Source of the DNA: Albula goreensis
Taxonomy: Eukaryota; Chordata; Actinopteri; Albuliformes; Albulidae
Assembly (NCBI GenBank): GCA_022829145.1
Contig: CM040746.1
Span: 10,166,184-10,230,183, forward strand
Length of the DNA: 64,000 bases
Reading direction: 5' to 3'
In this document: piece by piece, positions 1 to 64,000 of the stretch
Position numbering within the stretch: position 1 is the stretch's first letter
Layout: every line of letters begins with the position of its first letter
Notes under the pieces: model-generated
What the model was told of the DNA's origin: nothing
The model's database searches: none
Seen by the model: only the letters and a program-made list of their open reading frames with translations
Translations under genes and position numbers: made by a program

Positions 1-397
1 AGCATGGTGCTTCAGAAAATATCCAGCTGCTTAAATGGGTAGTGTGCAGAAATATTCAAACAGAAGCCCAGGTGAGGTGACTTACCTGTGCAGTCAGCTG
101 TTTTGATTGGTCATTCTGACCAATGAGATACATGAGAGACTAGCATACAAATGAGGTCTTCCAGAAGCGCACTTGGATGGGTGGGGTGAGGTGGAGGGGT
201 TCTGTGGGATCATGATGGAAAGTTTGTGGATAAGTGACATGACAGGAAAAGAAACGGAGCTGAACAACCCAGCAAAGGGGAGGAAGTGTGTGGTGACAGT
301 GTGGGAGACCATGGGTCCTTTGGGCCGGAACGGAGTGCAGCTGTGTTGTCTCTTTTTTAATAGAGCCAAAATGGCATTCCGGGGGTGGGAGGCATTT

Positions 398-490
398 TAG
401 GTTAAAGAGTGAGAGAGGAAGAGAGAGTTACAGACAGAGAGAGAGGAGGAAAGTGAGAGGGAGAGAGGAAAAGAGAGAGAGACTGAGGGA
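398..490 (+). repeat. Polypurine (GA)n-rich tract
   Basis: GAGAGA/GGAAGAG for about 90 bases, just upstream of a CpG-enriched stretch with a possible splice donor at 624/625. Confidence 0.9.
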
Positions 491-559
491 GAACCGCGAG
501 AGAACTCACAATGTCTAGACGAAATCTGCCAACTGCATCATAAATAAATCTGCACTTTT

Positions 560-780
560 GGCAGTTTTTTTTTCTTTTCACGTCAAAAGAGAGCCCGACG
601 CTGTGCGTGTCCGATGAAGGACTGGTAAGTGACCGCGTTTTTCCCCCTCTGGAAGCCGCTGACGGATTTATCGCATTTCTCTCCTCAGTGGCTGTGGGAT
701 TATGGCGGCGTTGACATGAAATTTGGCTCCCATAAAACTCCGCCCCTGGGAAACCAAACGACCGTACCACGGGAGAACAC
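560..780 (+). promoter_or_regulatory. CpG-enriched stretch with a possible 5' splice site
   Basis: Modest CpG enrichment, and CTG|GTAAGT at 622-630 matches the donor consensus. It could be a non-coding first exon of an unidentified + strand transcript (about 400-624). No acceptor or coding continuation could be identified. Confidence 0.25.
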
Positions 781-784
781 TGCA

Positions 785-3010
785 TGACAAATATATCATG
801 ACTAAAGACTCCATTTACATACATATATAAAAGAAAAAAGATAGTTGTAAAACCAAGCTTGTATCTCAAATTGTTCAGTTTGACAGATGAATAAAAACTG
901 TCTATCATCAGCTGTGTACTGTCGGTGCTCAACGACTTACAACATTTTTTCAAAAACTGCATGTGACTGACTTGTAAATTTAATGTAATATTAAATGTAA
1001 TAATAAAACAGATTTTTTCTAATTTCATGAAAAAAGTCTTACACATATATCAGCTTTTTCACATTTCAGAGAGGTGAAAGTTATATATTTGAATGGTGAT
1101 ATCAAATCTCACAGTTTCAATGGAACTTAAGTCTCCTTTGGTTCACATTTATGTCACCATGAAATAACTCCAACACAAAGAGGTAGAACTCTCTCTCTCC
1201 CTCTCTCTCTCGTCATAAATGGCTGTAAATTCGGCAGACCCTGGCTGGGGCAGAAATGATGGCTGCTCCGACAGGCCGTAACATTTTAACTGTCGCCACA
1301 TAGCCGGGGTGGGAGATCTATTTTCAGACGCAAGATATTTTCATGTTTATCAATCATTACAAGTTGGGTTTTGCATCCAAGTGATCCGGTGGTGAGGGAC
1401 ATGAGACCTGATAACAGCCCCAGAGCTGATGCCAATCTCTACCCAGGAAATATGGCATTCAAACGACTTGAAAAGAAAAACAGGGAGCCTCTCCAGATAT
1501 ACCCCATAAAATTAATTTCTCCAGACACTATTGTCCAGAGTGTCTGACATTTATTTATAGTTCTTATTTTTACAGCTGGATATTGCATGGAGCAATTTAG
1601 GTTAAATAATTTTTTTAAGCATACAGAGAGAGCATCCCTTAAGAACTGTACCTGCAACCTACAAGGCATGAGCCCAGCAAGTTCCCCAACAGTTCATAGC
1701 CACACTTTTCAATGTCCACTTAGCAGCTAGGCGTCTGATTCGTGGTGTGCTTTATTTCACCCAATCAGAGTGTTTTTCTCTGGGAAAGTGGAGTTAGTTA
1801 TTTGATAGGTTCATATGTGTCAGTAGTTACTGGCACATGATGGCTCAATCTGTAATCAAGTTTATCGGCCTGTATGTTCCAGCTCCATTAAATGAAAGCT
1901 TTGGCTGACAATATATACCGGCTCCAGTCAGAAAAACAAATATCAGTCACGATTAAACCAGGGCTATGAGTGTGGATTCAATTTTTTGTATACATTTTTT
2001 TAAAAAAAAGAGACAGATGCTGAATTTTTCCCCATTGGAAACTTTTTGTGAAGAAATACCCTGTTTGTAAATACAGCATCACAAAAACAGACAGATTGAT
2101 TGACTGAATAGAAGACTGATCGATTACACTGTTTTTCAAAAATAATATCATTTAAACAGCCAACTGAAAACAGCTCTCAACAATTTCATACTAGCGATCT
2201 ATTTTAGAATTTAAGTTGTCACAGAAAAGTTGTTGACAAAGTCAAAAGTTTCCAAACTTTGGTGAGAAGTGTCTCTGTTGGTGTCTTCAAACCCGATCCC
2301 TCTCATATGTATTCCAGGGGAAAACTGAATGCTGTCATCAAATCCAAACATTCCTTCTTCCTTGTTGCTTGTTGGTGTTTTCCGAGGCAACTTGACAGCT
2401 CTCCTCTCCTGTGTTCCTCACAGCCACATATCTGTAAATCTAAACAAGACAAAACAAAGGCGGGAGAAATGGCTCAGAATTTCAGGTACATCCTCAAATA
2501 TTTATTAATGTATTTATTTATTTTGGTTTTGGACCTGAAAGAAATAGCACTTATCCAAGTAGACTGACATGGTAGCAGTGAGGCAGACCAACAGATGCAA
2601 ATAAGACACTGGGAGAAAAAGAATCATACATTTTTATCTTAGTTAAAAATTAAAATCAAAATTTTGATTGCATTTTTTATTGGAAAAAAAAGGCTTTTGA
2701 ATTAAAATTTTCATTTTAAAATAAGACTCTATGATCTGTTCTTTTACATGCTATTGCAAATATGAAAAAAACTTTGGTTCCTCATTCTCATTTGAGCAAA
2801 GGTTGAAATCATCATTCCCTTAAAACGGATGCATGCAAAGCCCAGTGACCGATACGGCTCGTCCTTGCAGAATGTGTTTGTGGCACAGTTCATGAAAAGG
2901 TAAGGTCTTTCCAGGTGGAATGGAGATGGGGGGTGGGGGGATGGGAGAGATTTCTGATAGTGATAAGGTGATAAGGAGAGTGATTTAGGCAGGGTGAATG
3001 GTCCTGGGGG
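785..3010. other. Intergenic, no gene seen
   Basis: AT-rich unique sequence with short CT and poly-A/T runs and one possible SINE remnant near 1640. No supported gene. Confidence 0.7.
1637..1690 (-). mobile_element. Possible SINE head remnant
   Basis: CTGTACCTGCAACCTACAAG followed by GTTCCCCAAC resembles the tRNA-like end of the V-SINE; nothing else of the element is seen. Confidence 0.25.
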
Positions 3011-3058
3011 GAATGGGGGCTGGGGGTTGGGGGTTGGGGGTTGGGGGTTTGGGGGCTG
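3011..3058 (+). repeat. GGGGGTT-type G-rich tandem tract
   Basis: Six or more runs of four to six G, separated by TT or CT, lie within 50 bases. A G-quadruplex could form on the + strand. The minus-strand ORF across it (PQPPTPNPQPP-type) is a by-product. Confidence 0.85.
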
Positions 3059-3059
3059 G

Positions 3060-5478
3060 TCTGGCACCTCAGTAATGTGGTGGAGATAAGGGGGATAAAT
3101 TGAGCCGTAAACACGGGCAGATTTATGGCCTGGCTTCACCTCCGGGTCCTGGTGAATTACTGTGCGTTTGAGGTCTAAATGTGCAGCCTTTTTGAGGCCG
3201 CATAACAAGGCCATTACGTCTGCTGAGCTGGGCCCCCAAATCTGATTTTCGGAGATCTGAGGGTGATTACACGACTTCCATGTTCTCTTCACTTACCACA
3301 TTCAACCCTACCTCATTAGAGATCAGATATATGCTGTTTGGTGCAGACCCAAGACCCCAACAAAAGGCCATATTAGGGAGTTCTTCAAAGAGAATAATTG
3401 ACATCTATGTCACCTGTCCATTAGGTGTTCCTTTCATTCACGCATGAAAAAAGTTGTCAAGAGCATAATTGGAAAATGTGATATATCAAAGAAACCTTTG
3501 CCGAGATGCACATGATCCCACCATAGACTCCAAAAAAATTGAACGTTCTGGACCTTTTATCTATCTACACAAAGTTTAACCATAAGGTTTGGTCACATGG
3601 CAGTTTTGAACTAACTAATTGTTTAACCAACCAAGGAAAAATTGTGAAAAAGGACATGATGGTAGGTTATCTGGCTGTGCTACGATTGGTTATATGATAT
3701 AAATTATGTATGATATAAGATATTTCATCTCTAGTTACAACAATGGTCAAATTATACACCAGTCCCCCATCCCACACTATAAAAGTAACCCCATACACCT
3801 CATGCATTAATTGACTATTCATTTCATATCAGGATATCTTTCACTCTGCCCTGCATCAGCACAATCCATACCTTCCGGAACAATGGTTGCCATGCTACGG
3901 TTTCCCTGGAGACATGGTTAAATTTGATTGACACAGTACTAGCAGGGAACAAAAAACAAAAGTATCACATACCTGAGGTCGTGACCCTACTCTAACCTTT
4001 CATCACCTCAAATTACGTAAGGGCATGATTTTCCTGAAATCAGGTTTCTTCTTTTTTCTTACATTGAAAGATCGATTATTATTGACTGCACTGGACTTTG
4101 GCCACTCGGTGAGCACGTCGTAATAATGAGGGAATTTCTGAGCGGAGAGACACTGGTATCTAAAGTAATAATCAGGGTGAATACAAACGATCAGACAGGG
4201 TACAACCCATACATACTGTTCCAGAGGCCACAGTCCCAGGACCTCCTAATATCTACCATAAACCTGTGCTACAGCTGGGATCACAAATTACATTGCATTA
4301 CAACTACATTGTACTCCATTCCAAGTGACACTCATCTAGGACCAGATTTCTATTATACTTTGTCCACAAAGCAAGAGTACCAATACTACCTTTGTGTTGG
4401 CATAATGTGGCATAGCTTGTAAAGAATTGCTTAGTAGCATAGCATAGTAGTGTTCTGTAGACTAAACCCTATGTTGGGTTGGTACCCATAAGCAGTGGTA
4501 AAATTAAGCCAGTATGTTCTTGCATGCTGTACCACCAATATGATGGTACTGTCAAAATAAGATGTCAAAAACATTGATTAATTTAAATTGAAGAACTTTA
4601 GTAACTTTAGTAACCAGTAACCTTTAGTAATTCAATTAAAATCACCTGCAATTTTAACAGCTCCATGCTTAGGCTACAGCAACTTTGTTGACATCCCCCA
4701 CAAACCTATACATTCAACACTTATGCCAATGTTGTACTGGCTCTGTAAATTAGTGTAAAATAGTGTAAAGTAAGCTGGAGGAGTGTGATTCACAGCCATT
4801 TTCTTTTGGAGAATACATATGATGCTTTAGGTTGTGTTTTCTTCCACTCAGGAACGGACTGGGAGAGTGTTGCCATGATGCAGACACTTGTTTGCGACTG
4901 TGCCCGGTCAGCGTGAGATCAGAGAGAAATCCGATTCAGCTCTGTTTACACTCATTCCTTATTTGCCCCCTGCTTAGATAAGCCTTCTTCTATTTACTCA
5001 TTACTTACGTGCAAATAAATGTTCTGTTTACGCCTAAAAGTTTTCGCGTTGACCTTAGCCCTTTTTTCGTTCTGTTTTTCTTATGAACTGCAATACTTTT
5101 GCATCATTTGTTTGTTTTATGTACGGCCACAGTGCCAGATTTGGCTAAATTTCTCCAGAAAAAGAGATTCTATCTCAGTTAGACTTCCTGGCTAAATAAA
5201 TTACACATAAAAGGATATCACAGTGCATTTTTCAAGCGGACGGCTTTTAACACTCGGAATCATTTCCCATAAAGCACAACAAGAAAATGAAAGAATTAGT
5301 TTGTCTGACTGACTACTTGTTCAGGGATATGAAAATGGGATTTTTCCCCTCTGGCATGCATAACTATTTCTGAAATAATGCGGTTTTTGTGGGTGAAACA
5401 TCCCTAAAGACATCCAAAGTATCTAATCAATAACAATTATCAGCTTGCTACAGTTTAGGGGGCTGCAGCTGAGGTTGT
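3060..5478. other. Intergenic, no gene seen
   Basis: Unique AT-rich DNA; contains the X-box-like pair at 3.9 kb. The 98-codon ORF at 4126-4422 (+) has no recognisable domain or coding signature. Confidence 0.7.
3886..3913 (+). promoter_or_regulatory. Two adjacent X-box (RFX)-like motifs
   Basis: GTTGCCATGCTAC at 3886-3898 (imperfect second half) and GTTTCCCTGGAGAC at 3900-3913 (GTNNCC-NN-GGNNAC palindrome). Confidence 0.35.
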
Positions 5479-6546
5479 GGTACACACAGGGGTACCCCCA
5501 GGGCCAGTATACATAGGGGTACCCCCAGGGCCAGTATACATAGGGGTACCCCCAGGGCCAGTATACACAGGGGTACCCCCAGGGCCAGTATACACAGGGG
5601 TACCCCCAGGGCCAGTATACACAGGGGTACCCCCAGGGCCAGTATACACAGGGGTACCCCCAGGGCCAGTATACACAGGGGTACCCCCAGGGCCAGTATA
5701 CACAGGGGTACCCCCAGGGCCAGTACACACAGGGGTACCCCCAGGGCCAGTATACATAGGGGTACCCCCAGGGCCAGTATACACAGGGGTACCCCCAGGG
5801 CCAGTATACACAGGGGTACCCCAGGGCCAGTACACACAGGGGGTACCCCAGGGCCAGTATACACAGGGGTACCCCCAGGGCCAGTACACACAGGGGTACC
5901 CCCAGGGCCAGTACACACAGGGGTACCCCCAGGGCCAGTATACACAGGGGTACCCCCAGGGCCAGTACACACAGGGGTACCCCCAGGGCCAGTACACACA
6001 GGGGTACCCCAGGGCCAGTATACATAGGGGTACCCCCAGGGCCAGTACACACAGGGGTACCCCCAGGGCCAGTATACACAGGGGTACCCCCAGGGCCAGT
6101 ACACACAGGGGTACCCCCAGGGCCAGTATACACAGGGGTACCCCCAGGGCCAGTATACACAGGGGTACCCCCAGGGCCAGTACACACAGGGGTACCCCCA
6201 GGGCCAGTATACATAGGGGTACCCCCAGGGCCAGTACACACAGGGGTACCCCCAGGGCCAGTACACACAGGGGGTACCCCCAGGGCCAGTATACATAGGG
6301 GTACCCCCAGGGCCAGTACACACAGGGGTACCCCCAGGGCCAGTAGGGGTACCCCCAGGGCCAGTACACCCCCAGGGCAGTACACACAGGGGTACCCCCA
6401 GGGCCAGTATACACAGGGGTACCCCCAGGGCCAGTATACACAGGGGTACCCCCAGGGCTAGTATACACAGGGGTACCCCCAGGGCCAGTACACACAGGGG
6501 TACCCCCAGGGCCAGTACACACAGGGGTACCCCCAGGGCCAGTATT
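5479..6546. repeat. 27-bp minisatellite, about 38 units
   Basis: Each unit is built on the 10-bp palindrome GGGGTACCCC (it includes a GGTACC site), followed by CAGGGCCA and one of three tails: GTATACATA, GTATACACA or GTACACACA. The tails occur in mixed order, with the TATACACA form dominating the left end and TACACACA the middle. Rare units have 4 instead of 5 C or 5 instead of 4 G, and a shortened pair lies near 6340-6380. Because 27 is a multiple of 3 and common units have no stop in any of the six frames, open frames of 270-370 codons appear on both strands. These change frame at the indel units, so the array is not coding. Confidence 0.97.
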
Positions 6547-6739
6547 GGTGACACACTATTCTATAATGAAGGTAAAATGATTACCAGGAACCCTTGTCAT
6601 TTTATTCTACTGTGTTTCTGTTTTGGATTACCATTAGAGTGTCAGAACCATTCTACCTTCTTCTTCTTCTAATCTCAGTTCCATCCTGTTACTGGCACGC
6701 ATCAGTTTCTTTCTGTTTTTGTAGTTGAGTTTATCTCTG

Positions 6740-7030
6740 CCCCCTTGATCAGCACAGGGAACAGACAGGCGTTAGCGAGTCAGGTTGATCGTGCGTGGTA
6801 ATGTCACGTCGCTCCACAGGTGGCTGCGATCACAATCACAGATCTTTCAGTGCACCGAGGGAGGGAGCAGGGAACCGGTGTCATTTGTTGCTGAATAGCG
6901 TGGAAATTGGGTTCAATTTGCGAAACGAGCGACTGAATGTTTCTTGATTAGAGCGGCGCCATGCAAGTCGTAAAGAACAGGCCGCATCAACCTCCCTCGT
7001 TACACACAGTCACGGAGCGTTCTCAACCCA
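6740..7030. promoter_or_regulatory. Candidate conserved non-coding element
   Basis: Unique, CpG-moderate sequence without repeats between a minisatellite and a SINE, with many short TF-like words (CACAGGTGGCTGCG, GATCACAATCACAGATC). Conservation is only suspected. Confidence 0.25.
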
Positions 7031-7154
7031 CGCTGGGAGCCCCGGTCGTTATCCTCCCTGGGTTTCACTGCTGGAGGTAAAGTCAAACTAAAGGAAAAAC
7101 ACAGTTTAACATCCCAGCTAACTTAAAGAATTTCCTTAACATTAGAAAGATGCT

Positions 7155-7308
7155 TGCTGTACATTTACAAGGCTGGATATTTACTGAGGCGATTCAGATT
7201 CGGTGCCTTTCTCTGGGGGTAAAACTGCAGTGTCCCAGCTGGGGAGTAAACCTGCAACCTCTGAGTCACTGGCTCAGTTCAAAAAACCATCATACTACAC
7301 TACTGCTA
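7155..7308 (-). mobile_element. V-SINE-like tRNA-derived SINE remnant
   Basis: On the + strand the body GGCTGGATATTTACTGA and the reverse-complemented tRNA-like box AAACCTGCAACCTCTGAG can be read in the order seen in the better copies at 32-35 kb. The element's tRNA-like head is therefore on the minus strand. The conserved 3' tail is missing or too diverged to see. Confidence 0.6.
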
Positions 7309-7819
7309 ATCTTTCCTCCCATATGCTGTGCTAAGTAGGATTGATTAAGTGCAGTCCTGCATAGCCTTGATATCCCCATCACCTGGCTTCCCCACAACAA
7401 AGACGACATGTCACCTAATACTGAATAACATTATATTTCAGGTAGCAGATGCTTCTCCAGTGGAACCTACAATGTGGGAAAACTTAAGTGCATTTATCTA
7501 ATTAACCTTCACCCATAGCGTTGATTTATTTCCTCTAAAGAACATGCAAAATCACACGTTTTTACAATTTTATTACATTAAAGTGAATAATAGCTTCATT
7601 GTAAAAAGCAATGTATAACAGAAATAAATGGCAAAAACATGTTACCTGTATTGTTTGGGATTGAATTAATTGGAGTTAAAGGCACTACGCCATGCATTCT
7701 TACACAAAGTTTGTTTGTATTCTATCTGATGATGGATCAATATGAACCCAACACTTGGGTAAATATAACAGTAACAAGATTGATAATTATCCAGATAATA
7801 ATGATTATTTTTCTTATTA

Positions 7820-7986
7820 TGCTGACTTATATATCTTACATCTTTAACACAGTATGTACAGCTGGGTATTTACTTGTGTAATTCAGGTGAAGTATCTTTC
7901 TCAAGGGTATAATGGCAGGGCCGTACCTGAAAATCAAATCAATAATGTCTGAGCTCAAGTCCCTTACTATTATACAACACTGCCAA
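7820..7986 (-). mobile_element. V-SINE-like SINE remnant
   Basis: Contains ACAGCTGGGTATTTACT, AATTCAGGTGAAGTAT, the hallmark TCTCAAGGGTATAATGGCAG and a diverged tRNA-like end (ACTATTATACAACACTGCC). Same orientation as the copy 650 bp to the left. Confidence 0.65.
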
Positions 7987-8316
7987 CCACGTGCACACTG
8001 CTGTGTGAAAAGTACAATGATTTATTTACAGACCAGCCCACAATAGAGGCTGGGAAGTGTCCCCTCACAGCTTGGTGTGAAACAAGACCTTCTTAAACTC
8101 AGGCCCTCAACCTGTTAAATGCCACTTAGGGGACACCACCAACGTTTATTTGAAATGACGCTGGCTCCTAGCACAGTTGTGGGCTGAGTTGGTACCCTTG
8201 CCGTTTTGTGTGGAATTTGGAGGAATAGCTCCTGGCCTGGTCGTGCACCTATTCCTGAGACCTCATAAATATTCCCCCCGAACCTCAGCGACGGCACGAT
8301 AAATCTCCTGATCTCT

Positions 8317-8397
8317 CCGTTACCCTGTGCTAACGAGCGGCCGAATGCCAGGGACGGAGCAGGCGGCTGTCCGTTACCCTCCTCGTTAACGAGCGGC
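8317..8397 (+). repeat. CpG-rich paired direct repeat
   Basis: CCGTTACCCT followed by (T)AACGAGCGGC occurs at 8317-8343 and 8371-8397, 54 bases apart, within a locally CpG-rich stretch (about 8270-8420). Function unknown. Confidence 0.6.
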
Positions 8398-8399
8398 AG

Positions 8400-10045
8400 A
8401 GACGGGAGGGGGAGAGGGGCCAACCCGGACTAGCCGCTGCAAGGACTCTCATCAAAGGCTCTGGCCATTACCTTCCCACCCCCACCCCAAGCATAAATCT
8501 CTTCTTATCTGTGTCCCCCCACCACCAAAAGACAAACTTGGGATTTCTTTCCTTCAGTAAAATATCTGGTTTATATTACAACACCTAGCTCTGAAAAAAG
8601 AACAAAGTGCAGAGAACAACATAAATAACACCAGAGATTTATGCCCCATTGGCCAGAGGGCTGGGGGCTGGGTTGGGGGGGGGATTACAGTGTGCCCCAT
8701 CCTATACCTGCCCTGTCAAGGGGTCAAGGGGGTCAGGCTTGGGTTCGAGCTGAGACCTGACACTACAGACCTGGAGCTGGGGGTACCTTATCTCTGTGGG
8801 ATTAGGGGGCGACCAGGCACTGCAAGGCCCCGGGACCCCTTCCTCCACCCCCTCATCTGGGAACGATGAGCCTGCTTTTCTCTTTCCTAGAGGGAAGTAA
8901 CTATGAGAAAAAAACTATACGACAGGAAAAGCATTTGCAGCTAAATACATAAATTTCAATCATCTCGTACAGAGGGAAATATAATATTATGAATATGTTC
9001 CTCCTAAAACCATAAAGTATATCTGTAATACCCAGATAATATTTGTCTCAACAAATTTGTTTGCATCATATATAGCAGTAATTCCATCCTATGGCTATTG
9101 AGTAAGAAGAGCTTCCCTTCTGGGTACTATAGGAAAACTACGAAAATGGACTGCTATTGATTGATACATCTTTTACATACATTATTTACCTTATAAGACA
9201 AAAACTGCAGCTACAGAATGTTCAACAAATTTCAGTCCAGTATATAACAGGGTCGTCAACAAAAGTCACCATTTTCTTCATCAAATAAGTTATGCTTGAT
9301 TTTTTTGGTTTATCCTATGGATGTTGATATCTGTATTGTTGCTGATATCAACTGTTTTTCAGATTCAAATCAGAACAATCAAAAGATTGTTCAGATTTCC
9401 GTGTGCAAATTTGGTGCTAGGTGCAAGCTTGTGGTGGTATGAGATCCTGAAGAGGATTATAGCTTCAGCTAAAACCTTAGCCCTTTGCGTTAGCAGCCAG
9501 GTTTCAGTTTTCATATGCTCTCAGAGCTTAAAAAGAAAAAAACCTTTCCTCGGCCAGAAGGAAATCATTTGTACTTTGAAACCAAAGGAAATCCACAGCG
9601 AGACGTATCGCCTGATGTTATTGAACGTAAAAGAATAACAGACAAGTGGAGGGTGGCAACTCGTTGCACACTGTAACGCTGTTCACCACCGTAGATAAGA
9701 TAATATTATGTTTGCCCAACCCCTTTCAGAAAGAGGAAGAGTCTTTAAATGGCCCTCATTCGGAAAGAAAACAACTCGTCAATGTTCTCATAATTAGCGT
9801 GTTCCTTTAGAGGCTGTCTCGGTTTCCTTGTTAAAGTGCCAACTGGTTGAGAGCATCTTGAGTCCAAGCCGTCTGCATCCGGTGGGTTTTTTTTTTTTTT
9901 TTTGGACTTGTGCTCACGCATGGATCTCTCATGGGTTTCCTCCATGGTGTTTCACTCACTGATGACTGCAAGCAAAGATAAAGGCCCACCCTTTCAGAAA
10001 TGTACTTCCTGATTTAAAGTAAAGTAACATTCATAAAGAAGGAAG
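8400..10045. other. Intergenic, no gene seen
   Basis: G-rich patches at 8660-8685 and 8740-8810, a poly-T run at about 9887-9903 and AT-rich sequence. The 105-codon ORF at 9321-9638 (+) is without recognisable features. Confidence 0.65.
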
Positions 10046-10049
10046 GAGG

Positions 10050-10190
10050 GAGTGGTGATGTAGGAGTTCCCAGATCAAGGTGGAAAGGTGGCATCCTTTT
10101 TGTTTGCTCACTTTGTGTACAAGATAGCCAGGTCACATCTGTACTACATGTCATTAATGTATGTCATGGTAAACAGGACATAATTTTATG
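10050..10190 (+). repeat. Unnamed interspersed repeat U1, copy 1 (short)
   Basis: Shares with the copies at 23662 and 44375: GTGGTGATGTAGGAGTTC, a GATAGCCAGGTCACATCTGT block and TCATTAATGTATGTCATGG. The right half of the element is missing. Confidence 0.5.
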
Positions 10191-10224
10191 AACAAACCAG
10201 AAAATAGATGGCTACAGCCAGATG

Positions 10225-10415
10225 CTTCAAACTCAGCTTCAAACATAGGCCCAGCACCCTAACCATAATACTAAACTTTTTCCTCTGAGGAACAATCCCA
10301 GCTCACTAACCACTGCTACACAGTAGCCTCTGAGCTACAGGACTAGTCTACTTTCCATACCACCACACTGTAATCCCTGTCACAAGCCCAGGTCCCTCAC
10401 CACTATACTACACTG
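10225..10415 (-). mobile_element. Cluster of degenerate SINE-head-like segments
   Basis: Three successive motifs (CAGCACCCTAACCATAATAC, CAGCTCACTAACCACTGCTA, GTCCCTCACCACTATACTAC) each resemble the far end of the V-SINE tRNA-like head. They may be nested or repeated SINE ends, but no core or tail accompanies them. Confidence 0.3.
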
Positions 10416-10419
10416 TTTC

Positions 10420-12540
10420 ATAAATGCAAATATTCCTATGACCTACCAGTGACCTCAGTTCTGCAAAGACTAGAATTCACAAGCTTATGTGCAGTGAGCA
10501 TTCTGGCACAAATGCATGGCTGCCATGCATCACCCTGTTGGGATCTGCTGTGGTGGATTAGGCACATTTACATAAATGCTGATTATTATTAAAAGGAAAT
10601 CCATTATTTTCATTAGGAAATGTGTCATGACGGGCAGCACAAGGCTTTAATACAGTCATTTGTAACATTCAGTCATAGTCTTATGCATGACTTCCAGACT
10701 ACATTGCTCTGTGTTCTAGTTTAAGCCATGTTTGCAGGTCATATAGATTTGCCTGCAATTCTACTAAAATTCTGTTAATAAACAAATGATTTTTCTCATT
10801 TTGTTACTAAAAGTTTAACTGTGATGTTAATACATTTTGGTATGTGTTTTTAAAAATGCTAAATGTTGAATTTTGTAATCAGTAAGTTGCAATAAAGACT
10901 TACAATGTCCTACTATGTTTTAATGTCATGTTACATTTATGTTCAATGGTATCTTGACTGTACAATGTGTGATCTAATACAATGTCTAGGCTAGTCCCCA
11001 ATAATTTGACAAACCTGCATACAAAGTGCATACCTGGTACTTTTGAGACTTTTTGTTCCTGCTTTTAAAGGCACATCCTTGTACATTCCATTGTATCGTA
11101 CCACAAAAATGACTGTTTTTAAGAATTAAAAGTACTGTGGGTGCAGATTATCCAATGTTTAGCCAAAGGTAATGGAGGGGGCTGAAATAACTCTGAAATA
11201 ACTGATGCAAAAACATAGGTACCACCTGTGCACATAACGCTGGGGAAACATGGGTCTGTCTGTACCCCCTGCTGCCCCCGGGTGACCTTTCGGGGGTCTT
11301 GGCTGTAACCAGAACCCTCCCTCCGGAGTGGGATTAACGGAGAGATTACAGAAGGTAACAATTCCCCCTTCCACATTCTGGAACAGAGGGATCCGACATC
11401 CGGGCAGAATTCCATCGGAATTTGAAAGGGAATGGAACTTAAAGGGCGCTTAAGTGAACGTGCTGTTGCCGTGAAAGTTGAATGATTGGGTACATCAGAT
11501 CCGACTGGAAGAGTCGTCAATGATGACAAAGATATATTTTTCCTGACTTTTAAAAACAGAGTTCTGTTTTTGTTCCTTAATGAGTAGACGGGCAATTTCA
11601 TTAAGGCCATATTAAATTAATGACAGACATACTCAAAACATGTTCCTTCCAGATATTTCTTAAAACATTCCCAATCCAGAATTATGAGGACCAAGCAATA
11701 ACTATATCAGACCTTTTTGGCTAGTGCTACATTCAGACTGCTCTCTCTCAGTTTACCTGCCAGGTTACCAACAAAAGGGCCAAATGTATTCCGACTGGAA
11801 TGTTTAAGGTGTTAATGTTCAGAAAAAGATTAAGATTATTGACTGATATGGCGCCTTTTGAAGATTTGATAGCAAAGAATAAGGATTGTAAATGGAAATT
11901 TTATCTGGTCGGGACCCACTGTCTTTACTTCATTCAGTGTAGGCATAGCATAGTGCATGGGTAATATTTCATTTTTAAATTATTATTGTATATTTTTTCA
12001 TATTTCATAATGGTTTATGTGCCCATTTTTTTATAAATGTTTCATGTAAACTGTATCTATTCAGTTGTGTGTTATGTGTAAATATATTTATGTAAAATAT
12101 GGTTGGAAAAGTCACTATAAAATTTGGATGACAAAAAAAATATTCAGAAAAAGAGTTCAAGATTCTTTTGTTTGAAGATTGTGGAAAAGGCCTCCTGTGA
12201 ATTCATTGTGACACAAGATAATGGATATTTGCATTTTATATTGTGTGACTGTGAGTAACAGAACAGTCCAAATGAAAGAGTAATGAATGGCTCTCTGCTA
12301 TCAGCCTTTATATCCAAAATATGCCGTATATATTTAACTGCATATTGGAGGCAAACTCTGGGACAGATCATAATACACAGGCTTCTGTGTCCTGAGGCTC
12401 ATTTTAATCAGAGATAATAATACATACACATAGAGGAGAAGGGTAATCAAGTTGGGTTATAGCTCCCCCATACACTTATATTGAGTCTCTTTTAGTGTGT
12501 GATCTCTCAAAGCATCTAAGCACATGTACCACTGAGACAA
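10420..12540. other. Intergenic, no gene seen
   Basis: AT-rich unique sequence. The 163-codon minus-strand ORF at 11119-11610 lacks any recognisable domain and is treated as chance. Confidence 0.65.
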
Positions 12541-12544
12541 GTAT

Positions 12545-12865
12545 GGCCTTGTTTTTTTATGTGTGTGTGTGTTTTAATATACAAGGCTGTGTGCAAAAGA
12601 GAAGGTGTGTGTATACGAGTCTGTGTGTGTGCATGAGAGACAGTGCGTGCTTGTAATTCTGTGTCTGTATGCATGTATTTGTATCACTATGTGTGCATGT
12701 TTGCTTATTTGTGTTTCTTGTTGGAGCGCATTGAGTACATGTGTTTGGGTTCATGTCTTTCTTTTCCAATATGTTTGCATTTATGTGCATGTGCTCATCT
12801 GGGGTTGTATCAATGTGTGTGTTTAGGTCTGCATGTGTCTTGTGTGCATTCGTATGTGTGTGGAA
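12545..12865 (+). repeat. Imperfect TG-rich belt
   Basis: TGTGTG/TGCATG-rich for about 320 bases. Cys/Val-rich ORFs on + and His/Thr-rich ORFs on - result from it. Confidence 0.85.
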
Positions 12866-13383
12866 TAGAATATAAGACAATGCGTTAATTTGTTAATTTG
12901 GATGTATGTTTTCAGTATGTCTTAGCTTGCATGTGGTCACTTATAATAAGCATTTGTCTGTGCGTCAGGAGGTTTGAACTGCCGCAGTACAGTTGCAGTC
13001 GAGGTGCCTTTCGCATTTCATTTCCTGCCCCTCATAAAAAACACTAACACCAACAAAACTTGGGTAGTCATCCATGACTCTTGACTTCAGACTCTCAATC
13101 TCTTAACTTCTTTCAAGGTTTCTTGCAGTCGGACTGGCACATTTAGACGAAAGGGTGGATTTGATGGACTGGTAAATTTGAACATTTCATGCACCCACTC
13201 ATCAGAACTCGGGACTTATCATTGGTCTATTACCTTCACACATCCCCCGATTTTGGCCAGTTACAGCAGATATTGGTGTAAAAATCCAGAGTTCAGGTTC
13301 ATAGCTATGATGTCATAGTTGTGGGCTTAATAAGTGGGTGGGGCTGGAGGAGGAAAGGGTAGCGGCTAATACAGTCACCTCAG

Positions 13384-13515
13384 ATGTATGTGTATGTGTT
13401 TCCCTATGTGTGACTGTGTGCGTGTGTTTGTGAAGGAAGGTAATGGGAAAGATGCTCACACACCAGTGGGCCCTTACTTGTTCACATGTGTCGTGTGCTT
13501 GTGTGTGTGTTTATG
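13384..13515 (+). repeat. Imperfect TG-rich patch
   Basis: TGTGTATGTG and TGTGTGCG runs at both ends of a 130-base stretch. Confidence 0.6.
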
Positions 13516-13519
13516 GTGG

Positions 13520-16500
13520 CCATACAAGGGTCACTCACCTGGGGGGAGAGCAGAAGGTGTGATAAGGGAAATTCTAACATGCTGAAGTAACCAAGGGCAA
13601 CCAGAGGCCTGCAGGCCAACGCCCCAGTGTTTGTTGATACAACCCTCACACTGTATCCACATCTGCCTCTCCTCCAACAGAGAGAGAAGCCCCCAATGCC
13701 CTCCGGCCAATCAGAGTTCAGACCGAATGCAGGGAGCGTAGCCTTAGGTGTGTAACAGGCATTGAAAAATAAACTGTTATCTCTGAGCAGCTGGGGCCCC
13801 GTTCGTCATAGTCACCACGAGAAACTGATGAGGGCCCAAGTTTCTCTTCGCCACAACAAAGAGCACAAGCGTTCAGTGTTTTGGCAGCTTTACCTGTACC
13901 CCCCGGTGAGAACAAAGCCCAGTGACATCACAGAAGTATTCAGAACATCTGCGGTGGAGGTGGGCTGTCTTCCGCCCTCTTAACATAGTGTAGTTTATCT
14001 CTCAAAAAAAGAGAGGGTTTGTTTACGGATAGCTGATGGGAGAGGGAGCAAGTGAACTAAGCAGATAGGTAATAGTTTATTTGCAAAAAAAGGGGCCTTA
14101 AAAACTTACTAAGGAATACATCTATCAATTATTCTGTCTATCTTCCTTAATTGCACCTTCTTGAGGTTTTAATATATTGACTAGCAGACATTAGAATTGA
14201 CCATAGTGCAAAAACATTATTTTCACAAAACTATGTAAATAAGATGCCTCAGCAGAAGATACAGACTAACGACAAAGCACATAGTACCTAGCTTTCAGCA
14301 ATGCACCAAGTAAGAACTTTTTGCCTGAATTCACAAATTTTGTTTGATATTCATGAAGACATATTCTGAGAAAGGAGAAGAAAAAAAACATCAAAGTTAT
14401 AACTTCAAACTACAGGTTTAAATTTTCTGCTTTTACTTGGTGATGGATCTCCATTTCTCCTTATGCTTTCCTCATGGTTCTGATACAAGGATGTGAATTG
14501 TATGAAACAGACCCTCCATTATAAAAATCAAAATTACTTTCACTTGCATAATGTCTACTGAACCTTAAGGGTGTAAAACATTAAAAAATGTAATATTTGA
14601 GAAAATGGATGTCCTGAATAAACCCATTAAAGCAAAATATTAATAAAACGATAACCCAAATAGGAATGATGAGGAAATGACTAACAAAAGGTAAAATAAC
14701 TTCTAACACAGATAAAGCCACACAGAGCAACAATAATTATGGAAATGAAGAAAAATGTAAATTACTTACTGAATTGTTTTTTTGTTCGGTTTTTTGATAA
14801 AAAGGAAATAAGATGAAAAGACTAATTGCACAAACTCTCTCACAGGGTTGAGTGAAACAAAAGTCTTTTTAAAATATTATGAACCATTCAGAAACACTTC
14901 CTGTCTGTGACTGGCCTTTGTGAATGAAATGAATCTTCAGACACTACTGCTCAATGAGAATACAGAACAATCATGAGGTTAAGACAAGGACTTTCAATAA
15001 GAGCAATTTCAAAAAGTAAACATCAACTCTCCAATTCATCCAACCAATGAAATAAAATATGTAAAGAAATTTTTTTTTCTGTGGAAGGAACAAATACACA
15101 AAGGAATATTATTTTTCAAATGAATGCTTAATTATAGGAGCTAATTAATCTGCTGACTGAATGCTGTCCATTGTAAACTCTGCAAAAAAAAAAAATGAAG
15201 TTTGTTATAACTTGAATGACTTTTTATAAAAATAGGCTCACACTGAACACAGGTTGTGACCAAATGTTGCCGGTTTGAAAATAGAAGTCAAAACAATGTT
15301 GTTCTAAGGAGTTCTTCACATTCAGCTAGAGTGGCAGGCCTTGCATATTCCGGCATGTTCCGACTTCAGTGAGACAGCTTTATTGTGTTCAGCTGGCTGA
15401 ACAAACCATATAGAGATGTAGAAGTGAAGGGGAACGAGGGGGTGGAGGAAGGGATTTCTATTTTAAGAAAGATGTTTATTTTCTCTTCTCTTTTAGCGTG
15501 CGCTCGCCACTATGTTCCCGTCATCCGGCGACCAACCACACCACCCTCCACCCCCCAACAGGCGTCTTGAACCCGCACTCACGGCCTCCTTCCTGCCCTG
15601 GGGTCGTCTGTTCCTGAGCTTTTCTGTAAAGTTCTGAGCAAGTCCACATTCACCTTTCCAAAAAATTCCATTCCATGCTGGCCTCAATGAGCTGAACTCA
15701 AGCGAAGTGAACGACATTAGGTTTCTCATCTAGACCTTAATTAAATTGGGCATTCTGACAAAATTCTCTCTCTCTGGCAGTCAGCTTCAGAAGGGAAAAT
15801 TGGCCTACCGGGGCAACACGTGAATTGTAACTGAAACACGTGTCCTTGTGGAAAACTTCCCTTGCCTTTTCTTCCTTCTGTAGGTGATTGATAATATGTT
15901 GTGAAACATGTTCCTTGTCTTTATTCTCTCTAAAGGTGATTGATAATATCTAAAGTTCATAACTGTGATTTATTATGGACAATAATAACTCATTTTTCAA
16001 AGCAAGAGACATTGATGTAAAAATAATAATAAAGATTGTGTTATGACAGACTTCAATTTGAAACATATGCCATAGATACTGGAAACCACCAGACAGACTT
16101 TATTGAAAGACAGTGTGATTATATGAGACGCGCACTGCAGTTCATCAGTCCTGTTCAACACACTGGCTACCAGGAAACTGCCCCAAGTCATATGTAACAG
16201 TAGGGCTCATCCCTATCATTCCTCATTACTTGGCCTTGGTATTAGCCTAGCGCCAGGAGTATACCTCTAAGCCTTTCAAAGCAATAAACCTACCCATTTC
16301 AGGACATAACAAACACTTTCTGGCCTATGACATAAATGCAGCACAAGAAGGCCTAAGGCTCATGGTTCTCAGTCCTTGTCCTGGAGTGCCGCAGTGTATG
16401 TCAGCTCTTGTTTTCACCTAAAATTCCACCACCATTTCACATCCAAGGAACCAGGTGAGGATAGTTAAGTATGTAATCAGCTGTTTTAACTGGGTATCAT

Positions 16501-17170
16501 ATATCATGGTGCTCCAGGTCCAGATATGAGGACAATGGCACCGGGGTGAATACCAATTAAATCAGGAAACCACTACCATGAACCACCCTCTCACAAATGG
16601 ACTGATGTCTAAGTTGTCAGGTTCCTGTTTTGTTGACTGTGCTGTTGAGTTATGCGCTGTTCCCCAATGATAAGGTTGGACTGTCTTGTGATCTCTGAAG
16701 ACTAAGCTCCCCGAGTTCCTAGATCATCTACAGATTATCAAGACCGGCAACTCCTGCTCAAGAGGGAGTTATGCTGTAATATGGCATCTTGGCCCCAAAC
16801 ATCAGCCTCATCTATAGACTATCTTTAAAAAAAAGTGGAATTAAAGATGCAGCTAAAGTAAATTAGAGTTATTGAGAACTTGCCAAATAATATGAACATA
16901 TTCATACAGTCACATACTCATGAAACAGGATTATAAATGTCCTAGTGTTGCTCTGTTTTTTTTTTTCCAAAACAAAATTTATTTTGGCTGAGTAACGTCA
17001 TGGTTTTGACTCTTCTGACAGACGCATTGCGTCACTTTGGTTTTGGACTTTTTAAAGCAGATTGTCAGCTCTGCTACTTACCAGTGGCTTTTTTGCAGAC
17101 AAACTGTCACTGGTTTCACACGGACTTGGCATTTTGGCATTTCCCTTGCCTTAACATCATGTCAAATTAG
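13520..17170. other. Intergenic, no gene seen
   Basis: A-rich unique sequence with short homopolymers, and the MITE at 16.36 kb. Confidence 0.7.
16361..16542. mobile_element. MITE of the same family
   Basis: The left arm GGTTCTCAGTCCTTGTCCTG then GAGTGCCGCAGTGT, and right arm GGTGCTCCAGGTCCAG then TATGAGGAC, are near inverses; the interior includes GTAATCAGCTGTTTTAACTG. Confidence 0.6.
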
Positions 17171-17430
17171 CAAAAACACACACACACACACACTTTGATG
17201 AAAAAATAGCACAGTGGACTCCTCCCTATGCAGAAATAGCCATGTTTGTGTTTCCTTAGTGACTAGTTTGTTATAAGTTGGCAGTGGTGGTCCTTTTCAT
17301 TTATTTGTTTTTTGTTTTTCTTGGATCCTGCCTTTTTTCCCCCTGAATGAACAGCGCTGAGGGCATGAGCTTTTATTTTGACCACGCTATGTAACGGTTT
17401 TTGCTATTTTTATTACGTCACTTTGGCTCG
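16985..17430. promoter_or_regulatory. Region with three CRE-like motifs
   Basis: TAACGTCATGG (about 16993), TTGCGTCACTTTGG (about 17028) and TTACGTCACTTTGG (about 17413). The last two share eleven bases, CGTCACTTTGG, suggesting a duplicated or repeatedly selected word. No gene is nearby. Confidence 0.3.
17175..17193 (+). repeat. (CA)n microsatellite
   Basis: About nine CA units in an AT-rich context. Confidence 0.9.
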
Positions 17431-17434
17431 AGGC

Positions 17435-20400
17435 TCTGGAATCAGCCTGGCAACCATGGTCATTACCTAAAACCGCCGTGTCAATTAAAACCGGGGCAGA
17501 GTTTGCGCTCGAGGGCAGCATTATTCATTTTTTTCCCCCCGTGAACAGCAGTGATATTTCAGAACTTCTCTTCTGTTGCATTTTTAATGCGCAGGCTTAT
17601 GGCAGTAATAAAACCCGATACCAAAAAGATAGATAAACAGTCGCTTGTAATTTCCTACCGTCCCTTGAATACCTTCGAGCAAGACACTTTCAAAATGTGC
17701 AGCTGTCTGCTGGGAAGGGAGACAGCATGAGACGCGTGAGAGACACATGAGACCTGCAAACAATACAACACAGTACCGAAAGGTATGCGTTGAGTATGAA
17801 ATACCACACACAAAAAAACGCTCTTCAAATACAATTCAATAAATATATCCGAATCTCGGACATGATAAAGATTAAACCGAAGGACAACATATAAACTGGT
17901 ATTTACCTCATAATCTGCGGGAGAGACATGGAAATACCCTTTACAACTGGTCTCACTTCATAGAAGTGGCACTACTTGACATGTATTCTTTGGTGGATTA
18001 TGTAGTTGGCAGGTACATATAGTTGTTTATTTCTCACTGCGTACAGCGTAATCTATTTATCATAACTTTGTCACCGGTATAAATTAGGGCGTGACACCAG
18101 CCACACATATTTTGAATAATTCATTTTATGTAGCACAGTGTACAGCGCTTTAATTCATTGACTAACAAACATTGTGATTGATATAGTGTCACTGCGCCGC
18201 AAATTTCTGACTTAAATGTTGTCAGTTGGCCTACTTTTTGCAGGTTATGTGATAACGACTGTGTGGAACTGTACGTGCAGTTTGTGTGCGAGACCCATAA
18301 AACCATGAAATGCGCTCGAAGGAGGGGTTTATTATGGAATTCCAACGGTTAATGCGAGACAGATAAGAGTTATGCCGGCGCGGTATTAGCAATGGCACAC
18401 TGACAACGCGCTAGGCCTTTTCCTGTCACATTAGCGTGCATCCCTTCCTAAAGTGACTCGTTTATTTACACTGCACAGATGGGTTTTCTTTTAGCTACTC
18501 TTACAGCCATACAGGTAGGCTATTTGTCAAGCTTGTCTGCCTCTTTCTTCCAGCACTTTTTAAAAACATATGTTTAGCTGCTTAACAGAGAAATGCTGGA
18601 TTCCCAGTGTGCAATGACTGTCATTTTCCTGACACGGGGTCTCTAGAACAGCATGCGATATATACATATCAGTAATTAAAATTAGGCATGTTGTAAATTA
18701 ACCAAATATTTCTCAAACTAATTTTCAATCAGAACAATTGCATTCTAAGGATAACTAGTTTCACCTTCTCCAATGATACCAAACTGAAAGGTAGTGGTCA
18801 CAACACATGGATATTGTATTACTGCAGAGTACTAACAACGGCAAAACTATCTAAATAATTAAAGTTTATTTAATACTCGTAAAATAATCAGGTATATTTG
18901 CAATAGGTATCAGTGACCAAATAGCTGCTTGCATTTGAATATGACATTTCTTCATTTGAACTTGACAATTTTCTTCAATTTCTTTTTATTCTAAAATGAA
19001 ACTGCATATGCATCTTTGTCTTCAGATATATTTTCCCCATAAATGTACTGTGCATGAACTATACATATTAAAACATTGGGGAGGATGGAGGTCATGAGAT
19101 TACTTTAGCCATAAATTATATTTCATATTATATTTCAGTGTGTACATTCCTCATATTTACAAGCTATTTGTTAATCTCAGCTCAAGTTTCACAGCGCTTT
19201 TTTGGCATGGCTTTTTTGTTTTTGAACATACTCCCATAGCCTACAAGTAATATTTGCTTTTAATAGGGAACACTGTCATTCACTTTGGGATAGTAAAAAA
19301 CTTCCAACATAAATAGGGATTGATTTGTATTTATTGTTGTTTCTTTGGGGGGGTGGACATTGGGGAGCAACAAGGAAAAATAAAACTGCTTCATACTCTG
19401 CAGTGACAAACCAATCAGGATGCCCTTGAACATCCGTTATTTATAACCTACTGTACGAGCTCCAGCTACTCACATAAAAGAGGAAAGAATCAAATTTCAA
19501 ACGAGGGGTGCAGCAAAAAAAAAGTAATGTAGAGAGCTCCGGAATTTACAGCGGCCCCTAAACGCTCTGTTTTGATGTTGTCGTAAATAACCTTTTTAGC
19601 CATTCATCAATCGTTACAGCGTACTGTACATCATGTTTCCATTATGCCGTATTTTAATGGATATTCATGACATGCTGACAGATTTTGAAGGGTGGGTGGG
19701 GGGGGGGTAGTTGTTGCTGACGTGGCGTTTTTAGTAATTTGTTCCGTTATATTGTCAGCTTCTATGCGTGCCTGCTTCGTCTCAGCCTCGGTCCAGTTAA
19801 GTCTACCCAGAATCCTTGGCCTCCATTAACTTGGCATGTTTGACGCTGTAGAAGCGAATGTAGGCCGAACCTAAAAGTAATACTCCAGCTGCATTATGGG
19901 AGGCAGAATGTCTTTTGTGTGCTGTTATTTCTTGGCACATTTCTGTCTGAATATGTGTGTGGGGAGATGATGGGGGGAGTTGGAAGGGTGAGTCATTTGA
20001 TATATTTCTTCTTTCCTTCGTTCATTGTGTTCGACCCCTGCATGTTAAAAATGTTTGCCTCCATATTCTGACTTCTGTACACGGGGAGCTCTCTGTAGCC
20101 CTGTTCCAGATGTAAGACGTGAAGCAGGCATGGAAATGTCTGGGGAAATCATCTCTAAAGCACGTCAGTTCTGTCTTTTATGGTTTGTGCTTCAGTGGAA
20201 TATTATACCTTATTCTGTTTTTGTTAATCAGCTTTTTTCCCCCTTCTTTTCATTTAGCCGATTACTTTTCTTGGAGCAAAAATGACTAACTAAGGAATCT
20301 AATGTAAGTTACATAAAAAAGCAAAACATACTTCGAGTTTGTCCTCGAACTTGCGTAACAATGGTTCAAGAGGTGTTTTTTCTGCGTCTTACTGAAATTG

Positions 20401-20880
20401 ATTTTGGTTATTCCTGAGATAACAATAACATAATGAATGAAGTAATTAGGTTTTAACCTGAAGTTAAGGGCAAAACATGTTGTTGCTACATTTAACAGAA
20501 ACTGTAGTTGCTCCAGGGTCATTGGAAGTCGGCGCTTATTTATTTAATGTTCTTGTGACCTTGAACGAATTTAATTAATGCTTTTTTATTTACACAAAAG
20601 TTCTATGAAGTGTAAAATCCACCCTTGATCAAAAATGAGTCTTTAATCACAAGAATAGTCTGGAAAGGGAAATGTTTGCTTTTTTGCCCTGGCAAATTGA
20701 AGATTATTTGCATTTCCTTGGATTAATTTTTTGAGTAGACTGAACTAAGGGCATGGCAACATTTCAGCAGTGATAGGTCCTATGTGGTCAAGTAAATCAG
20801 AATCCAATAAATGAAACAGATTTGGAAAGCATCTCAGAGTAGTCCTTCAAGCATTGGGAGGGTTGGCCACTTAAATTACA
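17435..20880. other. Intergenic, no gene seen
   Basis: Very AT-rich, repeat-poor. The low repeat content at about 17.4-19.9 kb is compatible with conserved regulatory DNA. A G-rich run lies at about 19690-19708. Confidence 0.6.
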
Positions 20881-20882
20881 CG

Positions 20883-21005
20883 TATTAGTAGTAGTAGTAA
20901 TATTTGTAGTATGGGTAGGAGCAATAGCAGCGGTAGTAGAAGCAGTAGTATTAATCTTGGTATCAATAATATTATTATTAGTGGTAGTTGTATTAGGATT
21001 TTTAC
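20883..21005 (+). repeat. GTA-rich trinucleotide region
   Basis: Imperfect GTA/ATT triplets produce Ser-rich (+) and Thr-rich (-) ORFs with no domain content. Confidence 0.8.
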
Positions 21006-21009
21006 CATT

Positions 21010-24000
21010 ATACATTCACCTATCACTGTGAAAACCCTATTGCAGTTGTTTTGGTGGACTGCAGTGCATTCGGGTAAATGGCCTCTGGTTTTTCAGCTCA
21101 GCATTGTATGTGGTACACTTTCAGCTGCTGCGATGCTCTGAAGATTGGAGACACAGTGTTGTAGACCTCTATTCTGCTGCTGAAAATGCTGAGCTGTTGG
21201 GTTTTTGAGTTGTTGAAAGATCACACACTGTTTGTATAGGGTTCTACCCCCTGCATCTCCCATGTTCGGCACTGTTGTAGATGGTGCAGATCTTCCTACT
21301 CTTCATTATGGCTTTGCTTTTTTTGTTGTTGTTATTTTTTTATTTTGGCAGAATTGGGTCTCATTTTCTGTAGTGGGTGTGAAGTATGTATCATTTGTTT
21401 TCTCTGTGTTTCCACAACCAAAACGCTGGAGAGAGGACAGGGTTAAAAAGGGTCGTGGTGATGGGGGGTTGCCGAACATTGAAATGTTACAGCACAACAG
21501 ACACAGCATACCAGTTCAAAGCGTCCTTGAGTTTCTGTACATCTGTACATAAGACAAAGTTATTAGTTCGGCCTTGGCAATAAAGACAAATCAAGAATCT
21601 ATATAGTGGAGGATGGTCTGTTTTTGTTGGCCTGTCCAAGGCCGAGGGACCAGCTGTGGATCTCCCTGAGCCCACGCCTGCCTAGCTTAACAGGCTTTTA
21701 ATGGCCTTAGCAGCCTGTCGCGCATAGTTAAATTACAACCTGTGGACCGATAGGAAGAATTTTTGCCTGACACTGTGGCCGTATTCTATTAGCTGAGCCC
21801 CATAAATACCTTAAAATATCAGCATGAGTGGTGTGATTGTGAGATACCTTGCCCTGAATTGCGCTGAGCGTCTGCACGCGCATATCTCCATGAGTGCGTA
21901 TCTCATGGGCGCTGCGATTTCAGTGGCCTCTCCCTGAGAGCCAGGGGGAGAGGGAGGACTTTCTCACTCGTCTCGTGAGATATGTTCTCTCCCTCTGACC
22001 TGTGGAGTCTGCCTCATTTTTCTTCAGAGTTCCTTTCTCCTTTTTTATTTTTAACTCTCGCCATACTGTCTGTGAATGACAGTAGTGGTGTAGTGCCACG
22101 CTACCAGCCAAGGCATTGGTTGAGGTTCTCAGAGGGCCATTGACACATTCTTCGACCAGACAAAGTATATGTGATTGGTTCAAAATATTATTCCCTTGTC
22201 AACCTCCTCTTCTTTATATTTTTTCTTCTCCCAATTTGGAATGTCCAGATTGTGTTTCTTGGTAGGGCTCATTACTGTAACCTCCATCAGCAGGTAAAGA
22301 GAGGTCAGGTAAGCATGCTGCATTTTCTGTACACAGTCCCATAATTCAAAATGACCACTGACCTTTTTTTGGTGGAGGGCAAGGGGTAAAAATGATAATT
22401 GATGTTGAGGGGTTGTGGCCGGTGAAATGGTGAATTAATGAACATTTGAACATAACAACATGTGGAATGATGTGACAGTGACTAAGTGGGGTTCAGGGAC
22501 AGGTAATGGGAGGTGTCAGTGTAGTGTGGATTTGGCCACTCAGTCTTGTTCAATAACAAGCAGCCTCAAACAAGCAAACCGTTCCCTGCAATGTTAATAA
22601 AATTCCGCTTTGCATGAGGTCACCATATAACACATTTTTTTATTATTTGTCCAGTGTAGTGATAGACACTGCTCTGCAGACTGCTTTATCAGAGCTGTCT
22701 TTGTCAGAGGGATTTGCCTGTTGAGGCTGGAGTCAGACCACACACTCTCATGGTCCCACAACCACCTGACAAAACAGGCATCTGTGTGGGGTTTGGCCCT
22801 GTGGTTCTTTCTTTTGTCGTTTCTTTACAATGTATTTGATGACAATATCCAAGAAATATCTTGAGCACAATGCCGTTCCCTGAATAACCGGTCTCACCTC
22901 CTTCCAGCAGTGCAAATGTTAGCCTTAGCAGTTCCTCTGACTTTATTTCTGTTCCTTGGGTTTATTCCTGGAAAACAATTTCTCCTATACTGTCCATGCC
23001 TGGTCTGTGCTTGGGTGTAGTCTTTTTGCCATAGCACAATGAATCATAGACCATTGTGAAAATTGTCCAAAACCAGACTGTCTAAGGAAGTCAAAGACAG
23101 ACACTACGTCCAAGGTGGTCATCTAAATTTTTGGCAGGCTTCTCCTGGACCTCAGTCGTGGGGACTGTCGCCTCCCCACGGGGCGGGACAGTGATGACCA
23201 CTTGCTTCCTCCGAAGTCTGTCATTCACAGCTGCCTCTCTCACGGGCGTGAAAAATGGCCCTTGCAGCTCTATGGCTGAACCGTCTTTGTGAGGGGGGAA
23301 GGCACTTGATGTTCCAAGGTTCTCCTGTAAGAATATTAGAGTGTTAAATGTTAATGATATAGTCTGCCTAGTGCCACGGTGTAAAAATAACCCTGTCAGT
23401 TTATTTGGCTGTGAAAATAAAATGGAGTTAAAATGGAACTGAACTGTGACATCAGCCCTGCCCACAGCAAACATCCCTCAAACAGACTGAGGAGGAAGCA
23501 GCCAAACACATGGGCTTGTGATGCCATGTGCATGGCCCTGCCCTCAGCTATGCTTATGAATGTGTGAACCGTCCTTAGATTTCCCCTATGTGACCAACTC
23601 CAGCTCCAGCCAAACTTAACTCCTGATTTTACTCTTATGAAATGGAAATAAAACAGGAGAGTGGGTGGTGTGGGAGTTCATGGAACTTGTTGGAAAAGTG
23701 ACGCCTCCTCATTGCTCAGTAACTTAATGGACAGGATAGCTATGTCACATCTGTAATACATGTAGGAATGTTCATTACGAGTTGAGTGTCCTTTTAAGAG
23801 GAAGTCAGAAAATTAACTTTTATTGCCAAAGTACTCTTACTTTGATCGAAATTTCAATTTCCACAAACTATATGATGTGGAATATAGCTGTAAATTGCTG
23901 GGATAAGTCAAGCAGCCACATGTCTCTTCACAGCACACCCTTTCCAATGCTAAGAGCAACCAGGAGCCCAAAGCAAGTGTGACTGAAGGTCTCGCCGTTG

Positions 24001-24650
24001 GAGCTCGCATAGTGACAAACACAGGATGTGATAATTAATTCAGAGCCATGATAAACCTGATGTCACCTTCCTGTAGCCATTTTGTCCCTCCGAAAAGGTC
24101 ACTCCTAGCACGTTTCTGTCAGCCTCACGCGAAAGCAATCTGCCTCGGTAACCCTCACCATTGTGTTGGCTTATTAAGCCGATGTCCCCTTGATAGGGAT
24201 CCCATTGAGCTCCACACACAGTGACCATTTTTCACCCTGACTTGTGAGGAAATGAAATCGACATACAAAAACACATTTTTATTGTGTTTGAAGCCAGCAG
24301 AGGACAATGTAGTGATTGGCTGTACTGTTGAATTCCACACGTTCGTCTGCTTTGTTAGCCTTGGAAAAAAAGAGTTTTTCCCCCCATCCTGATGATTTCA
24401 CAATTTCCTGAGTCGTCTGAAACAAGTATAGTTTTTTAATGTAAAATATCCAACTCGTACTCCTCCTTTACTTTTCTCCATCTCCCCCTCTGTCCATCCC
24501 CTCCCCCTTCCTTGTCATGATGATGTGTATCTCACTGTGTATTTTATTCATTAAAAGCTTTTCCTTGAATTGACTGAAAGCATTAGAACTGAACAGTTCA
24601 AGAACAAACTTAGATGGGTATAAAGGCCTCCTCTAATGAAAAAATAATAA
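21010..24650. other. Intergenic, no gene seen
   Basis: Unique DNA plus the U1 repeat at 23.66 kb. The 127-codon minus-strand ORF at 23091-23474 shows no domain. Confidence 0.65.
23662..23965 (+). repeat. Unnamed interspersed repeat U1, copy 2
   Basis: GTGGTGTGGGAGTTCATGG, GATAGCTATGTCACATCTGT, then AGAGGAAGTCAGAAAATTAA and CTTTTATTGCCAAAGTACTC. The right half matches copy 3. Confidence 0.5.
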
Positions 24651-24654
24651 AAAC

Positions 24655-25100
24655 ACTGGTGAAATGCTCTCTCCCTCTATCCTCTCCCTCGCTCTCTCCC
24701 TCCCACTCTGTTCCAACTTATCTTTTCCTCTTTCTCCTCCCCCCTCTCACTCCTTCTTCCTCCTTCTCTCCTTCTACTGTTTCCCTCTCTCTCTCCTTTT
24801 TTCTCTTTTCATCTCTCCCTCTCCCCTTTCTTCCTCCATCTCTAATGACTCTTCTTCCCTTACCCTCACACCGTCTCCTCTCTTATGTCTTTCTTCCTCC
24901 ATTTCCCCCTCTTTATCCTACCCTTTCTCCCTCCTTTCATCCTCCTTTCCTCTGTCCTTCTCTCCCTTCTCATTACTCTCCATCTACCCTGCAAACTTTT
25001 TATGCCCCTCCTTCCATCTCCCTATTTCTGCTCTCATAGCTCTCTCCATCACCCTCCTTCTTCTACTGTAGCTCTCTCCATCTCTCTCTGCCTACTGTCT
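24655..25100 (+). repeat. Polypyrimidine tract (CT-rich, about 440 bp)
   Basis: Almost uninterrupted C/T with CTCTCC, TTCCTCC and CCCTTTC blocks. Overlapping Ser/Pro/Leu-rich ORFs in two + frames are composition artefacts. Triplex (H-DNA) potential is plausible. Confidence 0.9.
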
Positions 25101-25574
25101 GCTGCATGTACAGAGCTGCAGACTGGAACTGTTTGGATGAAAATGCAGAATATGAATGTATGTTTTGGTTAAAACAATCATGTTCTAATTCAAGGTAGCA
25201 GTGCAGGTTGAAAAAATTACAATGCTGGGCCTTATTTCCATTCAGAACAGGTTTAGCTTTATGCCCTATTCTCTTAGCTAAATGATTGAAAAATATTCCC
25301 TCAGCACTACAAACAGCATTGCAAATCTTCCACCCCACTGGGCAACGAATAAACTGTTTGAAATAAAGTTTAAGGTGTACTTAAACCCCAGTTTTCCTGA
25401 ACTTACATTCTCTGTCATTCTTTCTTTTTCATGGGGGTGAGGGGTGGGGGGGTAGTTATTGATAGTTAAACTTTAATAGCCGGTACATTGGAAGAAAATG
25501 CTTACTTACTCATGGAACCAGAAAAACAGGGGGTGTCCATTGCCATCACAACTCACAAATAGGATTCTTTTCGC

Positions 25575-25850
25575 ACGCTCTCTGCTGGATTCGCGACACG
25601 TTCACTCATGCGTCGCCACGCCTTGAAGTGAAACGGTTCCGTCATCGTCAATATCCACCAGAATCTGTCCTGGAAAGTGAGGGGTGGGAGTGGGGGGGGT
25701 GTAGATCAGCAGACATCATCCCTGTTAGATGATCTGCCTCATGCACTTAACTGACTGTGGCAGCCCCTCCAGCCCGCTGGAATACATTATAATTAGTCGC
25801 GTCCGCGCGCGGAATGTCACGCTAAGTAATCGCATCATTGCCATCAGTAT
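25575..25850. promoter_or_regulatory. CpG-enriched intergenic patch
   Basis: Two CpG clusters (TTCGCGACACG near 25591; GTCGCGTCCGCGCGCGG near 25797) separated by a G-rich run at about 25680-25700. Not coding. Confidence 0.35.
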
Positions 25851-26659
25851 GCCCGTTGAAGGCCATCTTTCTCGGATAATGGTGTTGTGTGTTTTACATT
25901 GACACTCACGGTGCATTCTGTCAGCCATTTAACGTGTGTGTTTAATAAAGTTCAGTTAAGAGTCACTTCTCTGATCTGTGGCAGCTAATTGTAAGGCGAA
26001 GATGAGTGCAGGGTAAACATGTCATATCTAGTTATGGTGCTGTAATGTGGGATTTAAAAGGAATCTATCTTCATATCAGTGTTTGTGAATCTGAATGTTC
26101 ATCTATGTGTACAGGTTTGTTGTAATTTATAAGTCTGTGCTATGGCACAATTAATGGAGGGGATCAGAATTGAATCATTGATAGATTGTTTTGATTCAGC
26201 AGACTGAAGTACTCATGCTCATTTAAACACACACATGCTCACGCACTCACTTAAACACTTCCTGGTCCTACACTGACATAAAGTAGGAGCAAAACAGTTT
26301 TGTGACATCACAATTACTCCTGTGAAACAGGGAGGAGCCCCTGCAGATTGATAAAAATGCTGACTATGGTTACTGAGAGCTATTTCCTGTATAACCACAG
26401 GGATAACACATATCTACCAGTCACTGTTGGTTGTTTATTCCACGAGTTGTTAGAAACATACGGTGTGATTGGTCATTCTTTTCTCTGTTTTAATGTGCAA
26501 ATTTTTTCAGGTTTGAGGGACCTGTCACTGCCTTTGACACTGGCTTTGCTCTGGCCTGCCTTTGTGTCACAGGTCAGGGAAGGTAAATCACAAGCTGTAG
26601 TTGCTAATTATTTCAGAGGTGCAATGAACATGACAACAGTGTCCTGTAGCCTATAGCAA

Positions 26660-26938
26660 ACTCTCTTTCTCTCAGCTTCAGTGCACCTCTTTCAATCTCC
26701 CTCCATTCTTTACCTCTGTTTATGTTGCTCAGCCTTCCTTTGACTTATATCCATCTCCCTCAGTTCCTCTTCACCCCTCTATGTTCTCTTCTCACACACT
26801 CCCTCCACCTCTTTGTCTGTTTCCATACTTTAACCTCCCCATCTCTCTCTTCACCCCAGCATTTCCTCCCTTCTCTCCATATATTATCTCTCCCTCTCTC
26901 CCATCCCTTCCTCCCTCCATCATTTTCCTTTCCATCTA
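26660..26938 (+). repeat. Second polypyrimidine-biased tract
   Basis: CT-rich for about 280 bases, less pure than the tract at 24.7 kb. Confidence 0.85.
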
Positions 26939-28193
26939 TATTAATGTGTATGTCATTTAGTAATTTTAAATAATATTCATTAGGACGCAGAGTGCACAGC
27001 TCTAGATCTAGAAGTTTCTGTCCCTGAGAGAGACCATTGTGATACAGCCATATATGGGTGTGTACATCCTGTCTCAAGCTTCACTAAAAGTTTCCTGCCC
27101 CCAGCTGTAAGCTGCATTTAGACCAGGTTAATAGTTTAGTTTCAACAGCACACAATCATGTTCAAAGCTGCCCTCCCTTCAGCCCATTTCCCTGTGTTAG
27201 CACTGAGAGGAAAGGGCTGAAACCAATGCTCAGAAATGCGTCTGTCCCCTTGCCGAGACTAATAACCGTCTGTCACAGTCAGTGACATTACCGGGCCACA
27301 GGTGCGCACGGATCGATACCGTCTCAGCTGCACCTTGCCCGGAAAGACACGAGTCATATTTCACAGTCCAGGGGCCGCTCAGAGACGGGGAGTTCCCAAA
27401 AAACCCATGTCCATGAACAAGCCTCCAGGCAGCCCTGAGTAAGATAGAGGAAAAACACATTCCCTTCCAGTCATATTTTATTAACATCTACATGGTTCAG
27501 GTTTTCAGATAGAATAAACCTTGTCTAACACATGCTTGATTATATAGTGATCACTGTGAGATTTGAGAAGGGCTGGTAACACACCTGATTAGCTAAAATG
27601 ATAATATGCATCCTGTTTGCTTTTAGGGATCCCCCTTAAAGAAATTTTTGTTTCCCATCAGCCACCTGGTTACCTTTGTTCAAACCACCCCCTGTGACTG
27701 TGGCCATTGTAATTATGAGACGTCCTTATTGTACGAAACAGCTGAATGTTTTGCCTGGATTGATATTGCAGTGAAAGAACATCTATGCAGGTTTCCCTGT
27801 GCTGGTCAGTTATAAAGCCACTATATTGCAGTTGTAGAAGGTCTTGGACGAAGTTGAAAATCTTGAACAATTTTATTAAGGTGAGTAGAGCTGCACCAAT
27901 TATTCAACAAAATTGTTTAGAAAAATGATTATTGACTGGACTTTCAGCAGCGGATTGTTGTTGATTTCATTTGTTTATGAGAATATATCACACCCAATAT
28001 GGGGTTTATCAGCCAATAGTCCTTGACAAGGTCACGTACAGTGTACATGAATTCAATGTATGTGTCAATAATTTGTCAATAAATTTGTGAATGACTAGTA
28101 CCCACCTGCATTATCAGAGTAAACTTATTTTCCTATATTTTAAGTTACAGATTAATTTAAATTTAAAATAAATTTGATTTAGTTGTTGATTAT

Positions 28194-28280
28194 GTAAATA
28201 ATTGTTTGTCCCGGACCTTATGAAAATAATTGTTTGTCCCGGGAACTTATGAAAATAATTGTTTCTTGCCAGACCTTTGG
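28194..28280 (+). repeat. Three tandem units of about 29 bp
   Basis: The unit AAAATAATTGTTTGTCCCGG then ACCTTATG is repeated with small changes; the third copy is diverged after TTGTTT. Confidence 0.85.
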
Positions 28281-28905
28281 GGGCGAGGGAGTCATTAGGT
28301 GGTGATTTTTTAGGGGCTTGAGATTCAGATATTTGAGGAACCCTTGGTCCATGTTATTGAGATGTGGAGGAGCCATTTCCTCTTTAATCAAGCGATGCAT
28401 TCTCACCCGAGTCAGTAACAATGCCATTTCAGTCTAATAGCAGCTTCCCTCCCAAATAACTTCTTCGATATTCTCTCTGTGGCACCAGGCGGATCTGTTT
28501 TTCCAGCGCCGTTTTGAGTCATTATTCCGAACGGGGTGGCGCAGTCACACGCCCAGTGCATCCAGTAAAATGTCATTTATTTGAGATAGGAAAAGGCAGA
28601 CCCGCTAATTGTATTTGTTTAGGCGGACCAGAGGTAGAGTAATGGAAGTGGAAAATATTAAGTTGACAATTCGTTCATAAACCACACAAAGAGTTTGCCT
28701 TATTTACAATTCATGAGAGTAGCTTGGAGTGCAAAAGTAGAAGGGCTGGTGGTGGTGGTGGAGGGAAGGGGGATGCAGGGTGAGTTTTGGGGAGTGGGGG
28801 GTGGGTCTAGCCAGATGAAATAGTTGAAACAAATTAGTAACTGAAAGCCTCTTAAACTCTGAGAAACAGAGCTTCTTGAGCGAGGCTCTGCGACATAATC
28901 GTCTG

Positions 28906-28919
28906 CTGCCACCTGCTGG
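28906..28919 (-). promoter_or_regulatory. CTCF-like core site
   Basis: The minus strand reads CCAGCAGGTGGCAG, a full match to the 14-base core CCASYAGRKGGCRS. Confidence 0.5.
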
Positions 28920-29239
28920 CAGGCAGTGGAACACCTCCAGGGCTGCCGTAATGGACACTGTAGAGGTTTCTCCTGAAGGGGAAATAAAGTTGTGGCTGCT
29001 CGCACCTCTGGTTTAACAGTCAGCTTTTCTGGTTCGCACACATGGCCCTGCGAGCTACTGCGTGGCGCATTTTACGACCACGGGCCTGTTGCTCAGGCTG
29101 CGAATTGCGAGTAGTGAACTTTAATAGCTCACTCAATGTAATATCGTAAGGATTAAGGTTTGGTGTAGCAGTAAAACCCATGTCTCTCTTTTGTAAGATT
29201 TTGGCTCCCCTTTGTAATTTTCCACAACCCCCCCTCCCA

Positions 29240-29275
29240 ACACACACAAACATACACACATACACACACACACAG
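29240..29275 (+). repeat. (CA)n microsatellite
   Basis: ACACACAAACATACACACAT-type run. Confidence 0.85.
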
Positions 29276-29935
29276 TTAAAACTGACACTTAAAAGAGCTG
29301 CAGTGTGGCCTATTCAGTTCCATTGTATTGGCACAGTTCCATAGTATGGATGGGTAGGTCGGATGGTATGGTATGGAATCTGTCAGACTGTACCAGCATG
29401 CACTGTGAGAAAAGAAAAGAGTGACAAATCACAGGCAGTAGAATGGTCTTGGGCAGGAGAGATTTTAGCAGCACGGATGTCTGTGTCTCATTGCTCGCCA
29501 GCCAGAGACCCTCACTGGCCAATGGGATGATCCACAGCCTGCCATCCACTGTGGTGTGAAAAGACTTCAGAGAAGAGTGCATGCCTGTCTACGCATACTT
29601 GTCTTTCTCATTTAGATCAAAATCTGTTATATCAAAGACCTGGCCAGGAGGGCTGTATACACACTGTTACAGATAACACTACATCACTTCTACAGAACGA
29701 AAGTGCATCCAAAGTTCAATCACGAAATGCACACATACGAAGCAAGAACAAGATCTGTCAAGATTTAAACACACTGATAATCAGTGCTTGATTTGTATTT
29801 TCAGTTGATTTATATTCAATGACTTTAAATTTCTCCAGTGGAACAAGATGGTTAAGTTTTAGCTGGTTTTGCAGTGAGCTCTTTCATAAGGGTGCAGCAC
29901 ACTTAAGTTTTACTGCCCATTTCACTGTAAGCTCT

Positions 29936-30050
29936 AGGCTTGTCTCAGAGTAGGAATACTGATCCAGGAGCGGTTATGCCATTTTTCTTATAATGGACAG
30001 GGTTATTGACATGGGTGAGGAAAACTGAAGCCAGATCATCTGTCACAGAG
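29936..30050. mobile_element. Second MITE-like repeat family, copy 2
   Basis: TGTCTCAGAGTAGGAATACT followed by GATCCAGGAGCGG, then TATAATGGACAGGG and AGCCAGATCATCTGTCAC, aligns in order with the copy at 48261. Confidence 0.55.
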
Positions 30051-30128
30051 TAAAGGGTTGGAATTTAGCCCTCAGCCTAAAACCCAAATTTCAGAGAGAA
30101 GGCCTCGTGCCCAGGTGTTAAGCCCAGC

Positions 30129-30152
30129 TAACCCTAACCCTAACCCTAACCC
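30129..30152 (+). repeat. Short interstitial telomere-like run
   Basis: Exactly four TAACCC units in tandem. Too short to be a fusion relic by itself; it could have arisen from repair or from a SINE-head CTAACC motif. Confidence 0.9.
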
Positions 30153-30739
30153 ACCCATGACAGCTGTATTAGTTTTGCAGGAGTAAGCACATGTTGCATT
30201 CTTTTGTTTGTTCACTGTGTGTAACCCTAGGGCCTCTTCCGTACCTGTTGACAGTGAGGGAAGATAATATTGGAATCTGGGTTTAATGAGTCACCCAGCT
30301 GCCGATGACAGCCAGTGAAATCAGTCACGTCTGTACTGGGTGACAGACATCCGTCTCTGCTGATGGCTGAGCGTGTAATCTCTCTCTCTGTCTCCAGTAC
30401 CCCCGGGGGGGTTCTGCAGTATTTCGGGGGTTTGTTGGTTTGCACTAGATTAACAGAAGTCAGGCTGGAGTTTGTGCATTTGTGCTTGTGTGCCTTAACA
30501 ATGTGAGAATCCTGACAGCTCATGATGAGTTTGTGTGCAAGATCAGAATGCTGTGTGTGTGTCTGTCTTTTATAATGAAGAAAAAAAACCTGTGTGTGTA
30601 TGTGTAATGCTTTGTTTGTGTATGCACAATCAAGTGTGTGTGCATGGTGTGCTGACCTTGTCACTTCCAATGTGTGCGGGTAAGGTGTGCTATGCTGTGT
30701 GTGTATTGCTGTATTTTTTGAGTGTGTGTACATATTTGT

Positions 30740-30805
30740 GCGTATTTAATTGTGTGTGTATGTGAGAGTTTGTTTGTATGTGAGAGTGTGTGTGTGCATG
30801 TGCGT

Positions 30806-30837
<32 letters not shown>

Positions 30838-30905
30838 GCGGATGCATGCATTTGTGTTTGTGCGCACATGTGTGTGAGTGTGTGTGTGTCTGAGTGTGCA
30901 CGCTT
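30740..30905 (+). repeat. (TG)n-rich microsatellite region
   Basis: A dense TG array, purest at about 30785-30838, in a broader TGTG-rich belt starting near 30545. The His/Thr-rich minus-strand ORFs here are repeat products. Confidence 0.95.
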
Positions 30906-31424
30906 GTGCACCCCCAGGCTTATCCAGTAGGGCAGGCCTGGTGCAGATCAGAGCAAAGGACACTCACACTGCTCAACAAAGAGCGGAGAAAAACCCTCAG
31001 CTAATTAACAGCCCTATCTCCTGACTCAATCAGTCCCTGGGGCTCTGTGGAACATGGGGTCTTTGATAAGGGGCAAGTCTCTCTAAATATTTCTCCATTA
31101 GGGGTGAATTGCACAGTTTTCCACATAGAAAGTCTACATTTGCGATTATTCTGTGCATTCATTTTTCCATATCCTGCCCCCTACTTGAAAAGAAAAAGCC
31201 ATATTTTGAATAGAGTCTGATAGATGAACTTTGTTTTTCTCTCACACATACACACACACAGGCCACCCTCTTGGTCCTTTCCTCTTTTTCCAATTTTGGA
31301 CAAGCAGCAAGCACAGCACTCCTTCTTCACCTTTTGACATGTTTCTTATATTAAATGCTTATTTGATTTTGTACCTAAACTCTGAAAAAGAGAAAGAACT
31401 TCCGTGCACATCCGCTTCCATTCT

Positions 31425-31775
31425 GTAGCAGCTACGCGTCCCTCATTTCCAGGGTGTAATGAAGGCTTTCTTGGCGGAGTAACGGGAGGACTGCGGCTGC
31501 TACGCCGCGGCGCACAGTCAGCTAAACTGAGCCTGCCAAACGACGGGATCAGAGCACGGCCGCTGGCACGGACAGTGCCGCCGCAAGCGGGCCCGTCACC
31601 CACTGACATGAAGGGCCACGATGAAAGCTGGTCTTCATAAGGACCCAGCGGCGGAGGGTCTGAGTGACCACAGCGCGGCTCCTGGCATGCGCATACATAC
31701 ACAGCGCCGATCGTCCATTCGCTGTGAGAAATGCTGCAGCAAGCCGTAATCTGCGGGCGAAAGGTCTGCAAACCC
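31425..31775. promoter_or_regulatory. Isolated CpG island
   Basis: About 34 CpG dinucleotides in 345 bases by eye, against a CpG-poor background, with clusters such as CTACGCCGCGGCGC. In a fish genome an unmethylated island of this kind usually marks a promoter or a developmental regulatory element. ORFs on both strands (up to 164 codons on -) have no recognisable domain, and no gene could be assigned. It could be the start of a non-coding RNA or of a gene spliced beyond recognition. Confidence 0.6.
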
Positions 31776-32225
31776 ACTGGCAAAATGGCATTCTCCGTTT
31801 TCTCTCTACCATAGTTAAAGAGCATATGGGGGCTATTCACAAAGTAGACAGAAGTAATAATTCGTAGCAGTGGGCCTATTTGGTGACTTAATACATGGTA
31901 AAAAAAAATCAGCTGCTTTTTGTATTAGGTAACCTGCTTCTAGTGATGAATGTAGACGTTTCTTGAAACTTTTTTTGTGTGTGGCAAATGTTCAACCCTA
32001 AAAATCATTTTCAGCTTTGTTGGAATAACAGAACATTTTAAAGAAATGAATCACATTCTGTATGTCTCGGGCTGGTGTAAATAAGGTTTAATGTGCTTAG
32101 TGTGTTGTAATAGAGGTGAAACAAAGAAGTCTTTTGTAATATCAAATCACACAATGTTAATTAGTAAGATGGATCATCTCTACATCGAGCACTATTCTGA
32201 ATTACAGTGCTTCTGTAAGACAGTT

Positions 32226-32421
32226 ATATTTTGCAGATCTCCCAGAGCAACCTACAAAGCTTATTTTATATACAACTCATTTGTACAGCTGAGCATTTAC
32301 TTAAGCAATTCAGGTTAACGCATTTTACTCAAGAGGTACAAGAGCCATGTCCTACCTGGGAACTGAACCTGCAACCTCTCGAGTTACAGGGCCATTTCCC
32401 TAACCATTACATGACACCATT
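32226..32421 (-). mobile_element. V-SINE-like SINE
   Basis: Shows the 3'-end relic AGAGCAACCTACAAAG, the body ACAGCTGAGCATTTACT and AATTCAGGTTAA, and a clear antisense tRNA-like B-box region (GGGAACTGAACCTGCAACC) ending in CCCTAACCATTACATGACAC. It is followed 10 bases later by another copy in the same orientation. Confidence 0.78.
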
Positions 32422-32431
32422 ATGTGACAGC

Positions 32432-32645
32432 AGGTGTTACATTGCATTTTACATTTTAGGCATTTAGCAGACACTCTTATTCAGAGGGGCTTACACAGTT
32501 TACATTTTTACACTGTATCCATTCATAGAGCTGGATGTTTTACCAAAGCAAAGTACATTGCTACAGCAGCAGTGCCCTCACTGGGAATCAAACCTGCAAC
32601 CTCTGAGTAATAAGACCAGCAACCTAACCATTCTGCATTATATCA
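32432..32645 (-). mobile_element. V-SINE-like SINE, best-preserved copy
   Basis: Starts with the diagnostic tail TTTAGGCATTTAGCAGACAC, then TTATTCAGAGGGGCTTACAC, the body AGAGCTGGATGTTTTACC, GCAGTGCCCTCACTGGGAAT, and the tRNA-like AAACCTGCAACCTCTGAG ending in CAACCTAACCATTCTGC. This layout (tRNA-derived head, conserved core, LINE-related tail with GTCTGCTAAATG in sense) is that of teleost DANA/V-SINE elements. Confidence 0.82.
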
Positions 32646-34525
32646 TGTCAATTGTCACCTTGTGCCAGATTCTGTAAATTATGTAGCGGTGATCTTTTTA
32701 GACATTAGCATTGCAAATAAATGAGCCTAACCCAAAGTAAAGATGTCTCTAGTAATCTTTTCAGGCCATGCAGCCTCACCCGCCGTCTTCCAGCGGCTCA
32801 CTAGAGGAAACTTTGAATTATAAAAGCCTCTACAGCACACACAAAGCCCTCAAAGGCCCTGCCATCCACATTTCCAGTCAGGCTCATCTCCCACAGTAGA
32901 ACAGGATTGCCCTATTGATTTCCCATATGGAACACGGCCCAAGACGCGGTAGCCATTGATGAAGGGGGCTTGCTAATTCATGTACTACCGAAGTTAAAAA
33001 TCTATCTGTATTGATTCCTCCCTTCGTGTGATCTGGACAAGATCTGGTGGCTTCTGTTTCGGTCCTGGCAGAATGATGGATGTGTTGAGAGCTATCCCAG
33101 CAACTTCTGCAGCATTGGTTCAAATTACCATTAGGTTATTTTAGATTTGTAAACAACATTTGGATTTTAATGTTATTACAGCATCTAAATACTGTTTCTT
33201 GTTTTCTGAGTGGTGCTTCTTGGAAACTCAGAAATGTTTTTGAAACATTTTCCCCTTAAATAAGGATTTTAGTCATTTCTGTCACAGACAGCATGGAACG
33301 TCAGAAATAACTTTGGGTCATTTCAGAGTCACCAAGTAAAATTAGAACATAACAATCTTGAGTGCTGTAATCTCATGACCTTTTTAAAATATATTTGTGG
33401 TAATTGAATAAAGCAATTTTTTGAGCATTGCTGTAATAATTTGGAATGTTCAATGCAAATTTTATATAAAACGGTCGTATAACTTTTTGTAAGCAGTCCA
33501 TTTTATGCAGCTGAATATTTTACTGAATCAAAAACAAAAAATGGGGGAAGACACATCTGCACAGTTGACGTATAGGCAGGTCAAATCCAGAAACAGAAGA
33601 AGAGGTTTGTTATCTTGGCTTTCTCAACTGTGTTGAGCAAATTTGGATTCACAACATCATGTAAGTATTTTCTCACCTTTAACGAAAAACGCAATAGCCC
33701 AGCACCAGTGCGAGCATTGCTGGTTTTGGCACTTCGATGCAGGGCAAGCGCATAAAATGACATTTGTTTGTGTCAAAGTTGGCATTTTGTTGCCTGTTTC
33801 TTTCCTCTGCGTGGTGTCTCTGTGTGAGTAGAATAGGGCATGGGCTAGTCATCTGAAGGGAGGGGAGGGGTGGATTTGACAGATCCATCTCACACTGAGG
33901 GAGCATTTTAAGGCCTTTAAAACACAAAGTACAAGACACGTTATACGTAAGCACCATGGGGAAATTTACTACCTGTTCTTGTAGAATGCTGTGGAAAAAA
34001 ACAGCTTTCATAAAATATTCTGTGGCACCTAGATTTGGAAGATAAGGAGTTTACTAGCTATAGAGTATCATATCACGCTTTGCATAAATCAGCATGACAT
34101 TCATTTATTGCACCACGTCAATATGTAAGCATATATTAAAACTATGGGGCTGTTTCTTTATTGAAGGTTAAATGGAAATGAATTCAGTCAAAGCTGGATT
34201 GGGTTAAGAAGGCAGTTACATTTGAAATCACACTGTACCCTGAGAGCCCTTGTCTGATGGCTATTTAAGGAGATGTTGTTTTTAACTTCCCGTTTTTCAG
34301 TCTCTATCAAAGTCCTGCTGATTTATCTTTTGATTAAATGTCTCCACTCAGCTGTCAGCAAGCCACATTTCTGTCGGCACAGTTTCCCGGTTTGGTGCTG
34401 CCTTGTTACCAGGGAAATTCTCTTGTGTGAGGGGAGGAATCTGTCTGTATTTTTGCAGACAGACCGATGGATCCTTCATGAACCCGATGCTCACAGACTA
34501 CACTCTACAATATCACTTTGGGTTA

Positions 34526-34685
34526 GTGTGTTATATTTTATTGGAGCTGAGCAAACATGTTATTTGGAACGTGTTGTTGTCATTGTAAAACAGAATGGCA
34601 TATGCACTCAAAAGAATGTTTTGATTGATTTGCATATCCTCTTATAGAGACTAAGTACATCTGATTGATCCTAGCCCACAGGTAT
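34526..34685 (+). repeat. Unnamed interspersed repeat U2, copy 1
   Basis: TGTTATATTTTATTGGAGCT, CATGTTATTTGGAACGTGTT, GGCATATGCACTCAAAAGAA, AGAGACTAAGTACATCTGAT. It aligns in order with 54855-55010. Confidence 0.55.
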
Positions 34686-34944
34686 GAAAAACTGTTTATG
34701 TAATTTATGTTGCATAAGCTGTACAAACAGATCACAGCCCAACTGCACCTGATGTCTTTACACCCCCTGTGGGGTGGGGGGAGGGAGCGTCTTACCCCAC
34801 ACATTTGTGGTGTCATTAGCAGCTTGTATACCCCCACCCCACCTCACTGAAGGGACCGGAGTTTTCCTCAGGGGACCGAGCGGAGGGAGTATGATCAGGC
34901 GACGCTGCACACCATCATTTTTGGCTTACGCCTCGCGAACCTCC

Positions 34945-34964
34945 CGACCCTTGACCTTTGACCC
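34945..34964 (-). promoter_or_regulatory. Triple nuclear-receptor half-site (tandem DR1)
   Basis: On the minus strand: GGGTCA-A-AGGTCA-A-GGGTCG, i.e. three half-sites each one base apart. The first pair is a perfect DR1 of the kind bound by HNF4, RXR/PPAR and COUP-TF factors; the third half-site has one change. It lies in a CpG-enriched block (about 34850-34965). Confidence 0.5.
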
Positions 34965-35225
34965 CCTCAGTCAGCCTGGCCTGTCAAAGCTGTGGTGTTG
35001 ATTGATAGGGAAATGGGGGTTCTGCCAGTGACACGGCTCCTGAACACAAGCTGACCCGGGGACACCCCTATTCACCACATCATGTGTCCAGACTTCAAAA
35101 TCAGTGACAGCACTGTGGAACATTCCTCATCCCTCCACAGCACGACTGGCAACAGTCACTATAGGCAACATTCAAGGGTATGTTTACTCAAAAATCACAT
35201 TTTCATAATTTTGTCATTAATCCAT

Positions 35226-35415
35226 GACATTGCATTACATTATGGGCATTTAGCAGACACCCTTATCCAGAGTGACTGTCACAGACTTACACGGCTATAA
35301 AAACTTTATGCCCATTTAAACAGTTGGGTATTTTACTGAAGCAATTCGGGTGAAATACCTTGCTCAAGGGTATAGTGGCAGTGCCCTACTTAGGAATTGA
35401 ACCTGTAGTCTCTTT
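35226..35415 (-). mobile_element. V-SINE-like SINE
   Basis: Complete layout: GGGCATTTAGCAGACACCC, TTATCCAGAGTGACTG, GTTGGGTATTTTACTGAAG, CCTTGCTCAAGGGTATAG, GGAATTGAACCTGTAG. The tRNA-like end abuts a short (AT)n run at 35420-35439. Confidence 0.82.
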
Positions 35416-35419
35416 GTGA

Positions 35420-35439
35420 AATATATATATATATATATG
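35420..35439 (+). repeat. (AT)n microsatellite
   Basis: About ten AT units at the tRNA-like end of a SINE. Confidence 0.9.
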
Positions 35440-36317
35440 TGAGGGGAAACAGTACGAGGGCTTGGAGTGGGTGTTCTACTTTTACCTTTTCTCCAGCAGG
35501 TTTGGGTAGCCATGATATAAGGTCCGGTCTCATTAGATGTTTGTCCTGGATGTATTTATCGATTTGCATCACAATGATGACAGTAGTATTATGTAATAAG
35601 ACAGAGGGTGATCCATCATTTTATTTTTTGCACTGCCTCATTTTCCCAGATTGTGATGAGACAATGTTTTTTATTTATTTATTTTTGTGACTGCTGGGTG
35701 AGATAGAAGTGTATTATGTAGTCCTATGTGTGAACAGAAAGTTGCTGAGAAAATGTCTTTAACTTTAAGGTTAGTTTTAACTTAAATAATTATTCTTATC
35801 AGCTACATTATATACATACATGCCTTTGCAGTTATACAAAAAATACAAGATACTAATGCTGAAAAACTGAATAGCATAAATTCTACCTTTCTGACTTTCA
35901 ACTTTAATCTAACTGCCATGGTTTGCCATTGGCAGTTCTCTGTTCAGTTTTTTCCTGTAGCAAATATACATTAGGCCTTTTCATCTGGTAGCACATGGTT
36001 AAATGTGGCCTGCCACAGTTCAAGTACTCTTGGCCAAAGCATGTCTGACCATTGTAAATAAAGAAAAAGTACATTTCTACATGATTCTGTAGTATCCTGT
36101 CTTGAACCCCTTCTATGATATAGACTTTATTGTGCTAATATGCTAGAACTAAGTAATTCTCTAAGTTGGGATTCAACATAGAGAATTGTAAGTTTCCAGA
36201 CAGCCCTGTGAGAACTTACTACATGTGATGGTATGGATTTTGCGTGATGAATCATATCATGTCATTTTTTACGTCAGGGATTGTGTAGCTCTCATATGAA
36301 GTCATTTTTCGATGACG

Positions 36318-36398
36318 TGTCTGATTGATTGATGTCCCCATGCTCAGAGGACCTGCTTAAATTTCCCTTGGGGAAGTAAAGTCTATCTTATCTTCATC
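36318..36398 (+). mobile_element. LINE-like 3' tail
   Basis: AAATTTCCCTTGGGGAAGTA then AAGTCTATCTTATCTTCATC resembles the AATTTCCC...AATAAAGT(ATCT)n ends of fish L2/Rex-type LINEs. Only the last few tens of bases are present; no reverse transcriptase is encoded here. Confidence 0.45.
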
Positions 36399-37051
36399 TT
36401 GACTGAGCTTAGCTTACCTTCTTTTGGGAACAGTCTGTCTCATTAGAGGGATCCGCTCTGCTCATTCATTCTGTGCTCATTCTGAAGCTCACCTGTGGGA
36501 AAGGTGTGGGTCCGGGCAGCTACAAAAAGTAAAGGGGGAAAAATCCATCCGGAATCTTCTCAGGTGGCCTCCTTGTGGGGCAGGGTCAGCTCCAGGGGGG
36601 TCAGTGTGCAACAAAAGGACAGTTTAATCTCTGTCACATCAAAGGACACTCACCCAAAAGACAGGACGCCCCTTCCCACAGGCATCGGACTGCGGCCACC
36701 TGGCACCGTCCCAGCCGGAGAACCTGAACCCCCCCAGCTCATTAACAAAAACACTGTCACAGAGCCTGTCCAGTGTCAGTTTCACTGCTGCATTCTGAAA
36801 GTGGGTATGTGCCTTTTCATCAAGGGTGTGGAGGAAACACAATGACCTTAATCCGCAACGTTCGTCCCAGTCTTTGAAGGTGTGATATCTTGCACTCCGG
36901 GAATAGCATTGTATTTGTCTGTTTGTGTATTTGTGGTGCAGGATAAAAGCGCAGACTATTGTCTCAGAATAATTAAATCCTTTTTAGGTCTCACCCCACC
37001 TGTACTCTCAAAGAAAGCCTGGGATATCTGGTGATGTTCTTCAGACTAGGG

Positions 37052-37160
37052 GTGTCAATTTCATGTCCTGAAGGGCCATGGTTTCTGTAGGTTTTTTGTG
37101 GTTTCTTTTCCATTGGCAGCCAACTATGGCCTTGGAAATAAGGTTTAGCCAATCAGTGAA
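37052..37160. mobile_element. MITE remnant, probably same family
   Basis: TTTCATGTCCTGAAGGGCCA then TGGTTTCTGTAGG resembles the left arm; GCCAATCAGTGAATTAAAC resembles the interior. Confidence 0.4.
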
Positions 37161-37297
37161 TTAAACTGAAACCTATCAAGAAAGGCAGCAGATGTGGCCC
37201 CCCCAGGTTTTGACAATATATTAGAAATACTATATTCAGAAACAAACACCCCCCAAAACAACAGGATAAAACCCATAACAGGGTATGATTGTGAGGG

Positions 37298-37462
37298 AGC
37301 TGAGCTTCAATTTTCAGGTAGGGCACTGCTATACAACCCTTGTGCAAGGTGCTTAACATGAATTGCTTCAGTAAAAACTTAAGCTTTGCTTATGGATAGT
37401 GTGTAAAGTGCTACATCTCTCTGGATAAGGGCGTAAACTGAATGCCTAAAATGTAATGCGTT
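37298..37462 (+). mobile_element. V-SINE-like SINE, sense orientation
   Basis: Sense-strand core AACCCTTGTGCAAGGTGCTT followed by AATTGCTTCAGTAAA and the tail TCTCTGGATAAGGGCG and GAATGCCTAAAATGTAATG. The tRNA-like head is largely lost. Confidence 0.75.
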
Positions 37463-37559
37463 GTTTCCACATGTGTTTCATTTAACAGAGAGGACAGAGA
37501 TGAGCCTTCTGCCTGTGGTCTCAGTTCCACACTCTGTCACCCAACCTCAGCCCCTTCCT

Positions 37560-37580
37560 CCCCCCCCCCCCCCCCCCCCC
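37560..37580 (+). repeat. Poly-C run (21 C)
   Basis: Uninterrupted cytosines following CCCCTTCCTC. The length is probably uncertain in the assembly. Confidence 0.9.
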
Positions 37581-37771
37581 TGCTCCCCAAGGGGCCAGCC
37601 GAGCTGCTGGTGTCTAATTACACCCCAATTATCCCCCTCCGTGCCCCCGATCACAGACAGAAGGCTAAGTGATTGTAACTGATTGGGTCATTAATGATTT
37701 AAACCCCGCTGGCTTACGGGCCCTTCTGGCGCTCTGAGCGCGGGGAGTTCGAGCGTAGCTTCAGCTCCCGC

Positions 37772-38230
37772 TCTAAGCTCCACCAGCCTTACTGTTTACC
37801 TACCAGCCTTGCACTTAGCCTAGCTCCACCAGCCTTCCGTTTACCTACCAGCTCCACTTAGCCTAGCTCCACCAGCCTTCCGTTTACCTACCAGCCCTCC
37901 ACCAGCACCTACCAGCCCACACTAGCCTAGCTCCACCAGCCTTCCGTTTACCTACCAGCCCTCGCACAGCCTAGCTCCACCAGCCTTAGCCTAGCACCAC
38001 CTCCACCAGCCTTCCGTTTACCTACCAGCCTCGCACTTAGCCTAGCTCCACCAGCCTTCCGTTTACCTACCAGCCCTCGCACTTAGCCTTGCTCCACCAG
38101 CCTTAGCCTTCCACCAGCCTTCCGTTTACCTACCAGCCCTCGCACTTAGCCTAGCTCCACCAGCCTTACCGTTTGCCTACCAGCCCTCGCACTTAGCCTA
38201 GCTTCACCGGCCCTCGGGCTAGGGCTCACC
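37772..38230. repeat. Minisatellite with a unit of about 46 bp, roughly 9-10 degenerate copies
   Basis: The repeated blocks are AGCTCCACCAGCCTT, CCGTTTACCTACCAGCC and CTCGCACTTAGCCT in that order. Several units are shortened (around 37850, 37900 and 37985), and the array decays to the right until about 38310, where AGCTCTACCGG and CCACCAGCCCTA are still recognisable. The strand is pyrimidine-biased with CC-rich runs. No sustained ORF is present. It lies about 200 bp right of a 21-base poly-C run. Confidence 0.92.
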
Positions 38231-38309
38231 TGCTGCGGCCAATCTGTTTACCTTAGCTCTACCGGGGCTAGCATTTACCACCAGAATCCCATCCACTTAC
38301 TTACCTCCA

Positions 38310-40920
38310 CCAGCCCTACATGAACTATAAACTTAAACTATAAAATGTAGTTACAATGGAGCATGCTGCAGTGGGAAAGCCAGTATTTTAAATGCATGTA
38401 TTTGTAATTAGGATTTTTATGTATATATAACATAGGATATGGGGTTTTTAAGTTATTTTTGTTTATACCCTTGTGGCACCTGCTAACTAATGCCTCCATC
38501 ATTTTCATTGTACTTGGGGATGGGCAAAAGTACAATGAAAATGTACATCTTAAACAGGATTCTTAATGGAAGTGGCGTAGGGTGTTTTGCATGTGAAACA
38601 TAAGTGTAAAACCATACAAAACAGATGAGGAATCCATATCGCATATGAATTGCGTACATGCAAATTGATTTACGAATTGCATGTATGTGAAATGCTGCCC
38701 ATTCCTGCAGGTCCCTGTGCTCATCCTGACCCTGGCTGATTTATGGGGCTCTCCTTCCCTGGGGTGAGATAACCAGGAGCCGCAGAGATGGAGAGATTGA
38801 ATGATGGAGGCCAGTCCGTATCATCCCCCCCCCTCAATCTGAGGGAGACGTGCCGTCATTGCGGGGGGTCCATCATCCCAGACTCTGGTGTACAGACAGG
38901 AGAACCCTCTCCCAGAGGCCCAGACAGAGGATGATAAATCCAGACACCAAAAATGTAAGCATTTTTATTATTTTTGCCAAAAAAAAAAATATTCAATAAT
39001 TAAGAATTCACACAAACCATTGATCGGGGAAGTCTTGATCTTGAAATTATTTATTCATTGATTTACTCACTGTGTTTATTTGATAGATATGTCATGTGGG
39101 TTAAACATTGCAAAATGAATACATTTCAGCAAGCACAAAAGCAGAAACAGTAAGAAAAGAGTTGAAATCTAATACTTGTTTGCCAGAGTGAATTTCAAGC
39201 TTATTGTACAGTTAATTTCAGCATGCATGAGTGCCCAGGTACTGTACAGCTTAGCATATAGCACCCGTAGCACAGAAAACAGCTGTTCCTCGAGGCAGCC
39301 ATATGTGCATGCATGAATAGACCCAACTTCCTTCATTAGAAAATATATTGTACCTTGGGTCGAACGTTCATATTGGTACAGTATTTTCTTTGGCATAAAG
39401 CACAGTTTCCAGGGTAACTCAAAGTACAAAGCATATGTGTTTTTCTGTTGTCTCAACCCTCATGTTTAATGAAAGCAGTTCAGTTTGAGAACCTCTCTTG
39501 AGAATGCTGTAAAAGTTCCCTGCCTGGGAATTGAACCTGCAGCTCCCCTGATTATTCCTGCAGCTCCTGTGGATTTGGCTAGAGGCACCACAGGTTCTCA
39601 GATGTTTTCTCTCTGGGTGCTTAAACGAGATGGAGGCTTGGGGAGCCTGAGAGGTCTGTATAATTTCAGCGAACACATCTATGAGTAGAATGCTATAGCT
39701 AATCATTTTGAACCTCTGAGCATTCATTTTCCTGTTTAAAATGGAAAGTTCTAGTGGGGAGTTAATGTGCTGAAGTAGAAGCTTCTCACACTTTGTCAGC
39801 AATTGTAATGAAGGGAAGAGTGGTAAATAGCACCCCTCTGAAACAAACTCTTTCAAATTTTTCCAGCCTCTGAAGATGCTGAGCTTGAAGTTCTTTAGTC
39901 CTTTAAGACAGAAGAAAATGAACCCACAAATCACCACAGAAATGCCACAAACCCCCCAAAACAACCTTGTGAACACTTGTGTTCTTTTTCTTCCGCCACA
40001 CCATGTTTTGTTGAAATATAAATCAGGCTTAATTCCCCACTGCTAGTGCTGTTTTTAAAAATGCCCCATTCAGCACAATCCAGCACAATCAGTTCCACTG
40101 GTGGCAGAGGTGGGATTACCATCTGTGCGTTTCCCAGGCGCCCAGAGGAGTCAGGCTCACAGCTGCCACAGCAGGCCCAACTCCAGGGCCGAACGGGGAG
40201 CCGTCAGGGGCCCTGTTTCTGCCATGGACTGTGTAAACCTGGCTGGAACCAATCAGGGCAGAGTACATCTGGTTAGGCCTATGCAGAACTGTGAAAGACT
40301 GACTAGGACTAGCCAGGGCTATTTTAAACTGATGAGAACTAGCTGTCTATAACTGGCTATAACTAGCCAAGTGCTAATACTAGAAATCTTGATATTGCAG
40401 GGCACACAGGTCCAATGGTGCTTCTCTGAATCTAGTTAGAGGACAGCTGTCCTTAAAATTATTGGTGGTTTCCAAGGTAGGGGAGGAGTCAGGAAGGCAG
40501 TGAAACAGTTTTCAGATTCTCATCTACACAGTAAATGACAAAGTATTTTCACTACAGGTCAAACTCCAACCATACTTCACTCCATATGAACAAGTAAGAG
40601 TAAATTGTAGAAGGCTGGAAAGGTTGAAGGCTGAAATGGTAAAGTCTGTATTTAACTGATTCAGGTGTGTTTTTACTTTAGACCCTGTATATGAAGTGTT
40701 AAAAATAATCTTTACGTGTTTTTTTTTAGTTAGAATAAAGACCTAGACAGCAGGAACTAAAATTATCCTCATGGCATGCTAGTATGCTCTCTGATTGGCT
40801 CAGCTAGTTAATGTCTGCTTACTCACCACTTGAAACATTGTACATGTGGAATCATGGGAGATGGCGCCATGGTAACAGGACCAACCGGCAGTCCAGTCAG
40901 GTTTTCTGGCCTAACGTGTG
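38310..40920. other. Intergenic, no gene seen
   Basis: AT-rich unique sequence. The 185-codon minus-strand ORF at 39419-39976 overlaps a SINE fragment and has no recognisable domain. Confidence 0.65.
39512..39555 (-). mobile_element. V-SINE head fragment
   Basis: Only the antisense tRNA-like box (CTGGGAATTGAACCTGCAG) and adjoining TTCCCTGC remain. Confidence 0.45.
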
Positions 40921-40923
40921 GCT

Positions 40924-41046
40924 TCATTTACATTTACATTTCAGCATTTAGCAGACATTCTTGTACAGCGAGACTTGCACAGATTTTTTATACTCTATCC
41001 ATTCATCCAGCTGGATATTTACTGAAGTGATTCAACGTGATACCAG
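40924..41046 (-). mobile_element. Truncated V-SINE-like SINE (tail and core only)
   Basis: ACATTTACATTTCAGCATTT, AGCAGACATTCTTGTACAGC, CCATTCATCCAGCTGGATAT and TTACTGAAGTGATTCAAC; the element stops before the tRNA-like head. Confidence 0.75.
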
Positions 41047-41664
41047 GAAGTCCTTACTGGTTTCCTATGGTGAGCTCAGATTGTAGCTGCCTTTAGAGTC
41101 TTGGTCTCTTATACTGACACCAGATCAGATCATAAAAGGTGAGGAGGTGTCAGTGACTTCCTTTTGTGGACACTGTAGGAACATGTGACCGTGGCACTTT
41201 GACAATATCCACCGTTATGTAGGGAAACATTCTAAAAGTAAAATATCTGAGGCAGTAAGCAAGTTGTTTTCCTTTTGTGATCTTACACATTTTCTTTTTT
41301 CCATCCATTAATTTACAAGTGTAAAGTACAAGATTATTGTGTGTTATTAATTAACTGGATTTGAGTTGAGTTATCACATAGATTTTCTTTCTTTAAAAAT
41401 GGAAGGGAAAAAAATCTAATAAATTAGCTGTTGCCTGCAGTTGTGCTCCCCTGCTGGGAGTTTCAGCATAAAAATGAGATTATAGAAACAAACACTGGCT
41501 CAGAGACAAAAAAGAAAGCAGTATTTTTCTTCAGAGGCTCTATCTGAATTATTGAAATATAACATTGGATACAATTTCCCTAATTATCTTATGTATAAAC
41601 AGTCTCAACTAAAAAAATTCAGAGTATCGTCTTAAAAACATCTTGCAGTTATTTTGGCCATTTT

Positions 41665-41676
41665 GCCATCTAGTGG
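41665..41676 (-). promoter_or_regulatory. CTCF-like core site
   Basis: The minus strand reads CCACTAGATGGC, a full match to CCASYAGRKGGC. A weaker partial match in the other orientation lies at about 42030-42047. Confidence 0.45.
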
Positions 41677-41742
41677 CCATTTATATTATTTTAAAACACC
41701 ATTTGCTTTCTGTGACTGTTGGGGGTTTGTGCAGAAATTTGC

Positions 41743-41790
41743 CTGTGTGTACGTGTGTGTATGTGTGTGTGTGGGTGTGTGTTTGTGTGG
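41743..41790 (+). repeat. (TG)n microsatellite
   Basis: TGTGTG with single-base interruptions; about 60 bases to the right of a CTCF-like site. Confidence 0.85.
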
Positions 41791-41799
41791 TTTCAAAAT

Positions 41800-44700
41800 A
41801 AGTGATTTAAAGGAAAATAAACATTTAAATGAAAAATAAAAATGCAACGGCTACATTCTTACACACAAGTATGACTGAGGGCCAAGAATGAGTTGTGTAT
41901 TGAACTGTGTGAGCTTTTATTATTAGTAATGGTAGTGGTATTTATGGGAATCATCACTGCAAAACACAGGCTTTTATAAAATTATAAAGAATTAAAAAGT
42001 GTAAGACTGCATGCTAAGAGTATACTGTACCTGTAGGGGGAGCTACTCATCCAGTCATGAACTGAAGCACAGCAGCTGCTGTTTATCCTGGTTGCCTGGT
42101 TACAGTTCAGCTGCCTTCTGCAGAAAGGTCACCCCTCTTCAGTCTGAATGTCAGCAAAGCTCACACAGCCTAATCACAATTCTTATCCTGTGATGTTGAA
42201 ATTATGTGGGAAATCATAAGAAGCGAATTTCCATCACATTTATTCAGAACGAACAGATGAATTCTGATTAGAAAGAACAGCTGAATGATAAAAAAGACTT
42301 GGAGGATTTTTTTTTGCTCCAGGCTGCAAAAAGTGGAAAGGATGTGCTAAGATGTGTCAGTAGTTTGTGATTTTTTTCTATGACATGGTTTGTCAGCCAA
42401 AGTAGAATCATACACTTGCTTGATCTGACTTAATTTCATAACTAGACTTTTGATAAAATTCCTGAGGGGCATAGACCCTATAATTATATGATATAAGAGG
42501 TTGACAAATGTTTAAAGTAAACAAGACCAAAATTAACTGTTTTTCAGTGACAGGATAACCACGGATCATTCCAACATAAAGGAAGTTCAGAAATGATGAG
42601 CAATTTGATTGGCCTTTGCCTTCCACTTCATTAATTGGCTTGGTAACGGGTCGTTGTTTGACGAACACGTAATGCTTTTTGACATTGAATGGATTCTGTG
42701 ATTTTGTGATTGTCTTTATTACTAGCTTGGACTCATCTAGACTCACTTTCTGCATCTTTCAGGAGGGAGAGATTGCTCTGACTTGTCAAATATAACTTAC
42801 TGACATGACATAGTGATCAAGACGACATGGTTCACTTTTTCAGGCCCTTTCACTGGTATAGCAGTTTCTTTGACTTTTGATGGAGAAAAGTGCTGGGATT
42901 CAAACTAGAGTTAACTATAATTAGAGACTTGATTTGGGCCTGACCTTGGTGATTTGGATATTGACAACAGCTTTGGGGAATTGGTACTTGACCCAGACCT
43001 GAACAAACAAACCATAAAAAACATCTCCTTGTTACTGAGCGCGTACATATTTTCTGTATTTCCTGAAATCTTTTTTTAATATCTTGTCTTGCCAATTTCG
43101 AAACATTTGGGACAGAAAGGATACAGTGAGCAGCTGTTGAGCAGAATCTGGGCCTTGGCGGCACAAGGACAAAACAGCATGCAAACTTGTTTTACATTGA
43201 GTTAAAAACCCAAACTTTCAAACCAATGCGACTGTCAGAGTTGTCAGCCGTTAGAATAACAGTATGGAAAACATGAATAGAAGAAGTTTTGTTTAAAAAG
43301 CGGGGCACTTCACCAGCCTAAATGCATCACAGCCGCAGAGGTGAAGCGTAGTCTGATGCTGGATAAAGGGGACCCCCATTTATTCTCTTCGGTTGTTTGC
43401 GCTCCATAACGCCCCAATTTACAGTGCTCAGGGTCAGCCAAGCGTCTGGAGCCGATGCCTCTCATGGCTGCAGGGACTTCTCGCTGGATTGCTCGTGAGC
43501 CTCGCTAACGTCAGTGTTTGCGCAGTCTTTCCTGGAGAAGCCCCCCCCGCACTCTCCAGCTCAGAGGTTCTGTCAAAGGCATTCCGCCATGGACCTTTCC
43601 TTTTTTCTTTTTCTGTTTTTTTTTCATTTCTCTCTCTCTCTGTTTTCTGTCTTTGCGCCAGACCTTGCCACTGTGATCAAAGGTGGGTATTTTTTTCTTT
43701 TTGACACCCGTTACCGAGTCTGTATCAAGCATGGTTGTAATTGGCCGCTCGCACTTTCATAAATATTTTTAAGATTACGCTGGCTTTGATCAAATGTCAT
43801 TATTTCCAGTCCCCCCACTCCTCCCCTCCCACCCCACCCGTCTTCATCTCAGTTCTTCATCCTAGTCCTTTCCTCCTGGTTTGTCATCCGTCATCTCAGC
43901 TGTGAGCAGAATGGATGGAATTTTTGGAACAGTTTTGGGAGTGTTTGATTTATTCTGGTCTTGGTCCCGTGGGCTGAGTGTCCATCTGGTTAGGAGACAG
44001 AAAAAAACACAGGCACACACGGAAAACACACCCCACACCACTGTGACTGTTCCATTGCTGGCCCTGGCTGTGCTTTGATAAAAAGTTGATGACCTATCAG
44101 GAGGTGGTCTGTTGTTGTGGGTGGGGATTGCCTATGATTATCAAACTGTTCATGTTTGAATCCTCAGGTGGGGCAATATGCCAATATGCTCATCCTTGTT
44201 TGTAAATGTGCAGAACATGAAAGTAATGAAAGCAATTCTTCAAATGTCATTTATATTGGCTTTCCTATCCTTTTTAATAGGGTCTGGGGTCTCCAGGACC
44301 CGGAACAGAAAGTGAGGGTAAAGTCCCCCTAGTTGAAGGGGGCACACGGCAGGCCAAACTTGATCCTCATAAAACAGTGGCAGAGAGTGGTGATGTAGGA
44401 TTTCTCTGAACTATTTAGAAAAATGGGCTCATTTGCTCGGCAATTTTACAAACAGGGCAGCTACATATCATCTGTTATATATGATATAATGTATGTCATG
44501 GAATGTTACAAATTGTTTTTGGAGGAAGTCAAAAAAACTGACTTTTATGGCCAGAATACTCAATTTACTGAAATCAATTTTTGGACTTGGATGATTGTCT
44601 GCTACCATTTCCAGTGAACAGGATGTGATATATAACTGTTGGGTTCAAGAGTCACGTAAAAGTTATCTAAAAGGAAGTAAAGACAACATACTATAAGTAG

Positions 44701-45750
44701 GTAACAGAAAGCATAATTCCTGAAAAATGAAGGTGTTGCTGTAGGTGAGGCATACCTGAGGGGTTGGTGGCATTGGTGTAATCACTGAGGATAAGTGTGA
44801 GGCTTCTGGGTTTGTCTTTCCTCTAGCCATGTATCAGTGTGGTTCCAAAGACAGGAATGGTGTCTGAACCCCAATAGAGCAGGAACTCTGCTGGGCATGT
44901 GCAGCAATCAGCTGTTTAAACAGAATGATGAGTGGCCATTTCGTAACCTCTGCAGGCATATTTGTGCCTCACACCTGCGCAGACAGTTGTCCAGTGAAAG
45001 GGAATCTGTGCAAACATGTGGTTAATTCAGTGCATATCCACAGTCCTGAGTTTTGTTCAGTACTCTGAGGTAAAACCATAAAATCATGACTCACACCATC
45101 AAAGGCAGGATGGGAACCTCATATTTACAGCACAGTGCAGCGTCACACATGTGTAGAACACAGTAATTCAACATTTCCAACATTTGTTGAGTATAAAGAA
45201 TTCATAGAAAGCTTCCATAATTTTGCATGACTGTTAAAATGTATTCACAATGTGACAAATGTGACTTGTATAATGCATCATAATTCAGTATTCAAATACT
45301 CTTCTTGTTTGCTGAAAAGCAGATTTTGGCAGCATGAGGATGTTTTATAATGCTGATAATATTATTTCCCTTGCAATATACAAAAGATAGACAAGTTACA
45401 AAAAAGTGTGAAAAATAAAGTTCTCTGTTGCACTCAGGGCATACATAATTCAGCTTTATAAACACGCACCTTACATTTGACCAATTACCATTCCTGCATG
45501 TCATTTTTAATACTTATAAAATCATTTTATGGGATTGTGAAAGTCATTTCCAGCTGCTGTTGAATTATGAATTTGAAAATAATGGATGCAGAGACATAAT
45601 GATTCTGAGTATGGCCCTAGGTGCTCATTAAAAAATGTGTAAAGAAGGGAACAGAAATGGCCAAAATACATTAGCTGCCTTTTAACTGTCTGCATATCAG
45701 CGGAAGGAACAGAGTGTGCCCAGGTAGTTTTCACTGGGCTAGAGTCCTAT
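41800..45750. other. Intergenic, no gene seen
   Basis: Unique AT-rich DNA. A T/C-rich segment at 43560-43640 generates hydrophobic ORFs. It also contains the U1 repeat at 44.38 kb. Confidence 0.65.
44378..44690 (+). repeat. Unnamed interspersed repeat U1, copy 3
   Basis: AGTGGTGATGTAGGATTTC, GTATGTCATGGAATGTTAC, GGAGGAAGTCAAAAAAACTG, CTTTTATGGCCAGAATACTC. The 64-codon ORF inside shows no recognisable domain. Confidence 0.5.
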
Positions 45751-45751
45751 C

Positions 45752-46085
45752 GCCTGTGGAGGGGCCCTTTTCTACATGCAGGGAGTTCTATAATGTCTTC
45801 AGGGGCCATCTAACCCATACCTTCCACAAGGGCCCATGTTAAGTACAGGAACTTAGAGTGTTGAGGGCCTTTTTTTTCTTAACTTGCATAGTGGCCCCTG
45901 TCTGGTACAAGGGACTATAAAGTAAGTGAAGGGGACCCATTTTGTAGGCCCCTTTTTCCCCATGGCTAAGAAAGGGGCCCATGTCTGTCTTCTAAGACAT
46001 ATGCAGCCAGTGAAGAGACCCCTTTCCCCATCGCCTACACAGGGGCCCTTGAGTGCATGAAGTCCCTTCTCTGTAGCCAGGGGGG
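45752..46085. repeat. Degenerate GGGCCC-rich tandem repeat
   Basis: GGGGCCC or GGGCC(A/T) recurs roughly every 30-60 bases (about 45762, 45802, 45831, 45875, 45893, 45950, 45974, 46042). The two best-matching units share CCCCTTT..CCCCAT, then a short spacer, then GGGGCCC (45950-45985 and 46018-46050). It looks like an old, diverged minisatellite. No ORF or known element explains it. Confidence 0.55.
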
Positions 46086-46334
46086 GCGGTCACGGGCGTT
46101 TATGTGCTTATTCATGACTGGACCCACAGCGGCCAGGGCTCCGTTTAAAGTGGGTAGAGCCGCCGCAGCTTAAAAGGGCTTACACGGCTCCCCCGCTGCG
46201 AGGACACGGAGAGCAGCAGCAGCCCGTGGCCCTGTGAGGCCGGCTCTTTCGCTGCACTGCTCCACCCCCCTGCTTCAGCACGCATAATGAGGCAATCTGC
46301 TCTCAATGGGGTCTTACAGCCCCGTCCTGCACTG

Positions 46335-46675
46335 AGTAATGTACTGGAGTGTGTGTGTGCGCACACGCATACGTTAATGTGTACGTATATGTGGTCAGAC
46401 TCACATACATGCAAAGACAAATACACAAACAGACATTTATAAACACACACACAGCCATGCGCACACATACAAAGCCATAAACACACATGTACAGACACAT
46501 ACACAAAACACTTACACACATTCAATGATATATATATACACACACACACACACACACTTATTAACACATGGACAAACACTCACACACATTCAAAGACACA
46601 CACATACACTCATAAACTCACACATGCACATACATACACTTTCCAGTTCTCTCTTACACTCACACTCACACACAC
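46335..46675 (+). repeat. (CA)n-rich microsatellite belt
   Basis: Imperfect CACACA/CATACA runs over about 340 bases, with a pure segment near 46538-46557. A TG-rich belt follows at 46810-47000. Confidence 0.92.
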
Positions 46676-46809
46676 ATTTCCATGAACCCTGCAGCTGAGA
46701 TAATAGATTCAGCTTCAAAGGTGAACACTGTTGACATGTTCCCTTCCAGCCTGTGAGAGGTGGGACACAACCAGACTGCCTGGAAACTTGCCACCATTCC
46801 CTACTACTA

Positions 46810-47000
46810 AGTGTGTGTTCATATTTAACAGTGTGTGTGAGCCTGTGTGTAAAAGCATGTAGCTGCGTGGGTGTTTGTGTCAGTGCATGTGCATGAATAT
46901 TCTAAGCCATTATGTGTGTTTTTGTGAATGTGTGTGCGTGACTGTGTGTGTGCACATATTTTAAGTCAGTGTGCAGTGTGTGTGTGTGTGTGTGTGTTTT
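46810..47000 (+). repeat. TG-rich microsatellite belt
   Basis: Imperfect GTGTGT runs, purest at about 46976-46997. Confidence 0.9.
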
Positions 47001-48260
47001 GGCCTTGCATAGTTCCAGAGAATTTTTTTTTCTAATAATCAAATTTCACAGGAGAACGAAAACAGACTTTCATAACAGATGATAATTCAAAAATATCAAA
47101 GTAATGTTTAATGATTCCATTGAATTGAATTGACCAAAAAAAAAATCCATTCTCCTCAAGATGTGTGTTTATACAGGGAGGGTCCAGAACATTCTTTGTC
47201 CAGGGGAAATCCATCTGTGTGAAGACACAGAGCTAAAGCTAATATGACTAATATGAGTCCCTGGACACAGAGGCTGTGTTTCTGTCCAGCTCAAAGACTG
47301 ATTCCAGATCAGCAGGATAAGGCAGGAATGCCCTGGCTCATTAGACTGATGTCAACAGTCCATATTGGCACGGGAGAGAGAGGGATGGGAGGGGAGAAAA
47401 AGGGTCATAGATATTGGGAGAGAGAGTAAAGGAGATTGTCTATATCAATCATTCTAGCAACGCAGGATTATTTTATAAGACATGTATTTTTTACTATGAT
47501 ATAATTAGTATAGACAACCTGTAATCATTAAGGTCTGTTTGAGCTGTCAGGGAATCACTATGGTAATAAAGCCAGTGGGGACCCTTGGGTCCATTCATAT
47601 TTCCTATTTGAGAGAAAGAGAGCAGGAGAGATAAAGGCTTCTCATGGCCCTTTTTTAAAATGCTGAGGGAGAAACAAAAAATACCTCATAGTTCCCATGA
47701 AGTCACTCAAAAGCAAAAATAAAAAGACAAGGAGAGAGGGAGGGAGAGGAACAGAGAATGTCTCCTATCAGCCAGCAGAGAGGAAAAAACTGAAGTGGAC
47801 TGAATTTTTTTTCTGAACAACAGTCTGGATTTTGTTGGGGAGGGAATGGGCAGTGCAGAAATCTCACTCTTATACTATTATATCATTGCATTGGTTATCT
47901 GTAAGTCATACTGTGTACACTGCTACTGCTGTAATGTGTATACTGCTATTTTTACTACTATCACTACAATCACCAACCAATTAAGACTATTGATGCTTTC
48001 TCTACTGCAAGCAACTTGAACAAACAACTGGCTTAAATTTTGCGACATAAAGTACCAAAGCTATCATTTAATATACTAGAGTCTACTGATGAGGAAATTA
48101 TATTTCACCAGAAATGGGCGGTGCTATCATATGGTGTAAGTGACTCAATGATTCTGGTTTTTGGGTTTTGATTGGCTCAAACAAGTAAAAAATGGTTGGC
48201 AGCTGAGTGAAGGTCCATCCTTACGGGGCTCATGAGACCTCATTTAAAACTCCATCAATA

Positions 48261-48385
48261 CCAGGGCCTGTATTCATTAAGCATCTCAGACTGGAAATAC
48301 TGATCTAAGATCAGTTTGGCCTTATGGCTCATAATGGATAAGAATGAGATACAGATGGCAAATCTGATCAAGGATCAGCTGTCAC
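48261..48385. mobile_element. Second MITE-like repeat family, copy 1
   Basis: Reads CAGGGCCTGTATTCATTAAG, CATCTCAGACTGGAAATACT, GATCTAAGATCAGTTTGGCC, then AATCTGATCAAGGATCAGCT. The GATCTAAGATCAG and TGATCAAGGATCAG blocks are partly inverted. This is a layout common in fish short foldback repeats. Confidence 0.6.
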
Positions 48386-49079
48386 TAATTTAAGTTACTC
48401 CGTTACAGAAAACACGCCATGAACTTTAATCCAGCAATGTTCAAGAGATCAATAATTAACAGGATTATGTAGCCAAAGCATTTTAAAGCACAAAATCATG
48501 ACTTGAAGCCTGTGAAATAGTTTCCACATATGTATTAATCTCAATCAGATTTATTGTAGGATTGTGAAAAATGTTTGTTTTCCATAAGACAAAGCCATAA
48601 ATGTGCTATGAGATACGATTAAGCAGCACAGATTTTGTGCAGATTACTTCACAGATTTCGCAGTGCTCATCGGAACATAAAGGGAAATGATTGAACTTAA
48701 AAGGTTATGTTTCTACCATGTCATAAACAATTCAATACAACAGCCAAAAGCCAGTCTTATCTCAATGGAGTGGCTTTTGTCCGGTTTGTGTGTTTGCATG
48801 TTCTTGACCCAAATGACTCCCGGAAAGTTGTTTTCTTTTGATTGTCGATCTGCGAGTTCAAGGACACAAAAATGCTATAAATCCCCAGAAGGGTCGTTTT
48901 GTCCTGCTGTAGACTTGTCAGCTGAGGGAATAAGCTGTATTTCATGGTTACTTATCAGCAAACATAAGATCGAGTATGGTGCAAAGCCAACACAAAAATG
49001 ACTTTCAAATGGATACTTTTGTGCCTGACTGAAAACTGAACATCCTTCCAGATTATGTAAGGGTTGAGACAGAGTGTGA

Positions 49080-49081
<2 letters not shown>

Positions 49082-49122
<41 letters not shown>

Positions 49123-49142
49123 TGTGTGTGTGTGTGTGTGAG

Positions 49143-49180
<38 letters not shown>
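49082..49180 (+). repeat. Long (TG)n microsatellite
   Basis: About 100 bases of TG with a few GAGTG interruptions; the purest and longest dinucleotide array in the window. Confidence 0.97.
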
Positions 49181-49184
<4 letters not shown>

Positions 49185-50511
49185 TCTTATGTGCAGTGAT
49201 TCACTTGCTTTCACTTTTTTGCCCTTCGTTAAGTTAGAATCTTTATGACAAACAAACTTCATATTTCCACAAAACAGTAAAAGATGTAATCTTGAATTAG
49301 CGAATATCAACCCAGTGGAAAATATCCTGTTCCTGAAGTTGAATGTGTCTATTACCTAAGCAGCTGAATAATGTGTTTACTAAATTTGACTTCAGAAAGG
49401 GACTTTTAACAATGAAAGTTAAACCAGAGCTTTCAATGGAAAAAATGCAGTCTGCCTTTTTAAACTGTTCTGCCTATATGGAGTGAAATGTGGAGTCACC
49501 GTACATATGTCAATGACAGAGACAAAGCGAGCTGCAGCGCCGTCTGAACATTATGCACTTCCTGTACACAGCTGAAGTGACATCGGTGTAAATATGACAG
49601 ACTTGCAGGTGTAAAGACTATATTAACTACGTGTAGCACTGGGGTGCAGGGAATGAAAATGTCACTTCACCGTCACAGACTGTTCTCATTAAACCATTGA
49701 CATTCAAACATTAGATGAGATTTAGCCAGAGGAGATAAAATTCAGTTTCACTTTATACCGACTTTGTGATGTTATTTCATTTTAGTATTAAACTAGTTTT
49801 TTTTTTTAAGGCAGGTGTACAATTTCATTTAAATTAATAAAAGATACAATGCCTTGTAAAATCAAGAACCTATTTCTAGAACAACGGTGGGTCTCTTCTT
49901 ACTTAAACAAGAATTATACACATGTTACAACCTGTATGAACTCAAACAATAAGCGAATGGGGTTACTGCAGTTGTAAGTGTACTAGCGCTTGTTTTCCAG
50001 CGGGTGTCACTGTAATGCAGCCTAGGCCATTATGAGAGCGGACAATATGAAGTAACATACAGTAGCCTATATGGAGCTGAGGCCATGTGTGTCTGTGTGT
50101 ATCAACGAATGAGGTAAATGAAATAAATTATATATTCGTAATCTAAAACACTTTTTAAAGACTTTTGTAATGTTGTGAACATTTTATTCACATTCATTCT
50201 CATTCACATGTTCTCTCAAAATGTTAAAGTGTTACATTTTACACAAGATGTAGCCTATATGAGATGGGGAAGCCGTGCACAGACATCCTCCACCTTTGGA
50301 ACAGTGACGTGATTGTGTATCTTACCGTACGTATAAGTGACCTGCCACTGTAAGCATGTGTTGAGGATCAAGTGATGAACAGAAGGCGACATCTGGAGAG
50401 AGCGCTACCGATTTTATTCCCTGCCCCCCCAAAAAAAAAAGTTGCAACATTATACAAGACCTTCCCTTACCACTGTTCCTATAAAAGCATTGTTCTATCA
50501 AACATTGTGCA

Positions 50512-50680
50512 CTGTAGTGTAATGTAGTGGCTTATATCAGAGTTTGCTAGTTTGAGTCCCAGATGAGACGCTGTCATCGTACCCCATTGTAGCTGAATGG
50601 ATTTGTAGTATATGAAAATCTAAGTTGGGGAAATCGCTCTGTATTACAGTGTCTACTAAACACCTATGTATGTTAAATAA
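50512..50680 (+). mobile_element. V-SINE-like SINE, sense orientation, diverged
   Basis: The head reads TAGTGTAATGTAGTGGCTTA then TAGTTTGAGTCCCAG (B-box-like); the core is CATTGTAGCTGAATGGAT; the tail is AAATCGCTCTGTATTACAG and GTCTACTAAACACC. It may belong to a different subfamily from the copies at 32-35 kb. Confidence 0.5.
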
Positions 50681-52381
50681 ACCCCGTCGGCGTATTAATA
50701 TTGGCTGGTCATGCCAAACCAATGTATCCGTAAACATTTTTCCTGCCATGCTGTGTGAAAGCACCTGCATTCTATGGGAGTAAATTCTGATGGGAAAATA
50801 AATGTTATCAGGCTACTTGAAATGTTTCCGTAACCGTGCTGCCATTGCCGTTCATTCTATGTCTCCACATGAGAAAACATCAAAGTTGATTGAAAGAGTT
50901 TCAGAAGAGAAACGGATCAAAAACATGACGGTCATTCAAAGGAAAAAAGCCTACCTTTATCACATTGATGTTTCTTCTTCTTCGCTGATTACTTGTAAAC
51001 CCACCCGTATGGGTTTACCTCGGTGAATACCATGTATTCTGTGTTGTTTTCCCTTTATTTTTATTTTATTGTTTTTTATTTATTATTATTATCATTTTAC
51101 AATGATGTGCTTTAGCATTATTTATTAATGTTTAAACGAAAACATTGCTATTTTCTCCAGTCAGACCAAAACTCTTCACGATTTTTGAGATATGGCCTAT
51201 TTTGAGACATATATTTTTGATTATATTTATCATTTAATCAAATCATATCTAGCTTATATGACGGTGAATAGATCTCTGTTTTTGATTATCCAAAGATTAT
51301 CCAACATTGAACGACAATTTATGGCCTAACTCTGATATGTGAAGGTTGAGTAAAACCTCACGGATATTAATATTCTTTATCACTACAGCAACGACTCTGG
51401 CATATCACTTTTACATCAGTTTTAATCCGACGGTAATTATTTTATGTTGAAAAAAAAATTGTTATGCAATTTTGAGCCTATTGGATGAAATCGAAAGATT
51501 ATATTGCGCAGAATCTGTTATTGCTGAGATTAAATTAGTGATCGTGCTTTGAGTGAAGCGAAGTATGAGTATCTGTACTTTTTTAAAGTGTTGAATTTTT
51601 AAAAAGTCGCTTTTATCTATTATCCTCTACAAAGTTGCGTTAGAACCAAGATGTAGAAAAAAATATCCCCCTAAATAGGCTACTACTTCCGCCAGGTTTT
51701 TGTGAAAACTCAGCCTAATGTCCAGGGTTTCGTTTATGAGTGGATTCAAACGATATGAAATATCTCTATATATCGATCTGTATAAAGGAAGTTAGGTCTT
51801 CATTATATAGGATACACTGTATCGTGATAATGTTAAGGCTATATCAAACCATATCTATGTTCTGAAATTAAATTAAATTCAGCTATTAGAAAATTTGCCA
51901 CACATACATGATGGCGGTTGCTAGGTGATTATCGTTAATCGTTGCTGATGCTGTGTGTATTTAATCATAGTTTCCTTATCAGTAAATAGGGACACTAAAG
52001 ATCACCTGTGCAGCAGCGTGATATAGCCTATTGTTTAAGTGGATACAGTATAATAATATTGCGATTCCTCTTTAGTTTCTGAGCTTTACAAATGATGTGG
52101 TATCTTAAATCACTACTGTTGTCTTGCCCATAATTATTTTTTACATATTCCATATGTTTTAGTTAAGAGGAAAGAAAACTAGGTTATGGTCGCTATTTAA
52201 ATAGTCTACCAGATGCCATACCATTCGCGTAACATTTGCATTACCCACAGCCATTCTCCAACATATCCTTCAACAGAATTTCATTTATATTTCGCATTTT
52301 TCCTTATCCTGTCAAATTTTGTCAAGCTTCAGCTGGATGAGGCGAGGAAGCAGTCCAGCGAGGGAAGCACGAGAGCTATCC

Positions 52382-52408
52382 TTCAGCACCATTAAACTGG
52401 ACAGCGCC
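52382..52408 (+). promoter_or_regulatory. Split (expanded-spacing) RE1/NRSE-like REST binding site
   Basis: The two half-sites of the REST/NRSF element are both perfect: TTCAGCACC at 52382-52390 and GGACAGCGCC at 52399-52408. They are separated by 8 bases instead of the canonical 2, which adds 6 bp. REST is known to bind expanded sites whose half-sites are moved apart by about half a helical turn or more, and this spacing falls in that class. The site lies 1.5 kb upstream of the start codon of a gene encoding a neuronal channel subunit, a typical REST target setting. Binding is inferred. Confidence 0.6.
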
Positions 52409-52409
52409 T

Positions 52410-53159
52410 GCCAAGAATCTCACGCGCCGGGTGATGGCGAATGAACCAAATTGTTTGAAATGGAAAGGCAGATACTCCCACGCGCAAACATACAGTGTTC
52501 CCCTGATAGATGACAGTATGCAAATTCTGTGTGACTGCGGGATCCATCAATCCACAGCTAAGGCGCAGTGAATTTGAACACCTATCGGTTTCCTATTTGT
52601 TTATGTTATGGTGCGTGAAACCAAGTACCTTGTGTGTAATTACCTTTGGATTTGTGACAGTGAATGTTTCTTTAGTGTGGAAGTGTAGCGTGAGATGGAT
52701 ATCAGGAGCGCTTTGTGCAGCTGGAAAATGCTGTTTATCATATTATTTGAATGAATACGCCAGAAAAACGTGTCTGTTAGTCACGATTCATGTGCACCAA
52801 AGCCGGGCACGGTGTTGAGTCAGGTTTTACGACTGTACATATCGTAGAGTCACAAATGCATTTTCACTTTGTGTGTCCTGTTTGAAATAAGGATGTTGCT
52901 ATAAAACGTGCCATATAGACGCTTTCCCTGTACGGTGCTAGACTGTGCCATTACCAAAACCGACAACTTGAATAGGATTACTTTACAGACCTGTCATTCG
53001 TCATAGAGTTAATTACATGAAATAGCATATGCGCAATACCTGAAACATTAATTCCACTCAGAACGGTTAAGCGGTTCACGCTAAACCTTCCATTAAGTCG
53101 GCATACACCGAACGAGGAAAATAAATACTACGGAAGAGCTAGATAAATAAGTTCTGTGA
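52410..53159. other. Upstream flank between the split RE1 and the nalf2 leader
   Basis: Repeat-free. The 102-codon + ORF (52510-52818) has no recognisable domain. It could be promoter or leader sequence, but nothing specific can be assigned. Confidence 0.4.
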
Positions 53160-53919
53160 TTGTAATCTTCAAAATAACGTTATGTGTTTAATTTTTAAAT
53201 GTGCGTTTTCTCATTTTTTTTTGAAGAAAATCTGGAGCATGGAACAAACAGAGCGGTACTCGGCAAAAAGATGAATGAATCGGGAGGCGGGGTATGAATG
53301 AAGCTGCCGTGAATGGGGGAAGCGAAAGGGGGAACAGAGGGAGCACGCACGCCACCACCCCCCTTACACCGCCCCCCTCCCACCACCACCACCACATCCA
53401 CCAACCCCCCCGCCCCCTTCAGTTTAATCAATTTCTCAAGGTGGTCTCTGCAAAGCCGAAGATGGCGACAGACTACAAGGGGCCGAGGGACGGGTGAATC
53501 GGGACGATGAGGAACACGTATATCCTTTTGCACCATAAACGCAAGAAAAAACAATAAGAGAGAGAGAAAAAAAACATTCGTTCAAGGATGACAGCGGTAA
53601 GATTAAATCTTAGAGAATCTTGTGCGTTTCCCGAAAGGTTCAACAGGGCGTTAAGCAGCCTGTGTGCTATGTTGCAGCATGTCGAAACTAGCGGCTTGTA
53701 AAGACTATTTGTCGGGATATACGTTTTCTTCGCCAATGGATGGTCCGAAAAATTAGACGCAGAGGTGGGAAGGGAAGCGGTTTGATATCTTAATTTCAGC
53801 CCAGAGGAAATCACTAGCCAACACCATGCTGCTAAGAAGGTAGATGACATTGTTTGTGGAGAAAATTGGGAGAGGAGGTTAAAAAACAGCCGGGGATCAC
53901 TTTAGTCTCCCCCTAAAAT
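53160..53919 (+). promoter_or_regulatory. Putative promoter and 5' leader of nalf2, with several upstream ORFs
   Basis: CpG and C/G content rise from about 53240 up to the coding exon, as expected for a CpG-type vertebrate promoter; no convincing TATA box was found and the transcription start cannot be fixed. Upstream ATGs include 53271-53297 (8 codons), whose stop overlaps the next ATG in an ATGA arrangement (53294-53497, 67 codons); 53826-53843 (5 codons, good CACCATG context); and 53844-53882 (12 codons). All end before or out of frame with the main ATG at 53920. A CCACC-rich purine/pyrimidine-biased stretch lies at 53345-53415. A possible donor (GCG|GTAAGA) near 53594 leaves open a spliced leader. 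Confidence 0.5.
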
Positions 53920-54648
53920 ATGATCAGGGGTGTTTGGATGTGTCGAAGGGAAGACGATGCCGTGCTGAAAATCTACTGTGCACCCAAACAAAACGACAAA
54001 CCTTGCGCCGACTCCGAGAGGGCACAGAAATGGCGAATGTCTTTGGCATCCCTTTTATTTTTCACAGTTCTGCTCTCTGACCACCTCTGGCTGTGTGCCG
54101 GAGTTGAGCTGCAGTCCGAGGACAGGGGCTTTCGCGAATCCCAGAGCAACGCGACCGTCGGAGACCGCCTGACACCGACGGAGGGGGAGTGTGGTGTTTT
54201 TCTAAGCAATTCGACCAAATTTGTCGCTCCAAGTCCTCAGTGTACCGCCGTCCAAACTCACCGAAATCTCGAGTTAGCCTGCGCCACACTGCGTTTGCAG
54301 AACACCGACGTCGGGTCATCGTTTTCAACACCATCGACGTTATCGTCGCAATCTTTATTGTCTTATTTTAGGAATTTCAGTCTTTCCTTTTGTGATTCCT
54401 ACACCGTTTCCGACCTGCTTCGGGGGATGTCGAACCCGGACGGGTTGAACTGCAGTCTTCGGAACATGATGTGGGATTTGGGTCGCGGGGGTGCCGAAGC
54501 CGATGACGAGGACGTGTGCAGCGGCTGCATTCAGGCGTACACGAGGCTGGACCAACATGCTCAGGAAAAATACGAGGAGTTTGATTTCCTCTTTCTCAAG
54601 TATTTATCGGGGGATTATTCAGTTAGATCACACACCGAAGACTGTAAG
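53920..54648 (+). CDS. nalf2: NALF2 (FAM155B)-like NALCN channel auxiliary subunit, first coding exon (partial)
   Basis: Encodes residues 1-243 of a NALF/FAM155 protein. In this family the protein is a membrane glycoprotein whose extracellular cysteine-rich domain sits on the NALCN sodium-leak channel in neurons. Seen here: a short N-terminal stretch with the family motif DKPCADSERAQKW (about residues 27-39), a hydrophobic segment at 41-60 (SLASLLFFTVLL), a variable linker, then the start of the Cys-rich domain (NFSLSFCDSYTV at 152-163; AYTRLDQHAQEKYEEFD at 206-222). Sequons lie at N77, N97, N152 and N177. The start is supported by A at -3 and an in-frame TAA at 53914-53916. The exon ends AAG|GTAAGA in phase 0 after Asp-Cys-Lys, where the family's coding exon 1 is expected to end; reading on would stop at 54715-54717. 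DKPCADSERAQ, LWLCAG and RLDxHAQEKY resemble NALF2 more than NALF1. The linker is short and lacks the poly-Gln of mammalian NALF1. Family assignment is firm; the paralogue is likely. Confidence 0.88.
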
Positions 54649-54852
54649 GTAAGAGGCTGCTACTTGTTGGGTACTTTAGCAGTGTGGTCAGTTTGTGGGG
54701 GGTACTTTACCTTTTGATGAACTGTCTCCCCACAATTACACTCACACCTTCACTCAGAAGTCTAAGTGCTAGACTCAGTCAAACCCTTTTAATCTCTTTA
54801 GGATTATATGAAATTCAACCAGCACTTGAAAGTACAGCACCCTGTTCTTTGT

Positions 54853-55012
54853 CCATGTTACATTTTAATGGAGACAAATAAGCATGTCCTTTGGAATGTG
54901 TTATTTTCATCAGTAAATAAATTAACATATGCCCTTAAAGAGACTAAAGTCTGTTTTGGTTGAATTATATGCACTGTAAAAGAGACCAAGTGCATGTGAT
55001 TGAATCTCTCCC
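54853..55012 (+). repeat. Unnamed interspersed repeat U2, copy 2
   Basis: TGTTACATTTTAATGGAGAC, CATGTCCTTTGGAATGTGTT, AACATATGCCCTTAAAGAGA, AGAGACCAAGTGCATGTGAT. Located 200 bp into intron 1. Confidence 0.55.
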
Positions 55013-55189
55013 GAAGTCTTAGTTTGCATTCTGCAGTTTATCAGCTGTTGTATTAATTTCAAAATTGTACTTGAAATGCTGCAGCACTGCGTGACTAACT
55101 GAAGCTTTTAAAACATTGGGGCTTAGATCCCAATCTACACACTTAGAATCACACATGGCATATAGCAATTCAGTCAAAATAGACTACAC

Positions 55190-55310
55190 AGTATACGTGT
55201 CATTCCAGAACTAAATAGCACATACACTTAAAATGATTGAAGAATGTATTGATTGAGACGTATATGTAGTTAAAGAGACAAAATGAATTTGATTTGGTCC
55301 TGGACTGGGC
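55190..55310 (+). repeat. Unnamed interspersed repeat U2, copy 3 (diverged)
   Basis: ATAGCACATACACTTAAAAT, GAAGAATGTATTGATTGAG and AAAGAGACAAAATGAATTTG follow the same order as copies 1 and 2, with more changes. Confidence 0.4.
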
Positions 55311-55609
55311 CTTTTAGAGACTTCAGCTAAGAGAGGAATTGCTTTTTTCTGCCAGCATATGTCCATTACTTTTAATATCACACCATGGGGACATTTCCGG
55401 TCTTTGACTACCAAACTGCACAGAACAGTGTCCTCCCTGTTGGAAATAAGTGGTATGATTTATGATTTTTTTTTGTTGTTTCTCTCTTCAGTTGGCCTAC
55501 TGCCAGTCTGTGTATTAAATTCTTACAGATTACTGCCATTGAAGTGTGGCTTTGCTGGGAATGGGGTGTGTCATTAAGTCACATGTTCTCTCTCTCCAAG
55601 CTCAAGTCA

Positions 55610-56238
55610 GGAAGGCTGTGAGCAGCACTGGGCCAAATGAGTGTTCAGTGAATGAAACATGGAATGGGCACCTTCAACTTCTCTGTCAACATACACTTAT
55701 GTTTTATGAAAGTATGGGTGACATTCTTAGACTGAGCATGGATTGACAGGTTCAATGTATTCTCTCTCACTATAAATAGGATGTAAATCAAGTTTTATCA
55801 AAGAGGTACCCGGCATAAAGAGCATGGAATTGAAATAACAAATGAATCAAGATTATTTGTGAAGATAATCAGACTCAGTCTTACATTTCAGGTAATGTTG
55901 GAAAGGACTCACTGGTCCTTTATTTGGAAGGCTGTGAGCAGCACTGGGCCAAATGAGTGTTCAGTGAATGAAACATGGAATGGGCACCTTCAACTTCTCT
56001 GTCAACATACACTTATGTTTTATGAAAGTATGGGTGACATTCTTAGACTGAGCATGGATTGACAGGTTCAATGTATTCTCTCTCACTATAAATAGGATGT
56101 AAATCAAGTTTTATCAAAGAGGTACCCGGCATAAAGAGCATGGAATTGAAATAACAAATGAATCAAGATTATTTGTGAAGATAATCAGACTCAGTCTTAC
56201 ATTTCAGGTAATGTTGGAAAGGACTCACTGGTCCTTTA
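55610..56238 (+). repeat. Near-perfect tandem duplication, period 316 bp, two copies
   Basis: Copy 1 is 55610-55925 and copy 2 is 55926-56238. By reading, the two copies are identical over the compared length, including a 43-codon open stretch present in both. The junction is GGTCCTTTATTTG|GAAGG. The lack of divergence contrasts with all the older repeats nearby, so this is either a very recent duplication or an assembly artefact. It lies inside intron 1 and the translated stretch matches no family I recognise. Confidence 0.95.
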
Positions 56239-56265
56239 ATTCACGTACATTTCACAGACTAATAT

Positions 56266-56306
56266 ATATTGATTGATTGATATACTGATTGATCGATCAA
56301 ACGATC
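56266..56306. repeat. GATT/GATC short repeat
   Basis: TTGATTGATTGATATACTG followed by GATTGATCGATCAAACGATC; includes the palindrome TTGATCGATCAA (one base off). Immediately right of the 316-bp duplication. Confidence 0.75.
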
Positions 56307-56460
56307 AATGTTACTTGCCCCAGTGTGAGGGAGTCTCTGCTCTTGAATTTGCAGATTCCACCTCTCGAGCTGATGGTATTTGGTGGTGCATTCTCACCCA
56401 CCATCCCTTAGACCCAAGACCCTTTAACACAATTGTTTTGCAGGGTTTCTGTCCACAGTG

Positions 56461-56671
56461 GTGGTGTCAGCTTCCAGCCCTTGAGGACAGCTGCATCTGG
56501 TAGTTATTGGTATTTTTCTGCCACAAGGCTAATTGGCTAATTGAATCGGCTAAAGGGTGCTGCACACACAATACACGCACACAAGCACCTCCTTTCCATA
56601 GCGTAAAGTAGCTGCTGATGGAAACACCACCAGACACTGCGGTCCTTCAGGGCTGGAACCCATTGCCACCC
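56461..56671. mobile_element. MITE of the same family, diverged
   Basis: The arms GTGGTGTCAGCTTCCAGCCC and, inverted, GGGTGGCAATGGGTTCCAGC bracket an interior with GCTAATTGGCTAATTGAATC. GACACTGCGGTCCTTCAGGG near the right end matches the copy at 62572. Confidence 0.6.
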
Positions 56672-57944
56672 ACTCTGCGGTGACACCTCTGTTACCGTGG
56701 CGGGTCTTCACAGCATATCTCACTGTCATTTAAGGGCTTAGCTGTGACTAGCCTAGAGTTAAAAGGGCTGGCACAGCGACGTTCACAGCTAAGGGTCACA
56801 TTAGGTCTTTCATAGGAGTGGGCCCTTTTCCAGCCCTCTAGGGAAGGAGAGGAGCCAAAGGGACTAGCAGTCCTCCCTCATTTTGTTTCAGTCAATGCTC
56901 TTCACCTCATGCCACCTTTTCCCCCCTTCCTGTCCTTGGCCTGTCACCAAATGCTGATGACATCACCCTTTATGACTTCTGTGGCAGTCCGATTATTGTG
57001 TCCAAAAAGAGCTGGCTCTGGCAGGACAGTGCCATAACTCGTATGTGCTCTTGTAGTCTATGTTTTTTGTGTTGTGCTCTGGTCAAGGCTCATGGAAAAA
57101 CATTTTATGCAGGATGAAATAAAATCAAAATCAGTTTTAAAAATCCTTGAATTTTTCAGGGAAAATCGATAAAAAACTGGAGAAACTGAAAACCACTAAA
57201 CCTTAGGTATAGTAGTGTGGGAGGCATTGGAATATCTTAGCTTGTTATGGTCTTTCTTCAGGCTATGCCTATAGGGCTGGCGCCTTGCTGTAGTTTTTCA
57301 AGGCCTTCACTTATGATGATGACGATGATAGCGTTCTTTGTTTTTGACACACAATGAAGGAATCCTGTCCCAAGTTCAACACCATAGCATCCCTCTGAAT
57401 AGAATAAACCTTCATGCATGTGTATTATAGATAACATTTTTATCATTGAAAGCACAGTCTTGGAACCCAGAATGTCAGATCTCTAGAGATGTCAAGATGC
57501 TCTTGGCTTGCCATCTGGGAGCAGCACTCACTTTAGCTGTGATCTCCAACACCAGGGACGTGGCCGTTTTTGACATTGGTTAGCTCTTCAGAGAGTGGCT
57601 CATAGAGGCATGATGTATTTCACACACACCTCCCTCTCTATAGTTTACATTTGAACTGTGGCCTCCTTATAAGGCCTGTCATCGTGGAGTCGATGCGAGC
57701 GGTTGGAAAATATCGGTTTGGTCCAGAAAAGTGGGTGGGCTCAGTGCTCAGAGCTGCACTGCTGCCTCCATCCTTAAAGCAGAAATATGTAAGCATGGCA
57801 CACAAACCTATGGAACTGACACCCCACATGTATTATTTTGAAATGACAAACCCATAAGCAGTACTCAGCTGTCTGTATAGAATGTGTATTCAGTCCTTCT
57901 CTGACCTCCCGTGCTGCTCTTGGGAGCTCAGAGGCTCAAACGAG

Positions 57945-58095
57945 ACGCATCTGAGAGACGGGAGAAACAAACGAGACGTGCTCAGCAAGCCCTGCCTACA
58001 GCGACAGCCACCGGAGCTACGGTTCATCGGGCCGCGCAGTAATTATCCAACACGTCGCGCGCGCTCACTCCTCCTCACTAACGAGCATCCCGGAT
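57945..58095. promoter_or_regulatory. CpG-rich patch in intron 1
   Basis: Contains ACGTCGCGCGCGCTC and many ACGAG motifs. It could be an intronic enhancer or alternative promoter; no exon is evident. Confidence 0.4.
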
Positions 58096-59141
58096 GGGCC
58101 AGCCTACGAGGAAAAAATGAAACAAACAGTTTGAGCAAAGGGAAGAAAAACTCTACGCAGTTTCCTCATTGGAGTGTATGCACAGCTAAGCATGCTTCAG
58201 GTAAATTATCTACAGATTCTTTAGACTCTCCAGATACTCTCTGTTCCCTCGTTCTGAATACTGTAAGTTGAAGCAGAAGCCACTTTCAGCTTGATGTGCA
58301 GTGGCACTGCCAGGAATCCTGGACCTAGTGAAAAGAAATGACACTGGCTCCTCTAGCCTATTAATGATATTGGTGAAGCTTTTAGGGGCTCCTGTTCCTG
58401 TTGTCCCCTTTACAATGCTTGTGTTACCAGGCTTTGAAGTATTCATAAAGGGCATGAACACATCCAGTACTAAGGGCCTTCTATGTTCTGCAATGCAGTA
58501 CACTACGATAAACTCCTCTTAATGGCTGTAATTCACAAAATCATTGTGGAAATTACATCAAATGACTGAGGGTAGTTAATTGATTAAGAGCAGACATTGG
58601 TATGAAATTCAGACCAAGATATGGCCATCCTAACCCACCTTTGTTTTAGAATGCTCCGGTATGTGGGCGTCAAGTCCAGTGACTCTGTTAGCATGCTGGT
58701 ATCTTGACAGGCTGCATCGTGGGAAGTCTGCCCAAATCTGCCATATTTATACAGGTAGCATACGTTCTTTGATACGTCTCGTAAAGCAAGCAATTTGGCT
58801 GCGTACACTGCTTTCCTGGTGCCTCAATGGAGGTAATATTTCAGGACATAAGTGGGCAATCTCATTGCTGGAGAGCCGGTGTGCATGCATGTTTTTGTTT
58901 CTATGAGTTACTGGCTCAATTACCTAATTAGCTGCATACACTAATGCCGATTCATTGGTAGATTAGGCCATGGAAGGATTTGGCTTTCATTTATGAGTTT
59001 ATCAAGATATTGAACTGAAGTGTCAAATTGCATAGATGATTGGACTAATTTTATAATGAGCCTGAAACCCAGAAACAGATTGGGCCCTCTTTGTCCACCC
59101 TTAATGTAGGATCAGAGGGACCAGCATGCATCCATCTGTCA

Positions 59142-59180
59142 GGCTTATAACTTATAACTCTGACTTATAACTTATAAGCC
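59142..59180. repeat. Direct and near-palindromic CTTATAA repeat
   Basis: CTTATAACTTATAA occurs twice, separated by 6 bases; the outer GGCTTATAA and TTATAAGCC make the block a near-perfect palindrome. Confidence 0.8.
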
Positions 59181-59512
59181 TTGACAACAATGAAACACAG
59201 TTACCAATGTTACCGTGTGGGTTCTGTGCAGGGACAGAAATTAAGCCCAATGTAGGCAGAATTTACATTTGGTTTGTTAAAAAACCAAATTTCACTTTAA
59301 TAAATTGGAACAGATTTCGGAAGATTGATGAAACAGTTGACACCTGTATTGTCCATTTTTACGTTGAGATTAGTGTTTTCACACTCCTAACCACCCTTGA
59401 CATGCACCCACACATTTATGTTAGTGATGAAGGTAGTTCACACTTTGTCACATCTAAGTCTTTCAGTCCAGAGAATTATTCAGGACTTTTGGTTGAAGGA
59501 GTTTATCTCTAG

Positions 59513-59694
59513 CAGTGGTCCTCATTTCTGGCCCTGGAGAGCCACAGTGTTTGCTGGTTTTTGCTGTTGCTCAGCAATTAATGACTAATTAAAACCGTTG
59601 ATTACAAAGTTAACGGACTCATCTGGTTTGTTGAGTCCGTTGTTGTTGTGAAATCTTACTGTGGCACACCAGGGCCTGGAATGAGGACCTCTGG
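59513..59694. mobile_element. hAT-like MITE, complete copy (182 bp)
   Basis: Ends are inverted repeats of about 25 bases: CAGTGGTCCTCATTTCTGG at the left and, inverted, CAGAGGTCCTCATTCCAGG at the right, both followed by CCCTGG. CAG...CTG termini with a third-position-variable GGT are typical of nonautonomous hAT elements. The 8-base flanks are similar but not identical. No transposase is encoded. Confidence 0.75.
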
Positions 59695-60631
59695 TCTAGA
59701 GCATCAGGGTGGCAGCTTGCCAGGAGCAAGCTCATATTTACTTGCTCACACCTTGCCACATTCTGGCCAGTGGGTGTGGGGAAACGTACCAGTGACTATT
59801 TGGTTGCTGGTCTGATTTGCGAACCTCAAGGCCACCACTGCACCATCATGGACCCTGGTTCTGACACTGCCAAAGCATTGGGTTCTCTGGAGGTTGCAGC
59901 GCAGCGCTAAACAGAGAGAAAACTCCCTCTCAGTTATCATGGACCAAAACCATATGCTCTTTTCTCTGAGTTCATTTATGGCTGTCTGTGCTTGGTTTGC
60001 ATTTTTGGGCTGCATTGACAAGTGATTCCCCATTTGGGGAATTAACAGAGGATATCTCATCTAATCTAATTTCATCTCATGAGGTTTAGGCTATCTAACA
60101 TCTTTTTGCTGATGTATTTGATTGGGGGATGTATTTTAGCGACTGATTCTGCTGCGTGACTTTTTTTTTCCATTCGGATAGTTTTGGATCAGTTTGGAAA
60201 TATTGTTGTGGAGTGCACAAAGACTCGGGCATCATATCCCCTGCTGTGAACTCCGTGCCAGCAGACGCTTCCACTGAAGAATATATCAAGGGCATTTAAT
60301 GCTTACCGATTTTCTCTTCCTTTCACATAGAGGGCCTTGCCTGTTTCTTGGCCTGAATAATAAACAGTTTCACAAACCGAAGTGATTTCACTTCTTCACT
60401 GTTGGTTAAAGGAACAAGAAACAGACAAGACTACTGCTGCGTTTTTCTTTCCAAAGACCTAGCATTTTATGATGTTGGTTCAAATGTTTCCTCTCTAGCT
60501 AGTAAAATGGGTCTTCGTTGATTCATCAAAATAGCGGTGTGAAGCTCAGTGCTTCAGAGAACTGTGTGTATGCCGGCTTTTCCACCAGTCTCATGTTTTA
60601 ATTGGTTGATTAAGTAATTCATCTTGGGGAG

Positions 60632-60712
60632 TTACAGAGGTTGCTGGTTTTTGCTGTTGCTCAGAACTTAATTGATCATCTAAAGCAGTTGATCTCACCA
60701 TTCACTGACCTT
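60632..60712. mobile_element. MITE interior fragment
   Basis: TTGCTGGTTTTTGCTGTTGC and TCAGAACTTAATTGATCATC match the interior of the complete copy at 59513; terminal repeats are absent. Confidence 0.6.
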
Positions 60713-61889
60713 GCCGGGGGTATACCGTTTGATAAATATTATGAAGACAGATAGGCTTTTCTCTTAATAAAACTAGCTTTAAATCAATTAATGTGTTCAA
60801 AATATAGAATAACAGTTGTCAGTCAGTGAACTAAAACTGCTTCTTAAATATTTTCACTTTGGCATCTTACCAAAGTTATCCAGCTAACTCGGTAAGACAG
60901 ATTCGTGGAATACCACCCAGTTTATGGGGTACAGTTTGGTCACTGATTTTCCGGTGAAAATAAAAATCAGCATAAAAAACACACCAGAAGCCCCTATGGG
61001 TGTGTAGAAGCATGGTTTTGAAACCCTCATCAATGTGCTTTGGCAGACAGGAACACCTGCCCCACTCTACTCTTTGTCATGGCTGGGTCCCGCCCTCAGG
61101 TCCCCACCGTTGAGTCGTCCCTCAATTATAACGCTTGCTCTGTCTAGCCACTGTGGCAGTTTAGAGAGAAGTTAAAAGTGAGCTGTTTTTCACTGAATAG
61201 GAATAATACAGTCCTTGGAGACAAGGAGGACTGCAGTAAGGAAATAATTCCCAAAGGCAATGACCCATAGCTGAGTGCTACTTAAGAATATGTTTTTCCC
61301 TTCAGTGAAATTTTAATTGGGCTTTGTGTTCAGAGAGGACTTTTTCACACTGTACCTATGTGTTTTGTTTGTGTGTGCATATGTGTGTGCATGTGTACTT
61401 GTGTATGTGCATGCAAGCATTTGAATGTGTAAGTGTATCCTGAAACACCAGCTTTCTGAATAGCAGATGGGACCATAATTGAAATCAATATTTTGTTTTT
61501 GTTAAACTGACAGTCTGTTTGCAATTGTGTTTGTATTTGAAAAGCGTACATTGCACTATGAAAGCAGATGCAGACATCGAGATGTCGCGCATTCAGTGGA
61601 ATTCGAGGGAATTGCTCGCATTTGAAAGACTTAAACGGTGTAGCGGTGCAGAACGAGCCCCGGAAGATGGATACACTCTCTCCCTCAGCATCCATCACTG
61701 TTATCATGTACACCTGTTTATCACAGAGGGGTTGCATTGCAAAACCTGTCTTGTTTTATGCAAATGGTTTCTTTTCCCAGTTACAAACTGTGCACAGTCC
61801 GTGTGGAGGCTGTCTTCCATGTTTAGATCAACTCAGAGAATGGGTGTGCCCAGAGGAGAGACCTGCACTGCTCAAACCTGAAATTCAGT

Positions 61890-62102
61890 TTTACATGAGG
61901 ACGTCAAATATATTCTATTGATTTTTTCCTATAAAAATTGTTTTCAGACATTTCACATGAGAAATTGCTTTTTTCACATGTGAGCTGAAATTTTCATGTG
62001 CGAAAACAAAAACTGTCACATGAGGCTAAATGTTTGCATTTAATACTACATGTAAAACCGACTTGTTCTTTGTTCATATCACCTTTTCACTTGTGAAATG
62101 TC
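61890..62102. repeat. Patch of repeated CACATG palindromes
   Basis: TTTCACATGAG, TTCACATGTGA, TTTCATGTGCG, GTCACATGAGG, TACATGTAAAA and TTCACTTGTGAAA occur within about 200 bases, many flanked by short A or T runs. It is probably a decayed tandem or foldback repeat; it also offers many E-box-like CANNTG cores. Confidence 0.6.
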
Positions 62103-62571
62103 CAAACAAACTGGCAAAAAATGTTTTCTTTTACTCTGCCAAGGGTAACTCAGTAGAAGTGGAATGGGACAGAATTCCTGAGAGATCAAAAGAGCTATCT
62201 GGCACCAAAAATATGCTGTCTCACCGACTCAGACCTTGGGCCAAAGTTCTCTGTCAGCTGTTCATTCAGGTAATCAGTCCTGGGTGCTGTGGTACTTTAA
62301 CCAATCAGGTGTACAGCTTACCTTTTTGCCTCTGTGTGGTCCTCATTGAAATAATGGGAGTTACACAGAGCTGACAAGGGTCATATTGGTTTGGCCTCCC
62401 ACCTCGGAAAAGGGCTATCTGAGGAGCCGCCATTAAATAGAATATAAGATGATTAAAATGAGGAAACCTTGCTTGTTGTATCGGGAGCCCTGGAAAACTG
62501 CAGTGGACAGGACGGTACATCCTCACGGTTTTCTGCTGGCTCCATCTGCTTCTTCTGTCCTGAATGAGGGT

Positions 62572-62760
62572 CAAACCCAAGCCCTGGAGGACCGGAGCCG
62601 GCAGGTTTCCACGGTCTTTCCTTTCAATCACCAGCCAATTTAAGCTTCAGAAACAAGGTGAGTGGACTCTTTAGCCAATCAATGCCTTAAATGAATCACT
62701 TAAGTGGTGAAACACAGCAGGAAACCAGCAGACACTGCGGTCCTCTGGGACTGAAGTTTG
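62572..62760. mobile_element. MITE of the same family
   Basis: The left arm runs CAAACCCAAGCCCTGGAGG then ACCGG and CAGGTTTCC; the right arm is its near inverse, GGAAACCAGCAG then GCGGTCCTCTGGG and CTGAAGTTTG. Its ends differ from the copy at 59513, so it may be a sister subfamily. Confidence 0.7.
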
Positions 62761-63707
62761 TCACCGCCCACCCTGCAGGGGGAGGCCTTCACTGTGATTG
62801 AATCACACAGCACTCATGACAGGGCTGCACACAGTGGATACACTCCTTTTTACCATGTTTTCTCTCACAATTAAGAAGAGACGATGATCCTGCTTGCCCT
62901 TGTGCAGAGTGCATGCTTGTCTGCACCCTCCAAAACCGATGGAGGAGGTTGCAGCAATCAGACAGGCCTACAGACACAGTTTGGGCGCTCCAAAGCGGGA
63001 GACATTTGACTGGTTAAAAATGAGCTCATGATGTGGCTGACTCATTTGTGAAAATGTGTGCTGGAGTATCAGTCAGAAGGTGGTATTAAGTGGTGGTATT
63101 AAGTGCTAAATCACATCTGATAACAGCATTTTGCACCACATGTGTTCCTCTGTCTTTCATTAAGCACCACAAGTACTTCTGAGTGACTCATAAAGTCATT
63201 AAGTCATGCTAACACAGCTTGTATGCATCATAAATGCTTTAAGCATACCTGCCTAAAATTGTAAGGAATGTTAACATGGAAGATGAAAAGCTTACATTTT
63301 TATATCCCCCCCACATCATCAGTAAATTTGATCTCTGAAATGGCCACTATAATCCGTCATTACCAGAAGTCACCTAAGAAGCAGCAAATCCAATTCTGGC
63401 CAAAGCTCATTCATTTACCAATAGCCATCTGAAGGAAGATGCAGATGGCTGACCATAATAGCTAATTATTATTATAAGCAAGTAAGCCACTTTAAAGTAA
63501 TATAATCACTGGACCACAATGCATTGCTAATGCAGTTGTATTCCTGGCTTGTTCCGGGCACCGCTACCAGACAGCATACTGAACATCTGCACAACAGTGT
63601 ACATAGAATTATTTTACTTGACACAGTATTTGTAGATAATGACAAAACAGCCCTGTATTGTTGCTTTATGTGCCCATTCACAACAGTCGTAAAGACTGGC
63701 TAAAATA

Positions 63708-63915
63708 ATTAATTTTACATTTGGAAAACTCTATAATCCAGAGCAGCATACACAGATTATGTGTTTTTGTATCCACTTTTACAGTTTAATATTTTCTGAA
63801 CCAAGTCTGGTTCAGTAACTTACAGTCAAAGCTATAGTGGCAGTGCCCCACTTGGGAGTTAAACCTGCAAGCTCACTGATACAGACCCATTCCCCTAACC
63901 CCTATACTACCTTGC
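63708..63915 (-). mobile_element. V-SINE-like SINE in intron 1
   Basis: The tail is eroded (TTACATTTGGAAAACTC, ATCCAGAGCAGCATACACAG). The core ATAGTGGCAGTGCCCCACTT and the tRNA-like AAACCTGCAAGCTCACTG end in CCCCTAACCCCTATACTACC. Confidence 0.75.
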
Positions 63916-64000
63916 AACGTTTTTGCAATAAATAATCATCCTGTATTTACAGTCGTAATTGAATATCTCCCTCCTTATTTCTCAGAGAACAGCACTGCAT

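What the first reader, a model, noticed from the sequence alone, without database searches (positions are those of the whole stretch)
52382..52408. Split-spaced REST (RE1/NRSE) element 1.5 kb upstream of a NALCN-complex gene
Both half-sites, TTCAGCACC and GGACAGCGCC, match exactly but lie 8 bases apart instead of 2. Two exact half-sites in the right order and orientation over 27 bases are unlikely by chance, and REST is known to bind expanded-gap sites. A direct REST link would give this sodium-leak channel subunit gene a neuron-restriction switch.
Basis: partly seen in the sequence, partly recalled or inferred. Interest (0 to 1): 0.7.

Follow-up and report, generated by a model that had tools for sequence, protein, structure and literature searches.

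The report
Perfect wide-gap REST silencer site
Upstream of a gene for a sodium-leak-channel partner protein lies a perfect but wide-spaced match to the binding site of REST, a protein that keeps neuron genes off in other tissues; the site type is known, and its link to this gene is plausible but untested.

Summary
TTCAGCACC-ATTAAACT-GGACAGCGCC lies at 52382-52408 (+), both half-sites perfect, spacer 8 bp. Each exact half-site occurs once in the window, both strands counted. About 1e-7 to 1e-6 such exact gap-8 pairs are expected per window, so chance is unlikely. The literature strengthens the reading, because 8 bp is not just any expanded gap. Gaps of 7-9 bp (not 3-6) form the noncanonical REST/NRSF class in ChIP-nexus data, with zinc finger 6 modelled as bridging an 8-bp gap (PMC8096226). 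Among atypical spacers, only 8 and 9 bp silenced in a reporter assay (PMC9903721). The site sits in the broadest CpG-preserved domain of the window (51.0-54.75 kb, CpG o/e 0.94), which also holds the first coding exon of a FAM155/NALF gene (ATG 53920), probably NALF2. No canonical 2-bp-gap match has fewer than 5 mismatches. Not shown: conservation, REST occupancy, the transcription start, or regulation of NALF2; no vertebrate genome could be searched. Verdict: very probably a genuine noncanonical RE1/NRSE, a new member of a known kind, with a plausible but untested target gene.

The parts
52382..52390 (+). Left RE1 half-site TTCAGCACC (exact consensus)
   Evidence: the only exact copy in the window
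52391..52398 (+). 8-bp spacer ATTAAACT (canonical RE1 has 2 bp)
   Evidence: spacer class per PMC9903721 and PMC8096226
52399..52408 (+). Right RE1 half-site GGACAGCGCC (exact consensus)
   Evidence: the only exact copy in the window
51001..54750 (.). CpG-preserved domain (o/e 0.94, against 0.35 in 1-51000 and 0.32 in 54751-64000) holding the site and exon 1. Boundaries approximate and chosen after looking at the profile; read as a likely unmethylated promoter domain (inferred)
53459..53467 (+). Single AAGATGGCG core (YY1-like; label recalled), a weak hint of the transcription start region, about 1.05 kb downstream of the site
   Evidence: exact string search, both strands, one hit in window; interpretation recalled
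53920..54648 (+). First coding exon of a FAM155/NALF gene (probably NALF2), ending at CTGTAAG|GTAAGAG; the open frame itself runs on to 54717
   Evidence: the splice position is inferred from the end of homology and the GTAAG donor

Best explanation
52382-52408 is a noncanonical (expanded-gap) RE1/NRSE. REST would grip GGACAGCGCC with zinc fingers 3-5 and TTCAGCACC with fingers 7-8, with finger 6 lifted out of the groove to span the 8-bp gap. It would recruit its corepressors to the CpG-rich promoter domain of the adjacent NALF gene and so help keep this NALCN-complex subunit off outside neurons. Shown here: sequence, spacing, non-chance nature, CpG-domain context, gene family. Taken from published work on other sites: finger usage, and silencing at 8-9 bp spacers. 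Inferred: REST binding at this locus, NALF as the target, and repression as the effect.
For: Exact 19 of 19 consensus bases in correct order and orientation. Expected 1.1e-7 to 1.0e-6 per window at this gap, about 0.002-0.016 per Gb. Reporter work: of the noncanonical configurations only atypically spaced motifs silenced, and among spacer lengths only 8 and 9 bp (PMC9903721). ChIP-nexus gaps are 2 or 7-9 bp but not 3-6; gel shifts and molecular dynamics were done on an 8-bp-gap site (HS5-1), and REST knockdown raised PCDH-alpha 6 and 12 (PMC8096226). In zebrafish the same half-sites with a 2-bp spacer restrict transgenes to the nervous system in a Rest-dependent way (PMC3529185). The site lies in the same CpG-preserved domain as the NALF first exon. 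No 2-bp-gap match in the window has fewer than 5 mismatches. The paralogue FAM155A is listed as UP in REST-knockout HEK-293 cells (PMC12202048, table row seen; the row lists genes that also carry a mutation, here a 3'-UTR indel).
Against: No cross-species conservation or occupancy data could be obtained. The 8-9 bp class silences less strongly than the 2-bp class, and scrambling the spacer weakened it, so the spacer letters may matter. PMC2573930 words its result as 'expanded by 7-11 base pairs', which if read as added bases puts this +6 site just outside its favoured range. The transcription start is unknown. Only a small share of REST peaks use this class (5% altered spacing in PMC2573930; 3% in T cells, defined as 1-10 nt insertions, in PMC4055426). 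[quoted passage not shown] A 79-aa open frame runs through the site, though all six frames there are open for 35-79 codons and it has no match in PDB sequences or Pfam.
Confidence: 0.7

Rival explanations
1. REST binds the site, but its regulatory target is not NALF2: it acts on another gene in the region or is a bystander occupancy with little effect.
For: In PMC2573930 the vast majority of genes with a REST site were not derepressed by dominant-negative REST; the most up-regulated had sites very close to the start, often within 1 kb. The start of this gene is not mapped.
Against: The site shares a CpG-preserved domain with NALF exon 1. Nine of the 28 frames of at least 75 aa overlapping 38000-52400 were scanned with Pfam and gave no family; this is a weak scan that can miss genes, and two of the nine overlap the site itself.
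Confidence: 0.15
2. A chance assembly of two half-site-like words with no REST function.
Against: Expected 1.1e-7 to 1.0e-6 per window for the exact pair at gap 8; across 31 gaps at most 3.2e-5, which leaves room for about a thousand alternative motifs. Permuted motifs reached 2 mismatches at best, in 2 of 1000 and 1 of 300 trials.
Confidence: 0.04
3. A former canonical RE1 broken by a 6-bp insertion and now decaying.
For: Both halves are the full canonical consensus, including the ninth-position C that PMC8096226 finds barely conserved in the noncanonical class; relatives could not be checked.
Against: Both halves are intact and the gap falls in the working 7-9 bp class, so the element could still be a working, weaker silencer even if it arose this way.
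Confidence: 0.07
4. The stretch is coding or part of a repeat, and the match reflects other constraint.
For: A frame reads through the site (79 aa, 52205-52444). The left half overlaps a 17-bp direct repeat at 82% identity with 52264-52280. 38 prokaryote matches to the pattern exist (whether they lie in genes was not checked).
Against: All six frames are open for 35-79 codons there; no PDB-sequence hit or Pfam hit; no second copy of the 600-bp flank in the window beyond 22- and 17-bp matches at E 0.38. Genome-wide repeats could not be checked.
Confidence: 0.04

Closest known systems
Noncanonical expanded-gap NRSE/RE1, e.g. the PCDH-alpha HS5-1 site with an 8-bp gap (PMC8096226)
   Different: HS5-1 is an enhancer site acting on a gene cluster; this one lies 1.5 kb upstream of a NALF start codon and has perfect consensus halves; binding here is untested
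Canonical 21-bp RE1/NRSE (TTCAGCACCACGGACAGCGCC, as printed in PMC3529185)
   Same: Identical half-site letters
   Different: Spacer 8 instead of 2 bp
FAM155A (NALF1) response to REST loss (PMC12202048)
   Same: Paralogous NALCN-complex subunit gene, listed as UP in REST-knockout HEK-293 cells
   Different: No site or direct binding in the passages seen; the gene here looks closer to FAM155B in one of two blocks

Membership tests
Canonical RE1/NRSE | Two half-sites separated by 2 bp | tested here: not met
   Spacer is 8 bp
Noncanonical expanded-gap RE1/NRSE | Left half-site match | tested here: met
   9 of 9 bases
Noncanonical expanded-gap RE1/NRSE | Right half-site match | tested here: met
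   10 of 10 bases
Noncanonical expanded-gap RE1/NRSE | Left-then-right order, same orientation | tested here: met
   Both on + strand, left 5' of right
Noncanonical expanded-gap RE1/NRSE | Gap of 7-9 bp (8-9 bp for silencing) | tested here: met
   8 bp; ranges
Noncanonical expanded-gap RE1/NRSE | REST occupancy in cells | not testable with these tools
   No ChIP data for this species at hand
Noncanonical expanded-gap RE1/NRSE | Silencing activity of this sequence | not testable with these tools
   Needs a reporter assay or site deletion
Noncanonical expanded-gap RE1/NRSE | Conservation at the orthologous position | not testable with these tools
   No vertebrate genome collection on hand; the genome search was unanswered five times
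FAM155/NALF gene | Sequence homology to the FAM155A N-terminal region | tested here: met
   E 2.1e-45, two stretches, PDB 7cu3_B, and three further distinct FAM155A sequences; Pfam gave no family for this exon
FAM155/NALF gene | Cysteine-rich domain of the later part of the protein | tested here: inconclusive
   No credible match in the window with a recalled query; later exons probably lie beyond 64 kb
NALF2 (FAM155B) rather than NALF1 | Closer to FAM155B than to FAM155A | tested here: inconclusive
   Second block favours B (score 276, 58/90, against 212, 45/85); first block is a tie in score (B 234, 45/68; A 235, 46/63) with A higher in identity; the B letters were recalled

The most novel reading that the evidence does not exclude
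NALF2 is a direct REST target through a dedicated expanded-gap element, so that the supply of an accessory subunit, not only of NALCN itself, is what REST uses to confine sodium-leak current to neurons; the weaker 8-bp class would make this a graded rather than an all-or-none switch.
Probability: 0.3. Interest if true: 0.55.

Novelty: new member of a known kind. Interest (0 to 1): 0.4.

Why it matters
NALCN sets neuronal resting excitability, and my searches turned up little on how its accessory subunits are restricted to neurons. A perfect REST site with a spacing of the working class beside a NALF gene gives one precise 27-bp target to bind-test or delete, and would be a clean natural example of the rarer 8-bp-gap class, probably outside mammals.

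Tried and rejected
Chance: rejected by the counts. Coding origin: a 79-aa frame through the site has no PDB-sequence or Pfam match, and all six frames are open there. Local repeat: no second copy of the flank in the window; within 51500-54000 only a weak 17-bp repeat (82%) overlaps the left half. Structured RNA: no Rfam match in the window at gathering thresholds. A second or canonical RE1: no other pair with fewer than 4 mismatches at any gap 0-30, and none with fewer than 5 at gap 2, where two have 5 and ten have 6; these are consensus mismatches, not matrix scores, so a weak site could be missed.

Prior report: 0 papers in the held library hold both FAM155B and RE1-silencing; of the 4 that hold at least two of FAM155B, NALF2, TMEM28 and NRSF, none holds NRSF (listing seen); 1 holds NALCN and RE1-silencing, a Rett-syndrome genetics paper seen only in the listing; 10 hold FAM155B and the word 'rest', seen only in the listing except PMC4033012, where passages show the ordinary word. 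Wider searches printed only part of their lists (20 of 512; 15 of 332; 40 of 336); in the rows printed the only link seen was FAM155A in PMC12202048. Two other literature searches (and PMC2824720) gave nothing usable beyond noting that a variable NRSF motif exists. Supplementary tables of REST targets could not be read.

The odds of the best explanation were lowered from 0.78 to 0.70 because it includes the target gene and the odds together had exceeded 1; two rivals moved by 0.01.

Full report
Observation. The reported element is present exactly as described: TTCAGCACC ATTAAACT GGACAGCGCC at 52382-52408 on the + strand. Both half-sites match the consensus that PMC3529185 prints for the canonical 21-bp NRSE (TTCAGCACCACGGACAGCGCC; passages seen), with 8 bp instead of 2 between them.

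Chance. Each exact half-site occurs once in the 64-kb window, both strands counted, and both copies are here. Among left-right pairs at gaps 0-30 on both strands with at most 5 mismatches (left half at most 4) there are 34: this one with 0, 4 with 4 and 29 with 5; two of the four with 4 mismatches reuse this same right half. At gaps 2, 7, 8 and 9, counted exhaustively, the next best pairs have 5 mismatches. Order 0-3 Markov models, fitted to the window or to the 51.0-54.75 kb domain, predict 1.1e-7 to 1.0e-6 exact gap-8 pairs in 64 kb, 3.5e-6 to 3.2e-5 for any gap 0-30, and about 0.002-0.016 gap-8 pairs per Gb. Permuting the letters within half-sites, 0 of 1000 pairs (gaps 2, 7, 8, 9) and 0 of 300 pairs (gaps 0-30) came below 2 mismatches. 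In the prokaryote contig collection (257 billion bases by its description) the exact pattern hit 38 stretches, an empirical rate of about 0.15 per Gb in DNA where it can have no REST meaning and which differs from this window in composition.

Why 8 bp matters. Published work makes it specific. PMC8096226 (passages seen) reports ChIP-nexus gaps of 2 bp or 7-9 bp but not 3-6; gel shifts assign fingers 3-5 to the right half and 7-8 to the left half, and in molecular dynamics on a site with an 8-bp gap (HS5-1) finger 6 flips out and spans the gap. [quoted passage not shown] this site keeps it. [quoted passage not shown] It adds that this is weaker than a 2-bp gap and that scrambling the spacer raises expression. 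PMC2573930 (passages seen) found altered spacing in 5% of sites, 'expanded by 7-11 base pairs', a phrase that can be read as slightly longer than this gap. PMC4055426 (passages seen) counts noncanonical motifs (1-10 nt insertions) in 3% of T-cell peaks and finds lower expression of genes whose peaks hold canonical or noncanonical RE1 motifs.

Gene. An open frame at 53920-54717 matches human FAM155A at E 2.1e-45 in two stretches, residues 1-74 and 118-244; homology stops at a GTAAG splice donor after 54648. Pfam has no family for this exon. Against recalled human FAM155B letters, the second block is closer to B (58/90, score 276) than to A (45/85, score 212); the first block is a tie in score (B 45/68, 234; A 46/63, 235) with A higher in identity. 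I therefore call it NALF2 as probable, not proven. No credible match to the cysteine-rich later part was found in the window. PMC12412391 (passages seen) places the FAM155A/FAM155B duplication in vertebrates.

Promoter domain. CpG observed/expected is 0.94 over 51001-54750 (154 CpGs), against 0.35 in 1-51000 and 0.32 in 54751-64000. I chose those limits after seeing the profile. Over the whole window it is the broadest and strongest such domain, not the only one: the best 2-kb window wholly outside it reaches 0.70 and the best 1-kb window 0.90, both in a smaller patch near 17.0-19 kb. The REST site and the NALF first exon both lie inside the main domain. Preserved CpG usually marks DNA unmethylated in the germ line (established knowledge), so this is best read as the regulatory domain of the gene. 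A lone AAGATGGCG (YY1-like; label recalled) at 53459 hints at a start about 1 kb downstream of the site, but the start is not mapped. [quoted passage not shown]

Rivals. A broken canonical site with a 6-bp insertion cannot be excluded without relatives, and the kept ninth-position C fits it, but it would still have a gap of the working class. A coding explanation is weak: all six frames are open for 35-79 codons around the site, and the 79-aa frame has no PDB-sequence match or Pfam match. A repeat origin found little support within the window, and the genome could not be searched. Another target gene is possible; nine of the 28 frames of at least 75 aa overlapping 38000-52400, two of them over the site itself, gave no Pfam family.

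Novelty in print. 0 papers of the held library hold both FAM155B and RE1-silencing, and none of the 4 that hold two of FAM155B, NALF2, TMEM28 and NRSF holds NRSF. 1 paper holds NALCN and RE1-silencing, a Rett-syndrome genetics paper seen only in the listing. FAM155A is marked UP in a table row for REST-knockout HEK-293 cells (PMC12202048), a row that lists genes also carrying a mutation (here a 3'-UTR indel); this is indirect support through the paralogue. Most subscription papers, all supplements and REST ChIP tables were out of reach, so the link may already be tabulated somewhere.

Verdict. By sequence a genuine noncanonical RE1/NRSE; 0.70 that REST binds it and that it acts as a silencer of the NALF gene, taken together, with binding alone likelier. 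It is a new member of a known kind, not a new kind. Direct regulation of NALF2 is a good, cheap, untested hypothesis.

Noticed in passing
55610-56238: A 316-bp head-to-tail duplication (2.0 copies, 100% matches) in what is probably the first intron of the NALF gene: a very recent tandem duplication or an assembly artefact.
   Followed up: partly
5480-6545: A 27-bp minisatellite (33.1 copies at 94% matches, plus a 6.6-copy neighbour) with long open frames on both strands that give repetitive mock proteins.
   Followed up: no
37776-38212: A compound tandem array with units of 45-64 bp.
   Followed up: no
51001-54750: A broad domain of preserved CpG that starts almost 3 kb before the start codon and falls off sharply after exon 1.
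   Followed up: yes
17001-19000: A second, smaller patch of raised CpG (1-kb windows up to o/e 0.90), perhaps another promoter or regulatory element.
   Followed up: no
52205-52444: A 79-aa open frame runs through the REST site, reading FSTIKLDSA over it; no relatives found.
   Followed up: partly
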